The notes under the pieces are model-generated. The model had not been told where the DNA came from, did no database searches, and worked only from the letters and a program-made list of their open reading frames with translations. This document shows, piece by piece, positions 1-64,000 of a stretch of 64,000 bases of DNA; the stretch's first letter is position 1, and the number at the start of each line of letters is the position of its first letter. The stretch covers positions 15,413,001 through 15,477,000 of the forward strand of contig JAYKYS010000010.1 of assembly GCA_036924285.1 (NCBI GenBank). The letters run 5' to 3'. The position numbers and the translations under genes are program-made. This DNA comes from Asterella californica. Lineage: Eukaryota; Streptophyta; Marchantiopsida; Marchantiales; Aytoniaceae.

Positions 1-1203
1 GAGTGTAAAAACAACACAATGATACTAACTGATTCTGATCTCTGGAGTACAAGTAGAGGAGAGAGGGGTGGGAATGCCTCGAGAAACTACAATACGAGAA
101 GTTTAGATTAGGACACAATTATGGAAGGATTCAGTTGTGACCTACATCGCCACTGCACTGCAGGGCAAGGCATGGTGTTCGGTAGGAGTATCAGTAGAGA
201 GACTAATAAGTAAGTAAGAGAGATATTGAGTGGCTTAGGGTGGTAGATAGATCATGAAGGACGCACAAGTTAAGAGGAAGGCAGGCAGCATGTTGAGTAC
301 ACGGCTAGCTTTGAACCTACACTAGCATGTCACACGCCATTGGCTGGCGTCAATGGCCAGAGCTGAGCTGCCCTGCCCAGCTCTCACTAGATAAAGAACA
401 AGAACAAATGGCTCGGGCCATTGGCTAAAGAGTTGGGGAAGTAGGACGAATTACACTCATTAGCAGAATTTAGAGGGCTGCAATTGGTCATGAAAGGGAA
501 GGATGGGAGGCAGGCTTAGGCTTGGTGTTGGTCTAAGGACAGCATTAAGGCTGGCATGCCCAGAGCAAGTAGATGGCTGGCTATGGCGGGTGGGAGTAGA
601 TGTGCTGCTGAAGGGAGGAAAGCACAAGGAAAGACGTGCGAGCTGCGAGTTGCTCAGAGAGGAAGATAGAAAAGTAAATGGACATGAAATTGATTAGTCG
701 CGGGCTAAGATCTGGGAGGATGCAGTAAACGAGAACATGGATGAGTATATAAAATTCCTGCAAAACGGATTCATTATCAAGACAAGTAGAGCGCACAATG
801 GGGTACATTTACTACCCACGAGTGAAAAGGGTCCTCGGCCAAGAAGTTAGACCAAAAGCATTTAAAAAGTCCGCAATGATAAGCTCTCTTTTACTTCCGC
901 CTTCTGATTGGTCGTAACATCTTCCATGAATCTTGCCCACCTCAGATTTCCTTTTCCTCTTGTGACCCCCCCCCATATCGATACCCACTCCCTCCGTCTG
1001 CGAACATGCCATCATACAGTACATGAATCTATCTACCAGTCGATAGACTCGATCTATCCATATGGACTGACTGGAGGTCCCCAGGAGCATGGAGAAACAT
1101 AACAGCACACACACTGTACAGTCGTCCTTGAATAACTGCAAGGGTTCGGGAATAACTCGCAAGGTTGCACTAATGGAGTCTTGGATAAGTGCAAAATTGC
1201 AGG

Positions 1204-1206
<3 letters not shown>
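1..1206. other. upstream flank, no gene recognised
   Basis: I see no coding region with family resemblance here. Short open frames exist on both strands but none has a recognisable motif or a paired splice structure. The stretch is purine-rich on the plus strand. It may be distal upstream sequence of the AP2 gene that starts at 7232. Confidence 0.4.

Positions 1207-1271
<65 letters not shown>
1207..1271. repeat. (GA)n microsatellite
   Basis: An essentially perfect GA dinucleotide run of about 65 bases. It creates spurious Arg-Glu and Ser-Leu open frames on the two strands. GA/CT tracts upstream of plant developmental genes can bind GAGA-type (BPC) factors, but at about 6 kb from the ATG that role is only a possibility. 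Confidence 0.95.
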
Positions 1272-1274
<3 letters not shown>

Positions 1275-4200
1275 GAAACAGTTCTGAGCACGGGCTTCTG
1301 AATGTATATTATCCAGTGTTTCGTCACGAGCTGCATAGACATGGCGTCAAAGGAAATCATGCTATCAACCTCGAATTCATTTGATCCTGTCACTGTCAGC
1401 GGAACAATACAACATGCTCTCCCTGCTCTTTGGCTGAACGTGCTTTCTATCATCCAGACCGGATCACTCTCTAGCACTGCAAATTTCTAAATCACAATTG
1501 CAACTTCTGGATAACTGCAAATTTGCACTATAAGAAAGTTTACACTTATCCATTTGTCTGTACCGACTTTGGTTTTTGGGTCTCTTGCATTTATCCAATT
1601 GCAAAATGGAAGGATTGCACTTAACGAGTGTGCGGTTATCCTTTCGTATGGCCGACGTCCCTCCCGTCTACTTCTCCTAGCTTTTAGAGTTATGGAAGGT
1701 TATTATAGCATAAGTCTTGTATGTCTCCGAGGTCCGAAGCTCAGTGTACCCCATATACAGTCAAACCTTGCATAATGCACACATACAGTAGTTAGGATTG
1801 AATGGCAATCCATCAAAGAAGAAGGAAGAAAACTTTGATGATGTCTTTCCTTAAAACCTTCTGTTCTATTCAGTAATTGCTCTAGCTAGCTAAAGTTATT
1901 GCTACCGAATGAACACGTAAAGATTTTACCTTAGAATGTTAGGTTTTGCTCAAAGAAAACATTCCAATTCGGTAGACTATCATACCGAAAAAGTATCCAA
2001 AATGATCAAACAAATTTCTCCACTTCTCCTACTCACCCTCGTTGGGATGCATATTTCTTCATTTCGAACGAACTGCGGAGCCAGGATGCACAAGACACAC
2101 ACAAATATCACGTGTTGAAACTCAACTTTCACTGTTTGGATGTCTGGATAGAAGAATACATTTTCTAATTATTTTCCATGGTTAGTCATTCTATAATTTG
2201 ATTAGGAGATTTCTGTACGAGTATAAAAATGAACTACTTCTTGCTTTTCGTTGTAATCCATGCACGGAAAGTACTCGAGAATCACCCGAGCTCACGTATC
2301 ATAGAGGGAGAAATAAACTGTTCGTGGATGATGGTGGGAGCATAAAGTAATTACCTTCAAGAAATAAAGTATTTAATTTCCATCAAATTTTTCCCAGAGA
2401 AAGAATTTAGTGGAAATGAATCTCGTGTATATTGAGCTCTCTTCATATGGAGAGGTGAATCATATCATATGCACGTGAGCGTTGATAAAAACCTCTTAAT
2501 TAAAACACAGAGCAGCAAAAAGTTGCTTTTCTTGGACGGAAAGTGGGATTTTTTATAATATGTAGAAATTCCATTCTTGTGGGTATATACCCAGCCAGAG
2601 TTACCTGCAGCAACATATTATGGTGTCGTTCTGACGAAAGAAGAAAGAGAGGAGTTGCGCAATCCTCGGGAGTAATGAAGCATATACATATGAAACAAAA
2701 ACCCAAAATATCATAGAATATGTATCTTACTTGTATGGATCCTAGCCTGCTTCGGTGGTGATGTCCGAATACATACATGTGCACTGTTTACATGTACAGT
2801 TGAAGAAGGAAAGGGTGGTGGCACTATTTCTAGACGTGATAGCTTGGACATGAGTTGACCTTCCGAATTAAGTCGGGTACTTGGATTGAAAGAACGAATG
2901 GTAGGCACTATCCATGGAAGTGGCACAAGTAGTAAGGAGAAGTTGCAGTGGGCGTAGTCCTTTGTCGTTCAACAAACAGACCAGGATTTTCAGCTCAGGA
3001 TTTTCTGAATGAGAAGGAAGTGAGTGCTGCAGGCCACCATACAGTATTCAACTGTAGAGCACATATTGAGTTACTTCTCTTGTATATATTTATGTTTGTA
3101 CTGTACTTGAAAGCGGGGGATGAGATGATATTTATCATGCAATGGTTGGAGCATGGTTGGATTGATGTCATACCACCCCCAACATGGTTCTGCAGCAGTT
3201 CTCGACAGGCGGAGCTGCAGCTAGCTGTCCTTCTTATGCACAGGAGAAACAAACAATGTTGTGTAGTTTGGCTGCTGCAAGAGCTTGAATTGATTCTGCT
3301 CTTGCTGCTGTTGGGAAGGATAGATGAGCTGCTTAAGGTTGAAGGCTTTTAACTCTTAACTTAATCCAAGAATGAATCTAATGTTTAATGACAGAGTTGA
3401 ATACGAGCAATCGTAAGTAGACATGGAGAAATGGAAGGGCATGCTACTGCTGCTGCTCTCATTGCTATGGCGAGAGAAAACAACATTGACCTTCCGTGAT
3501 ATCTCAGCTCAGTGACACGGAATACATACAAGGGTGGCGAGAGAGATAGCAATAGAGTACGTGAGTGAGGGAGTGAAGGCCCCTCTCATCATCATGCAAA
3601 GGAAACAGACAGAGACATTATAGGTGGTGTACCCACCCCACTCCCACTGCCTGCCTAAGGACACGATCTCAGCTGGAGGTGAAAGTGAGGTAGTGTTTAG
3701 AAGTACACTACACGATTGAGTGAGGGAGTCAGGCGCTGGACTCTGGACTTTGGACTTGTTGAATAAACTCGTTACTTAATTAAGGAGTAAAATCATTAGT
3801 AATGAAAATTAACAGTAAAATCATCCTTTCGGTTCCCGCGAGTTCAGACCGGGGGCCGACTAAAGTAGAGGAAGGGGAAATTGGAGGGAGAATGGGACCC
3901 ACGAGTGCATTGACCAGGCGGCGGTGGGTAACGGTCCCACAAGAGGGACAGGTCTGTACTCCCTACGGACGGCGACTCAGTTAGTGCTCTGCTGTGTGTC
4001 AAGCGTAGGCTTACGGAGGATCCCGGGCCGGGTGAGGCACTAACGCGGAGACCCTTTTACAGCACTAGTGGGGCCAGACGGAAACTCCTTTCATTTAATG
4101 CCCGCCGCATCCGACCCCTCTCCTAATGTTCCGGGTAAGTTTAACCGTTACCGTAACTGCATTTCCAGTGCTAGAGTTGGGGTTTCTTCTTTTCCCTTAT

Positions 4201-5606
4201 GTTTCGAGTCCGCCACTGTACCTCCAGTTCTATCTGAGCCTCTGAGGCTCTACCTTTGACCACCCCTGCCTGCAGAAAGAGGGAGCAGCTCCTCGAAGGC
4301 TCGGACAGAGTTAGTTGACTGTCTCCCTACCCTAGATGCGCCCTATATGCCCTTCTCCTCATCTCCGCTTCCTCTGATCCTGGCAGCCTCCTTCTCCGGC
4401 GTCGTCGACGTCTTTCCTCCCTCGGCCTCCGGGCCCAGACAGACACAGTTCACACGGGCTATCTTTACTTGGTCCGAACTACGTCTGGCGGTGTCGCTGA
4501 GTTAGCGAGAGCTTTGGAGAGAGCGCGGGCACGAGGCCACGCGATTCCCTATGTCCGCCGTCACCCTAAATGTAGCCCGTGAGACGAGGAAGCTCATGGA
4601 TCTCTTCGATAAGTCCGATATCGTATGGCCATGGTACAGTATCCTCAGTGTAGTTAGCGCTACCGGTCACCAACCGGGGTGTTGGGGGTTACAGTGCGTA
4701 TGTACGTTTGGAACCGGCGTGGGAGGCGGGTTGAGCGGGGAGGTTCATACCATATTCTCTGTGTGTCCCCCACCCCCCCGCGGCCCCGGTTTCAAGCTCA
4801 GACGACTTCCCCGGGCCGCTATTTTAGTCGCCTGGCCAGACAGTCTGGACTCCGTAGACAGGAGATCTTACCCGTCGTATGCTTATCCGAAGCAATGCCA
4901 AATATCTTGCTCGTGGTTCGCGGTGCCGGCAACTCTAGCAGCACCGGGCATTTGCAACCAGCTGCCTCGCTCCCTATCTCACTCTTGCCGGCGGTCGGGC
5001 CAAGGCGACTAGGACAAGAGAAGGAAAGTGTGCTAAATAGCCGGTGTGGACCGAAAGGTAACCAACCGCACCGCAACGACTGGCGGTGAAGGCCGGGTGT
5101 TAAGCAGTGGGAAGTGGGAAGGAGCAGCGGGAACATGAGGGACTGTAGCGTGCGATGTAGCTCGAGCGATGTGCAGTTGCTGCTGGCTAGGCTCTGCTGT
5201 GGGCGAAGACAAGGTCGACTTTTTCCCCAAGAAGGGACGAGTTGTGAAGCGAGAGAGAAGAGAAAAGTAAAGTCGGTTCCTGCTGAATGAGCTGCTTGCT
5301 GCCTGCAGTTGAGAGGAGAAAGGAAGCCCTTGGTCCCATTCGCTCATAGTGAGAAATCACTACCTTCTGGCCGCTGACTGACTGACTGAACAATTGCGGG
5401 TGTTCGTGCTAGGAGACAATCGCTGCTGGTTCTGCCTCTAGGGGAGGAGGAGGAGGAGAGGCCTAGGAGGAAGAAGTGGTGGTGGGAGAGAGGGTGGGAG
5501 GATCGAGTTGAAGAGGAAGGAATCTCTCCCTCGGAGATTGTAGAGAGTTGTGTTGTGCCCACAAGCTGGCGGAACTTGCAGAGGAAGGGAGAGGGTAGGA
5601 TGAGTT

Positions 5607-5611
<5 letters not shown>
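1272..5611. other. upstream flank, no gene recognised
   Basis: About 4.3 kb without a convincing gene on either strand. Open frames around 2948-3352, 4551-5012 and 4819-5347 have biased, low-complexity composition and no motif I can name. The part from about 3800 to 5100 is more GC-rich than its surroundings and could contain promoter or first untranslated exon sequence of the downstream AP2 gene. No signal fixes a transcription start. Confidence 0.35.

Positions 5612-5652
<41 letters not shown>
5612..5652. repeat. (GA)n microsatellite in probable leader
   Basis: A GA run of about 40 bases, with a second shorter GA-rich run near 5987-6020. Both lie 1.2-1.6 kb before the ATG of the AP2/ANT gene, in plus-strand purine-rich sequence that could be 5' leader or proximal promoter. 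CT/GA tracts are common in long 5' leaders of plant transcription-factor genes. Confidence 0.85.
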
Positions 5653-5656
<4 letters not shown>

Positions 5657-7231
5657 TTGAGTTGGATTGGGTTGTGTGCTGCCTGCGCCGAGCGAGAGTT
5701 TACTTCCTGGGAGGAGCAGCAACAGGAGAGGTGTGATTGCCGCAAGGCCCAACAAGACCAGACCGACAGCACGAGTGTGAGTTGAGAGGAGAGTTTGAAG
5801 GTTATAGACGAGCGAGAGACAGAAATAGGAGGGGCACTCGGAGATTGTAGTTTAGTGTAGAGTGCGCACAAGAAGAGGAGAGAGAAAGAGGGTAGAAGAG
5901 AGGGGGTAGAAACCAAACGCGTACTTGGGAAGCATTTTGAGGGAAGGAATAAGTGAGCGCAGCAAAGGGTGGGTTGTCGGACTGAGGAGAGAGAGAGAGA
6001 GAGAGGGGAGAGAGAGGGAAGTAGTACAGTAGGAGAGCCGGCCCGTAATTCGGGGCTTATATGGGCGGACAAGCGGATAGATACAAGGCCGCATGCGCAG
6101 CCATCTGAATCTATCAATTGGAGTGGTGCAGTTGTAGTGAGAAGAAGAGAAGAAGAGAAGAGAAGGAGGCAATAGAGGAAACATAGGCCAGGGAAGACGA
6201 AGGATTGAACGAGCGTACACACTTAGACACAGTGGTGGTGGTGATCGAGCGGTGTGTAGAGGACGTGACGGGAAGGAGTTTGCAAACTGTTGCTGCTGCT
6301 GTTGGGCAGTCACCTGGAAATAGTACTGGTGGTGTTTGTTGATCCTTGCGAAGTTCTCGTATTGGGTTGTGACAGTCCTAGTCCACACTCTCTGCTATGG
6401 GTTTGGCTGGCTGCTTGGGGTTCCTCCGCCTCGAGGCCACTTGTAGTACAACAATAATGATGCGGGCCTTTCCTGTGAGGTTCAGCGCTGAACCTGCTCA
6501 TGGTTCTAGTTGAAAGCCAAGAAAACTGTCCAATCGAATTGGCGTGAAGTAGTAATCCTGAGGCAATCCTGAGGAAGACCTTGTGTAGTAGCGTTCCAGT
6601 TGAGGAGGAGATTGGCTATGCTAGTAAGCAGCAGAAGGACTCGTAACTCAGCCGTCAGTCAGGGACGAGAGGCTCTCATTCAAGCATTGTTTGGGAAAAT
6701 CCGGAGTTTTACACGTCCTTGAATCTCGGAATACACAGAAGCGCCGGTGACCGTTATGCCTGGGAATTGGAGGCTGTACTACTCATCACTCAAACTTTCG
6801 TCGGTCACAGTCGTTCACAGTCAGTCACATATGTAATTTGGGCTTACGGGATAAGACAGCACTTGGTGACTGCTTACTGGTCTGGTCGCACTTGTACATT
6901 CGCATCTCCACTACTTCCTTTTCTAGCAGCAGCACCTTCTTCACTTCATATGCCACTCCTCCAACATCTTCCCCGCGCCCCGCTTTTTTAGTCCCTCCGA
7001 AATCTTGTTGATAACCTCTTCTGGAGCAGCAGCAGACCGTGTTTGCCAATGTGGGCAACGGATATCTTGACCTACGAAAACCTGTCAGAAGAAGAAGACG
7101 AGTGGTCACATAGTAGTGTGTGTTACTGGGGTAGAGCACCGGCGTTCTAGCTACCGATTTTCGATTCCTCCCATCTCCACTGTTTCTCGTAAGCAGTCAA
7201 GCTGGGGAATTTCGTAGCTGAAGATAGGTCG
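5653..7231 (+). promoter_or_regulatory. probable proximal promoter / 5' leader of the AP2 gene
   Basis: No other gene lies between here and the ATG at 7232. The stretch has GA-rich segments, a CTG/GCT-rich spot near 6290-6300 and several short upstream open frames. If transcribed it would be a leader of more than 1 kb, which would fit uORF-type translational control. I cannot point to a TATA box or a leader intron with confidence. RNA 5'-end data would settle where the transcript starts. Confidence 0.35.
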
Positions 7232-10200
7232 ATGAGGTCGGTCAACAACTGGTTGGCCTTCTCTTTATCCCCCCATTTGACCATTGATGTGCCGGATCAT
7301 GCACCCTCAGCACAGTCTAATGGTCCTAAGATGGCTCAACATTCTTCAGCGGAGAATGGGTTGTCCTACAACGGAGCACCTTCGGGCGAATGCTACAACC
7401 TTGGACAGTCGGATGGCGACACTTTGTCCATGCGCCCTGATGGCTCGCTTTGTATAATGGAGGCTTTGAGTCGCTCTCATAGTGGAGGTAAGCCCACTTT
7501 CAATTCATGATTTCACTCGCATACCCTCGCCAATGTTTATATCTCTGGGCTTCATTTAACTGCGGTAGGCTGGATTCATCTGTTCACCATTCCCTATGAT
7601 GCTTACACAAAGAATTGCCGGCCTTCATACGTGTGTGCATTTTCTCTATATACAACTGTACTTGCTGTCGTTCAATTCCGGACCAGCCGCGTGCCAAAAT
7701 CCGGGGGATAACTCGGCACTTCGCAGTAGGTTAAAAGTCACGAGCTCGGTTCTTCTCTGTCTCCTAAATATGAGTAAAATTAACGAGTCAACGATTCCTG
7801 CCGAACACTGACTGAATGTGTCTTACAGCGGATCGTTTGCGGGGGGTTACAGACTTGTTGTGGTAGTCTGAGGGTAAGGAGGGGTCGAATCTCATAGAAC
7901 TGAAGTGAATTGGCTTGCTTGTTTCGTGTGTATTCAGATTGGGCCCAGCTCAAGACTGGTCATGTGCAGCACCCCTCCCAGCATATGCTGAACGCCGAGC
8001 TCTCGAGGTTGGCGGGCAGCAGAGCACCTAGTGAACAGATCACTCAGAACCAATATGATTCACTGGGTGCCCAGTCCAATAAGTCGGATCATGACTCAGG
8101 CCCGAAGCTTGAAGACTTTTTGGGAGGGGCCACGTCGCTGGGAGGTCAATACACCAATCGATCAGATTCACAGTCCCATAATTTCGAGAACTTGTACTTC
8201 CGGGATATCAATGTGAATCTGAGTCCTTACTCTGGTGGTGCAGCCCAGCAGCAACAGGCCAATCATGTGCCTCCCAGTTTCCATGCGTACGGCTTGCAGC
8301 GGACTGATAACTCTTCCTCGCAGCAACCGTACGACTCTCACTCAAGAAACAATACTGCAGCAGAGTCTAATCTCTGCAATTCCAATGTGCACGCACAGAA
8401 TCTGCTGCAGGTAGCTCTCGATCAGCATCATCACTCGGGTTCCACCCACCAGGCTGATATGTTGCAAGATTGCACCCTTCAGTTGCCCCAAGGTCCCAAC
8501 CTTTCGGCGCTGAAAACTTGGCTTAGGCAGAGCCAAGCAGCCCCTGGAACGGGGGGAGGTGTCACGTCGCTGGGACCTGCGGCGGCTGCTGCTGGATGCG
8601 GAGGAGAAAAGCAGCAGCCGGGCATCGGCAAACCCGGCAGCACTATCCCCATGATTGCCAATCTCCACCAATCGCTGTCACTCTCCATGAGTCCCGGCTC
8701 CCAGTCCAGCAATAGTATGGTGGGCGCTCAGCCCGGCGCTAGTGTCACCGCTGACACCTCCCCAGAAACTCGGAAGCGGGGCGCCGGTCGGGCTGGAAGC
8801 AAGGAGGCCTCGCCTCGGAAATCCATCGACACTTTCGGCCAGCGGACTTCTGTTTTCCGCGGAGTTACGAGGTGCGCAGCTATCGATCGATAAATGAACT
8901 CAATCAGGAACACTCTTGTTGTATCGTACCTTGTGTCACCTTGCATCGATCTCTACATAATTATCCCCGTCATGAACGAACCAGTTATTCCTAGCTGCTC
9001 GGCTGAAACAATCTGAGAAGGATTTCCCTTGCATGTAGGGCCTTTCATGTCGATGAATTTAGGTGAGGATGACTGCCTGTGAGCAGGTAGAAAGTGAAAG
9101 TGAGATTGACTGACATTGACATCTCGTGCCCGCGGACCTCATTTCCTTTACTAACCAGAGGCAAGGCGATGCCTAATTATGTCCGCCTCTTAGCCCGGTG
9201 CGGATCTATCTGAGTCAATAGTTAGGGCTTCTGTGCATCGGTTTCTGCATTCGATGCATTTCGTCTGAAAGGATGGGCTGTGCGTGAATTGGCGTAGGCA
9301 TCGTTGGACTGGACGCTATGAGGCTCATCTCTGGGACAATAGTTGCCGCAAGGAGGGGCAAACCCGCAAGGGACGACAAGGTATGAAGTGCGAGCAATAT
9401 TTGTTTGTGGTGTTCAGTTTCTCCCACGACAGTCCTCAACGTTCTCGTGTGTTACGACAATTCAACGTCATTCTGTGTTAATGATTGTCAGCTAAGTGGC
9501 AGTTGTTGTTGCGATTTTGCATGTGTCGCTCTCAACACTCACTCTTCTCTCTCGCTCGCGGAACTATCAACTTGCAGTTTATCTCGGTAAGTTCCTCGTT
9601 ACCAGCTCTTAGTTATCGAATGGTTCGATTCGTTTGCTTGAACTATCGTGCTTTGCCCCGTTTGGCCCTGTGAGATATCTATTGCTTTGTTAGTGGGTGG
9701 GAGGACTTATTTGAGTGAATCCCGAATACAGGTGGATACGATAAGGAAGAAAAGGCTGCGCGAGCTTACGATCTTGCTGCACTCAAGTACTGGGGTCCGA
9801 ACACGACCATCAACTTTCCGGTACAGCCAAAGCTTTCTATCTATATTTGGTGTTAAACTCGCGTGATCTCAGTGGATTTCCCTGCACATGCACATGTTCT
9901 GTTGCGAAAGGATGAACTGGATAGGTATGATACGATATTAATTCGAACTCCAAGGTAGAGGGCGAGACGGACTTCAGCAGGTCGTCGTGCACGCTCCGTG
10001 GGACGGCGCAGAACTACATGACGAGAATTCCGCTTGACTAATGCCTGTGGATGAAAAACGTGTAACTTTGGGGTCACGTTTACCTCAGCCCTCAGCAGGG
10101 CTGAAGGCTGGGGTCGTTCATCAACCTCGTCGTAGTACTTAGTGGAGCACGAGCCGACGAATCTCGCAAAGCTCTGAGTAATTGCCTGCTTGTTGTATCG

Positions 10201-12716
10201 GATCGTACTGCAGTACGACTTCTGTCTAAGACCAGTACCATTACTGCTGTTGGCACGCACCTCGTAGCTTATACTTGGGTTATTAATGAAGTGGGTCTTG
10301 GTGGTGGATCCGGCATGCAGCTTCACCAGTATGAGAAAGAGCTGGAAGAGATGAAGAATATGACCCGCCAGGAGTACGTGGCATCTCTTCGAAGGTTAGT
10401 TTGACTCTTGTGCGAGTTGTCAAATGTTCTCTGAATTGCTGAATCTCCTCGCAAGTTTTGGATGTGGTACAAGTCGCTCGTTTCAGGGTCGAGGAGCCTA
10501 CGCGGTCAGGCTTATCCCCATAGAAGTTGCTGCGCCTGGAGTACGTACTTTGTACGGATAACAGCGCCGGAAAAGTTTTCCTTTATTACCATGGCCGTAT
10601 GAATTGTACGTGTTACCGCCGAGAGAACGTAACTAGCGCTCTATGGTTATGCTCTCCGAAGTTCCGCCCCCACTCCTAACAATTTGTGTCATCGTCTGTC
10701 CCGCACGTTCATCACTTAAGTGACCGCTTTTTGAAATTATGCAGAAAGAGCAGTGGATTCTCAAGGGGAGCGTCTGTTTATCGAGGAGTAACCAGGTAGA
10801 CTCTAATCACGTGGTTGAGGCTCGGTATCTGTGCCGCATAGTCTGATATCGAGTTTGAATGGTCTCTCAGCTCAATCCTCCATGGTGAGAGTATCAGGCG
10901 TAAATGAATGTGTATGTTGATTACAAGGGATCATACTCTGCCTAGTAAGTCCTGTGTATGGATTAATACCTACCGACAAGACTACGATAGTAAACAGTTC
11001 TGAAGTTTGACCACGAAGAAAATGTTCAACACGGATCATGAATCATCTTGCTCGTTGACTTTTGTTTTGGTTGAATTGTGGGCGCAGACACCACCAACAC
11101 GGTCGATGGCAAGCACGGATAGGCCGAGTTGCCGGTAACAAAGACCTCTACTTGGGAACATACAGTGAGTACTTCCAACTTGCCCACAAACTCTAACCCG
11201 AACTAATCCCCTCAATGGTAAATGAAACTTCCTCTTCCCTCTGCCGCGTGTCCGCGTCCATTCAAATTCACATGGATGTGACTTGAATGTGCATGCATGT
11301 CATGGGATGGGAAACTGTAACGGCCTTGGCCCTGACGAACTCCTCAACGATGCTTTTTTTTTCTCTCTCTCTCTCTCTCTCTGGGAATTGCGTCTAGCGG
11401 CGTTGTCATGTACGCTCGAAGTGAATGAACGTTATGTCAAGGTGCACGGGCCCTACACTTTCTTCTTCACGAGTGCATTTATTAGCAGCACCAAAGGTAA
11501 GCCCGTGCTAAAGTAAAGTGGGCGGTCGCCCTCCCTCGTGCTCTTTTCTCTCGCACGACGGAAATGAGCATCACGACAGACGACAGAAACAGTGATTCGC
11601 GGATGCGGTCGTGGGTATATAAATGCTTGATGCCATTTTCGGCGTGTCGGAACGTATAGCTCCGGATGTTTGTGCAAGATTCTTATTAGGAGGAAATCAG
11701 TTTGTTTGCGAGGACGATACGTTTGAGAGAGCGATGGCCGATGCCGGATGAGTGAGTGACTGAAAATGGGATGCTCTTTTTCAGGCACTCAGGAGGAAGC
11801 GGCTGAAGCGTATGACATTGCGGCGATCAAATTTCGAGGAATAAATGCAGTGACGAACTTTGATATCAGCCGCTACGACACCAAGAGGATATGTGGCACC
11901 GCTCATAACGCCGCCGAAGGCGAATCACCGAAAGTTCAAGCTACGTCGACCACCAAAGAGCTGGCCGTGGTTGCTCCAGAGCAGCCGAGCGACCCCAGTG
12001 TGGACGGGCATCAAACGGACGAGGATTCCCAGAGCTTGCAAACAGGGAACACCAACACCAGCCAGGCAACGGATGGTTTGGTTTCCAAGTCACAGCTCCA
12101 GGAATGGCAGATGTTATACCATCATCAGCAGGCTCAGTGTAGTTGGGACGATCCCAACCAGCAGCAGCAGCAAGCGCAACAGCAGGATGCGAGAACGCAG
12201 TCATTGATTTCAGATTCCTTGGGTCACAAGTTTCTTCAGTCCCCGGGGGCAGCAGGTAATATGCACTCTGCAGTGCTGCGGAACTTGATGGGCCTAAGTG
12301 ATGGTGGAGCTAGCGGGAGCGAGTCATCAGGCGGGATGTTGGCTGGCTTGCCCGGATCGAGTAATAATCTGATGGGAGGAGGTGGGGGAGGAGGAGGAAC
12401 CTCGGGTTATCCAGGGACGCAAAGTCCCAAGTCCTTAAGAGATCAGAGCGAGGATGAGAGTTCCAAGAGCGGAGGACAGGGCGGAGGCGGGTCGGCTTAT
12501 GAGAATGTGCTGCAAGGAGATTTGAGTAGGCATATTTTGTATTTGTCTCACGGCCAATCTCCTCCCAACGGAAGCTCGAAGTCGGCCAACAGTTATGACA
12601 ACGGCACGTTAGGGAACCAATCGTGGATGAACCCTCAGGGAAACTTGAATCAGCGGGTGTCAGCGGGTCACTTGAGCGTTGGCCACATGCCCATTTTTGC
12701 AGTTTGGAACGATTGA
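7232..12716 (+). CDS. AINTEGUMENTA/PLETHORA-like double-AP2 transcription factor
   Basis: Nuclear DNA-binding regulator of the euANT group (ANT, PLT, BBM; APB in mosses), which maintains stem cells and meristems. Exons inferred from frame and GT-AG sites: 7232-7487, 7938-8871, 9298-9380, 9578-9586, 9732-9820, 10321-10394, 10745-10795, 11088-11164, 11785-12716. They sum to 2505 nt, exactly in frame, giving 834 residues. The start is chosen because [10 protein letters not shown], the N-terminal euANT motif, follows at once. PKLEDFLGG and ALKTWLRQ come next. AP2 repeat 1 (about residues 390-460) begins VFRGVTR and has the ten-residue insertion after the NSC, as in ANT-type proteins. The linker [26 protein letters not shown] segment is conserved. 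Repeat 2 (about 492-560) begins SVYRGVTR and ends [11 protein letters not shown]. The tail is Gln/Ser/Gly-rich with a Gly run, ending IFAVWND. The reading frame is intact and it is the only clear host gene here. Which ANT/PLT paralogue it is cannot be told from this window. Confidence 0.93.
9578..9586 (+). other. 9-nt micro-exon of the AP2 gene
   Basis: The exon TTTATCTCG lies between an acceptor (CTTGCAG) and a donor (GTAAGT). With one base from each neighbouring exon it encodes Val-Tyr-Leu-Gly, the start of the second half of AP2 repeat 1. A 9-nt exon at exactly this point is a known conserved feature of AP2/ANT-class genes. Skipping it would keep the frame but delete three residues from the DNA-binding repeat. 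Automatic gene callers often miss it. Confidence 0.9.
11362..11382. repeat. (TC)n tract in last intron
   Basis: A short CT dinucleotide run after a T-run, within the intron between 11164 and 11785 of the AP2 gene. It is too far from the acceptor at 11784 to be its polypyrimidine tract. Confidence 0.8.
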
Positions 12717-16204
<3,488 letters not shown>

Positions 16205-16312
16205 TAAAAACTCTTCTAAAAATAAGCGGCGAGAAGGTTTCTCCTACACGGCTCGTCCAAAAACCTTCGTTTTTGAACGCCCTTATTTGAGCTTTATTTA
16301 GAAAAGTCTTAT
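16205..16312. mobile_element. possible MITE (imperfect inverted repeat)
   Basis: The left end (ACTCTTCTAAAAATAAGCGG) and the right end (CGCCCTTATTT...TTTAGAAAAGTCTT) are imperfect reverse complements, with an inner GAAGG/CCTTC pair. The whole could fold into a hairpin of roughly 100 bases. Size and AT-rich ends suit a miniature inverted-repeat transposon. No target duplication is clear, so this is tentative. Confidence 0.3.
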
Positions 16313-16703
16313 AGAAAGAATTACTAGGGTGGCTGTTTTATCTTCTATGTTTGGAGGGGAGAAAAAGTGGAAGAGAGATCTCATGGTGGGGTGATCGTTG
16401 ATTGAGGAGTTACGGGAGAGCAAAAACTGCAGCAAATGATGTCCTGGTAAACATGTATAGTGCAGCAGCAGCACCTATTGTTCTGCCCTGCTGAAGGAAG
16501 GTATTTCAAGGCTAAACAGCAGCTAAGCTATGTCAGTTCACGAAAAATCTCGTGGTGCAAGATCCTTGCGGAAGGGACCTCCACCCGCATTCTGTTAGTT
16601 TCGAGCATGTGCGTATGTCTCAGTTTAGCCCTTAGTCCTTAGTCCTTTCTATTTCCTCTATTTTCTATGTTAGTTGTTTATTCTGGTGAACTAACAGTTA
16701 ATA

Positions 16704-16713
16704 TGGTATCAGA
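16704..16713 (+). other. primer binding site of the copia element
   Basis: TGGTATCAGA matches the initiator-Met tRNA primer site of plant LTR elements. It lies about 245 bases before the first gag-like ATG of the Ty1/copia remnant. The LTR that should end just left of it is not recognisable because no second copy is evident to the right. Confidence 0.6.
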
Positions 16714-16948
16714 TCATGGTGATCAAATTCTCTGTGTAGAATTTATCGATGACTGGATTACTTTCTTTTTTTTTATCTAGTGAGCACTGCTCCTTGGTCT
16801 CTCAGGCATTATCACTCAAGTTTCGAAGAGCACTGCTCTACCTTCCCAGGTCAGGAATTTAATAGTGAGCTTTGCTCCTATCATTCAAGTTTTTTCTCTT
16901 CTGATTTTATATCTAATTTGCTTGTTCATTTCTCTTGCTTGTTTTACG

Positions 16949-19900
16949 ATGTCTAGTTTCAATGAGTACACTGTCTCCTAGTCGAGTAAACTAGCAGGTC
17001 AAGTCAATTTCTCTATATGGAAGTTCAAATTAACTAACATCTCGTGACGAGAGAAACTCTAGGTGCTAGTAGATATTGGGTACTTTTCAACTAACGTCAG
17101 AGCTAATGAAATTGAAGAATGCAGATGTAAAGCTCTTGCACTGATCAACTTGTCCGTTCGAGACATGATCATAGAACATCTTGAGGACATCGTAGATCTT
17201 CATATTTGCTTGGCAGAAGTTAATCAAGCTTTATGGCAGCAACGACTCACCAGCATTGAAGCTTTTACTTCGAAAGAAGCTCAATTCTGTGAAGATGGAA
17301 GAGACCTCTTGAGCAAGTGACTTTCCTCAAGAATCACCTATCACGACTTGGTGAGAAAGCAGATGAGGTTGGGATAGTAGCTTCTGTGTTCAATGCATTA
17401 CCACCAAGGTCAGATCAGTTCGTTACCAGTCTCTCATCAAGAAGAAATTTTTGGATCTTGGTGCACTTTAGATCAAACTGCAACTTGAGGAACATCGGCA
17501 TAAATCAGACCCCACAAAGGAACCAGCCGACGAAGCCTTGTTCGTCAAGTTCAAGAATTTTGTGAAAGATAAGCATTCAAAGTCGGATGATGAAGACTCA
17601 AAGCGACGACAGATTTCATGCAGCAGATGTGAGATCCGTGGACACTGATCTCGTGATTGTACAATTCTTTGGGAAAACATTCTTTAGTTTCGGAGAGAAA
17701 AAGAGATAAACTTGGTCAATGAGGACAATGAAGAGAACAATACTTCAAACGTTGCACTGTTTGAGGCTGCACTAGCTTCTCTCGACATCAGTGAGCCCTG
17801 AGGAAGTAAATGTTGTTGATGATAGTTTAGAATGGTACTTAGATTCCGGAGCCGCTACTCATGTTATTAGTAATTCGGATTTGCTTATTGATTTGAAATT
17901 ACAATTAGAAATTCCAAAGTGAGATCTTCTGGAGGAAATTACCATAGCATTGCTGGTAGAGAGAAAGTTGTGTCTGGCTCAATAAAGGTCGATGACGTTC
18001 TATACGTGTTGAGGATGATAACAAATCTTTTGTCTGTTGGATCTATTGCGGATAATGAGAACATGACCATCTTCTATACTACTAAATGCTTGATTATCTA
18101 GAATACACCACAGAGGATTCTAGCCAAGGAGACTAGAGTGGGACGTGGTCTGTACAAGATGAACAACCATGCTCCGTCTCTCTTGACAGCTGAAGTCAAC
18201 TCGATGAGGATAACAATCAAGTTTTTCTGTGACACGAGCGTTTTGGTCACTTAAATTTCCTCTCTACAAAAAAGTTAGCTACTGGTATCCATTCTGTTCC
18301 ATTCATAACCACTGTCTGTACATGTTGTCTTGTAGGCAAACAACATCTAGAATGCTTTCCTCGACACAGTCTGAGTCGTGCAGATGACATTCTCAACCTA
18401 CTTCATTCAGACCTGTGCGGTCCAATGAAAACAACCTCATTGTCAGGTTCTAGATACATCATGACTATGATGGACAATTTCAGTAGAAAGACATGGGTTT
18501 TTTTTCTCAAACAAAAGGATGAAGCTTTTGAGAAGTTTTGGGTATTTCAGATCATGATAGAAAAGGAAAATGGCAAAAAATCAAACGGTTAAGGTCAAAC
18601 CGTGGTGGAGAATTTCTTTCAGCTCAGTTCTCGAAGTACCTTCAGTTATTGAGGATCCAGTGGCAACTTACTCAAGTAGGGAGTCCACGACAAAACGGTG
18701 TTGTGGAGCAGAAAAATTGTTCTTTGTTGAAATGCGCAACGAGCATGCTACTTGAAGGAGGACTACCAAAGTTTTTGTGGACCGAAGCAGTTAACACAGC
18801 TGCTTTCTTCCTAAATTGATGCCGTACACGAGCCAACTTAGGTGTTACACCAGAAGAAAACTTTATTGATAAGAAACCCAACCTCAGTTTGCTACGTATC
18901 TTTGGCTGTCCCTCTCATGCTCATATTCCCAAAGAATCTCGTAGTAAATTTGATTCTAAGTCCATATTTTGTTACCTAGTCGGTTATGATTCCCAGTCGA
19001 AAGCCTATCAACTTTATAATCCTGAGACATAGAAAATTCAAATCTCTTGAGATGTAACATTTGATGAGAGTTCTTTCCTTCCAATCTCTTCTTTTACTTC
19101 ATCACCCGTAGATCTTGACCTTTCCAAAACAGTTATTCCAAGAGAAGATTCATCTCTTGTATCCTCGCCTGCTAGTCACATTACTCTAATCTTCATCTCT
19201 CTCCGATGTGGATTCACCACATATTAATCCACCCTTACAAGAAATCACATCCTTTGGATCACCTCTTTCTAACTCTCTTCCTCAAGCTACTTAATCCATC
19301 CCTTTGTCTTCATTTTGACAAGGATTTTGCTTTTGGAAACTCACCCCTTACAAATGGTTCTCCTCCGTCAATGGTACAAATCACTATTACTCCGTCTCCA
19401 GCTGGTCTCATAAGGTCTATCCGTTTTAATTTTGGAGTCCCATCCAAGCGATACAAAATTATTGATCTTCTAGAATCGGTGACAGAGTCTCTACATTTCC
19501 ACACTGCAAGTCAGGATCATGACTAGTGTGAAACCACGGATAAAGAAATGCGATCTATTGTGGCCAATTCCACATGGAAATTTGTTCTCTTATCCCACAG
19601 TAAGAAGATGATTATTGCAAAATGGTTCTACAAAGTGAAGAGAGTTGCTGGCGGTTCGGTCAAATGTCTCAAAGCTTATGGTGTGCATGAGGCTTTGAGC
19701 AAACATAAGGTCTAGATTTCAAAGAAAATATTTGCCCTCCGAGGTCAAATGACCTATTGTATGATCAATTGTGACATATGCAGCTTTACATGGATGGAAG
19801 ATCCTACATCTAGACATTAAGACAACATTTCTTAACGGTGAATTGGACAAAGAAGTGTTTATGGGTCAACTGGAGGATTACGTCCAAAAAGATCAAGAAG

Positions 19901-20192
19901 AGAAAGTTTACTTACTCCTGAAAGCAATGTACGGACGCCCTGTGTGGATTCGCTCGTATCCACAAGGTCAAGGACTTCATCGGAGTGATGTTGACGACAA
20001 TCTCTCTTCTTGAAAGAGAATCAAGTATTGATAATCCTTATCATCTGTGTCGATGATTTACTGATAACAAGTGATCATAGTGTGAAGATTAAGTGGATCA
20101 TACAACAGCTGAAAAAAGAATTTGACAAGACTGATCTCGATGTTATAAATCATTATCTTGACATGGAGTTCTTTCACCTTCAGTGTGACATC
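16949..20192 (+). pseudogene. Ty1/copia gag-pol remnant, left part
   Basis: A copia-type polyprotein broken by many stops and frameshifts. In order: the gag start with a KLAGQVNFSIWKFKL-like motif soon after the ATG; gag fragments at 17063-17320 and 17317-17565; a CCHC knuckle near 17620-17650 with a stop inside it; an aspartic protease with YLDSGAATHVISN at about 17830-17870; the integrase core at 18400-18819 (HSDLCGPM, RGGEFLS, and a Glu in the SPRQNGVVEQK context); reverse transcriptase pieces from about 19540, including CVDDLLI near 20050. It stops abruptly where gypsy element E begins at 20193 and resumes at 54494. It is the oldest layer of the nest and is surely inactive. Confidence 0.85.
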
Positions 20193-20676
20193 TATAAGAC
20201 GAGGCTCTAGAGTGACTCAAACTCGAATGTCCTTGGAGGTGCATTCTCATACTTTATAGAGAAGGAGTACGAGATAAGGTTCAGGTCAATGCTTACCTCT
20301 CAAAATGAGCACACGAATCGCTGACGTGGTTTACATGCAGCCTTAAATCTAAAACTCCAAAACAACATCTAGAGGGTTCAAAATGAGTCAAACGAGGGCT
20401 CGTTGGAAAGCTCTCAAAGAGTACGAATCAAGACATTTAAGGTATGTCTTAAGACCTGTCTCTGATGGTCTATTTTTGGATTAAAAACATCATTTGGAGC
20501 CTCAAATTTCTTTCAGAAAGTTTTGGTAATCTTTTGACGCTCTCGTCTATTAGTAGAAGTACTCTTTTGCTGTATCTATTCTCAGACCGACTTAGACATA
20601 ACTGATTGTTATACCAAAGACTTTTATCAAACCAATTTTCATCTCTAATCGATAAATAGAACTCTATTTATTACAA
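20193..20676 (-). repeat. 3' LTR of element E
   Basis: It matches 27880-28258 plus 54383-54493 along its whole length with scattered differences. On the minus strand it starts TGTAATAAATAG and ends at a decayed TA instead of CA. The polypurine tract (minus AAAAGGGGAGG, plus-strand 20679-20689) abuts it, as expected for a 3' LTR. Divergence from the partner LTR shows an old insertion. Confidence 0.85.
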
Positions 20677-21110
20677 ACCTCCCCTTTTAGGAAGCAACGT
20701 CCTCGTTGCTCAAATGTTGTTTGAAGGTTTTCACTACGCGGGGTGCATTTGCAAAATTTGTTGCAGGTTCTCATGTTGCTTCATGTAATGGATATCTTTT
20801 TCATTTCATCAAGTAATCTATCCGTTGATGACGAGTCTCACAAACACGTTTCTTCAAGATGTGTTCTACTTCAAACTCTTCCTGATCATCGATGATTTGA
20901 GGAAGAGGTCTAGATTCTTACGAAGTTCTAAATTTCTGGGGTCGTGGTGCTCATAACAAATAGAGGTCATCAATTTACTAGTCTATTTTGAAAATCCTAT
21001 TTGATCTATTCAAAATCAAACTCGTCATGTTCATTGTCTATCACTCACAAACCGATGGACAGACTGAAAGAGCCAATCGAATAATTGAGGACATGTTACA
21101 AGCCTTTACT

Positions 21111-24100
21111 CTAGAGGAGTAATAAGGATACATGAAAAATTGGATCAATCTTCATGTGAGATGGAAGTTCGAGTTGATATGCAACTCCTCTTACTCTACG
21201 AACAACAGAGAAAGGTCCGATGAAGCGACGGTTGAATTTATGACTACCGACCAACAAAATGTTGGTTGTGGATAACCATACTCGATCACCAATCGTGAAC
21301 TCTTCATGCTGGTAGTGTCCATGAGCATATTTCTTTTGTCGATTCTGAGCAATTTGCAGTTTCATCTTAGCTTTTTCCACCCCTTGCTGAAAGAATTCAT
21401 TGATAGCATCAACTTTTGTGTTGACTGACGATGACATGTCTAATCGTATCAAGCTTGCCGGACACGATTAGGTACGTCATCGGTTCTCCGTACATGAAAT
21501 AAAAAGGAGTTTCACGAGTAGATGCATTGAGAGAGTTGTTGTAAGTAAATTCTATCAAATGAAGTAAGGTGTCTCACTTCACTTGCTCCTCTAGAGTAAA
21601 GACTTGTAACATGTTCTCAATTGTTCGATTGGCTCTTTTAGTTTGTTCATCGGTTTGTGAGTGATAGACAGTGGACATGATGAGTTTGATTTTGAATAGA
21701 TCATATAGGGTTTTTCAAAAAGACTAGTAAATTGATGACTTCTATTTGTTATGAGCACCAGAGACAGACCATGCTGATGTTCAAAAATGATGTTCAAGTA
21801 TAACTGGACAAGTTGAGGAACTGAGACGTCTTTCGTGGTTGGTAGAATGTGGATCATCTTGCTAAACTTATCTACGAAGATGACTATGAATCAAAACCAG
21901 AATTGATCATGGGTAGTTCATACACTATGTCCATACTAACATGTTCTCAATGTTTGGAAGGAATCAGAAGGGTTGAAGAAGACCGGAGGGTGCTTGATTT
22001 GTAGCCTTATTTTGTTGACATATTGCACAACTTCTAGTGTATATTGCAACATCCTCTACCATCTTGGACCAATAGAACACTCATTGGGCTGCTTCTAGTG
22101 TCTTTTCTGCTCCCATGTATCATGCAATTGTTGAATCGCGACATTCAGTTAATATGGTGGTATGTAATTTTGGATCCTCTGGGATCCATAACTTCCCCTC
22201 ATGAAATATCAATCCATGACAGTGAGTAATGGTTCTTGAATTTTTGGCTGCTACAATCTGTGCATCAGACCTTGTGCCATCGTTCAATTTTGTCCAGAAG
22301 TCAGAATTCACCTTGACTTCAGAGACTATGTTATGCATGACATGCATACAAGTTAATGCATCAGCAATTTGCTTCTTGCCCTCAACATATGTGACGGTCA
22401 TGTTGAAACACTCCATTCATTCTGTCCAAAGGATTTGTTTCTTTGAGAGATCTTTTTGCGTCCCCAAATAGACTAAAGGTTGTCTGTCTTGATCACAAAA
22501 GCCTTCTCCCTAGATTGTTCTTCCAGTGCTTCATGACGAGAACAATGACCAACTCTTCTCTTTTGGTAGTGTGGTAGTTTTGCTCTGTTGGTAACGACTT
22601 CAGTGAGAAGTATGCAATTGGATGCCAACCATCTTTCCATTCTTGCTGCAACATAGCTCCCACTGCCTTGCTTGATGCATCCATTACTAACTTCATAGGT
22701 CTCTTTTGGTCGTACCACTTGAGGATCAAAGCATGTGGTACTGCTGTCTTCAGTGCTTGAAAATCTATTTCCTGCATTGTTTCTCACATCCATTTCTTTT
22801 TTTTGCCTAACAGAGCAATTAGTGGTTGTGCAATCTTGACAAAATTCTTAACAAATTTATGATAAAATCTTTTCAATCCCAAGAAGCTCTTAAGTTGGAT
22901 CTGATCTTTTGGAGCCTTCCATTGTTGAATGACTGTTATTTTATTGCCATTACTAGTATACCTTCTGTACTCACTTTGTGTCCTAAGTAATCCACCTTTG
23001 TCTTGTCAAATTCACACTTTGAAATTTTGACGTACAATTTATTTTGGCAGAGTTCTTGGAAAACCTCTATCAAATGGTGCACATGTTCCTTCACAGTTTT
23101 GCTATAGACTAGAATGTCATCAAGAAACACAATGATTGATCTGTCTAAGTAAGGAAGGAATATGTCATTTATCAAACCCATGAAGATAGTTGGTGCATTT
23201 GTGAGACCAAATGGCATCACTAAACATTCGAAGTGATCATATATTGTTCGAAAGATAGTCTTCTTCACGTCTTCATCGACAATCCGAATCTGATTAGAAC
23301 CGTTCCGTAAGTCTAGCTTTGTGAAGTACTTTGCTCATTCAAGTTGGTCTAATAGGTCATCCATTCGAGATAATGGGTACTTATTTTTCACCGTCTGTCG
23401 ATTGAGTGTATGATAATAGCAGCACATCCGTAGACTGTTATCTTTTTTCTTCACAGAAAGAACTGGAGCTCCATATGATGACAGACTGGACTGCATAAAT
23501 GTTTTTTGCAACATCTCCTCAATTTGTCTCTTGCACTCCTCCAATTCATGTGGTGCTAGTCTGTATGGAGCTTTACAAAGAAGTGTGCTCTCTGGAATCA
23601 CCTCGATTTTGTGATCAATTCGTCATTTTGGTGGTAGCTCAGAGGAATATCATTGAGAAAGCATCCATATATTATGCTACCAAATTTGTCAAGCTTTCTG
23701 GAATCTATCCGTTGAGTTGTGCAATCGGGACCTCTCTTATTAAACCCAAAAAGCAAACATCATTATTACGTATAGCACTTGTACCTATGACATACAAAGA
23801 CATGTTTTGTCTTCGAGATCTCACTGTATTTCCGAAGATTTTCCATTGTTTGATTTTCATCACTTTTCTTCTCCAATCCACTTCAGGAATGTACTGCTCC
23901 ATCCACGGCATACCCAATATGACATCATAACGAGCTAATTCGATCACTTGCCACTCAGTATCTTCTTGATATTCACCTATCGTAAGTTTTATCTTTCAAG
24001 ATAAAGATTCAAAGATTCAATCTTCTCGGTTTGTCCATTGGATAATTCCACCTCTTCACTCTCATCATTTTTTAATTCCATTCTGAACTTCATAGCAGTC

Positions 24101-24175
24101 GATCAAGACAGAAAGTTTTTTTTTGCACCATGATCGATTAGTACTCTCACCTAGATCGCTTCCAAGACTCCATCC
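21111..24175 (-). pseudogene. element E pol remnant (protease, RT, RNase H, integrase)
   Basis: A broken Ty3/gypsy pol read on the minus strand. A retroviral-type protease with an ID-H-G box lies near 24135-24150, followed by its C-terminal half (VILGMPWMEQY) at 23705-23947. RT N-terminal part: 23335-23601 ([20 protein letters not shown]). RT catalytic part: 22936-23268, with VFLDDILVYS. RNase H fragments: 22473-22793 and 22120-22416 (YVEGKKQIADALT). Integrase core fragments: 21591-21857. Integrase C-terminal SH3-like part: 21111-21452 (GDRVWLSTTNI, GPFSVVRRV). Several stops and frameshifts separate the pieces. Non-functional. Confidence 0.85.
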
Positions 24176-24194
24176 GTGATAATCAACTACTCAT

Positions 24195-26214
24195 TATTTT
24201 TTGTCAATCTCCTTCTCCTTCCCTCGTCTTTCTTCTCTCTCCTTGAACCAGTAAGACCGCTATCGTGTCGGATATTTTGCGTGAAGTAGGATGTCCAGGA
24301 AAACGCGAGGTTCCTGGCTGTGGAGATGCTGTGTGCCAAACAGAGACAAGACAGAGAAGAACAACCACGAAAAGGAATGCTGCGATATATACCACTTTGA
24401 AAGTATGTACACTGCCGATTCTTTCTCCTAACAGCACAAAACTGAGGAACAGACCAGAGCGGTCTGTAATCTACTTCAGAAGCCCTAAAACAAACCCTTG
24501 AATCGCAACCCTAGCATGAAATCGCCAAAGCGTAGCTCAAAGCAAGAGAAACTTCTCTTTGCTAACAACCAGAGCCACAACAGTATCACGCGATCCAAAC
24601 CCAAGTCCAAACCACATCCACACACTAGCTCCTGGCTAAAGCTAGCTACCACAAGCCATACACAATCAACTAAGTCCTTAACGAACTCAAAAGGACGAAA
24701 TCTGTAGCGAAGGAACCGAAAAAGACCTATCTGGAAACTTTCTCCTTTCGCCAAACGATCTTCAAATGTTGATAGGGTCTCCTTCCCTGACTCCGTTGGC
24801 TCAAGAAACCTTCAGATCCGACTCCCGATAGTCGAGATATCGCCAATTTTCGGTCGCAGGTGACCGAACCTTCAAAAACTCCTCCCTGCGGCTTAAAACC
24901 GCTCACACCGCACAAACGGATCGTCCAAACTGATATCTGTCTTCTTTGGTAGGTAGATCTAGCTACCCTGAACCCAACAAGATTCCAAACAAGCCGTTTG
25001 GAGTTCCCTTTGCAAAACCAGTCGAGAAATTTGATCGCAGGTTGCAAAAAACTGACGTAAATCGGCTCCCTGCGGCTCAAATTCGCTCACCACACCCAAA
25101 CCAACAATCCAATTCACTTACAGTCTTCTCCTATGCGTACATGAGGACTCCCTGATCGCGTAGGCACCAAGAACGAAGAGCTTGGCTCATCGATCGCGAA
25201 GAACAATCCAATCTCAAGTCGTAGGCGATAAAAAATCTGACGCAAGCACTTCCCTGCGAACCAATTTCACTCAGAACACCCAAACCGTCTGATGAAAACT
25301 CGTATCGTCTTCAATTTCCTGAAGAACTCGTTGTTCTGATCCCGATGGATCCAAGGACAGCAAGTTTGGACTCCGGAACGGTCCGAACGGTCCAACTCTC
25401 CTTCACAGGTAACTGAAAATCTCAAATCTGCTTCCTGCGTCTCAATTTCTTCCAGAACACAACCCCCCGATCCATCTCTTCAAGAACCGTCTTAACCTGT
25501 GCGTAGCCTGCACAGATCTGAACCCGATGACACCTTGCGCGCGTGTATTGGACTTCCCAATTTTCCAAAACATCCACCGACAGGTCGCAAGAACAAGCAA
25601 GCCCCTTAAGCTGCCCCCTTGTTACAGTCTGTACGTACGAAGTTCAGTCCTGAATAATAAGAAGCAGGCCCCTTGCGTCTTTGATATAACGCCTGAAGCC
25701 CTAAATACCCAGTCAGCAAGTAACTAGGGGCTTAGCTTGATTTTACCTTCTTTCGAATTGCATAACTTCTTCTCTGGATGTCCAAACGAAATAAACAAGA
25801 TGCCCATGGAAAGCTGACAACGAGATCTATCCATCTATGCAATAAAAGTGAAGATCCGAGGTTGCGCCAAAAGCTCGTAAGCTGGGGCCTAGCTTGTTTT
25901 CTCCATCTTTCGAACCCTGTAACTTCTTCACTATGCGTCCAAACGAAGTAATCAAGATGCCCATGGGAAGCTGACAATGAGCTCTATCCACTGGTGCGAT
26001 AAAAACAAAGATCCGAAGTGGTGCCAAAAACCCATAAGCTGGAGCCTAGCTTATTTTCTCCATCTTTTGAGTCCTGTAACTTTTCCACTAGGCGTCCAAA
26101 CGAAGTAGACAAAGTGCTTATGGAAAGCTGACAAGGAGCTCTACCCATCTATGCGATGAAAATGGAGATCTGAGATTACGCCGAAAGTCCGTAAGCAGGG
26201 GCCTAGCTTGTCTT
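24195..26214. mobile_element. unclassified ~2-kb insertion between E gag and protease
   Basis: It separates the gag zinc-knuckle region of E (about 26400) from the start of its protease (about 24170), which are normally a few hundred bases apart. CTCAT occurs at both edges (24190-24194 and 26215-26219) and may be a target duplication. It has no recognisable protein. Its left part contains diverged repeats with CCCTGCG...CTCA...CACCCAAACC motifs, and its right part a clear tandem array. It could be a solo LTR or non-autonomous element of an unknown family. Confidence 0.45.
25730..26214. repeat. tandem array, about 156-bp unit, three copies
   Basis: Each unit starts with GCCTAGCTTGTTTTCTCC or a variant, at about 25731, 25889, 26045 and (partial) 26201. 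Each contains GTCCAAACGAA, AAGATGCCCATGG and AAAGCTGACAA blocks. The units differ by roughly one base in seven to ten, so the array is not new. It lies at the right end of the unclassified insertion. Confidence 0.85.
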
Positions 26215-26339
26215 CTCATGAGTGTCTTTGGAGCGACAAGCATCGAAGTTTGAATTTCAGGTAGGAGCTGGTCCACGACACAACATCGCGGGATGCATTT
26301 ACTAGTGTTCTTCATTTTCTGATGTTGTCTCGACTTCTT

Positions 26340-27480
26340 CATTTTCGTCTCTCTCGTTTAGATGATTCAGAGGCCGATGATATGGACTTAGATCACTTGA
26401 GAAGCGGGTTTGGCAATTTGCAGCTATGTGACCAAATCATCCATAGTTGTAACATTAACGTTGCTCTGATTGAGGTGCGGTATTCTTGACACCTTCTCCT
26501 CTAGGAGCTCTTTGACGTCTTCTTCTGGTCGACCTCGACGATCTCCACCTTGAAATTATCATGGTTGATAGCGGAGGTTGTCTAACTCCATAGTGTCGGT
26601 CTGTTTGCATATTGTGTTTCGGATTGATTCTGATGATTTGATGGAATCATCACTTCTTCTCCTCCTAATGCTCTAGCAATTCTCTGAGCGCAAGCATGGC
26701 TTCAAAAATCGTGCGTGGATTTTGCACCATTATCTCTTGTCGTGCTTTAAAACCTCTCTTGAAATTATCAAGAGCCTCTGCTGGACTCATAGCGGTGATT
26801 ACAACTTGCAGGTTGAGGAGCGGCTCTACATACTCTTGAAGGCTTCTCTTCTGTTTCAATCTCCACATCTAGAGCCATTTGCACAGAATCCACAGATTGA
26901 AAATTCTTTATCAGATCTTCTTGCATTACAGTCCATGTTACTGTTCTCTCTTCAGCCAACACCAGTCTCTCTCATGCATCATACCAGGTAAGAGATTTAT
27001 TGTTCAAGTATCCACACTCAAATATTCCCACTCTGTGATCAGTTATTTGCGTACTAAAAATCCGTAAATAACAATTCATTTCGAGAAATCCAATTCTCGA
27101 CTACTCTCATAAGTCATTTGTACGGTTCAATGTTACATGTCTTCTTCATCTGTAGTAACAATGTATCTTTATCATTGACTAGAGCTCTAACGATAGGTGC
27201 CACAGGTTTCTTTAGTGCAGCTTGCTCTCCCACCACTGGTACGCCTTGATACGATCCTCCACCTCTCATGTTTGTCATACTTTGACCCTCGACACTCAAC
27301 ATCGTGCTCTGCAATGCTTCGACTGTCATCTCCATCTCTTGAAACTCATTCAGCATGTCTTGCATCAATTCCTACATACCAACTCTGGGTTCGTGAGTTG
27401 CGGATCCATGATCTCTCTCTCTAATAGCACGGAAGTTTCAGATTTTTTCCTAGTATAGAGTTATGACGGCCACCCGAAAA
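26340..27480 (-). pseudogene. element E gag remnant
   Basis: Broken gag on the minus strand. Fragments at 27114-27368, 26768-26962 and 26665-26868 contain the typical capsid end (SLQEYVEPLLNLQVVITAMS, GFKARQEIMVQNPRTIFEAM). A degenerate CCHC knuckle near 26400-26445 retains GHIAANC but has lost one Cys and has a stop. It lies directly downstream of the E 5' LTR and PBS. Non-functional. Confidence 0.75.
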
Positions 27481-27866
27481 TGTTCATACACTCCAGGAGC
27501 AGATAAGTTTAGATCCATGCTCAACTAAATCAAGATATAGACGATCAAATCTCTATTGATCGCATACGTCACTACTGAAAGAATCACCGGGACTAGAGAA
27601 TTGATCACTTGATCCATGAAATTCTCACCGAAATGGTGGAAAAAGTACACTCGAAAATGCTCACGACGTAGATACATAAGCTTGATGTGAAAAGGATTCA
27701 AGAATGATAATTCCGGGGCTAGAAATCTACCTCCGTCCATAACATAGCTCTCTTATATACTTCATATACTCGAGATTAACCTTTCGACGCACTAAGAGTT
27801 TCAATTACTAGGTACCTCCATCAAAGGTCCTTCTAAGAGAGATAATATGTCTCTTAGTGTTTCCTT

Positions 27867-27878
27867 GCTCTGATACCA
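27867..27878 (-). other. primer binding site of element E (tRNA-iMet)
   Basis: The minus strand reads TGGTATCAGAGC, a perfect match to the initiator-Met tRNA 3' end as used by many plant LTR elements. It lies one base inside the 5' LTR edge at 27880. Confidence 0.9.
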
Positions 27879-27879
27879 T

Positions 27880-28258
27880 TGTAAGATAGAGCTCTAGAGT
27901 GAACTCAAACTCGAATGCCCTTCAAGGTACATTCTCCTACTTTATATAGTGAGAGAAGGAGTACATGATAAGGTTCAAACCAATGCTAACCTTCTAAAGT
28001 GAGCACACGGATCGCTGACGTGGTTTACATGCAGTCTTAGATCCGAAACTCCAAAATAACATCTAGAGAGCTCAAAATGAGCCAAACAAGGACTCGTTGG
28101 AAAGCTCTCAAACAATACGAACTAGGATATTTAAAGCATGCCTTAAGCCCTGCCTCTAGCGGCATGTTTTAAGATCAAAAACATCATTTGGACCCTCAAA
28201 TTCTTTTTAGAAAATTTTGGTTATCTTTTGGCGCTCTCGTCTATTAGTAGAAGTACTC
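27880..28258 (-). repeat. 5' LTR of element E, inner part
   Basis: Matches the 3' LTR at 20193-20676. The reading stops at ...AGTACTC where the MTase element begins and continues at 54383. The minus strand has a TATATAAA box at about 27941-27949, a likely core promoter of the element. The remainder of this LTR is 54383-54493. Confidence 0.85.
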
Positions 28259-28784
28259 TGTCGTGCGCATACACATCGCTACACAACATACATCGCTGTC
28301 AGAGGTACACCACACATACACATAACACATGGACGATGTCATACACATACACAAGTGTACCACAATCATTTTTTTTTACCACAATCTGAATACAGAGATT
28401 ACCATCTCCAACACCACAACAAGGATTACTCACAAACGGTCAAGCCAAACCCACTCTAAACGCGAAGAGAATCCGGGTTACACTCAACTAGACTATCCAC
28501 CATAGCCTGGAGCTTGAAGGCTCAACTCAAAGAACTAAGGCCTCCAAGCCCTACCTGCGAAGTTTACCCCTAGTGGGCTCTCCCCAACTCGCCCTAACGG
28601 CACTAACGGCCTTACCGGGATGCGTCACTTCGCACTCGGTCAACCTAGCCGAGGGGTCCAAACTGACGTGATAGCTGTCGGGCGCATACACATCGCTACA
28701 CAACATACATCGCTGTCAGAGGTACACCACACATACACATAACACATGGACGATGTCATACACATACACAAGTGTACCACAATC
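28259..28784 (-). repeat. 3' terminal region of the MTase element, duplicated segments
   Basis: Plus-strand order: segment A1 (28259-28368), segment B (about 28385-28675), segment A2 (28676-28784). A1 and A2 are near-identical, about 108 bases, both starting TGTCG. B is nearly identical to 54093-54377, the outer end of the 5' LTR. The minus strand has a polypurine tract (AGGGGGG at about 28785-28792) directly beside A2. So this end shares only B and the terminal TGTCG with the 1584-bp LTR at the other end. Confidence 0.75.
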
Positions 28785-28954
28785 GCCCCCCTAACTGACG
28801 GTTAGGTCCCTCTAACTTCAGATAGCTCCATATCTCAACTACGTGATACACACCTTCATGGGTGCAAGGATCAGGAGGCCGGGTGCTACATTGCCCCATC
28901 GTTAGTCGCCTGTCTGCAATCCATACCACGCAAAGATCTAATCGACTATCTCCG

Positions 28955-29109
28955 CTATATACATCGAGGACAAACCCACCGTCCAGTAGGAACTACACTG
29001 AGAGGTGGAGTCAAACATGACATGTGCCAACCTCTCGAACAACCATCACACACCAACATACGGACTGCTCCACCAGCAGACCCACACAACATACACCTCA
29101 AGCTCGCGC
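28955..29109 (-). CDS. PHD finger at the C-terminus of the MTase element polyprotein
   Basis: Read on the minus strand in the integrase frame, after skipping element A and one GCGC duplication. Cys codons at 29095, 29086, 29050 and 29041, His at 29026, Cys at 29017, 28972 and 28963 give C-x2-C-x11-C-x2-C-x4-H-x2-C-x14-C-x2-C, a canonical C4HC3 PHD zinc finger. The core reads MLVCDGCSRGWHMSC, and the conserved Trp sits two residues before the seventh ligand (WVCPRC). A stop follows directly at 28955-28957, so the finger is the natural C-terminus. PHD fingers commonly bind histone H3 tails, so it may steer the integrase to certain chromatin, as chromodomains do in chromoviruses; that function is inference. 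It is intact apart from being cut off by the insertion. Confidence 0.88.
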
Positions 29110-30391
29110 TGTCGCGCTACTTGGCGGCTACATGTTATATTTCTATTCCGACGCTTGAGTTTAGTAGTTCTAGAAGTTAGCTTATATTTCTTCTAGTCGT
29201 TTATGTATATGTTTGACACCTTTGCATACGGTGTTAACACTATTTTGAGTCTTAGTAGGTTGATCACCATGTTGATAGGGCTTAAGCTCATGGGTTGTAT
29301 TTGCGTGTCGCCCATGCACGCTTTCTAGCTGATTTAAGTTATTTTTCGGGGCTGCGTGTCGTTTTAAGTAATTTAAGTTTTACGCTGGCACTCTAGGGGG
29401 CTTGACGTGGTAGCCTATGAGTAAAAATAAGTTGCCACGTGGTTTAGGGTACTAAAGGACAACCAAGTGGAGCTATGAACTCCCATTGGTCCGTTTTTGT
29501 CTTTTGTTAAACTCTAAATTTAGAAACAGCGCTCTAGAGTAGAGTTCGAGCATTTGGTGAGGGATCTTCGAAATCTGAGAGCACAGGGAGAGAGGTCTCG
29601 TCATGCCAAGCACTTCCAGTGAAAATTTCGATCGATTTGAGTCAATAAAGACGGAGTTATGAGCAATTGAAGTTCGGATTGTGTCAAAACTGAATCATTC
29701 TTGTTGGATGTAGGGTTTTCAGTGTCATTCGCAGCAGATTTGAGGAAATTGCTTCAAAACTTCGAGGTTGTGTTCTCCGCCAGCAGGGCTACGATTTCAC
29801 AAAAAGTTTCATATCGATTGAGCAACTGAGTAATTCAGGGCGGCCGCTGAAGCTGAGGGGGTCTGAAAAGCTCTTAATCTAGAGCAGCGACTTCAGAGGA
29901 GGAGATCTGCAGTTCTGTGAACATTCAGGAGTCCCAACTTCACATGGATGTTCAGCACCCTGTAGACTGCAAATCCTGTAAGAAACTTTGAAATTGATCG
30001 AGCCAAACTCCTGTTATAGGTTGAAATAGCCAGCTAGGTACCAGAAATTGCCGTAGTTTTCTTGCTCAAAACTTTTCTGTTCATATCTCCGTGTCAGAAT
30101 TTGATCTCAGGCTGAAATTTCGCCTGTGAGTTCAGTAGTACCTCATTTGCATGTAGGGGAAGTTTGGAAGTCTAAACCTTCATAGTTTTCTTCTCCGTGA
30201 GTGTCAAAGTTCACCGCCGGATCCTATTACTGCCAGCTAGACCTGAATTTCGCTCTCTGAGTATATTACTAGATCTTACACATCTGTGTGAGTGTTTATA
30301 GCCCTATTGTGACCTGAAAGCCAACCTCTTGAGTGAACAACCACAGCCAGAAGCCCGGCGCTTTCCTAGGTAGACAGATTACACTCCGACA
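29110..30391 (+). repeat. 5' LTR of element A
   Basis: Begins TGTCGCGCTACTTGG and ends ATTACACTCCGACA. It is repeated almost base for base at 43971-45252 and, inverted and more diverged, at 35094-36466. Just inside, at about 30401, TTGGTGAACTCGACG is a candidate primer site beginning TGG; I cannot name its tRNA. Confidence 0.95.
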
Positions 30392-30467
30392 TACTCTCTT
30401 TTTGGTGAACTCGACGTGAAACACCTAGGGTGGGAGTTTTCTTAAGAGTGTTACAGGATCAGATATC

Positions 30468-32282
30468 ATGGCCAACCAAGGATCATCAAGTGGAGGTGCT
30501 GCTGCTGCTCAGCAACCTATTCAGTTTGATGCTGCTACGATGAAGATGTTCCAGGCTTTTTCCATGTTCATGCAGCAGCAGCAGAGCACAGAGAGGAAGG
30601 AGGTGTTAGCAACCAAGGCGTTGCAATCTGTGGTGCACCAGATAGACCAGTTCAAGGGTACAGATATTTCCAAGTATGTGCGATACTATGCTAGGGAGAT
30701 GGAGGTGAACAAGGTGCCTGAGAAGGAGATGGTGGAGAACTTTGAACTTGCTGTTGTCCCTGAGATTCGTGGGCGTGTGAAGGAGCTCAAGCAGCAGCAA
30801 GGACAGAGTTGGGAGAGCTTTATACGAGCTTTGAAGGAGGAGTACTACACTGAAGATTCAGAGAGGGTGACCAAGAGAACGTTCTTGGAGTGGGTGGTTA
30901 AGCCCAACAAAGGTTTGTCTGTAAATGAGTTGTTAAGGGAATTTGATCGTCAGTATGCTCAGCTTTCTAGGACAGAAAAGCTTACATTAGAGGTGGAGAA
31001 GACCGAGCTTTTCCTACAAGCAGCGGACGTGACTATTCAGGAGAAGCTTGAGCTGTTGCTGGAAGACAAGAGTGAGGAGAGAGGATTGAAGACTGACTGG
31101 AAGGAGGTTGAAGAGGCTGTCTCTTTGCTGACCAAGAGACAGAGAAGAAGGGACAAGGTGGTGGTAAGTGAAGCAACACCTCTGATAATTCCTGTCAAGC
31201 AGTTGCCTGCTAAGCCCGCTTTGGTAATTGCTAGAGAGGAAGACTCACCGCTTGATGAGTTGATTAAGGGTATGAAGGAGCTTAAGCTTAAGCTCACTAG
31301 GTTAGAAGAGAAGGAGCAGAATGTACAGCCTGCTACGCAGAGACCTCAGATGAGGGAAGGCTTTGTTCATCGTTGTATATGGTGCGATAGCTTAGACCAT
31401 GTAAGAAGAGATTGTGGGGAGTTTTCAGATGCATTGAGGAAGGATCTTATCTTCTTCAAAGATGGTAAGATCCATTTGAGAGAGACTGGGATGATGCTTG
31501 GAACCAACTTTGGCAAGGGTGGTATGAAGAGACTTGTGAATGATATATCAGCATCACATGCTGTTTCTCTTGTGAATGCTGCTACCTGTGGAGTGAAAGT
31601 GGAGATGGAGAGAGAGAAAGGGACTACTGGGTTGTGGTCAGATGTAGTGCGGTCCGTAGCTAGAACAGAGCTAGACAAGGATGTGCTACGAAGGGTTGGC
31701 AACTCAATTAGAGAAACTACAGGATGGAATGACCCTGTGGATACTATGTCAGTGCATGCTTATGTTGCAAGAAGTCAGCATGAAGCTCTACTAGAAGAAA
31801 AACGCAGGAGGGAGGATGCAGGTGAGGCTTCTACAGCCAAACGACCTGCTACAAGGAGTGAAAGGGCTAGACCAGATGCAAGGCAGGAGACAACACCTAC
31901 TCGGGAGGAGACTATGGAGGATCTACCATCTACAACACCAAAGGAGAAGGAGAGAAGCAAGGAGAAGGGTAAGATGCCTGCATACAAACTTCAGTCTGAC
32001 ATTGAGATTGCTACAGACTTGAAGCAGGTGTTAGAGAACCGTATCTTGAATGGGAAAGTTGAGTTTACTTTGGGTGAGATTCTTGGGATTGCAAAGCGTG
32101 AGTTCCATGAGGTTATCATAGATATCATCAAGAGGAAACGTCAGATTTTGGGTGAAGCAGCTACGCTTAACGCTCTAGGGACCAAACTGTCGGAGGATGA
32201 GGAAGATGAGATTGCTGGTTACTGCTCTCAAGTATCACTCTCAAGTATCAGAGGGAAGATCAGATCAGCACGTGAGGTTTGA
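30468..32282 (+). CDS. element A gag
   Basis: Structural protein that packages element RNA, 604 codons. The ATG lies 76 bases after the LTR. The N-terminus is Ala/Gln-rich (QQPIQFDAATMKMFQAF). A helical capsid-like region follows (about 45-260). A CCHC knuckle C-x2-C-x4-H-x4-C lies near residues 303-316 (CIWCDSLDHVRRDC). A long charged tail follows. A 13-bp tandem duplication at 32225-32250 shifts the frame, so the last about ten residues are aberrant. In the B copy the same sequence lacks the duplication and reads on toward the protease. Gag and protease were evidently one frame. Confidence 0.88.
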   Translation: MANQGSSSGGAAAAQQPIQFDAATMKMFQAFSMFMQQQQSTERKEVLATKALQSVVHQIDQFKGTDISKYVRYYAREMEVNKVPEKEMVENFELAVVPEIRGRVKELKQQQGQSWESFIRALKEEYYTEDSERVTKRTFLEWVVKPNKGLSVNELLREFDRQYAQLSRTEKLTLEVEKTELFLQAADVTIQEKLELLLEDKSEERGLKTDWKEVEEAVSLLTKRQRRRDKVVVSEATPLIIPVKQLPAKPALVIAREEDSPLDELIKGMKELKLKLTRLEEKEQNVQPATQRPQMREGFVHRCIWCDSLDHVRRDCGEFSDALRKDLIFFKDGKIHLRETGMMLGTNFGKGGMKRLVNDISASHAVSLVNAATCGVKVEMEREKGTTGLWSDVVRSVARTELDKDVLRRVGNSIRETTGWNDPVDTMSVHAYVARSQHEALLEEKRRREDAGEASTAKRPATRSERARPDARQETTPTREETMEDLPSTTPKEKERSKEKGKMPAYKLQSDIEIATDLKQVLENRILNGKVEFTLGEILGIAKREFHEVIIDIIKRKRQILGEAATLNALGTKLSEDEEDEIAGYCSQVSLSSIRGKIRSAREV

Positions 32283-32853
32283 AGATGAGGTGGAAGCATC
32301 GCAGAAGAGCCATTATTCTCACAACCATTGGGCGAGAGCAACCACAGAGACCTTAGTGAAGCTGGGAGATCTAGAGAAACCTGTGGTGGCATTGATTGAT
32401 CATGGCTCAGAGATTAATCTGATGTCTAAGGAGCTGTACAAGCGTGGGAGGTGGCCTATAGACACCGACCATGGATGGCTTATCCGTGCTGCCAACAACC
32501 AGCGAGGAGAACTCTATGGTGCTTGCCCCAACATCAAGGTAACTGTGGGTGACATTAGTGATGTTCAGAATTTCTTTGTGCAAGACATGTCAACCTATCC
32601 TATCATTCTAGGGCAGCCTTACATTACTGCTGTTAGAATGGAGACACGAGTTATGGATGATGGTTCAGCCTATGCTAGGATACGTAGTAGAGACGGCAAA
32701 AGAGCTGTTCAGTTTTTGACCGTTGCTGCAGAACATGAGAGGAATCGTGATAGCTTGAGAGATCATCCACTACCTAAGATTACTCAGGAGTTTAGAGAGT
32801 CTAGGGATTTTGGCAGAGTACCATTGAAGAGCGAGACTTCAACGGTACAGTAG
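32251..32853 (+). CDS. element A aspartic protease region
   Basis: A retropepsin-like domain that cleaves the polyprotein. The catalytic box reads LIDHGSEINLM (D-H-G at 32398-32406), with His where D-S/T-G is usual. The flap/ILG region follows as TYPIILGQPYITAV. The same D-H-G occurs in B and in E, so it is a lineage feature, not a new mutation. The frame is continuous with gag apart from the 13-bp duplication. Pol lies in the -1 frame, overlapping at 32805-32853. Confidence 0.8.
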   Translation, partial: EGRSDQHVRFEDEVEASQKSHYSHNHWARATTETLVKLGDLEKPVVALIDHGSEINLMSKELYKRGRWPIDTDHGWLIRAANNQRGELYGACPNIKVTVGDISDVQNFFVQDMSTYPIILGQPYITAVRMETRVMDDGSAYARIRSRDGKRAVQFLTVAAEHERNRDSLRDHPLPKITQEFRESRDFGRVPLKSETSTVQ

Positions 32854-34577
32854 AGCTAGGATTCTCGCCTGATCCAGTAGAGCATGATGCTTTATCCACT
32901 GGCTTCTTAGGACTGACATCATGTGGATCAGTGTGTTATAGGAAGGTTGAGAATCTGAAGAGGTTTGAGAGACAACATGTGAAGTATGTACAGCAGTCTT
33001 TGAGAGATAGTGGAGAGTTAGCAGGAGATGAATACATATCTGGAGTGTTTGAAGAGCAGTATTTGGTAGATACTATAGGGGAGTTGAAATCTATATTAGA
33101 AAGCTCTACAGATGATGTAGATAGAGTGGTGAGAGTGAGCTCCAAGGAGCTTTATGATGTAATTGATAAGTTTATAGATCGACAAGAAGTGTATGTGGAG
33201 ACCAAGTACAAGTCAGTGGCAAAGAAAGTCAAACCAGTGGCTTTGCCTTTGCCACTCGATTACAATCAGAAGATGGAGCAAGCTGCACGAGAACCCACGC
33301 TCAGAGGACCGAGAAGAATTGGGCACCAGTTCACAAAAACAACACTGAAGGACCTAAGGATTGGAGGTGATGGATTTCTTACTGAGCAAGAGAAGAAGAG
33401 CTTCAGGGAGATGCTATCTAGGCATGGTAAGGCGTTTGCGTTTGAGTCACATGAAGTAGGATGTGTAGATCCAAGTGTAGTTGCACCTATGGTAATCTTT
33501 ACTATACCGCATGTGCCTTGGAATCTACGTCCTATCCCTGTACCTAGAGCTCATCTACCAAAGTTGATAGACTTGCTCAATGAGAGGATTAGGATAGGTA
33601 TCTTGGAACCATCTATAGCTCCCTACTCTAGCAGATGGTTTACTGTTCCGAAGAAGAGTGGAGCTTTGAGATTCATTCAAGATATGCAGCCAGTTAACAA
33701 GATGACTATCAGGAATATGGGTATAGGACCTATTGTAGACGAGTTTGCAGAGGCTTTTGCTGGTCGTGCTATCTATTCAATGGGAGATTTATATTCAGGT
33801 TATGATCAGTTTCAGTTATCCTTTGAGAGTAGAGACTTGACTACGATGAGGACACCTCTGGGGTTACTAAGGATGTGCACCTTGCCACAAGGTGCTACCA
33901 ATTCTGTAGCACATATGATGAATGGCATGAATAAAGTTTTGAGGGATTTCATTCCTGAAAAAACTATGCCATTCCTTGATGATGTGCCGATCAAAGGGTG
34001 TGCTGAGGAGGAGAAGAATGAGGTAATGGATCAGAGGGGGTGCCGTAAGTTTGTTGCAGATCACATAGCCGACTGTGATAAGATATTGAGTCGACTCGAG
34101 GAGGTTCATTTGACTTTATCAGGAGCAAAGTCTGTATTTGGAGAACATGAGGTGTTAATAGTGGGACATCTGTGTGGATCTTATGGTCGGAAACCTTGTC
34201 CAAACAAGGTTGATGCCATCCGAAGGATGAAGGAGACATGTGGATCGGTTACTGAGGTGAGAAGGTTTCTAGGTGCATGTGTGTTTTATCATATATGGAT
34301 TCCACACTTTGCACATGTAGCAGATCCGTTGTACAAGTTGCTGAGGAAGGGGCAGAGATTTCAGTGGCAAGAGGAGCAAAGCGAGTCTATGAAGAAGTTG
34401 AAGGATCTGTTGTCTTCACCACCAACTCTACGGAAGGTAACATATGAGTTGGGCAGACCTGTTATCCTTACTGTTGATACTAGTCCTATTGGCATTGGGT
34501 GGGCTATAGGACAGGATGATGAGGATGGGAATAGATATGTGGTGCGTTTTGGTGCTAAGGTATTAAGTTCACGGTAG
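32805..34577 (+). CDS. element A reverse transcriptase and start of RNase H
   Basis: Open in the -1 frame relative to protease from 32805; the first ATG is 32931. RT motifs: SSRWFTVPKKSGALRFIQDMQPVNK, MGDLYSGYDQFQL, LPQGATNS, and the catalytic box PFLDDVPI with F-L-D-D at 33972-33983 instead of Y-x-D-D. RNase H starts near 34440 (VILTVDTSPIGIGWAIGQ). A TAG at 34575-34577 interrupts RNase H; beyond it the frame continues at once. These motifs resemble gypsy elements of basidiomycete fungi as I know them. The stop probably prevents full-length product. Confidence 0.85.
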   Translation, partial: GFWQSTIEERDFNGTVELGFSPDPVEHDALSTGFLGLTSCGSVCYRKVENLKRFERQHVKYVQQSLRDSGELAGDEYISGVFEEQYLVDTIGELKSILESSTDDVDRVVRVSSKELYDVIDKFIDRQEVYVETKYKSVAKKVKPVALPLPLDYNQKMEQAAREPTLRGPRRIGHQFTKTTLKDLRIGGDGFLTEQEKKSFREMLSRHGKAFAFESHEVGCVDPSVVAPMVIFTIPHVPWNLRPIPVPRAHLPKLIDLLNERIRIGILEPSIAPYSSRWFTVPKKSGALRFIQDMQPVNKMTIRNMGIGPIVDEFAEAFAGRAIYSMGDLYSGYDQFQLSFESRDLTTMRTPLGLLRMCTLPQGATNSVAHMMNGMNKVLRDFIPEKTMPFLDDVPIKGCAEEEKNEVMDQRGCRKFVADHIADCDKILSRLEEVHLTLSGAKSVFGEHEVLIVGHLCGSYGRKPCPNKVDAIRRMKETCGSVTEVRRFLGACVFYHIWIPHFAHVADPLYKLLRKGQRFQWQEEQSESMKKLKDLLSSPPTLRKVTYELGRPVILTVDTSPIGIGWAIGQDDEDGNRYVVRFGAKVLSSR

Positions 34578-35093
34578 AGAGACTACCCTCAAGTCAAGAG
34601 AGAGCTATGGGGAGTAGTTACTGCGATGAAGAGTGACAAGGAATACTTGATAGGAGCACCTGTGGTTGTGGAGACAGATTGTTTACCTCTCTTAGGAATG
34701 ATCACTAGCTGTACAACTCCAGATATTGCTATGTTGAGGTGGATAGCATATATCAAGTCCTTGAACCCAGAATTTAGACATATTGCAGGAAAAGACAATC
34801 CTGTGGCAGATATGTTATCAAGGGCTAGGTACTACGGTGAGAAGGAAATGATAGATGACCAGGAGGATGTGGGAACAGAATTCTATTCTAGTGTTCTTGC
34901 TAGAAAGGATAGAAGCTGTTTTGCAGCTCCATTGGAGTTATTTGAGGAAACTATGTATGATGGCGAGTGGTTGGATCTTGGGCGCTATTTGAGTTCATTG
35001 GAGAGGCAAGAAGGCTGGTCTGATGCAGATTTCAAGAGGATCCGTAGAATAGCTTATGGTTACTTTTTACATGGAGGACATCTATGGAAGCGT
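34578..35093 (+). pseudogene. element A RNase H end and linker, before B insertion
   Basis: Same frame as the RT segment after the TAG at 34575. It carries the RNase H end (VVETDCLPLLGMI, FRHIAGKDNPVADMLSRARYY) and a linker ending HLWKR. The protein continues at 42697, after element B and one GCGT copy. Confidence 0.8.
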
Positions 35094-36466
35094 TGTCGGA
35101 GTGTGATCCGTCTACCTAGGAAAGCGCCGGGCTTCTGGCTGTGGTTGTTTACTCAAGAGGTTGGCTTTCAGGTCACAACAGGAGCTATAAACACTCACAC
35201 AGGAGTGTATGATCCTCTGATATGCTCAAAAAGCGAAATTTAGGTCTCACTGGTAGTAATAGGCTTAAGCGGTGAACTTTGACACTCAAAGAGAGGAAAA
35301 CTATGAAGGTTTAGACCTCTAAACTTCCCCTACATGCAAATGAGGTACTACTGAACTCACAGACGAAGTTTCAACCTGAGATCAAATTCTGACACGGAGA
35401 TATGAACAGAAAAGTTCTGAATAAGAGAATTATGGCAATTTCTGGTACCTAGACAGCTATTCAGACATAGAACAGAGAATTGGCTCGATGAATTTCAAAT
35501 CTTCTCACAGTATTTGAAGTCTACAGGATGCTGAACATCCCTGTGAAGTTGGGACTCCTGAATGTTTGTAGAACTCCAGATCTCCTTCTCTAAAGTCGCT
35601 GCTCTAGATTAAGAGCTTTTCAGACCCCCTCTGCTTCAGCGGCCGCCCTGAATTACTCAATTACTCAAATGATATGAAACTTTTTGGACAGTCGTAGCCC
35701 TCCTGACAGTGAACGCAACCACGAAGTTTTGAAGTGATTTCCTCAATTCTGCTGCAATTGGCACCGAAAACCCCAAAATCAACAAAAGTGACGCAGTTTT
35801 GGCACAATCCGAACTTCAATTGGGCATAACTCCTTGTTTATTGATCCAAATCGAGCAAAAATTTCACTGACAATGCTTGGCACAACGAGCTCTCTCTTCC
35901 TGTGCTCTCCGATTTCGAAGATACCTCACCAATTGCTCGAACTCTCCTCTAGAGCTCTGTTTCTAAACTTAGAGTTTTACAAAAGACAAAAATGGACCAA
36001 TGGGAGTTCATAGCTCCACTTGACTGTCCTTTTGTGCCTTAAACTACCTGGTAACTTATCTACACTCATAGGCTACCACGTCAAGCCCCCTAGAGTGCCA
36101 GCGTAAAACTTAAACTACCTAAAATGACACATAGCCCTGAAAAATAACTTAAATTAGCTAGAAAGCGTGCATGGGCGACAAGTAAGTACAACCCATGAGC
36201 TCAAACCACTATCAGCATGGAAACCCTAAGTTATGTACATTGAACGTCATAGACTAGTAAGAAGTCACTTGCACAAGCGCACAAATGCTTGAACAAGATA
36301 ACTAACATACTATCAGCCTACTAGGACTCAAAATAGTGCTAACACCGTATGCAAAGGTGTCAAACATATACATAAAAGACTAGAAGTAATATGAGCTAAC
36401 TTCTAGAACTACCAAACCTAAGCGTCGGAGTAGAAGTCAAGCATGTAGCCGCCAAATGGTGCGACA
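35094..36466 (-). repeat. 3' LTR of element B
   Basis: Plus-strand ends TGTCGGAGTG and GGTGCGACA. It is a diverged reverse complement of the A LTRs, with indels making it 91 bp longer. The minus-strand polypurine tract CAGAGGGGGTGGA lies directly outside at about 36467-36480, as in A at 43957-43970. Confidence 0.93.
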
Positions 36467-36514
36467 TCCACCCCCTCTGAACCTGCACATCCTCCGGTAT
36501 GTGCCAGATCCAGA

Positions 36515-39376
36515 TCAAGACTCTTCAGCTTCAGCTTCAAATTCATCTTCAACCTCCATTGAGTCTTCAGCTTCATCCTCAGTAAGCTCTGCAATGTTCT
36601 GGTCATCCCCTCTCCTTCTAAAGAGCTTGATTCTCTTCCCTGCGACTGGTATCTTGAGCACTGCACCATCTAACTCTCTCAAAGAGTATGTGGCATTATC
36701 ATAAACTTCTAACACCACATAAGGTCCGAACCATCTCTTGGAAAACTTTCTGATAGCGCTATGCTGATTATCAAGACTACTATCATAGACTAACACCCAA
36801 TCACCTTCCTTAACTGGTTTGGGTCGTAATCTATACGTCCTATCAAATCTGCCTTTGTTTCTCTCTCTAGCAGTCTTTAACCTTTCCACAGCTTTGGCAA
36901 CATCCTCAAGTCTTCGTTCTAACTGCTGGATCCTTAATGCAAGAAGATCCTCCGTACTTCTACCATCTTCCCATGGCAAAACATTCCAAGTAGGCACAAC
37001 CTCCTCAATCGGCATCACAGGTTTTTGCCCTAGTATCAACTCTGCTGGCATGTAACCTGTAACGGTACTATGAGTTGTACGATCTGCCCACAAAGCAAAT
37101 GGTAACAGTCTAGGCCATTCACGGATCTTACCCTTGCAAGCTTTTACCAAAGCTTTGATGATTGGCGGATGACCTCTTTCGCTCTTGCCATTCCCTTCAG
37201 GATTGTAAGCAGTGGTTAACGCCAACTTGATTCCCAATCGCTTGAAGAATTCAACTGCTTCTTGTGCATCCAGCTCACCCCTATCTGCAGTGATCTTTCC
37301 CACACACCCATACCTACAAATAACATCTTCAAGTAGAAAGCGGCAGACACTAGCAGTGGTCTTCGTCCTCAGAGCACGACCTTCAACTTGGTTAGATAGA
37401 TCTTCTCTAGCCAAGACTAGATACCTCATTTGTCCAAGTCCAAATGGCATAGTTACCAGATCAACTACCCACTTGTAATGAATGGCTAAAGGATAAGTAG
37501 GATGCAATCCATCACGATGACGTACGTTGGAATACATCTGGCAGGGTATACAAGATGAAACAAACTGTACTACATCCTTATACATACCCTTCCACCAATA
37601 CTTTTCCTTCATCTTGGCAAATGTAGCCCAAACTCCTCTATGACCAGCCCATAAACTCTCATGGAACTCCTTGATCAGCTTTTGCTGCGATTCTAGGTCA
37701 CATACCACCCGCTTCGGTATACCTCCTTGTAGCTTAGGGCGCTTCCATAGATGTCCTCCATGTAAAAAGTAACCATAAGCTATCCTACGGATCCTCTTGA
37801 AATCTGCATCAGACCAGCCTTCTTGCCTTTCCAGTGAACTCAAATAGCGCCCAAGATCCAACCACTCGCCATCATACATAGTTTCCTCAAAAAACTCCAA
37901 CGAGGCTGCAAAACAGCTTCTATCTCTTCTAGCAAGAGCACTAGAATAGAACTCTGTTCCCACATCTTCTTGATCATCTATCATTTCTTTCTCATCGTAA
38001 TACCTAGCCCTTGATAACATATCTGCCACAGGATTATCCACCGATCCACATGTCTCCTTCATCCTTCGGATGGCATCAACCTTGTTTGGACAAGGTTTCC
38101 GACCATAAGATCCACACAGATGTCCCACTATTAACACCTCTTGTACTCCAAACACAGACTTGGCTCCTGATAAAGTCAAATGAACCTCTTCCAGTCGACT
38201 CAGTATCTTATCACAATCAGCTATGTGATCTGCTACAAACTTACGGCACCCCCTCTGATCTTTTACCTCATTCTTCTCCTCCTCAGCACACCCTTTGATC
38301 GGCACATCATCAAGGAATGGCATAGTTTTTTCAGGAATGAAGTCCCTCAAAACTTTGTTCATGCCATTCATCATATGTGCTACCGAATTGGTAGCACCTT
38401 GCGGTAAGGTGCACATCCTTAGTAACCCCAAAGGTGTCCTCATTGTAGTCAAGTCTCTACTCTCAGAGGATAATTGAAACTGGTCATAACCTGAATATAA
38501 GTCTCCCATGGAATAGATAGCACAACCAGCAAAAGCCTCCGCAAACTCGTCTACAATAGGTCCTATACCCATATTCCTGATAGTTACCTTGTTAACTGGC
38601 TGCATATCTTGAATGAATCTCAAAGCTCCACTTTTCTTCGGAACAGTAAACCATCTGCTAGAATAGGGAGCTATAGATGGTTCCAAGATACCCATCCTAA
38701 TCCTCTCATTGAGCAAGTCTATCAGCTTTGGCAGATGAGCTCTAGACACAGGGATAGGACGTGGATTCCAAGGCACATGCGGTATAGTAAAGATTACCAT
38801 AGGTGCAACTACACTTGGATCTACACATCCTACTTCATGTGACTCAAACGCAAACGCCTTACCATGCCTAGATAGCATCTCCTTGAAGCTCTTCTTCTCT
38901 TGCTCAGTAAGAAACCCATCACCTCCAATCCTCAGCTCCTTCAGTGTTGTTTCTGTGAACTGGTGCCCAATTCTTCTCGGTCCTCTGAGCGTCGGTTCTC
39001 GTGCAGCTTGCTCCATCTTCTGATTGTAGTCGAGTGGTAAAGGCAAAGCCACTGGTTTAACTTTCTTTGCCACTGACTTGTACTTGGTCTCCACATACAC
39101 CTCTTGTCGATCTATAAACTTATCAATTACATCATAAAGCTCCTTGGAGCTCACTCTCACCACTCTATCTACATCATCTACAGAACTTTCTACTATAGAT
39201 TTCAACTCCCCTATAGTATCTACCAAATACTGCTCTTCAAACACTCCAGATATATATTCATCTCCTGCTAACTCTCCACTGTCCCACAAAGACTGCTGTA
39301 CACACTTCACATGTTGCCTCTCAAACCTCTTCAGATTCTCAACCTTCCTATAACACACTGACCCACATGCCGTCAA
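36515..39376 (-). CDS. element B pol: RT joined to integrase, RNase H deleted
   Basis: The longest open frame in the window, 953 codons; the frame is open a little further upstream. RT runs to about residue 450, with the F-L-D-D box and LPQGATNS. At about 38040 the reading passes from CGSV directly to DNPVADMLSRARYY. Compared with A, some 546 bp (34247-34792), the connection and RNase H domain, are missing in frame. Integrase follows: a zinc-binding H-H-C-C (HESLWAGHRG, CIPC), core Asp in VVDLVT, Asp in TADRGEL, Glu in NGKSERGH, a C-terminal part with EGDWVLVYDSSLD, and a very acidic tail. Without RNase H this copy should depend on a helper. Confidence 0.9.
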   Translation of the reverse strand: MTACGSVCYRKVENLKRFERQHVKCVQQSLWDSGELAGDEYISGVFEEQYLVDTIGELKSIVESSVDDVDRVVRVSSKELYDVIDKFIDRQEVYVETKYKSVAKKVKPVALPLPLDYNQKMEQAAREPTLRGPRRIGHQFTETTLKELRIGGDGFLTEQEKKSFKEMLSRHGKAFAFESHEVGCVDPSVVAPMVIFTIPHVPWNPRPIPVSRAHLPKLIDLLNERIRMGILEPSIAPYSSRWFTVPKKSGALRFIQDMQPVNKVTIRNMGIGPIVDEFAEAFAGCAIYSMGDLYSGYDQFQLSSESRDLTTMRTPLGLLRMCTLPQGATNSVAHMMNGMNKVLRDFIPEKTMPFLDDVPIKGCAEEEKNEVKDQRGCRKFVADHIADCDKILSRLEEVHLTLSGAKSVFGVQEVLIVGHLCGSYGRKPCPNKVDAIRRMKETCGSVDNPVADMLSRARYYDEKEMIDDQEDVGTEFYSSALARRDRSCFAASLEFFEETMYDGEWLDLGRYLSSLERQEGWSDADFKRIRRIAYGYFLHGGHLWKRPKLQGGIPKRVVCDLESQQKLIKEFHESLWAGHRGVWATFAKMKEKYWWKGMYKDVVQFVSSCIPCQMYSNVRHRDGLHPTYPLAIHYKWVVDLVTMPFGLGQMRYLVLAREDLSNQVEGRALRTKTTASVCRFLLEDVICRYGCVGKITADRGELDAQEAVEFFKRLGIKLALTTAYNPEGNGKSERGHPPIIKALVKACKGKIREWPRLLPFALWADRTTHSTVTGYMPAELILGQKPVMPIEEVVPTWNVLPWEDGRSTEDLLALRIQQLERRLEDVAKAVERLKTARERNKGRFDRTYRLRPKPVKEGDWVLVYDSSLDNQHSAIRKFSKRWFGPYVVLEVYDNATYSLRELDGAVLKIPVAGKRIKLFRRRGDDQNIAELTEDEAEDSMEVEDEFEAEAEES

Positions 39377-39435
39377 TCCTAAGAAGCCAGTGGATAATGC
39401 CTCATGCTCTATTGGATCAGGCGAGAATCCTAGCT

Positions 39436-39984
39436 CTACTGTACCGTTGAAGTCTCGCTCTTCAATGGTACTCTGCCAAAACCCCTAGACTCTCTAAACT
39501 CCTGAGTAATCTTAGGTAGTGGACGGTCTCTCAAGCTATCACGATTCCTCTCATGTTCTGCAGCAACGGTCAAAAACTGAACAGCTCTTTTGCCGTCTCT
39601 ACTACGTATCCTAGCATAGGCTGAACCATCATCCATAACTCGTGTCTCCATTCTAACAGCAGTAATGTAAGGCTGCCCTAGAATGATAGGATAGGTTGAC
39701 ATGTCTTGCACAAAGAAATTCTGAACATCACTGATGTCACCCACAGTTACCTTGATGTTGGGACAAGCACCATAGAGTTCTCCCCTCTGGTTGTTGGCAG
39801 CACGGATAAGCCATCCATGATCGGTGTCTATGGGCCACCTCCCACGCTTGTACAGCTCCTTAGACATCAGATTAATCTCTGAGCCATGATCAATCAACGC
39901 CACCACAGGTTCCTCTAGATCTCCCAGCTTCACTAAGGTCTCTGTGGTTGCTCTCGCCCAATGGTTGTGAGAATAATGGCTCTT
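39436..39984 (-). CDS. element B protease region
   Basis: Nearly identical to the A protease, with D-H-G in LIDHGSEINLM. It lies downstream of the TAG at 39985-39987, which ends gag; the same codon is CAG in A. So in the ancestor gag ran straight into protease. Pol again lies in the -1 frame, exactly as in A. Confidence 0.8.
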   Translation of the reverse strand, partial: KSHYSHNHWARATTETLVKLGDLEEPVVALIDHGSEINLMSKELYKRGRWPIDTDHGWLIRAANNQRGELYGACPNIKVTVGDISDVQNFFVQDMSTYPIILGQPYITAVRMETRVMDDGSAYARIRSRDGKRAVQFLTVAAEHERNRDSLRDRPLPKITQEFRESRGFGRVPLKSETSTVQ

Positions 39985-41808
39985 CTACGATGCTTCCACC
40001 TCATCTTCAAACCTCACGTGCTGATCTGATCTTCCCTCTGATACTTGAGAGCAGTAACCAGCAATCTCATCCTCCTCATCCTCCGACAGTTTGGTCCCTA
40101 GAGCGTTAAGCGTAGCTGCTTCACCCAAAATCTGACGTTTCCTCTTGATGATATCTATGATAACCTCATGGAACTCACGCTTTGCTATCCCAAGAATCTC
40201 ACCCAAGGTAAACTCAACCTTCCCATTCAAGATACGGTTCTCTAACACCTGCTTCAAGTCTGTAGCAATCTCAATGTCAGACTGAAGCTTGTATGCAGGC
40301 ATCTTACCCTTCTCCTTGCTTCTCTCCTTCTCCTTTGGTGTTGTAGATGGTAGATCCTCCATAGTTTCCTCCCGAGTAGGTGTTGTCTCCTGCCTTGTCT
40401 CTGGTCTAGCCCTTTCACTCCTTGTAGCAGGTCGTTTGGCTGTAGAAGCCTCACCTGCATCCTCCCTCCTGCGTTTTTCTTCTAGTACAGCTTCATGCTG
40501 ACTTCTTGCAACATAAGCATGCACTGACATAGTATCCACAGGATCATTCCATCCTGTAGCTTCTCGAATTGAGTTGCCAATCCTTCGTAGCACATCCTTA
40601 TCTAGCTCTGTTCTAGCTACGGACCGCACTACATCAGACCACAACCCAGTAGTCTCTTTCTCTCTCTCCATCTCCACTTTCACTCCACAGGTAGCAGCAT
40701 TCACAAGAGAAACAGCATGTGATGCTGATATCTCATTCACAAGCCTCTTCATACCACCCTTGCCAAAGTTGGTTCCCAACATCATCCCAGTCTCTCTCAA
40801 ATGGATCTTACCATCTTTGAAGAAGATCAGATCCTTCCTCAATGCATCTGAAAACTCCCCACAATCTCTCCTTACATGGTCTAGGCTATCACACCATATA
40901 CAACGATGAACAAAGCCTTCTCTCATCTGAGGTCTCTGCATAGCAGGCTGTACATTCTGCTCCTTCTCTTCTAACCTAGTGAGCTTAAGCTTAAGCTCCT
41001 TCATACCCTTAATCAACTCATCAAGCGGTGAGTCTTCCTCTCTAGCAATTACCAAAGCAGGCTTAGTAGGCAACTGCTTGACAGGAATTATCAGAGGTGC
41101 TGCTTCACTTACCACCACCTTGTCCCTTCTTCTCTGTCTCTTGGCCAGCAAAGAAACAGCCTCTTCAACCTCCTTCCAGTCAGTCTTCAATCCTCTCTCC
41201 TCACTCTTGTCTTCCAGCAACAGCTCAAGCTTCTCTTGAATAGTCACGTCCGCTGCTTGTAGGAAAAGCTCGGTCTTCTCAACCTCTAGTGTAAGCTTCT
41301 CTGTCCTAGAAAGCTGAGCATATTGACGATCAAACTCCCTTAACAACTCATTTACAGACAAACCTTTGTTAGGTTTCACCACCCACTCCAAGAATGTTCT
41401 CTTGGTCACCCTCTCTGAATCTTCAGTGTAGTACTCCTCCTTCAAAGCGCGCATAAAGCTCTCCCAACTCTGTCCTTGCTGCTGCTTGAGCTCCTTCACA
41501 CGCCCACGAATCTCAGGGACAACAGCAAGTTCAAAGTTCTCCACCATCTTCTTCTCAGGTACCTTGTTCACCTCCATCTCCCTAGCATAGTATCGCACAT
41601 ACTTGGAAATATCTGTCCCCTTGAACTGATCCATCTGATGCACCACCGATTGCAACGCCTTGGTTGCTAATACCTCCTTCCTCTCTATGCTCTGCTGCTG
41701 CTGCATAAACATGGAAAAAGCTTGGAACATCTTCATCGTAGCAGCATCAAACTGAATAGGTTGCTGAGCAGCAGCAACACCTCCACTTGATGATCCTTGG
41801 TTGGCCAT
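39985..41808 (-). CDS. element B gag
   Basis: 607 codons, nearly identical to A gag but without the 13-bp duplication. It has the same QQPIQFDAATMKMFQAF start, CCHC knuckle (CIWCDSLDHVRRDC) and charged tail. It ends at a TAG where A has CAG. The ATG lies 78 bases inside the LTR at 41887. Confidence 0.9.
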   Translation of the reverse strand: MANQGSSSGGVAAAQQPIQFDAATMKMFQAFSMFMQQQQSIERKEVLATKALQSVVHQMDQFKGTDISKYVRYYAREMEVNKVPEKKMVENFELAVVPEIRGRVKELKQQQGQSWESFMRALKEEYYTEDSERVTKRTFLEWVVKPNKGLSVNELLREFDRQYAQLSRTEKLTLEVEKTELFLQAADVTIQEKLELLLEDKSEERGLKTDWKEVEEAVSLLAKRQRRRDKVVVSEAAPLIIPVKQLPTKPALVIAREEDSPLDELIKGMKELKLKLTRLEEKEQNVQPAMQRPQMREGFVHRCIWCDSLDHVRRDCGEFSDALRKDLIFFKDGKIHLRETGMMLGTNFGKGGMKRLVNEISASHAVSLVNAATCGVKVEMEREKETTGLWSDVVRSVARTELDKDVLRRIGNSIREATGWNDPVDTMSVHAYVARSQHEAVLEEKRRREDAGEASTAKRPATRSERARPETRQETTPTREETMEDLPSTTPKEKERSKEKGKMPAYKLQSDIEIATDLKQVLENRILNGKVEFTLGEILGIAKREFHEVIIDIIKRKRQILGEAATLNALGTKLSEDEEDEIAGYCSQVSEGRSDQHVRFEDEVEAS

Positions 41809-41886
41809 GATATCTGATCCTGTAACACTCTCAAGAAAACTCCCACCCTAGGTGTTTCACGTCGAGTTCACCACCAAAAGAGAGTA

Positions 41887-42696
41887 TGTCGGAGTGTGAT
41901 CCGTCTACCTAGGAAAGCGCCGGGCTTCTGGCTGTGGTTGTTTACTCAAGAGGTTGGCTTTCAGGTCACAACAGGAGCTATAAACACTCACACAGGAGTG
42001 TATGATCCTCTGATATGCTCAAAAAGCGAAATTTAGGTCTCACTAGTAGTAATAGGCTTAAGCGGTGAACTTTGACACTCAAAGAGAGGAAAACTATGAA
42101 GGTTTAGACCTCTAAACTTCCCCTACATGCAAATGAGGTACTACTGAACTCACAGACGAAGTTTCAACCTGAGATCAAATTCTGACACGGAGATATGAAC
42201 AGAAAAGTTCTGAATAAGAGAATTATGGCAATTTCTGGTACCTAGACAGCTATTCAGACATAGAACAGAGAATTGGCTCGATGAATTTCAAATCTTCTCA
42301 CAGTATTTGAAGTCTACAGGATGCTGAACATCCCTGTGAAGTTGGGACTCCTGAATGTTTGTAGAACTCCAGATCTCCTTCTCTAAAGTCGCTGCTCTAG
42401 ATTAAGAGCTTTTCAGACCCCCTCTTGAGCTCAAACCACTATCAGCATGGAAACCCTAAGTTATGTACATTGAACGTCATAGACTAGTAAGAAGTCACTT
42501 GCACAAGCGCACAAATGCTTGAACAAGATAACTAACATACTATCAGCCTACTAGGACTCAAAATAGTGCTAACACCGTATGCAAAGGTGTCAAACATATA
42601 TATAAAAGACTAGAAGTAATATGAGCTAACTTCTAGAACTACCAAACCTAAGCGTCGGAGTAGAAGTCAAGCATGTAGCCGCCAAATGGTGCGACA
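41887..42696 (-). repeat. 5' LTR of element B with internal deletion
   Basis: It is 810 bp and matches 35094-36466 except that about 563 bp are missing at about 42424, where CAGACCCCCTCT joins TGAGCTCAAACC. The deleted part includes the GCGGCCGC-containing region. The loss hits the promoter-bearing 5' LTR and may weaken transcription of B. Confidence 0.9.
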
Positions 42697-43924
42697 GCGT
42701 CCTAAGCTACAAGGAGGTATACCGCAACGGGTGGTATGTGACTTGGAATTGCAGCAGCAGCTGATCAAGGAGTTTCATGAGAGTCTATGGGCCGGTCATA
42801 GAGGAGTTTGGGCTACATTTGCCAAGATTAAGGAGAAGTATTGGTGGAAGGGTATGTATAAGGATGTAGTACAGTTTGTTTCATCCTGTATACCTTGCCA
42901 GATGTATTCCAACGTACGTCATCGTGATGGATTGCATCCTACTTATCCTTTAGCCATTCATTACAAATGGGTAGTTGATCTGGTAACTATGCCATTTGGA
43001 CTTGGACAAATGAGGTATCTAGTCTTGGCTAGAGAAGATATATCTAACCAAGTTGAAGGTCGTGCCCTGAGGACGAAGACCACTGCTAGTGTCTGCCGCT
43101 TTCTACTTGAAGATGTTATTTGTAGGTATGGGTGTGTGGAAAAGATCACTGCAGATAGGGGCGAGCTGGATTCACAAGAAGCAGTTGAGTTCTTCAAGCG
43201 ACTGGGAATCAAGTTGGCGTTAACCACTGCTTACAATCCTGAAGGGAATGGTAAGAGCGAAAGAGGTCATCCGCCAATCATCAAAGCTTTGGTAAAAGCT
43301 TGCAAGGGTAAGATCCGTGAATGGCCTAGACTGCTACCGTTTGCTTTGTGGGCAGATCGTACAACTCATAGTACCGTTACAAGTTACATGCCAGCAGAGT
43401 TGATACTAGGACAGAAACCTGTGATGCCGATTGAGGAGGTTGTGCCTACTTGGAATGTTTTGCCATGGGAAGATGATAGAAGTACGGAGGATCTTCTTGC
43501 ATTAAGGATCCAGCAGTTAGAACGAAGACCTGAGGATGTTGCCAAAGCTGTCGAAAGATTAAAGATTGCTAGAGAGAGAAACAAAGGAAGATTTGATAGA
43601 ACGCATAGATTACGACCCAAACCAATTAAAGAAGGTGATTGGGTGTTAGTCTATGATAGTAGTCTTGATAATCAGCATAGCACTATCAGGAAGTTCTCCA
43701 AGAGATGGTTTGGACCTTATGTGGTGTTAGAAGTTTATGATAATGCCACATACTCCTTGAGAGAGTTAGATGGTGCAGTGCTCAAGATACCAGTCGCAGG
43801 AAAGAGAATCAAGCTCTTTAGGAGGAGAGGGGAGGACCAGAACGTTACAGAGTTTACAGAGGATGAAGCTGAAGACTCAATGCAGGTTGAAGATGAGTTT
43901 GAAGCCGAAGCTGAAGAGTCTTGA
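42697..43924 (+). CDS. element A integrase
   Basis: Continues the A pol frame interrupted at 35093. The zinc-binding H-H-C-C region (HESLWAGHRGVW, CIPCQ) is followed by the catalytic core with Asp in WVVDLVTM, Asp in TADRGEL and Glu in NGKSERGH. A C-terminal domain (EGDWVLVYDSSLD, RWFGPYVVLEVYD) and an acidic Glu/Asp tail end at 43924. No chromodomain is visible. The polypurine tract CAGAGGGGGTGGA lies at 43957-43970. Confidence 0.9.
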
Positions 43925-43970
43925 TCTGGATGGCACATACCGGAGGATGTGCAGGTTCAGAGGGGGTGGA

Positions 43971-45252
43971 TGTCGCGCTACTTGGCGGCTACATGTTATA
44001 TTTCTATTCCGACGCTTGAGTTTAGTAGTTCTAGAAGTTAGCTTATATTTCTTCTAGTCGTTTATGTATATGTTTGACACCTTTGCATACGGTGTTAACA
44101 CTATTTTGAGTCTTAGTAGGTTGATCACCATGTTGATAGGGCTTAAGCTCATGGGTTGTATTTGCGTGTCGCCCATGCACGCTTTCTAGCTGATTTAAGT
44201 TATTTTTCGGGGCTGCGTGTCGTTTTAAGTAATTTAAGTTTTACGCTGGCACTCTAGGGGGCTTGACGTGGTAGCCTATGAGTAAAAATAAGTTGCCACG
44301 TGGTTTAGGGTACTAAAGGACAACCAAGTGGAGCTATGAACTCCCATTGGTCCGTTTTTGTCTTTTGTTAAACTCTAAATTTAGAAACAGCGCTCTAGAG
44401 TAGAGTTCGAGCATTTGGTGAGGGATCTTCGAAATCTGAGAGCACAGGGAGAGAGGTCTCGTCATGCCAAGCACTTCCAGTGAAAATTTCGATCGATTTG
44501 AGTCAATAAAGACGGAGTTATGAGCAATTGAAGTTCGGATTGTGTCAAAACTGAATCATTCTTGTTGGATGTAGGGTTTTCAGTGTCATTCGCAGCAGAT
44601 TTGAGGAAATTGCTTCAAAACTTCGAGGTTGTGTTCTCCGCCAGCAGGGCTACGATTTCACAAAAAGTTTCATATCGATTGAGCAACTGAGTAATTCAGG
44701 GCGGCCGCTGAAGCTGAGGGGGTCTGAAAAGCTCTTAATCTAGAGCAGCGACTTCAGAGGAGGAGATCTGCAGTTCTGTGAACATTCAGGAGTCCCAACT
44801 TCACATGGATGTTCAGCACCCTGTAGACTGCAAATCCTGTAAGAAACTTTGAAATTGATCGAGCCAAACTCCTGTTATAGGTTGAAATAGCCAGCTAGGT
44901 ACCAGAAATTGCCGTAGTTTTCTTGCTCAAAACTTTTCTGTTCATATCTCCGTGTCAGAATTTGATCTCAGGCTGAAATTTCGCCTGTGAGTTCAGTAGT
45001 ACCTCATTTGCATGTAGGGGAAGTTTGGAAGTCTAAACCTTCATAGTTTTCTTCTCCGTGAGTGTCAAAGTTCACCGCCGGATCCTATTACTGCCAGCTA
45101 GACCTGAATTTCGCTCTCTGAGTATATTACTAGATCTTACACATCTGTGTGAGTGTTTATAGCCCTATTGTGACCTGAAAGCCAACCTCTTGAGTGAACA
45201 ACCACAGCCAGAAGCCCGGCGCTTTCCTAGGTAGACGGATTACACTCCGACA
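43971..45252 (+). repeat. 3' LTR of element A
   Basis: 1282 bp, TG to CA, almost identical to 29110-30391. It is followed by the GCGC duplication and the interrupted MTase-element integrase. Confidence 0.95.
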
Positions 45253-46820
45253 GCGCGTACAACTGCTAAGCTTGGGTCAACAGTACCATCAATGTTGGGA
45301 AGATGACATGGCGCGCAATTACGCACATGGTCCTTCCACACAACACCATCACGGCCCTCTAACATGAGTACTCCAGAAGGTAACACCTCACGCACTCGTA
45401 AAATAGTGCGTCCTGCGGTCACGTCCAACGTCGTCGGTGCAGTCTGATGTAGATAGATATAATCGCCAGGATGAAATCTGCGAATCGACGGCCGATAACC
45501 TCCTCCTCGGATAGTCGCATACCGCAACGTGTCTCTATGATGTACAATCGCTAGGTTCTCAAAAGCCATAGGCATAACTCTCCGAAATGTCTCTGCTCGT
45601 TGAGAACATGCTCTCACCCACATATCCGGATCATCAAGGTCCAGCACCTCAGCAGAATCACGACGAATGGCCGAAGGTAGATCTGGATCTCGGCCATACA
45701 ATAAGAAATACGGTGAGAAGGAAGCCAAAGACGCTTGTCGGCTAAAACGGTAGCCCATAGCCAACCATGGTAACTGCACATCCCAGTCTCCCAAGTGGCC
45801 CTTCTGCAAGCCATACTTGCGCAATCCTCTCTTCACCGTCTGAACTACCCTCTCCGCCAAACCATCCGCCTCAGGATGATCTCGAGATGTAGTCCGATGA
45901 TCAATCAGCGCCTGATCACACAAGGCCTGAAACTCACCAAGGAACTCTGTACCTTGGTCTGTCAGCACTTCAGCTGGTGCTCCGAAACGACTCAGCACTC
46001 GATCTAAGAACGCGTACGCCGTCTCTTCACTCGCCTTGTCTAGTAATGCCACCAACTCAATCCACTTGGAGAAGTGCTCCACCATCACCAACACATACCG
46101 GTGGTGACGTACGGTCAACGGTAAGGGTCCCGCAAAATCCAAACTCCAACGGTAACCCAACCCCATAATCGGTAAGGGGTGTAACTGTGGAGTAGGAGCA
46201 TTAAACGATGCTCGTACTCGATCACAAACCACACATCGTGCGACAAACTGTTGCACATCGATGTGCATACCACACCACCAATACTGTCCTTGGAGTAAGC
46301 TATGCGTACGCTTCACTCCAAAATGTCCCAACTCCTCATGGGCATGTCGTACTAACTGTGCCCTCTGGGATGGATGTGACACTATCCGTACCCTCCCATC
46401 ACCCCACACTCGAAGTACATGTCGTCCTTCTCGTCGAAATCTCTTCGCTCGTTGGAGGACACGATCTCGCTCCTTGGCACTTACTGTGCCTACTACCACA
46501 CCAGTACGTAGATACTCCATCACGGTCACATCATCATGGATATCTCGCTGGTCTGAAACACCATCTCCACCCTCAGGATCTGGAGACTCATCATCTACTC
46601 TCTGACCAGATAAAGATACGACTTGGCCCTCCATACTAGAGTTCATGGCCAACACACAAAGAAAGGCAGATGCATGCCACTCTGACACTATCTCCTCATC
46701 AACCTCGTCATGCCAGCGAGCCCCAGTCTGATCCTGCTGACTCGCGCACGGGTTGCGACTCAACCCGTTGGCATCTAGGTTTGCAACTCCAGGTCTATGT
46801 ACTACCTGGAAGTCATACTC
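45253..46820 (-). CDS. MTase element integrase
   Basis: Minus strand, frame continuous with RT through a TAG at 46821; the first ATG is 46763, and numbers below count from it. RNase H ends just upstream. The zinc-binding region has H142, H147, C177 and C180 (HEELGH, CVVC). The core catalytic residues are D209 (WSLDFAGP), D269 (LTDQGTEF) and E304 (ADGLAERV), spacing D-x34-E. The C-terminal domain starts near HPGDYIYLHQ. The reading runs into the A LTR and stops falsely at 45240. The true continuation is the PHD finger at 29109-28955. Catalytic residues are intact. Confidence 0.9.
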
Positions 46821-48227
46821 CTATAAGATCAGAGCCCATCGTGCAAGCTTCCCTGTAAGCTTGTCGGACTCCATCAACCACTTGAGCGGCTGGTGATCAG
46901 TGATGAGAGTAAAGGGGTTCCCAAACAGATAACATCGAAAGTGTGCAACAGCCCACACTGCCGCCAAACACTCTCCCTCATACCAACTATACCTCGCCTC
47001 CGCTGAATTGTTGGAGCGACTGGCATACGCCACCACGAACTCCTTTTTCTCATCATCATGCTGAGTCAGCACTGCTCCAAGTCCCAACATACTCCAATCG
47101 ATGTGTAGTTGGAAAGGACGCCCCCTAACGGGTCTCCTCAAGATGGGAGCAGATGTCAACCTATCCTTGAGCTCTATGAAAGCTCGCTCCTGCTCATCTC
47201 CCCACTGCCACTCTTGGTCCACCTTCATCAGCTTGGTCAACGGCTTCGCAATTGCACTAAACCCTTTCACGTATCGACGATAGAAGTTCGCCAAACCAAC
47301 AAATGCTCGAACTCGACTCACATCTGTGGGGCGTGGGATACGTGCAATAGCCTCAACCTTCGTCTGTTGAACACCCAATCCACCTGGATAGATGGTGTGG
47401 CCCAGATACTCTACCAACTCCTGGAAGAACTTACACTTCCCAGGGTGTAACTTCAACCCATGAGCTCTCAACCGCTCAAACACATCCCGTAAGTGTCTCT
47501 CGTGCTCCTCCACTGTAGCACTATAGACTAAGATGTCGTCAATATAACATCTGACAAAATCCAATCCTGCTAGGATTCTGTCCATCACCCTTTGGAACTC
47601 AGCATGGGCGTTCTTCAACCCAAATGGTAAGAACCGCCACTGATACAAACAATCCTTGCCGTGAGAGTCAATTCCCCAAAATGCTGTCTTGGAATTATCT
47701 TCTTCTCTCACTAGCAACTGATGATACCCTGCTCGAAGATCCAAAGTACTGAAGACCTTCACATGCCCCACTGCATCAAAGATCTCCTCAGGTGTTGGCA
47801 TGGCATACTTATCGGACTTCGTCTGTCGATTGATAGGACGGTAGTCTCCACACATCTGCCTATCCGTGTAGTTGCCATACATATCCTTCTTGGCTGGCAT
47901 AACTGTGGCAGATGCATACTCTCCATGCGACATCTCCACCAACCCAGCCTCCAACAAGTCTTGAGTCCGACTCTGGATCAAGGCTCTCTCCATGTCACTG
48001 TACCTGTAAGGACGTCGAAAGATTGACGTGTCATTAGCCAAGTCGATCCGTATACCAGGTCCCTTCAAGGTACCCAAATCCTTCATACTGAAGGCAAAAC
48101 AATTCCTGTAGCTCTTCAGGAATCTTTGGACTCTTCGTCTCTCCTCTCCTATAAGCTTGGGTCCGATCTCTGGCTCCCAAGTATCCTCTGTCACCATGCT
48201 AGAGGTAGAAGACGAAGTCGTTGACTG
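46821..48227 (-). CDS. MTase element reverse transcriptase and RNase H
   Basis: First ATG 48197, 458 codons. RT motifs: RQMCGDYRPINRQT, STLDLRAGYHQLLV, LPFGLKNAHAEFQRVM, catalytic CYIDDILVYS. RNase H: QLHIDWSMLGLGAVLTQ, then ITDHQPLKWLM. This is a conventional gypsy RT, unlike the F-L-D-D type of A/B. It lies downstream of the methyltransferase in the same frame. In-frame TAG codons at 48228 and 46821 bound it. Confidence 0.92.
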   Translation of the reverse strand, partial: QSTTSSSTSSMVTEDTWEPEIGPKLIGEERRRVQRFLKSYRNCFAFSMKDLGTLKGPGIRIDLANDTSIFRRPYRYSDMERALIQSRTQDLLEAGLVEMSHGEYASATVMPAKKDMYGNYTDRQMCGDYRPINRQTKSDKYAMPTPEEIFDAVGHVKVFSTLDLRAGYHQLLVREEDNSKTAFWGIDSHGKDCLYQWRFLPFGLKNAHAEFQRVMDRILAGLDFVRCYIDDILVYSATVEEHERHLRDVFERLRAHGLKLHPGKCKFFQELVEYLGHTIYPGGLGVQQTKVEAIARIPRPTDVSRVRAFVGLANFYRRYVKGFSAIAKPLTKLMKVDQEWQWGDEQERAFIELKDRLTSAPILRRPVRGRPFQLHIDWSMLGLGAVLTQHDDEKKEFVVAYASRSNNSAEARYSWYEGECLAAVWAVAHFRCYLFGNPFTLITDHQPLKWLMESDKLTGKLARWALIL

Positions 48228-48518
48228 CTATCTTGCAGCCTCTGGAGCAGTTTCCTTCTGCTCACCACCAACAACCTCCACCGCTACTGTGTGTAAAACT
48301 TCTGCAGTTCTAGCTGCAAACTCCACACTCTCTTCTATGACCTCCCATGATGTCCAAGGATGACGAACTCCACGTGCCTCGCCCCCAGTCTTTACCTCCA
48401 CCGACCCGGTAGGCAAAGAGCTCAAGAGTGCTCGAGCAGTAACACCCGTCGATCGCATCCGACGCTGCTCAGCCAATCCAAGGCTAACAATCCATGTCAA
48501 GCAATTCAAGTCCATTGC
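48228..48518 (-). pseudogene. MTase C-terminal end and linker between two stops
   Basis: Same frame as its neighbours. After the TAA at 48519-48521 it reads AMDLNCLTWIVSLGLA, which fits the end of a C5-methyltransferase (motif X region). A linker follows, ending at the TAG at 48228-48230, after which RT starts. Intact in frame, but cut off by stops on both sides. Confidence 0.7.
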
Positions 48519-51212
48519 TTAACCCAATACTTGACGACGTGAAGCCTTCGACACCGAAGCTACTGCCGTCGTACCCGTAGTGAAACCCATCGCTCGCTCT
48601 CTCTCATCGGCATTGGGCTCCACCAACTGCCGTAATTGAGCATCCCACACAAGCCCAGGTCCTCCATCTCTGTAAGCATGTGACGCTGGAAAGCTTACCA
48701 AAGTGGGTAATGCTACCATGGGCCGTCCCACTAGGTTCACCACTGCCATGGGTGACCTATCGACGACTCTCACTACTTGAGATCGTCGTCCTACATCCAA
48801 GATGCTATCAACCGTGAGGTGCGCTGGTCGTCTCACTCCATCGTGTGCACGCTTAAGCACCTCTCTCGGTAACAAGTTCGTCCACCACAACCGTGGACGA
48901 TGTGCACGAGATCCCACTCTCGCTGCATCCAACAACACTGCTGGTCCAACCCAAGACCGCACTTGGTGCACACTCGTCATCATATGTGTACGAGCATCAC
49001 CCAACAAAGGAACGTTCTCCAAGATGTACGCTGGAGAATCCACCTGATGCATCTGGAGATGTCGTAGGATCCGTAACATCTCCCAGAACATCCTAGATCG
49101 CAGGTCGTGTAAACCCTGACCTCTCCCTGCACGCGTGTGACCTTGACATGGCCATCCGGCTATCACCAAGTGAATGGTGCCCACAAACGTAAGATCCTGC
49201 GCCCCCAACAGCGAAATATCCGACGGTAATGCTTGCTGGTATTCTCTAACAGCTGATATGGGCAACAACTCAGGATATCTCTGCACCAAACGTGCCACAT
49301 GTCGCAATGAGATGCGTCTCGCAATCTCATCTCTCTCCACATACAAGTATCGCTGTACTTGTATACCTGCCTGCAATACCGCAGCCAAACCTGTGCTGAT
49401 CTCTCCAAACAGCTCCAGCACACATACACCTTCCTCTGGATACTGCCACACAATGGGAGTCGTATCCAACGGTGATAAGATTACAGGGCCAGTAGCAAGA
49501 ACAACCCTTTGTTCCTCTACTGGTGGTACAAAAGCTTCACTCCAAGCCTGCTGCACCAACTGATCAGCATACTGCTGCAACTCTCCACTCGAACTCCAGA
49601 GTGGAACATCCAAGGCAGATGGTACTAACGTAGACATGCTAGGCATGTCCTCCACCTCCTCATAGATCGGAGTATCCTCCGCATGGGCATTACCCTCCAA
49701 CAACTCGTCCGGCCAAGTGATGATCGAACTGAACCCTGCAACGGATGCCATCGTTCTTGGTGTAGGCTCCGTCGTCCCAACTCTAGCACTGAACCGCACT
49801 GGTAAGCGGCTCACTCGTCCCTCACCGGACTGCCAACCTGGTCTGTAAGATGCTGTCTCTGCCCAATAGTCAATCACGAACCCCATAGGGTACAACACAG
49901 CACCTCCCACCAATACATCATAAGACTCTGCGGCTGTAACAATGGCCTTGGCCTTCACCATAGAGCCATCCGTGGGGTGATCTGGCCGAACTCTCACCGT
50001 CAACATCTCACGTGTCATGTGTAGAGCCGTACCTCCTGATCCCCCTAGAGATGTCTGCAACTGGAATGGACATCTCTCTATCTCGGACTTCTTCAGACCC
50101 AAACCAATACACGCCGCCTTTCCCAACATCAACGGTTGGGCTCCAGAGTCTAACAAGACCTTCTGAGGTCGATACAATTTCCCTGAAGGTGCCACCAAAC
50201 AGAAGATACCACTTCTGTTGTCCAACAACACCACACCTGGTGCCAAACCAGCACGGTCAATCGCCGGCCTAGTTGGTAACTCATCTAACCTAGCAGCCGC
50301 CGCTTGCCAAGTACCACTGGTAGCTGTCCTGATCCTCGACTCCATGGACACGTCTACCGCCTCTCGCTGAACTACTTCAGCACTAGAGGTAACTACATCC
50401 TCGCTCTCACTGAGCGTGGCCGCCAACTGGAACACTGGAGCCAAGTTGACTCCCAATGCTCTCATATCCGTGGCTGAGAATAGTGGGGTTCGCAAAACTG
50501 CTGTAGCCGCCCCCAACATCGGGTTCGACGTCGCATCCACAGACGTCGAAGGTGGACTCACATCACACCCACTCCTGGATGTCGATGCCTCCAACTCTAC
50601 TGCACCATCAGTAGGCCGTTTAGGAACCATAGATGTGGTCCTCAATGCCTCCGATAACGTGAACGACTGGGGAAGCCTAGCCTGTCTACCAGCCTCCCCG
50701 CGTTGTGGATCCAACTCCACTGACGCCCCTCGTGGCTCAGAGGCACGTACTGCACCTCTAGTCACTGCCGCAGATGCCTCAATTTGCGCCACACCAGCCA
50801 TGAAGTCGAAGTCACCTCCTTCTCCTCCATAAGACGTGGAAGCCTCTGTTCCACCTGACCTCCGCTGAGCCATAGCCATACTAGCTATCCTCTGCTCCAA
50901 CTGCTCAATCCGAGCAGCCATACCTACTTCTGACGTCGTAGCAGGCGGTGGACCGACCAGTCCTCTCCCAGGTGCTGGACCTCTACCTCCAGCTCGACCA
51001 CCACGGCCTCCTTGAGCTCCTCCGCCTCGTCCACGATCAGCCTTCCCTTGCCGCAACTCGGGATGGAGATCAAAACAACGGTCACTACTGTGACCAGGTC
51101 GTCCGCAATGCTCACATTGCCTAGGTACTGCTGGAGACGTCCCTGATGTCCCTGACGTCTCATAACCTCTCCTCTGTGGACAGTCCCTCTGCTGATGAGG
51201 ACCATCACACGT
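48519..51212 (-). CDS. MTase element: CCHC knuckles, protease, C5 cytosine DNA methyltransferase
   Basis: Continues gag in the same frame after a TAG at 51213-51215. An intact CCHC knuckle (CEHCGRPGHSSDRC) lies at 51075-51116. The protease box VLLDSGAQPLML has D-S-G at 50142-50150. The methyltransferase spans about 49430-48500: motif I VLELFGEISTGLAAVL (about 49381-49430, S-adenosylmethionine binding); motif IV AGWPCQGHTRAGRG with the catalytic P-C-Q at 49143-49151; motif VI ENVP at 49008-49019; motif VIII RPRLWWTN near 48876-48899; a target-recognition stretch; motif IX/X-like RERAMGFTTGT and RRQVLG. All key residues are present. The enzyme should transfer a methyl group to cytosine C5 in DNA. 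The TAA at 48519 cuts off only the last motif. Its position between protease and RT is very unusual. Confidence 0.92.
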   Translation of the reverse strand, partial: TCDGPHQQRDCPQRRGYETSGTSGTSPAVPRQCEHCGRPGHSSDRCFDLHPELRQGKADRGRGGGAQGGRGGRAGGRGPAPGRGLVGPPPATTSEVGMAARIEQLEQRIASMAMAQRRSGGTEASTSYGGEGGDFDFMAGVAQIEASAAVTRGAVRASEPRGASVELDPQRGEAGRQARLPQSFTLSEALRTTSMVPKRPTDGAVELEASTSRSGCDVSPPSTSVDATSNPMLGAATAVLRTPLFSATDMRALGVNLAPVFQLAATLSESEDVVTSSAEVVQREAVDVSMESRIRTATSGTWQAAAARLDELPTRPAIDRAGLAPGVVLLDNRSGIFCLVAPSGKLYRPQKVLLDSGAQPLMLGKAACIGLGLKKSEIERCPFQLQTSLGGSGGTALHMTREMLTVRVRPDHPTDGSMVKAKAIVTAAESYDVLVGGAVLYPMGFVIDYWAETASYRPGWQSGEGRVSRLPVRFSARVGTTEPTPRTMASVAGFSSIITWPDELLEGNAHAEDTPIYEEVEDMPSMSTLVPSALDVPLWSSSGELQQYADQLVQQAWSEAFVPPVEEQRVVLATGPVILSPLDTTPIVWQYPEEGVCVLELFGEISTGLAAVLQAGIQVQRYLYVERDEIARRISLRHVARLVQRYPELLPISAVREYQQALPSDISLLGAQDLTFVGTIHLVIAGWPCQGHTRAGRGQGLHDLRSRMFWEMLRILRHLQMHQVDSPAYILENVPLLGDARTHMMTSVHQVRSWVGPAVLLDAARVGSRAHRPRLWWTNLLPREVLKRAHDGVRRPAHLTVDSILDVGRRSQVVRVVDRSPMAVVNLVGRPMVALPTLVSFPASHAYRDGGPGLVWDAQLRQLVEPNADERERAMGFTTGTTAVASVSKASRRQVLG

Positions 51213-52274
51213 CTAGCAAGGACCCGCTTGCTGCTGACTAGCGAAGGACGGCATGGGCTTCTGCCCACCAGATCCTCCTACACCTCCCTGCGATCGTGAC
51301 TGCTCTGCACGATCCTTACCACCACCACCACCACCACCACCACGCTGTTGCGTAGCCTGTGATCCTCGAGAAGAGGTGGTCGCTCCATGTGGTGTCTCCT
51401 TGCTGAACCCAGCAACCACCACCCTCTCCTCCACCATGTTGAGCTCAATCCGCTCAGCCAGACTAAAGACAACCGCCAACGTCGGAGCAGTATCTCTAAG
51501 AAGAGTAGCATCTCTAACTCTCCTACGCAGCTCCCGGTCTAGTATCCCATACCAGAACTGAACTGCCTGTGCTTCCGTCACCCCTTGGGTAACGCTGATC
51601 AACCGCCTCATGCGAGTAAATGCCTCGCGTAGGCTCTCTCCAGTCTTCCGCTGGAACTCCTGCAGACTCCTCAACTTGTCGGTCCGCACACCCTGATAGT
51701 TCTTCCTCAAACATTGGAAGAACTGAACCATTGGGTTAAACCCTGGTGGTATCCCGCTCACACTACCACCCGCTCCACTACCTGTGGACGCACCGCTGGT
51801 AGTAGGTACTCCGTCACCTACGGCTGTACCACTGCTACTGGCACCCGAACTCGCAGGTGCTACGCCTCCCGAAACTGCACCAGTAGTGATAGAAACGTAG
51901 TTGGGAGACCAATGTTGTCTCCACAACTCGATCTCAACACTGTAATCTCGCCTGAACTTATGATAATCGTCCATCGGCGGTCCCTCCAAGTGCTGGAACA
52001 AACCCTTCCACGCCATGAAGGGTGTAAACAGCTGTGGGTTCCGCATCTGCTGCAGATCGCACCAACTGTCGAACTCCTGGATGAAGTCATCCAGCTCAAT
52101 GGTACCAACTGTACCCGAGTAACGTCGAGGCCCCTTCGTGGCCCCATAGATCTCGTCCATGTCCCACAACAACGGTGTTGCGACACTAGACTCACCACCA
52201 GAAAACGCGCTGTCTGCGTCTGACTCGTCCTCTGGAACAACCGACGGCAATGGTGTAGGTAGTCGGTACCTCAC
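51213..52274 (-). CDS. MTase element gag
   Basis: 353 codons from the ATG at 52274. The capsid-like part has LDDFIQEFDSWCDLQQ and FQHLEGPPMDDYHKF, then a Ser/Gly/Ala-rich linker. A second helical part contains LREAFTRMRRLISVTQGVTEAQAVQFWYGIL, typical of gypsy gag. A Gly run is coded by a (GGT)n tract at 51311-51346. The TAG at 51213-51215 falls inside the first CCHC knuckle, between its first two Cys, so it is a mutation and not a natural end. Confidence 0.87.
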   Translation of the reverse strand: MRYRLPTPLPSVVPEDESDADSAFSGGESSVATPLLWDMDEIYGATKGPRRYSGTVGTIELDDFIQEFDSWCDLQQMRNPQLFTPFMAWKGLFQHLEGPPMDDYHKFRRDYSVEIELWRQHWSPNYVSITTGAVSGGVAPASSGASSSGTAVGDGVPTTSGASTGSGAGGSVSGIPPGFNPMVQFFQCLRKNYQGVRTDKLRSLQEFQRKTGESLREAFTRMRRLISVTQGVTEAQAVQFWYGILDRELRRRVRDATLLRDTAPTLAVVFSLAERIELNMVEERVVVAGFSKETPHGATTSSRGSQATQQRGGGGGGGGKDRAEQSRSQGGVGGSGGQKPMPSFASQQQAGPC

Positions 52275-52794
52275 CCCACTCCGTGTATACCCACTGTCCG
52301 AGAAGTCCCCACCAGAACCTCCCGAGAACTCTGTGATGAGAGAATCCCGCTAACACACTCCCCAACCGGAATGTCGCAATCTCCGTCACCACCGTAACCA
52401 CCACTTGCCTAATCCCGCTCCTACTGAGCTCACCTATCCCCTACTAGGACGGTCAAGGTAAGGGCAACCTGTACCTGCCATCACCACAAGCAGCCTCTCA
52501 CGGTCTGTTGGTCGTCACTCCAACCGCACCGTGAGAGAGACAAAGGTAGTCTGACTGGTCCGCAACTCCAGCCTCACTACCGACAGCACACTGGAGTGAA
52601 CTCACTCCGGAAATCAAGCGCCAACACAAGCAAACGCGGCGCACAAACAGGAAGCAGAATATGGAGGGGTTCCAACCACAAGAAGTCCAAACGATAACCC
52701 TCCACACTCAAACATTCACATAAAGAGAAACCCAGCCCCACCCGGACTGACGTCTCCTCGTCGGTGACCACATGCATAATATATGGTCACCAAC
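52275..52794 (-). other. MTase element leader with candidate primer site
   Basis: Untranslated leader between the 5' LTR and gag. Next to the LTR the minus strand reads TGGTGACCATATATTATG (about 52775-52792), a possible primer site because it starts TGG; the tRNA is not identified. GGTGACC and GGTCACC at about 52763-52790 form an inverted repeat that could fold as a hairpin over this site. Confidence 0.55.
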
Positions 52795-54378
52795 TGTCGT
52801 AACTGACACTGGAGGTCACTAACTAGATGTCCACACCTCTAGTAGCTCCAAAAACATCCACGTGATAGCTCTACTAGCTCACCCAAGACAACTGCCACCA
52901 ACTGCCTACATACGCGTCTCTACGGTATAGACAAACACTACCACAACTATAGCTTGCCCCTAATACTATGGGGTCGCCCTACCACTCCTCTAGGAACATG
53001 CGAGAAGGTCTCCTACTACCTTAAACAAGTCTATAAGTACTTGCACGCATCCCTGTAGGACACCAAGAGCTATTGGTCTAGTGGTAAAGCCAAAGCTAAG
53101 ACTACAAAGTCAGGAGTCCAGGTCCAGAAATAGTGTTGGGATGAGTGACCAGCTGGTTTTACACTTCCCACACACTAGAACTTGGATACCTCTCTCACGC
53201 ACGCCAGCACGTTGACTTGCGGCGGGCGCGGGCTCAGGCTCAGGCTCAGCTCCGCTTCGCCTCCGCACTCTCGCACTCCGCTCTCACGCCTCCGCACTCA
53301 CGCACCTCTGCTCCTCGAAGCCTCCTAACACGCACTCCACACCTCGACACTCCCGCTCACTCTCCGCTCCGCTCCGCTTGAAGTAGAGTACAACGGGCAC
53401 ACACACCAAAAGAGACTCGGCTCCACCTCGAATTGCAGAAGATTGCACCAAAACAGCGAAAATAGCTTGCGGGTGCACACCGGTAACACAAAATCTGACG
53501 TAAAACAGCAAGAACACCCAAAGCCAACCCAGAAATCACCACAACAGATTCGCAAATGCACCACACACACTTCGCGAATGCACACACACACAAACCAACT
53601 CCTAAACTCGACTTTCCACACAAAATTGAGCCAAAAATCTGACGTAACTAGCCTTTTTGTGCTTTCGGGTGACACGGCAGCGAACTTCGACATGCCATAA
53701 CTTCTTCAATCCTTGGCCAAACTCCACGAGACTTGGTGCGCTAGAATCGTCTCTCCAATGCGCTTCCAAAGAGCCCACTCCGGCCCGACATTGACAACTA
53801 TTCTGTCTGCCACGCCCAAACGCGCAATCCGGCTCCAACAACACACTTCAAGAACATTCCGCAAAATTTCTGCAGCGCTTCCGCATGACAGAAATCTCCA
53901 CTCGATCCCAATCAACAGCAAATCGATCTGCGACCAGCAATGTAGCACGGCGCCCACACACCTCGATCACAGCTCCAAACAATCAACCACGAACAACAAC
54001 GCCCGAAGATACCAGCGGACGATTTCCGATTTCAGATCTGCGAGCTCTTACTGAACTCCGCCTCGACCTGCACTCAGTTCTTTGAGTAATCTGAATACAG
54101 AGATTACCATCTCCAACACCACAACAAGGATTACTCACAAACGGTCAAGCCAAACCCACTCTAAACGCGAAGAGAATCCGGGTTACACTCAACTAGACTA
54201 TCCACCATAGCCTGGAGCTTGAAGGCTCAACTCAAAGAACTAAGGCCTCCAAGCCCTACCTGCAAAGTTTACTCCTAGTGGGCTCTCCCCAACTCGCCCT
54301 AACGGCACTAACGGCCTTACCGGGATGCGCCACTTCGCACTCGGTCAACCTAGCCGAGGGATCCAAACTGACGTGACA
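52795..54378 (-). repeat. 5' LTR of the MTase element
   Basis: 1584 bp, plus-strand ends TGTCGTAACTG and CTGACGTGACA. Only its outer about 290 bases (54093-54377) recur at the 3' end (28385-28675). The inner part has a GC-rich block with CAGGCT repeats (about 53235-53260) and, at 53070-53130, a tRNA-like stretch with TGGTCTAGTGG. The outer end abuts the ACTC duplication in the LTR of element E. Confidence 0.75.
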
Positions 54379-54382
54379 ACTC

Positions 54383-54493
54383 TTTTGCTGCGTATATTCT
54401 CAGGTCGAGTTAGATGTAACTGATTGTTATACCAAAGAATTTTATCAAACAAATTTTTATCTCTAATAGATAATTAGAACTCTACTTATTACA
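54383..54493 (-). repeat. 5' LTR of element E, outer part
   Basis: Continues the E LTR from 28258 and matches 20567-20676 (GATTGTTATACCAAAGA and the terminal TTATTACA). It is followed by ACATC, the target duplication of E. Confidence 0.85.
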
Positions 54494-54990
54494 ACATCTT
54501 CATGTGTAAGAAAGACTATCTCCTTCAAATGTTGAAAGAGTTCAACATCTTGAATAAGAATGTCTCTATTCTTTCGTTGAGTGAAGATATCAAGCTGTAT
54601 GTAAACATGGGTGCAGAGGAGGTGGATACTCACCTATACAGGAGTATGATAGGAAAATTAGTCTTTCTCACCAACACACGTCTAGACATATACTTCATTG
54701 TTGGTCTAGTGAGCAGATTTATGTCGAAACCACAAGTACCGCATCTTCAGGTTGTGAGACAGATATTTGATTATTTGTAAGGCACGGCTGATTATCGAGT
54801 CTTCTATCGACGTTCACTTGACTCCAAAATCCATGACTTTTCAGACTCGGATTGGGTTGGAGATGTTGATGTTGATGATCGTCATTCTACGTCAAGATTT
54901 ACATCCATCATAATAAACAATAATTGTACCAACATATAATTGCACTGCGGCTCTACACCTTTCAGTGTTGTCTGTAAATTTGAAGCTGTT
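54494..54990 (+). pseudogene. Ty1/copia remnant, right part (RT end and RNase H)
   Basis: Directly continues the copia frame cut at 20192. It reads LYRSMIGKLVFLTNTRLDIYF, VSRFMSKPQVPHLQVVRQIFDYL, a stop, then GTADYRVFYRR and DSDWVGDVD, the usual copia RT-to-RNase H sequence. It degenerates beyond about 54930. No 3' LTR is recognisable. It is the outermost right-hand layer of the nest. Confidence 0.85.
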
Positions 54991-55312
54991 GAATGTGTTA
55001 ACTATTTATTCATCAGAATAGATGATTTTCACTCAGTACATTGTTCGAATAAACAGGAGAGGAGACGAGTACAAGACGAACGATGAGAACAAAGGAGTCG
55101 AGAATGTACAAAAGGCTTCAAGAAATAGAGAAGAAAACCATGTGTATGGTAGGTCCATGAACTAAATTGAAGCATGCGCACATGCCCGAAACTAACACCT
55201 CTTCTCATGCCAAAAGACAACTAGACACAATCAAGATTTCAGTTCATTAGCCTCTTGTGATCCCTCAGGCTGCTCAAGCGAGATCATGATAGTAGTAGAT
55301 CCTTCACTCTTG
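54991..55312. other. boundary segment, nothing recognised
   Basis: Lies between the copia remnant and the degenerate gypsy remnant. It may hold a decayed copia 3' end. I see no protein similarity and no paired repeat. Confidence 0.4.
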
Positions 55313-56244
55313 CTATCTGTCATACAAGAGTGGGTCCTGAAAACCCTTACTTCTACAAATAGGAGAATCTCTCAAGGTTTGTCTATTTCGTTCATGGTTC
55401 GTACGAATGATCAAAAACTGAACAAAATGTCTATCATCTGGAATATGGATCCTAGCATAGTGAGATCTATCATCCATCACCTTGGTCTCCATCCGCAAGG
55501 TAGTGATATATGATCGGCCAAGAGTGATAAGATACGAAGCAGAAGATTGTAAGAAGAAGTGCTGATCTACCTCCAAATCATCTATTTTCATTCTCACATT
55601 AGGACAAGCGTCATATAACTCACCTTTCTGGTTGTTGGTAACACATAGCACCCAACCATGATTCGGTTCGATATGTCACTCTCCTCTCTCGTACACCTCC
55701 CATGATATGTTGTTGATCTCAGATTCGTGATCAAATAAAGCAGTAACAGAGTCAGACAAACTCCAAAGACGTACTCGTGTAGCAGTCGTAGCACGAGCCT
55801 AATGTCTCTTTCTGAAGTCACTGTCAGTAGATAAACTCTCCTTGTCAACTTCTTCATCATCAAACTCGATATTGTTGGTATCAACAACCAATGCTTCTTG
55901 CTGGCATCCGTTATCATCAACCTCCTAAAAATGCACCTTCCCAAATTTCGCATCATTCATAAAAGCTCCAATCACATCTGTCATCTGACTCTCTACTTGC
56001 TCGAACGGCACTCTTCTTTTTTGTCTGATGATGTCGATGATCAGCTCGTGAAACTCTTTCTTTGCAATACCAAGAAATTCTCGAAGAGAAAACTCAACTC
56101 GTGCGTCTAATATTTTTTTCTCCAAAATGCTCTTAAGATCAATAGAAGTTTTCATATCTGTCAACTTGTAAGCCCGTCCTTTCTTCTTCTCTTGGGTAGT
56201 AAATCGCCTACCGGTAGTTGACTCTTGCAGAGACCTCTGCACGT
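55313..56244 (-). pseudogene. degenerate A/B-family relative: gag end and protease
   Basis: Minus strand. 55925-56242 matches the end of A/B gag (AYKLTDMKTSIDLKSILEKKI, FHELIIDIIRQKRR). 55313-55651 matches the protease C-terminal half (NQKGELYDACPNVRMKIDD, LITLGRSYITTLRMETKVMDD). The catalytic region near 55730 has lost its Gly (D-H-E). Frameshifts and stops throughout. Much older than A and B. No pol follows on the left. Confidence 0.8.
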
Positions 56245-57510
56245 TGTCGTGATGTGAATTGTTTCACATCGTGAATAATTCATCTCTCAGTTTGAAGTTA
56301 GTCTCAGAGCGAAGTTAGGACCTCAGAGAAGTCCATTCTGGAGAATATTTTATATTTTGAGTCCTAGTAGGTTGTTTACCGTGATGATAGAGTTCAATCT
56401 CATGGGTTGCACTTACATGTCGCCCATGCATGCTTCATAGCGTGGTTAGGTTATCTTTCGAGATTACGTGTCATTTTACATGTCTTCGCATGTAGTTTAA
56501 GATTTACGCTGGCACTTTAGGAGCTTGACGTGGTAGCCTATGTGTGAAATGAAGTCACCACATGGTTTGAGGCACAAAAGGACAAGGAAGTGAAGCTATG
56601 AACTTCCATTGGTCCATTTTTATCTTTAGTGAAATACTAAACTTAGAAGTAGAGATCTAAAGAGGAGTTTGAGCAATTGATAAAGACATTCTAAAATCTG
56701 AGAACACAGGAGGTTAGGGCTCGTTGTGCCAGACGCTGTCAGTCAAATTCTTGAATTTGGAGCGGTAAAGAAGGAGTTATGGCAGATTGAAGTTCAGATT
56801 GTATCAGAATTGCATCACTTTTGTTGATTTTGGGGTTTTCAATGTCAATCGCAGCATAATTGAGAAAATCGCTTCAAATCTTTGAGGTCGCGTTCACTGT
56901 CAGCAGGGCTACGACTGTCCACAATTTTCATGTCAATTGAATGAGTGAGTAATTCAAGACGACCGCTGAAGCAGAGAGGGTCCAAAAAGCTCTCAATCAA
57001 AGGTAGCAACTTCAGAGAACGAGATCTGGAGAACAGTGTACAATCTGGAGGTCAAATTTCACAGGGGTGTTCAGCATGCTGTAGACTCCAAATCCTGTAA
57101 GAATCATCGAAAGTTATTGAGCCAATTCTCTGTTCTAGGTCGAAATGGCTGTCTGGGTACCAGAAATTACCGTAATTTCTTTGCTCAGAACGTTTCTGGC
57201 CATATCTCGATACTCTGATTTGATCTCAAGCTGAAATTTCGTATGTGTCTTCAGTAGGACCTTATTTACATGTAGGAGAAGTTCTAGAGCCTAAACCATC
57301 GTATGTTTCTGATTCTTGACTGTTAAAGTTCGCTGTCTGATCTTATCACTACCAGTTTAATCTGATTTTCATTTTCTGAGTATACTAGAGGATCCAATCG
57401 ACCTGTATGAGTGTTCATAGTGTCATCACATGACCTAAAGCCTATCTCTGTAGTAAACAACCACAGCCAGAAGTCCAGTGCTTCCCTGAGTAGTTGTATC
57501 ACAACCTTCA
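56245..57510 (+). repeat. solo LTR of the A/B family
   Basis: Opposite orientation to the gag it interrupts. It aligns along its length with the A LTR (GAGTCCTAGTAGGTTG, TGGGTTGCACTTACATGTCGCCCATGCA, GAATTTCGT-type U5 and CAACCACAGCCAGAAG end) with many substitutions. It starts TGTCG and ends near CTTCA. Gag sequence continues on both sides, so it is a solo LTR left by recombination. No clear target duplication. Confidence 0.75.
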
Positions 57511-59144
57511 CGATCATACCACAGCCAAAAGGTTCTGCTCTTCCCAGGAAGACTCTCATCTCGACAACGTCCTCCATCAAACGTGGTGCAAGTGGAGGAG
57601 CTTGAGAAGTAGACGAGACGTCCTCTGGAGGAGCTGCTTGTCTCTTGGTGACTCTCCGTCCATCTTTAGTCTCCTTTGGGACTCTACTATCAAGCTCATA
57701 GGCATCTCGTCGTCTCTTTTCTTCCAAAGAAACATCTTACAAGTGAACCTGTCTATCCACGTCTATCCACGTCCAAGAATACTTTGATAGACATAGTGTC
57801 TACGAGATCTCCTCATCATGTGACCCTACGGATAGTCTCGACTCCTCTCTTCAACACCTCAGAAAGAACTTCAGCATTACTCTTCTCAGCAGTCCTATCA
57901 AGCAAACGTACCAAAGGTACCATCAACGTAGTTACTATTGCAGTCGTATCGATCCGAGGTATACTCCTCATGCCTCCTCGACCAAATTGCATGCTCAATG
58001 ACTCTCGAGTACAAGCAAAATGTAATCTACTGTTTTGGTAGCGAACCACACCATCTCAGTAGAGCGGTCGTAAGCCCTTGACAGTCTCCTCAAAGATGAT
58101 CTAGATTGTCACACCAGATACATCTACAAATAAGAGCACCTCATGGACGTGCAGTAGCAAGCGTTGGTGATTGTTCTCTATGCAAACTAACCAGCTCTAC
58201 ATTCTACTCTCGCATCTACCGGATCAGATCTTCAATTTGGTTCTGTTGACCCTGGTTCTCTACAAGTCTCTGAACATGTACTCTTTGTGCAGGAACTGAC
58301 ATAATTGACACTAGAGGGATCGCTACAGGAACAACAAGTCTAGGAGTAGGAGTCGGAAGCTCCTGTACTTGAGGAGCAATGTGAGATTGAGAGATCACTT
58401 TTGCAAGCGAACATCCTCATACAACCACTCTTCCTCGTCTCTACGTCGTCAGAACAACAACGACATCCTTAACTCTCTCCCAATCAGTAGTAACATCTCC
58501 TTCAGCCGATCTAGCTGTTAACATGAAGCATAAACGATTTGTCGTGATCTTAACGATGGCTTGCAAGAAAAGCTCTGTCCTTCTAGCATCCAAGGTTATA
58601 CCTTCAAGCGTTGAAAGCTATCGGTATCTCCGATCGAATTCTCTCAACAACTCGTTCAATCTCATGATACGACCAGGTTGTTGCTCAACCCAATCAAGAA
58701 ACGTTCTCCTAGTAACCCTCTCAGAATCCTCTTCAAGAAATTCCTCTCGGAGAGCTCATTCAAAACTTAGCCAAACACCAAGATTGGCTGAGTTTTGAAT
58801 GAGCTCACGAATCACAGTTAGCTCAAAACTATCGATCATCTATGCATCAATCATCCTCACAAGCTCCATCTCTCCTCTGTACTCACGTAGATACGTGGAA
58901 ATATCTCTATCTTCAAATCTTCCACATCTATTCATAATTGCTTGCAAAGTCTTCGTAGATTTTAACTCACCCTCTAACAATGATCGGATATTGTTGAACT
59001 AAGACCGCAAACGTCTTCAAAATCTAAGTAGTATCAAGATCCGATGTTGTCATCGTTGCAGTCGTAGGTGCAATAGAAGGTGGGGCAGTCGACGTTGATG
59101 CAACAGCCGTAGAGGTAGTAGCAGCGCTTCCACTCTACGACCAT
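57511..59144 (-). pseudogene. degenerate A/B-family relative: gag body
   Basis: Minus-strand gag remnant starting with a decayed ATG at 59142-59144 and an Ala/Thr-rich N-terminus. 57816-58049 matches the post-knuckle part of A gag (LHFACTRESLSMQFGRGGM, SEVLKRGVETIRRV). 57600-57727 matches EEKRRRDA. 58216-58398 corresponds to the proline-rich spacer. Many frameshifts. Same copy as 55313-56244, split by the solo LTR. Confidence 0.75.
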
Positions 59145-60195
59145 CTCTTCTTTGTGTGAAAATCTCAACCTCCACGGTCAATCACCCCAAGACGATTCTC
59201 AATGAAAGCACCAGATTTATGTCGAGGAGAGTCTTTCTCACGAAGGGCGAGTCTTCTAACTGTGATTAATTATGATGATAGAGATTAAATGAGAGGGCAA
59301 AAGCAAACCAGCTTGCTTGTGATAATTAGAGTGTTTCACATATATCAATTTCTGTTCGACAATCAATCCTTACTCAATTAGATCAATTTTCATTCAACAG
59401 AAGGTAGATTCACCTCCAAATACAACAACATATGAAATTCAAACTCCCAATACTTTATTTCTCTTCCTGTGACCTTCTCACATTCAAAAAAATAAAATCC
59501 TTGATTCTCTCAATCCTTGTCTTCCTCCCCTATGCATCGATGACTCTTCTTGATGATAAAAGTTACAATATCTCTAATCGCGCGATGCGACAATTTTCTT
59601 CCGTAACACTTCAGCTTAGCTGAGGTCTTTATAAGCAGACTTGCGTATCAACCAAGCAGATCTCCTGCTAAGCTAAGTCCTTGCTTATTAAAAATTTCTC
59701 GACGAGTGACACAATTCTTGTGAAAATATCTTCTGTTCACCGTATGGACGTCACGTAGCACAACACCGGACACTCTGTTTTGTTTTAATTTGTTTTTAAA
59801 CCTCTTTTTGATGTGGAGCTTTATGCAGCCAGGTGCTGCTGCCCTTGAGTCCCCTTGGTAGGGCGACTTGACCCCAAGCCGCCCGGGCTAGATATTATGA
59901 GGTTAACACGCTACACTCTTTACGACATAATGTTTGAGAAATATTATTTCAGTAACTTTAACAAATGTGACAAATAGTGTTACCAACACTAACTTTGGCT
60001 GACACTATTACTTTCGCGCACCTACCGCCTTGTTGCGCCAGCGGAAGCTCTAACTCAGTAGGTCGCAAACTTTACACCGCTAACATGCAAACACAATCAC
60101 AAGTTAGCGTCCATGCACCACTTACCTTAGTTCTGGTTGGTCCGGACCGGAGCCGGACCGTCTCCCTAATCATCAAGCTCCGCAATCCTAAGTCC
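59145..60195. other. spacer, nothing recognised
   Basis: AT-rich sequence without protein similarity. A GC-rich segment at about 59820-59890 contains GGGCGACTTGACCCCAAG and can form small stems; I cannot assign it. The 5' LTR expected for the degenerate gag copy is not recognisable. Confidence 0.4.
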
Positions 60196-61096
60196 TGTAA
60201 CGACCTATGTTACACATAGGAAGTTTGTCTATTAGTAAGGTGTTTAGTTCTAACTAAGTGTTGAGAATGTTTATTTGCTGCCAAAGTACTTTTAGGAGAT
60301 ATCAAGTTAGTCATGACTAGCTAAAAGTTAGTTATGGTTAAACTTAGCTGTACTTTTGGCAGAATTCAGATATTTGCTAAAGAGTGAGCACTACTATCTT
60401 GTCATCTTGTCTAAAAGGTAGAAAGGAGGTGGAAAGTATCCCTTATCTCCTTTTTGACTTGATATTAGTGGTTGGATTAAAGTTGTGGACTTTGTGGGCA
60501 TTAAAAACAAGAAGAGATTCCACATGTTTCCTTTTTAGTGGGTCCTAGTGTAGAGGGGGGGTGGAAATTCGAGATTCCTTGAGAATATTCCAGAATCCTT
60601 CTAGAAGTTGTTGACTTTGAAGGAATAAGCCCATGTGAAAAGGTAAAAAGCCCATGTGATCAATGCTTTTACCTTAAGTAATATCTTAGTAAAACCCGGT
60701 AAAAGTAGTTACGGCTGAGTTACCGGAGGGTACCGGAGGGTACCAAAGTAAAAACCTAGAATGTATAAATAGAGGAGTAGAGAAGAGCTCCTCATCCTTG
60801 TTTTCACATCGTCGTAATGACAACTTGAGTAATATAGAGAGTGTGGGATATTTTTAGCATGTGAGAACTTGAGAGACGTCGTTAGAATGGAGATTTTAGT
60901 TGATAAGTTTGTGGGTGTATGAATGAGAGTGAACTTAGCATTTTTCCCTTCAAGATTCATGGTGTGCTTCCATCAAAGCCATCAGAGGTGACCCCTGAGT
61001 GAGAGACAGACCCGACAGTTGCAGATTCGTGGATGACGATCGTGGAGGTTGAGAGATCGGGGGGTAGTTGATCGTTAGGACGGCGGAGGGTTTACA
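60196..61096 (+). repeat. 5' LTR of gypsy element D
   Basis: Bounded as TGTAACGACC to GGGTTTACA because a primer site follows four bases later; the partner LTR is outside the window. TATAAATA at 60764-60771 is a plausible core promoter, which would place transcription start near 60795. ACCGGAGGGT is repeated in tandem just upstream of it. The exact start is uncertain. Confidence 0.65.
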
Positions 61097-61100
61097 TTTT

Positions 61101-61118
61101 TGGTTCCGTTGCCGGGAC
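61101..61118 (+). other. primer binding site of element D
   Basis: TGGTTCCGTTGCCGGGAC resembles the TGGCGCCGTTGCCGGGG-type site of several plant gypsy elements (known, from memory). Its place right after TTTACA marks the LTR edge. Confidence 0.7.
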
Positions 61119-61410
61119 CTGACTTGAAGGGATCGTTGAACGATGTTTAGAGTTCAGTTCTATATTCGACAAAAGGAGATTATGAGAGAGCACATGGAGA
61201 GAACGTTGGGAGGAGAGAGAGCTAACGCGATGTTAGCAACGTTAGAACCTTTCGTGTATCCCGTAGTGATATATGACGCGTTCGAAGTCATTCTTTACAT
61301 CTTGTTCACTTAGAAAGGGTTTGAGGAGAGTTGAAAGAAGGTGCAACAAGAGTTGTAGAGAAAGGAGGAGAGAAAAGTTATTAGAGGAGAGAAATTTGTG
61401 AGTTTAGAAA

Positions 61411-61880
61411 TTCTGCTCTCTGGAAAATTTGTACAGTCGCTGTCAACTTTTCTGTGAATTTTATTTTCCTGTGAAACTTTCCAGTGTTTTAGATTGGCTG
61501 ATAACCTATCTAAGACAAAAGAAATCATAGGAAAAGGTGGTGTAGAGAGGGAGCAATGATTTTTCAAAGTTGAGGGGGTCTATTCGTGAGAGTTGAGGAA
61601 TTCTGTTCTCTGGAGAAAGTTTACAGTCAGTGCCAGATTTTCTGTGAATTTTATTTTCCTGAGAAACTTTCCAGTGTTTTAGAGTGGCTGATAAGCTATC
61701 CAGGACAAAAGAAATCATGAGAAGATGAGGTCTGAAGAGGGAGAAAGGATTTTTCAAAGTGGAGGGGGTTGACAACCATGAGGGAAGTGAAAATATACAA
61801 ATTTCAGTTCTCTGAAAATTTGTACAGTCATCACCATCTCTTCTGATTAGGGAAGTTTCTGTTGAAACTTCATGATTTAG
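61411..61880 (+). repeat. tandem repeats in element D leader
   Basis: Three units of about 190-200 bp starting at 61411, 61601 and about 61801, each opening with TTCTG(C/T)TCTCTGG or similar. Units 1 and 2 share GAATTTTATTTTCCTG, CTTTCCAGTGTTTTAGA and GACAAAAGAAATCAT. Unit 3 is partial and diverged. Confidence 0.85.
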
Positions 61881-61984
61881 TAGCTTGGAGGTTGAGCTAC
61901 TGCAGACCACAAAAATCTTGGAGAGATCTCTTACCAACTAAGAGATATACGTTTCGGCATACAAGGAGGTCTTGAAGATACGTC

Positions 61985-62302
61985 ATGGGGAATCCAGTTC
62001 GAATGACGAGGTGGAAGAAGAGACGTTTAGGAGTTCGAACAGAGACGGAGAAGCCCAAGTTAAGTATAGATGAGTTACGAACACGCATCTATAGCACTTG
62101 GGGTGCTCTCTTTACCCTATACGAAGAAGCTTCCACGACCATTGGCACAGATTTGAAGAAAGTCGAGTTTAAAGCATCATTCACTATGGAGGCCACGAAT
62201 GCTCCTGGTGAAATAGAGTTGGATCCTTACAAGAGTGAGTTCAAGATGTCTGTAGTGATGAGTACAAACGAGGGTGAGGAGGATCATATCTTCGATAGTT
62301 AA
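61985..62302 (+). CDS. small unknown ORF in element D leader
   Basis: 105 codons from the ATG at 61985, basic N-terminus (RWKKRRLGVR) and acidic C-terminus (NEGEEDHIFDS). I do not recognise it. Balanced composition and position between PBS and gag suggest an element-encoded accessory or leader protein, but chance is possible. Confidence 0.4.
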   Translation: MGNPVRMTRWKKRRLGVRTETEKPKLSIDELRTRIYSTWGALFTLYEEASTTIGTDLKKVEFKASFTMEATNAPGEIELDPYKSEFKMSVVMSTNEGEEDHIFDS

Positions 62303-62425
62303 TTTTAGACTGGATTTTATTTCGTGTATATCATGTATAATACACGATTTCCAATATAAAGCTCGGAAGAGTTAAGAAAGTGATGTAGAATTATTTTCCT
62401 CTATGATATTTTGTCCACTTAATGG

Positions 62426-62916
62426 TTGAGAAGGTGCAACATGAGTGGAAATTCAAAAGATTGGAAAGTTAGACTTAGAAACCTTCCTCAAGGTTTAGAT
62501 GTCATAGTAAGTGTCGGAGAAAGTTCGAGAGAGATTATCGTCGAGTTTGAAAACCCTAGTACTAAACCTCAAGTAGAATCTCCGAGGAGAAGAGTAGAAA
62601 CCGACTTGTGGTGTTATTTCTGTAGGGGTTGGGACACAAAGTAGTGAATTGTCCAACTAGAATCAGAACCGAGAGAGCTAAAGGGAAGCGGGAGTTTACT
62701 GATTTGAGTCTTCGAGTGGGTCCATCGTCACCAGCGCCAATTCATCTTCTAGGCGAAGATCCTTGTCCAAGTTGTGGAGTGGGTGATCTATCAAGAGGAC
62801 ACAAGTGCGTCGATGTGGCCGCCCTACTTACGTCCGTAGTCGAGAAGTTGGACGAGACTCAAAGAGCTGAGACGGAGAAGTTGTCGACTTCAAAGGAGGA
62901 CTCGGCTGAGTTGTGA
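62426..62916 (+). pseudogene. leader ORF of element D with frame-split CCHC knuckle
   Basis: Two overlapping frames. 62426-62644 ends just after C-Y-F-C; 62629-62916 starts with GHKVVNCP. Together they have the ligands of a C-x2-C-x4-H-x4-C knuckle, but split by one base at about 62626-62640. The second part has another Cys/His cluster (CPSCGVGDLSRGHKC). Either an old frameshift in a nucleic-acid-binding leader protein or a recoding site. It precedes the gag frame. Confidence 0.5.
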
Positions 62917-63129
62917 TGGAGATCGTCATTCGGATGGTGGAGAAGGCGGTGATGCGACTCAGACTCATGATTACCTTGGGAGAAGAGATGGCACAAGAGG
63001 TGTTGTTACAACCATTTCCTTTCATTTTACCTATGGTAGATTATTCGCGAATGAAATTGGTGATGTTCGTACTCTTTTAGCGAGTAGTTATTGCACGACG
63101 ATTAGAAGAGTAGAAAGAGTAGTTACAAG

Positions 63130-64000
63130 ATGGGAAAGCTACCCGTGTTTCATGGGAAGGACAATGAAGATGTAGAACCATTTGTTCGAGACTTCAAAAG
63201 AGGTTGCATCGGAAACAACGTGAGAAGGAAGGAAGAATGGGTGTTGTTACTGCCAGAGTTTTTAGAAGATTTTGCTCTTACGTGGTATGAAGACCGAGTG
63301 AAGAGCCAGACACCTGGTGCAGTTGAGGACACATGGGAGACGTTGAGTAATGCACTCATCGAAGAATTTCTTCCAGAAGAGAGTTATGAGAAGCTCATGG
63401 TGGAGCTTACTCATTTGAAGCAACGGGACGACGAGAAAGTTCGGCAATATGCCGAAAGGGTGGATAAGTTGGAGCAACGGTTTCGGACGGTCTTACGGAA
63501 GAGTGGAGACAATGTGGAGTTAACGATGGCGGGGATTGGAGCAGTGTTGACCAAGAACTTGGTGGGAGGGTTGAGGCCTTCAATTCGAACCCAAGTGAGG
63601 TACGAGAAGCCAGCAACCAAAGCGGAGGCCATCAAGATAGCGACAAATATGGAAGAGAGTTTGGATGAAGGATATATCATCCAACCTCATCATGCTGCTC
63701 TGGTGTCAACTCCGATTTCTGGTGTAGTCACAACGATCGCACCTGCACCATCACAATTGGTGATTGCTTCAACGTCAGCTCCTACTCCAACGGTGGTGTC
63801 AAGACCGGTTGTCCCAACAACGATGTCTACTGCCACCTCTGATTTTCATGCCGAGCTGAAGAGCATCACCGATACTCTTGCGGATCTCAAGATAAACGTG
63901 GTACAGTTACGAGAATGGAGGAACAAAGGTGGAGGAGGAGGTCAAAGAGGTTACGACAACAATCCCAATCGAGGAAATCAAGGTAACTTTGGAGGTAACC
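63130..64000 (+). CDS. element D gag, runs off the window
   Basis: Open from the ATG at 63130 (first ATG after an in-frame TAG at 63103) to the window end, 290 codons without a stop. It carries the gypsy gag/capsid signature: EEWVLLLPEFLEDFALTWYED, FLPEESYEKLMVELTHLKQRDDEKVRQYAERV and NLVGGLRPSIRTQVRYE. A Pro/Thr/Ser-rich spacer, a short coiled stretch (ELKSITDTLADLKINVV) and a Gly/Arg/Asn-rich tail follow, the usual lead-in to a CCHC knuckle. It appears intact so far. Confidence 0.88.
   Translation, partial: MGKLPVFHGKDNEDVEPFVRDFKRGCIGNNVRRKEEWVLLLPEFLEDFALTWYEDRVKSQTPGAVEDTWETLSNALIEEFLPEESYEKLMVELTHLKQRDDEKVRQYAERVDKLEQRFRTVLRKSGDNVELTMAGIGAVLTKNLVGGLRPSIRTQVRYEKPATKAEAIKIATNMEESLDEGYIIQPHHAALVSTPISGVVTTIAPAPSQLVIASTSAPTPTVVSRPVVPTTMSTATSDFHAELKSITDTLADLKINVVQLREWRNKGGGGGQRGYDNNPNRGNQGNFGGN

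Follow-up and report, generated by a model that had tools for sequence, protein, structure and literature searches.

Results

Structure of the element

The window, which is the whole 64-kb stretch of DNA analysed, contains a methyltransferase-bearing element at 28259-54378 on the minus strand. It is far longer than the segment 48519-51212 singled out by an earlier sequence-only reading, and it is split in two by another element at 29110-45252. The segment itself (48519-51212, minus strand) encodes a zinc knuckle, an aspartic protease and a C5-methyltransferase, with Gag upstream and reverse transcriptase (RT), RNase H and integrase downstream in the same frame. The features are as follows.

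54379-54382: 4-bp target-site duplication at one flank, ACTC on the plus strand, equal to 28255-28258
54088-54378, minus: repeat A1, which starts with TGTCACG and forms the element's 5' end; 98.6% identity to A2 over 289 bp
51216-52349, minus: Gag part of ORF1, extent taken from stop to stop
51075-51116, minus: CEHCGRPGHSSDRC, seen in translation, which we take to be a CCHC zinc knuckle
49833-50237, minus: aspartic protease, LLDSGAQP, from the sequence read and relatives
48440-49460, minus: predicted DNMT3-type C5-cytosine methyltransferase domain, from PF00145 and a family profile
48222-48230, minus: ORF1 stop in the context UAG-CAG-UCA, the same in 20 of 20 other copies
46821-48227, minus: RT and RNase H, start of ORF2; PF00078 E 8.4e-30, PF17917 E 1.4e-33
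45253-46820, minus: integrase (H2C2 and rve), element B directly after; PF17921 E 2.4e-16, PF00665 E 2.3e-14
29110-45252, plus: element B, a younger unrelated Ty3 insertion; 1282-bp LTRs 99.92% identical
28958-29107, minus: PHD finger, C terminus of the polyprotein; PF00628 E 8.6e-13
28785-28795, minus: polypurine-type tract GTTAGGGGGGC, immediately before B1, from the sequence read
28676-28784, minus: repeat B1; 110-nt match to B2, 99.1%
28674-28675, minus: 2-nt spacer GC of the B1-A2 joint, from the sequence
28383-28673, minus: repeat A2, from repeat comparison
28368-28382, minus: 15-nt insert with an A9 run at the A2-B2 joint, from repeat comparison
28259-28367, minus: repeat B2, which forms the element's 3' end and closes with CGACA; from repeat comparison and the empty site
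28255-28258: 4-bp target-site duplication at the other flank, from empty-site comparison
20204-20676, plus: paralogous empty target site, a host repeat without the element; 84% and 88% identity to the two flanks

The empty site carries ACTC once, at 20561-20564, and the comparison with it defined the outer end of A1. Element B, inserted near the 3' end of the methyltransferase element, is flanked by a 4-bp duplication, GCGC (sequence read), and itself contains an inverted copy of its own family. Repeats at 44258-44950 and 56520-57208 were considered as LTRs of the methyltransferase element and rejected; they are members of the element B family. Rfam and tRNA scans of the window gave no matches.

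The ORFs 52349-51213, 51212-48519, 48227-46821 and 46820-45240 form a single frame in which, by the ORF and stop lists, stops are the sole breaks. A tblastn search with the Marchantia protein P0003 read through the Gag region in one frame. PF13650 is present in the relatives P0022 and P0026, both of which match the protease stretch, and the window copy has LDSGA in the protease and YIDD in RT. A frameshift between methyltransferase and RT was rejected because the frame is continuous. The sequence-only reading had placed protease, enzyme and RT in one frame, and this holds; the polyprotein is interrupted, with in-frame stops at 51215, 48521, 48230 and 46823.

The stop at 48230 is the ORF1 stop of the family. 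Those at 51213-51215, on the Gag side, and at 48519-48521 are absent at these places from the 20 other copies examined, and that at 46821-46823 from the 19 other copies readable there (row 3 of the 20 is unreadable at that place). The stop at 48521 truncates the window enzyme ahead of motif X, the last conserved stretch, and in its motif I stretch FGEIST replaces the FGGIST of 28 of 30 copies. The window copy is thus broken by three stops of its own and by the younger Ty3 insertion.

In the family, ORF1 comprises Gag, zinc knuckle, protease and methyltransferase in about 1370 codons and ends in UAG-CAG-UCA. Past the UAG the same frame continues with RT, RNase H, integrase and the PHD finger, and ORF2 is open from RT through the PHD finger in 14 of 20 other copies. 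The type I readthrough (leaky-stop) motif is given in PMC5382211 as UAG-CARYYA; judged by its sequence, the end of ORF1 is such a motif.

Copies and ends in the host genome

The AP2 gene in the window marks the host as a Marchantia-like liverwort. Its genome has at least 50 further copies at 97-98% identity, of which 38 have no stop in the stretch. The copy number is a lower bound because only part of the candidates was scored (51 of 6766 first-look candidates, and 123 of 1250 in a further search), and the copies examined are those most like the window copy. Ends were examined in 41 of the 51, ORF1 in 30 and ORF2 in 20. Each of the 51 copies scored with the query stretch includes the methyltransferase, which excludes a chance match as well as a separate insertion, the two outcomes that would have spoken against the sequence-only reading.

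The split-repeat order A-coding-B-A-B was found in 30 of the 33 copies with both ends in view; two of the others are A-coding-B and one is A-A-coding-B. A further 8 of the 41 have one end beyond the sequence piece examined. Target duplications of 4 bp flank 30 of 32 copies and are lacking in 2. Together with the empty site they establish the split repeats A-coding-B-A-B. The B-A joint has a 2-nt spacer in all 35 copies with the joint. The A-B joint is irregular in 9 of 35, with remnants of the polypurine tract or poly-A in some copies. The polypurine-type tract is present in 19 of 19 copies in which B1 was located (of 20; B1 of row 16 was not located). Inspection by eye found no TGG start of a tRNA primer binding site right after A1.

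The order RT-RNase H-integrase (H2C2, rve) is that of Ty3/Gypsy, and the ends are A and B of the split repeat in place of a conventional LTR at both ends. DIRS-like elements have a tyrosine recombinase and make no target duplication; here the four window ORFs gave no Pfam match to a tyrosine recombinase, an rve integrase is present instead, and the duplications are as described. Chromoviruses are Ty3/Gypsy elements with a chromodomain on the integrase. The window integrase ORF gave no Pfam match to a chromodomain and the element carries a PHD finger instead, so it is not assigned to them.

Identity of the enzyme

The sequence-only reading had proposed a C5-methyltransferase inside a Ty3/Gypsy polyprotein, to be checked against PF00145. 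The HMM search gave a significant match (E 4.4e-8; residues 614-690 of the 845-aa ORF at 48519-51056), and with the DNMT3A match below it bears out the proposal, here for a bryophyte. In a phmmer search of PDB with a 313-aa segment DNMT3A was top (E 1.7e-9); a family profile gave E 1.9e-23 for DNMT3A and 4.7e-5 for the best DNMT2. Profile, Foldseek and structural alignment all ranked DNMT3A/B/C first.

GWPCQ, LENV and AHRPR, which we take to be motifs IV, VI and VIII, stand at residues 686, 731 and 770 of the 897-aa frame. The catalytic-cysteine motif GWPCQ is kept in 29 of 30 copies, with GWSCQ in one. In the alignment the motifs run from I to X, without the DRM-type rearrangement, and intact relatives extend to the last motif. 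The order read from the window alone was therefore right, with the qualification that the window copy is cut before motif X.

Judged on sequence and structure comparison, the element enzyme is of the DNMT3 type, with DNMT2, DRM and bacterial enzymes all more distant. In the phylogeny suggested earlier, a short tree of about 150 columns, the family separates from host DNMT3 and DRM at a weak support of 0.24; it is the profile search, Foldseek and structural alignment that favour DNMT3. Pairwise identity over that short alignment, 28-34%, does not single out DNMT3. An NCBIfam scan of the window protein gave only a weak Dcm-type match, under cut-off. A recent capture of the DNMT3 or DRM of the host itself was rejected: in the stretch compared, host exons L111-L113 share 28-31% identity with the window enzyme and so come no closer to it than do human DNMT3A (30%) and a bacterial-type enzyme (34%).

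Relatives

A search of bryophytes had been suggested, and protein searches, each scoring only about 7,980 candidates, found relatives in Marchantia, Calypogeia and Sphagnum, as well as in Monoraphidium and environmental contigs; none of the proteins that they returned was named as K. nitens. Catalytic motifs are kept in relatives down to 33% identity. Two domain orders occur among them, both retaining the methyltransferase. Trees of the enzyme (88 sequences) and of RT (35) each place the RT-first proteins in one clade with support 0.93; both are FastTree trees with weak deep nodes, built without a plant DNMT3 set. No locus was found in viral-contig DNA searched with the window enzyme and the relative P0054.

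Selection and mutation pattern

Pairing L114 or L115 with young copies gave a dN/dS of 0.13-0.18 in each of 16 pairs, the best-resolved ones. The ratio was 0.18-0.35 for L117 against young copies (dS about 0.09), 0.22 for L117 against L114 and L115, and 0.34 for L114 against L115; dS is lower in most of the L117 and L114-L115 pairs than in the 16 low-ratio pairs. L116, whose match is in two pieces, was excluded. With Ka/Ks below 0.2 in the 16 best-resolved pairs, the methyltransferase is, by this sequence measure, under purifying selection. The pN/pS of the domain, 0.20 for shared and 0.53 for singleton changes, points to selection, not significantly (Fisher p 0.15; without two odd copies 0.22 and 0.47, p 0.24). 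No stop in the domain is common to two or more copies, and five are singletons.

In the window copy CpG observed/expected is 0.77, similar to the 0.71-0.75 elsewhere in the window outside element B and higher than the 0.41-0.43 of element B; the value for the window copy gives no sign of lasting CG self-methylation with decay. ORF1 singleton transitions per site are highest at CHG (0.176), then CG (0.096) and CHH (0.074). Two copies account for 268 of these 502 singletons, and one of the two is out of register in Gag; in the alignment, row 24 loses register in Gag and row 25 does so near the end. The CHG-high pattern fits host silencing as well. ORF2 singleton and multi-copy counts are unusable because copies 3 and 15, which contribute 1360 and 385 of the singletons, are out of register.

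Discussion

We propose that this Ty3/Gypsy-type liverwort family encodes a constrained DNMT3-type enzyme, which probably methylates the element's own new DNA before or at insertion. Ribosomes would occasionally read through the UAG, so that the methyltransferase would be produced in Gag-like amounts and taken into the particle, the site of reverse transcription, and RT and integrase would be produced at low level. Reverse transcription would yield LTR-like B-A units, whose DNA ends would be joined at the A-B joint, where the irregular inserts occur. The DDE integrase would then take the B-GC-A joint as its two ends, and the PHD finger may read the histone H3 tail and steer insertion. Methylated cDNA would enter the genome already resembling host-silenced DNA; this might protect the element, hide it or limit its own harm. 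A wider proposal, that an old lineage spanning green algae and land plants shares circles opened by integrase at B-GC-A, a Gag-level DNMT3 separated from RT by a leaky stop, in-particle cDNA methylation and PHD-guided insertion, is tentative and rather doubtful. If it were true, one selfish element would combine a writer and a reader of chromatin marks, and element ends lying inside an LTR-like unit would give the split repeats.

As to the ends, it is quite possible, at somewhat under even chances, that DIRS-style reverse transcription produces A-coding-B-A-B straight from a linear template and that the integrase opens no circle. The repeat order does match that of DIRS elements and of KnitGypsy-Dnmt3 as described in PMC5890265. 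Against this, no tyrosine recombinase is among the Pfam matches of the four ORFs, remnants of the polypurine tract or poly-A lie at the A-B joint in some copies, and the A-coding-B and A-A-coding-B copies with normal duplications are most simply explained as opened one- and two-unit circles. The irregular A-B joint could alternatively come from template switching without a circle. As to what is methylated, it is unlikely that the enzyme acts on the host genome, whether on host or rival-element DNA or to damp the element's later activity for host survival. The PHD finger could bring particle proteins to chromatin, and PMC5890265 discusses host effects and a slowed element, but the Gag-side ORF position favours action inside the particle.

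An enzyme packaged together with RNA might instead methylate that genome RNA or the primer tRNA, as DNMT2 does, an option PMC5890265 raises for SymbioLINE; the profile E of 1.9e-23 for DNMT3 against 4.7e-5 for the best DNMT2 makes this quite improbable. Still less probable is a functionless gene fragment carried as a passenger. The window copy is indeed broken, but dN/dS is 0.13-0.18 in 16 pairs, no domain stop is shared by two or more copies as against five singleton stops, catalytic motifs are retained down to 33% identity and both domain orders keep the enzyme. For assembly artefact or contamination no supporting point was found and the probability is negligible: the 51 scored copies lie on contigs up to 54.8 Mb, 30 of 32 copies duplicate their own flank, and a liverwort AP2 gene lies in the same window.

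Methylation by the element of its own new DNA would be of some consequence, since DNA methylation is among the main weapons that plants use against transposons and here a young, highly amplified transposon has a constrained methylating enzyme. The liverwort has many open-frame copies, and the model species Marchantia polymorpha has relatives of the family, so the benefit that a retrotransposon draws from DNA methylation could be tested by land-plant genetics. Split repeats combined with a DDE integrase and measurable joint variants also provide a natural record of how such ends arise.

The captures that the sequence-only reading mentioned from dinoflagellates and a charophyte are those described in PMC5890265 (de Mendoza 2018), SymbioDIRS-Dnmt3 of Symbiodinium and KnitGypsy-Dnmt3 of Klebsormidium nitens. 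Methyltransferase-carrying retrotransposons have been described from a few algae, and the literature searches turned up none in land plants. The liverwort family is a land-plant variant of the published KnitGypsy-Dnmt3 kind, and to call it a new host-element interaction was too strong. What is added is (i) the DNMT3 type, leaky-stop layout and purifying selection, as read from sequence; (ii) the split-repeat ends and the PHD finger; (iii) relatives in other bryophytes and a green alga.

According to PMC5890265, KnitGypsy-Dnmt3 likewise has Gypsy-type domains, an unrearranged, intronless DNMT3-type enzyme in the Pol frame, a DIRS-like repeat arrangement and Ka/Ks below 0.2. The liverwort family differs in its land-plant host, in a Gag-protease-methyltransferase ORF closed by a leaky-type UAG, in its C-terminal PHD finger (unmentioned for KnitGypsy-Dnmt3 in the available text) and in its demonstrated 4-bp duplications, empty site and joint variants, a comparison by description only in which some differing features may be common to both. 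The K. nitens enzyme was inactive in yeast, a test its authors call inconclusive; CG methylation by SymbioDIRS-Dnmt3 was demonstrated there (PMC5890265). SymbioDIRS-Dnmt3 shares the DNMT3 in Pol and the A-coding-B-A-B repeats, but has a tyrosine recombinase and another RT class, whereas the liverwort family has a DDE (rve) integrase and target duplications. Chromoviruses also bear a histone-reader-type domain at the integrase C terminus, a chromodomain in place of the PHD finger (PMC2864245). Ginger1-9_HM, as described in PMC2836005, combines a Gypsy-type integrase core with a C-terminal PHD, 4-bp duplications and TGT ends, and differs in being an animal DNA transposon that has Ulp1 as well. 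Orchid Ty3/Gypsy elements have acquired an epigenetic enzyme too, but theirs, in flowering plants, is an m6A RNA demethylase (PMC9289625).

Results

The window copy carries a C5-methyltransferase, as the sequence-only reading had proposed, with a significant profile match to PF00145 (E 4.4e-8); the enzyme is of the DNMT3 type. That reading placed the enzyme in frame between protease and reverse transcriptase (RT); the single frame stands, with four stops (51215, 48521, 48230 and 46823) as its only interruptions. The segment then delimited (48519-51212) is a real part of a Ty3/Gypsy element, although merely its middle.

Features of the window copy
28259-54378, minus strand, whole methyltransferase element
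52349-45253, minus strand, frame for Gag, zinc knuckle, aspartic protease, C5-methyltransferase, RT, RNase H and integrase, in that order
54088-54378 and 28383-28673, repeat A pair (A1, A2), 98.6% identical over 289 bp (self-comparison)
Either side of A2, repeats B1 and B2, 110 nt, 99.1% identical
29110-45252, element B, a second Ty3 element inserted directly behind the integrase, LTRs 99.92% identical over 1282 bp (self-comparison)

The repeat positions give the order A1-coding-B1-A2-B2, and past element B the polyprotein continues into a PHD finger (28958-29107; PF00628, E 8.6e-13). The element has TG...CA ends and a 4-bp target duplication. These ends are proved by an empty target site, a paralogous host repeat (20204-20676) that lacks the element, has ACTC once and matches both flanks, its left part the sequence adjoining B2 and its right part that adjoining A1.

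Inside the young element B sits a further member of its family in inverted orientation (35094-42425); with the methyltransferase element around them, they make a triple nest. An older relative lies at 56353-57503 and a protease-like remnant at 55313-55675. The window also contains an AINTEGUMENTA-type AP2 gene (7904-12716; 84% identical to Marchantia paleacea, 66-69% to Riccia), which places the host among the complex thalloid liverworts. Further features are the remnant of another Gypsy RT, its frames broken (22511-23622; 27-38% identity with pol proteins from Marchantia and Sphagnum), and two tandem 183-nt repeats, 84% identical (61397-61769).

A search of the genome (516.7 Mb, 773 contigs), in which 51 of 6766 first-look candidates were scored, yielded, besides the window copy, at least 50 copies at 97-98% identity. 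An 897-aa stretch is free of stops in 38 of these 50 and has one or two in 12. A PF00145 search of the same genome gave 1250 first-look candidates for the domain; most of the 123 scored fall on the stretch of motifs IV to VI, like the match in the retroelement enzyme. Judged by candidate number, copies may run into the hundreds.

Wherever both pieces were available, ORF1 (Gag-protease-methyltransferase) ends in UAG-CAG-UCA (20/20 copies) and the RT frame follows in phase. ORF1 and ORF2 (RT-RNase H-integrase-PHD) are both open in 14 of the 20; one copy has an internal ORF1 stop and six a broken ORF2.

The methyltransferase domain is under purifying selection. Its dN/dS is 0.13-0.18 in all 16 pairs, not independent of one another, of the diverged copies L114 or L115 with eight young copies. 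A further copy, L117, gives 0.18-0.35 against young copies and 0.22 against L114 and L115, which give 0.34 against each other. Among 30 copies, variants common to at least two have pN/pS 0.20 (6 N, 10 S, no stops) and singletons 0.53 (32 N, 20 S, 5 stops), or 0.22 versus 0.47 without two odd copies; neither difference reaches significance (p 0.15 and 0.24, respectively). RT-RNase H is more tightly constrained (shared-variant pN/pS 0.03; 20 copies, some out of register). Singleton transitions per site in ORF1 (30 copies) are highest at CHG, then CG, then CHH, a pattern that may stem from CHG methylation of young copies by the host. CpG observed/expected is 0.77 in the window copy, close to that of the window outside element B (0.71-0.75), and so lends no support to lasting CG methylation of copies.

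Protein searches with the domain and with a relative, P0038, each returned at least 51 matches, the latter including P0038 itself and a transcriptome ORF labelled complete (P0060, 1949 aa). Named hosts matched by the domain are Marchantia polymorpha, Calypogeia fissa, Sphagnum troendelagicum, S. fallax and the chlorophyte Monoraphidium neglectum; P0052, bacterial-type by sequence, was left out of tallies. The methyltransferase precedes RT in bryophyte proteins and some further contigs, and follows RNase H in Monoraphidium and most of the P0038 set. Sorting 98 proteins by domain order gave 36 with RT first and 13 with the methyltransferase first; 27 are pieces with protease and methyltransferase, 16 are pieces with methyltransferase and integrase, and 6 have no order call. 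RT-first proteins form one clade in both enzyme and RT trees. In two trees the window enzyme is closer to Calypogeia copies and two further ones than to Marchantia copies, the node uniting it with Calypogeia being weak. P0092 and P0099, in which the methyltransferase precedes RT and integrase in one polyprotein (P0099 also with PHD), group with bryophyte copies in the RT tree. A PHD finger occurs in 33 of 37 proteins extending at least 120 aa beyond the integrase.

Discussion

Ends were examined in 40 other copies and the window copy. The form A..BAB is found in 30 of 41, A..B in two and AA..B in one; in five more, BAB is present but the 5' end lies beyond the piece that was fetched, and three show A without any 3' repeat in that piece. 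An exact 4-bp duplication flanks 30 of the 32 copies with both ends located, and none is present in two. A1 and A2 differ at a mean of 1.4 positions within a copy (27 copies; zero in 13) versus 6.8 between copies, indicating recent insertions whose repeats were copied together. Two-LTR circles have an end-joined junction. The B1|A2 joint has a 2-nt spacer in 35/35 copies. The A2|B2 joint follows the regular form in 26 of 35 and departs from it in nine (four with one extra base, two with a polypurine-tract remnant, the rest with other inserts, 15 nt bearing A9 in the window copy). We infer that A2|B2 resembles such a circle junction; A..B copies would then be opened one-unit circles and the AA..B copy an opened, damaged two-unit circle. 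DIRS-style reverse transcription is a rival explanation, which would make the A-coding-B-A-B form without circles.

The PHD finger of the window copy is nearest by sequence to those of CHD4, ubi-d4 (DPF2), MLL3 and KDM5B, a group that includes several readers of unmodified H3K4; it may direct the targeting of insertion. UAG-CARYYA is the tobamovirus type I readthrough motif (PMC5382211). If the ORF1 stop is leaky, as predicted, the methyltransferase would be produced together with Gag, and RT-integrase in small amounts. The best-supported mechanism, which we favour, is that the enzyme, made at Gag level and presumably packaged, would methylate DNA, namely the element's own cDNA, before integrase-mediated insertion.

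Methyltransferase-bearing retroelements have precedents in KnitGypsy-Dnmt3 of Klebsormidium nitens and SymbioDIRS-Dnmt3 of Symbiodinium (PMC5890265), which match the charophyte and dinoflagellate captures mentioned in the sequence-only reading; a 2025 survey cites both again as streptophyte and dinoflagellate cases (PMC12344493). The literature searched, with most subscription journals outside its coverage, yielded no bryophyte element of this kind, and the accessible portions of PMC6453930, PMC10952607, PMC9516144, PMC13398078, PMC9033089, PMC10538959, PMC9985172 and PMC8616336 mention none. Bursts of Ty3/Gypsy are reported for Lunularia cruciata (PMC9985172). In the literature searched, no title dealt with a Gypsy element that bears a PHD finger; a PHD finger on a Gypsy-type integrase is known from Ginger1-9_HM (PMC2836005).
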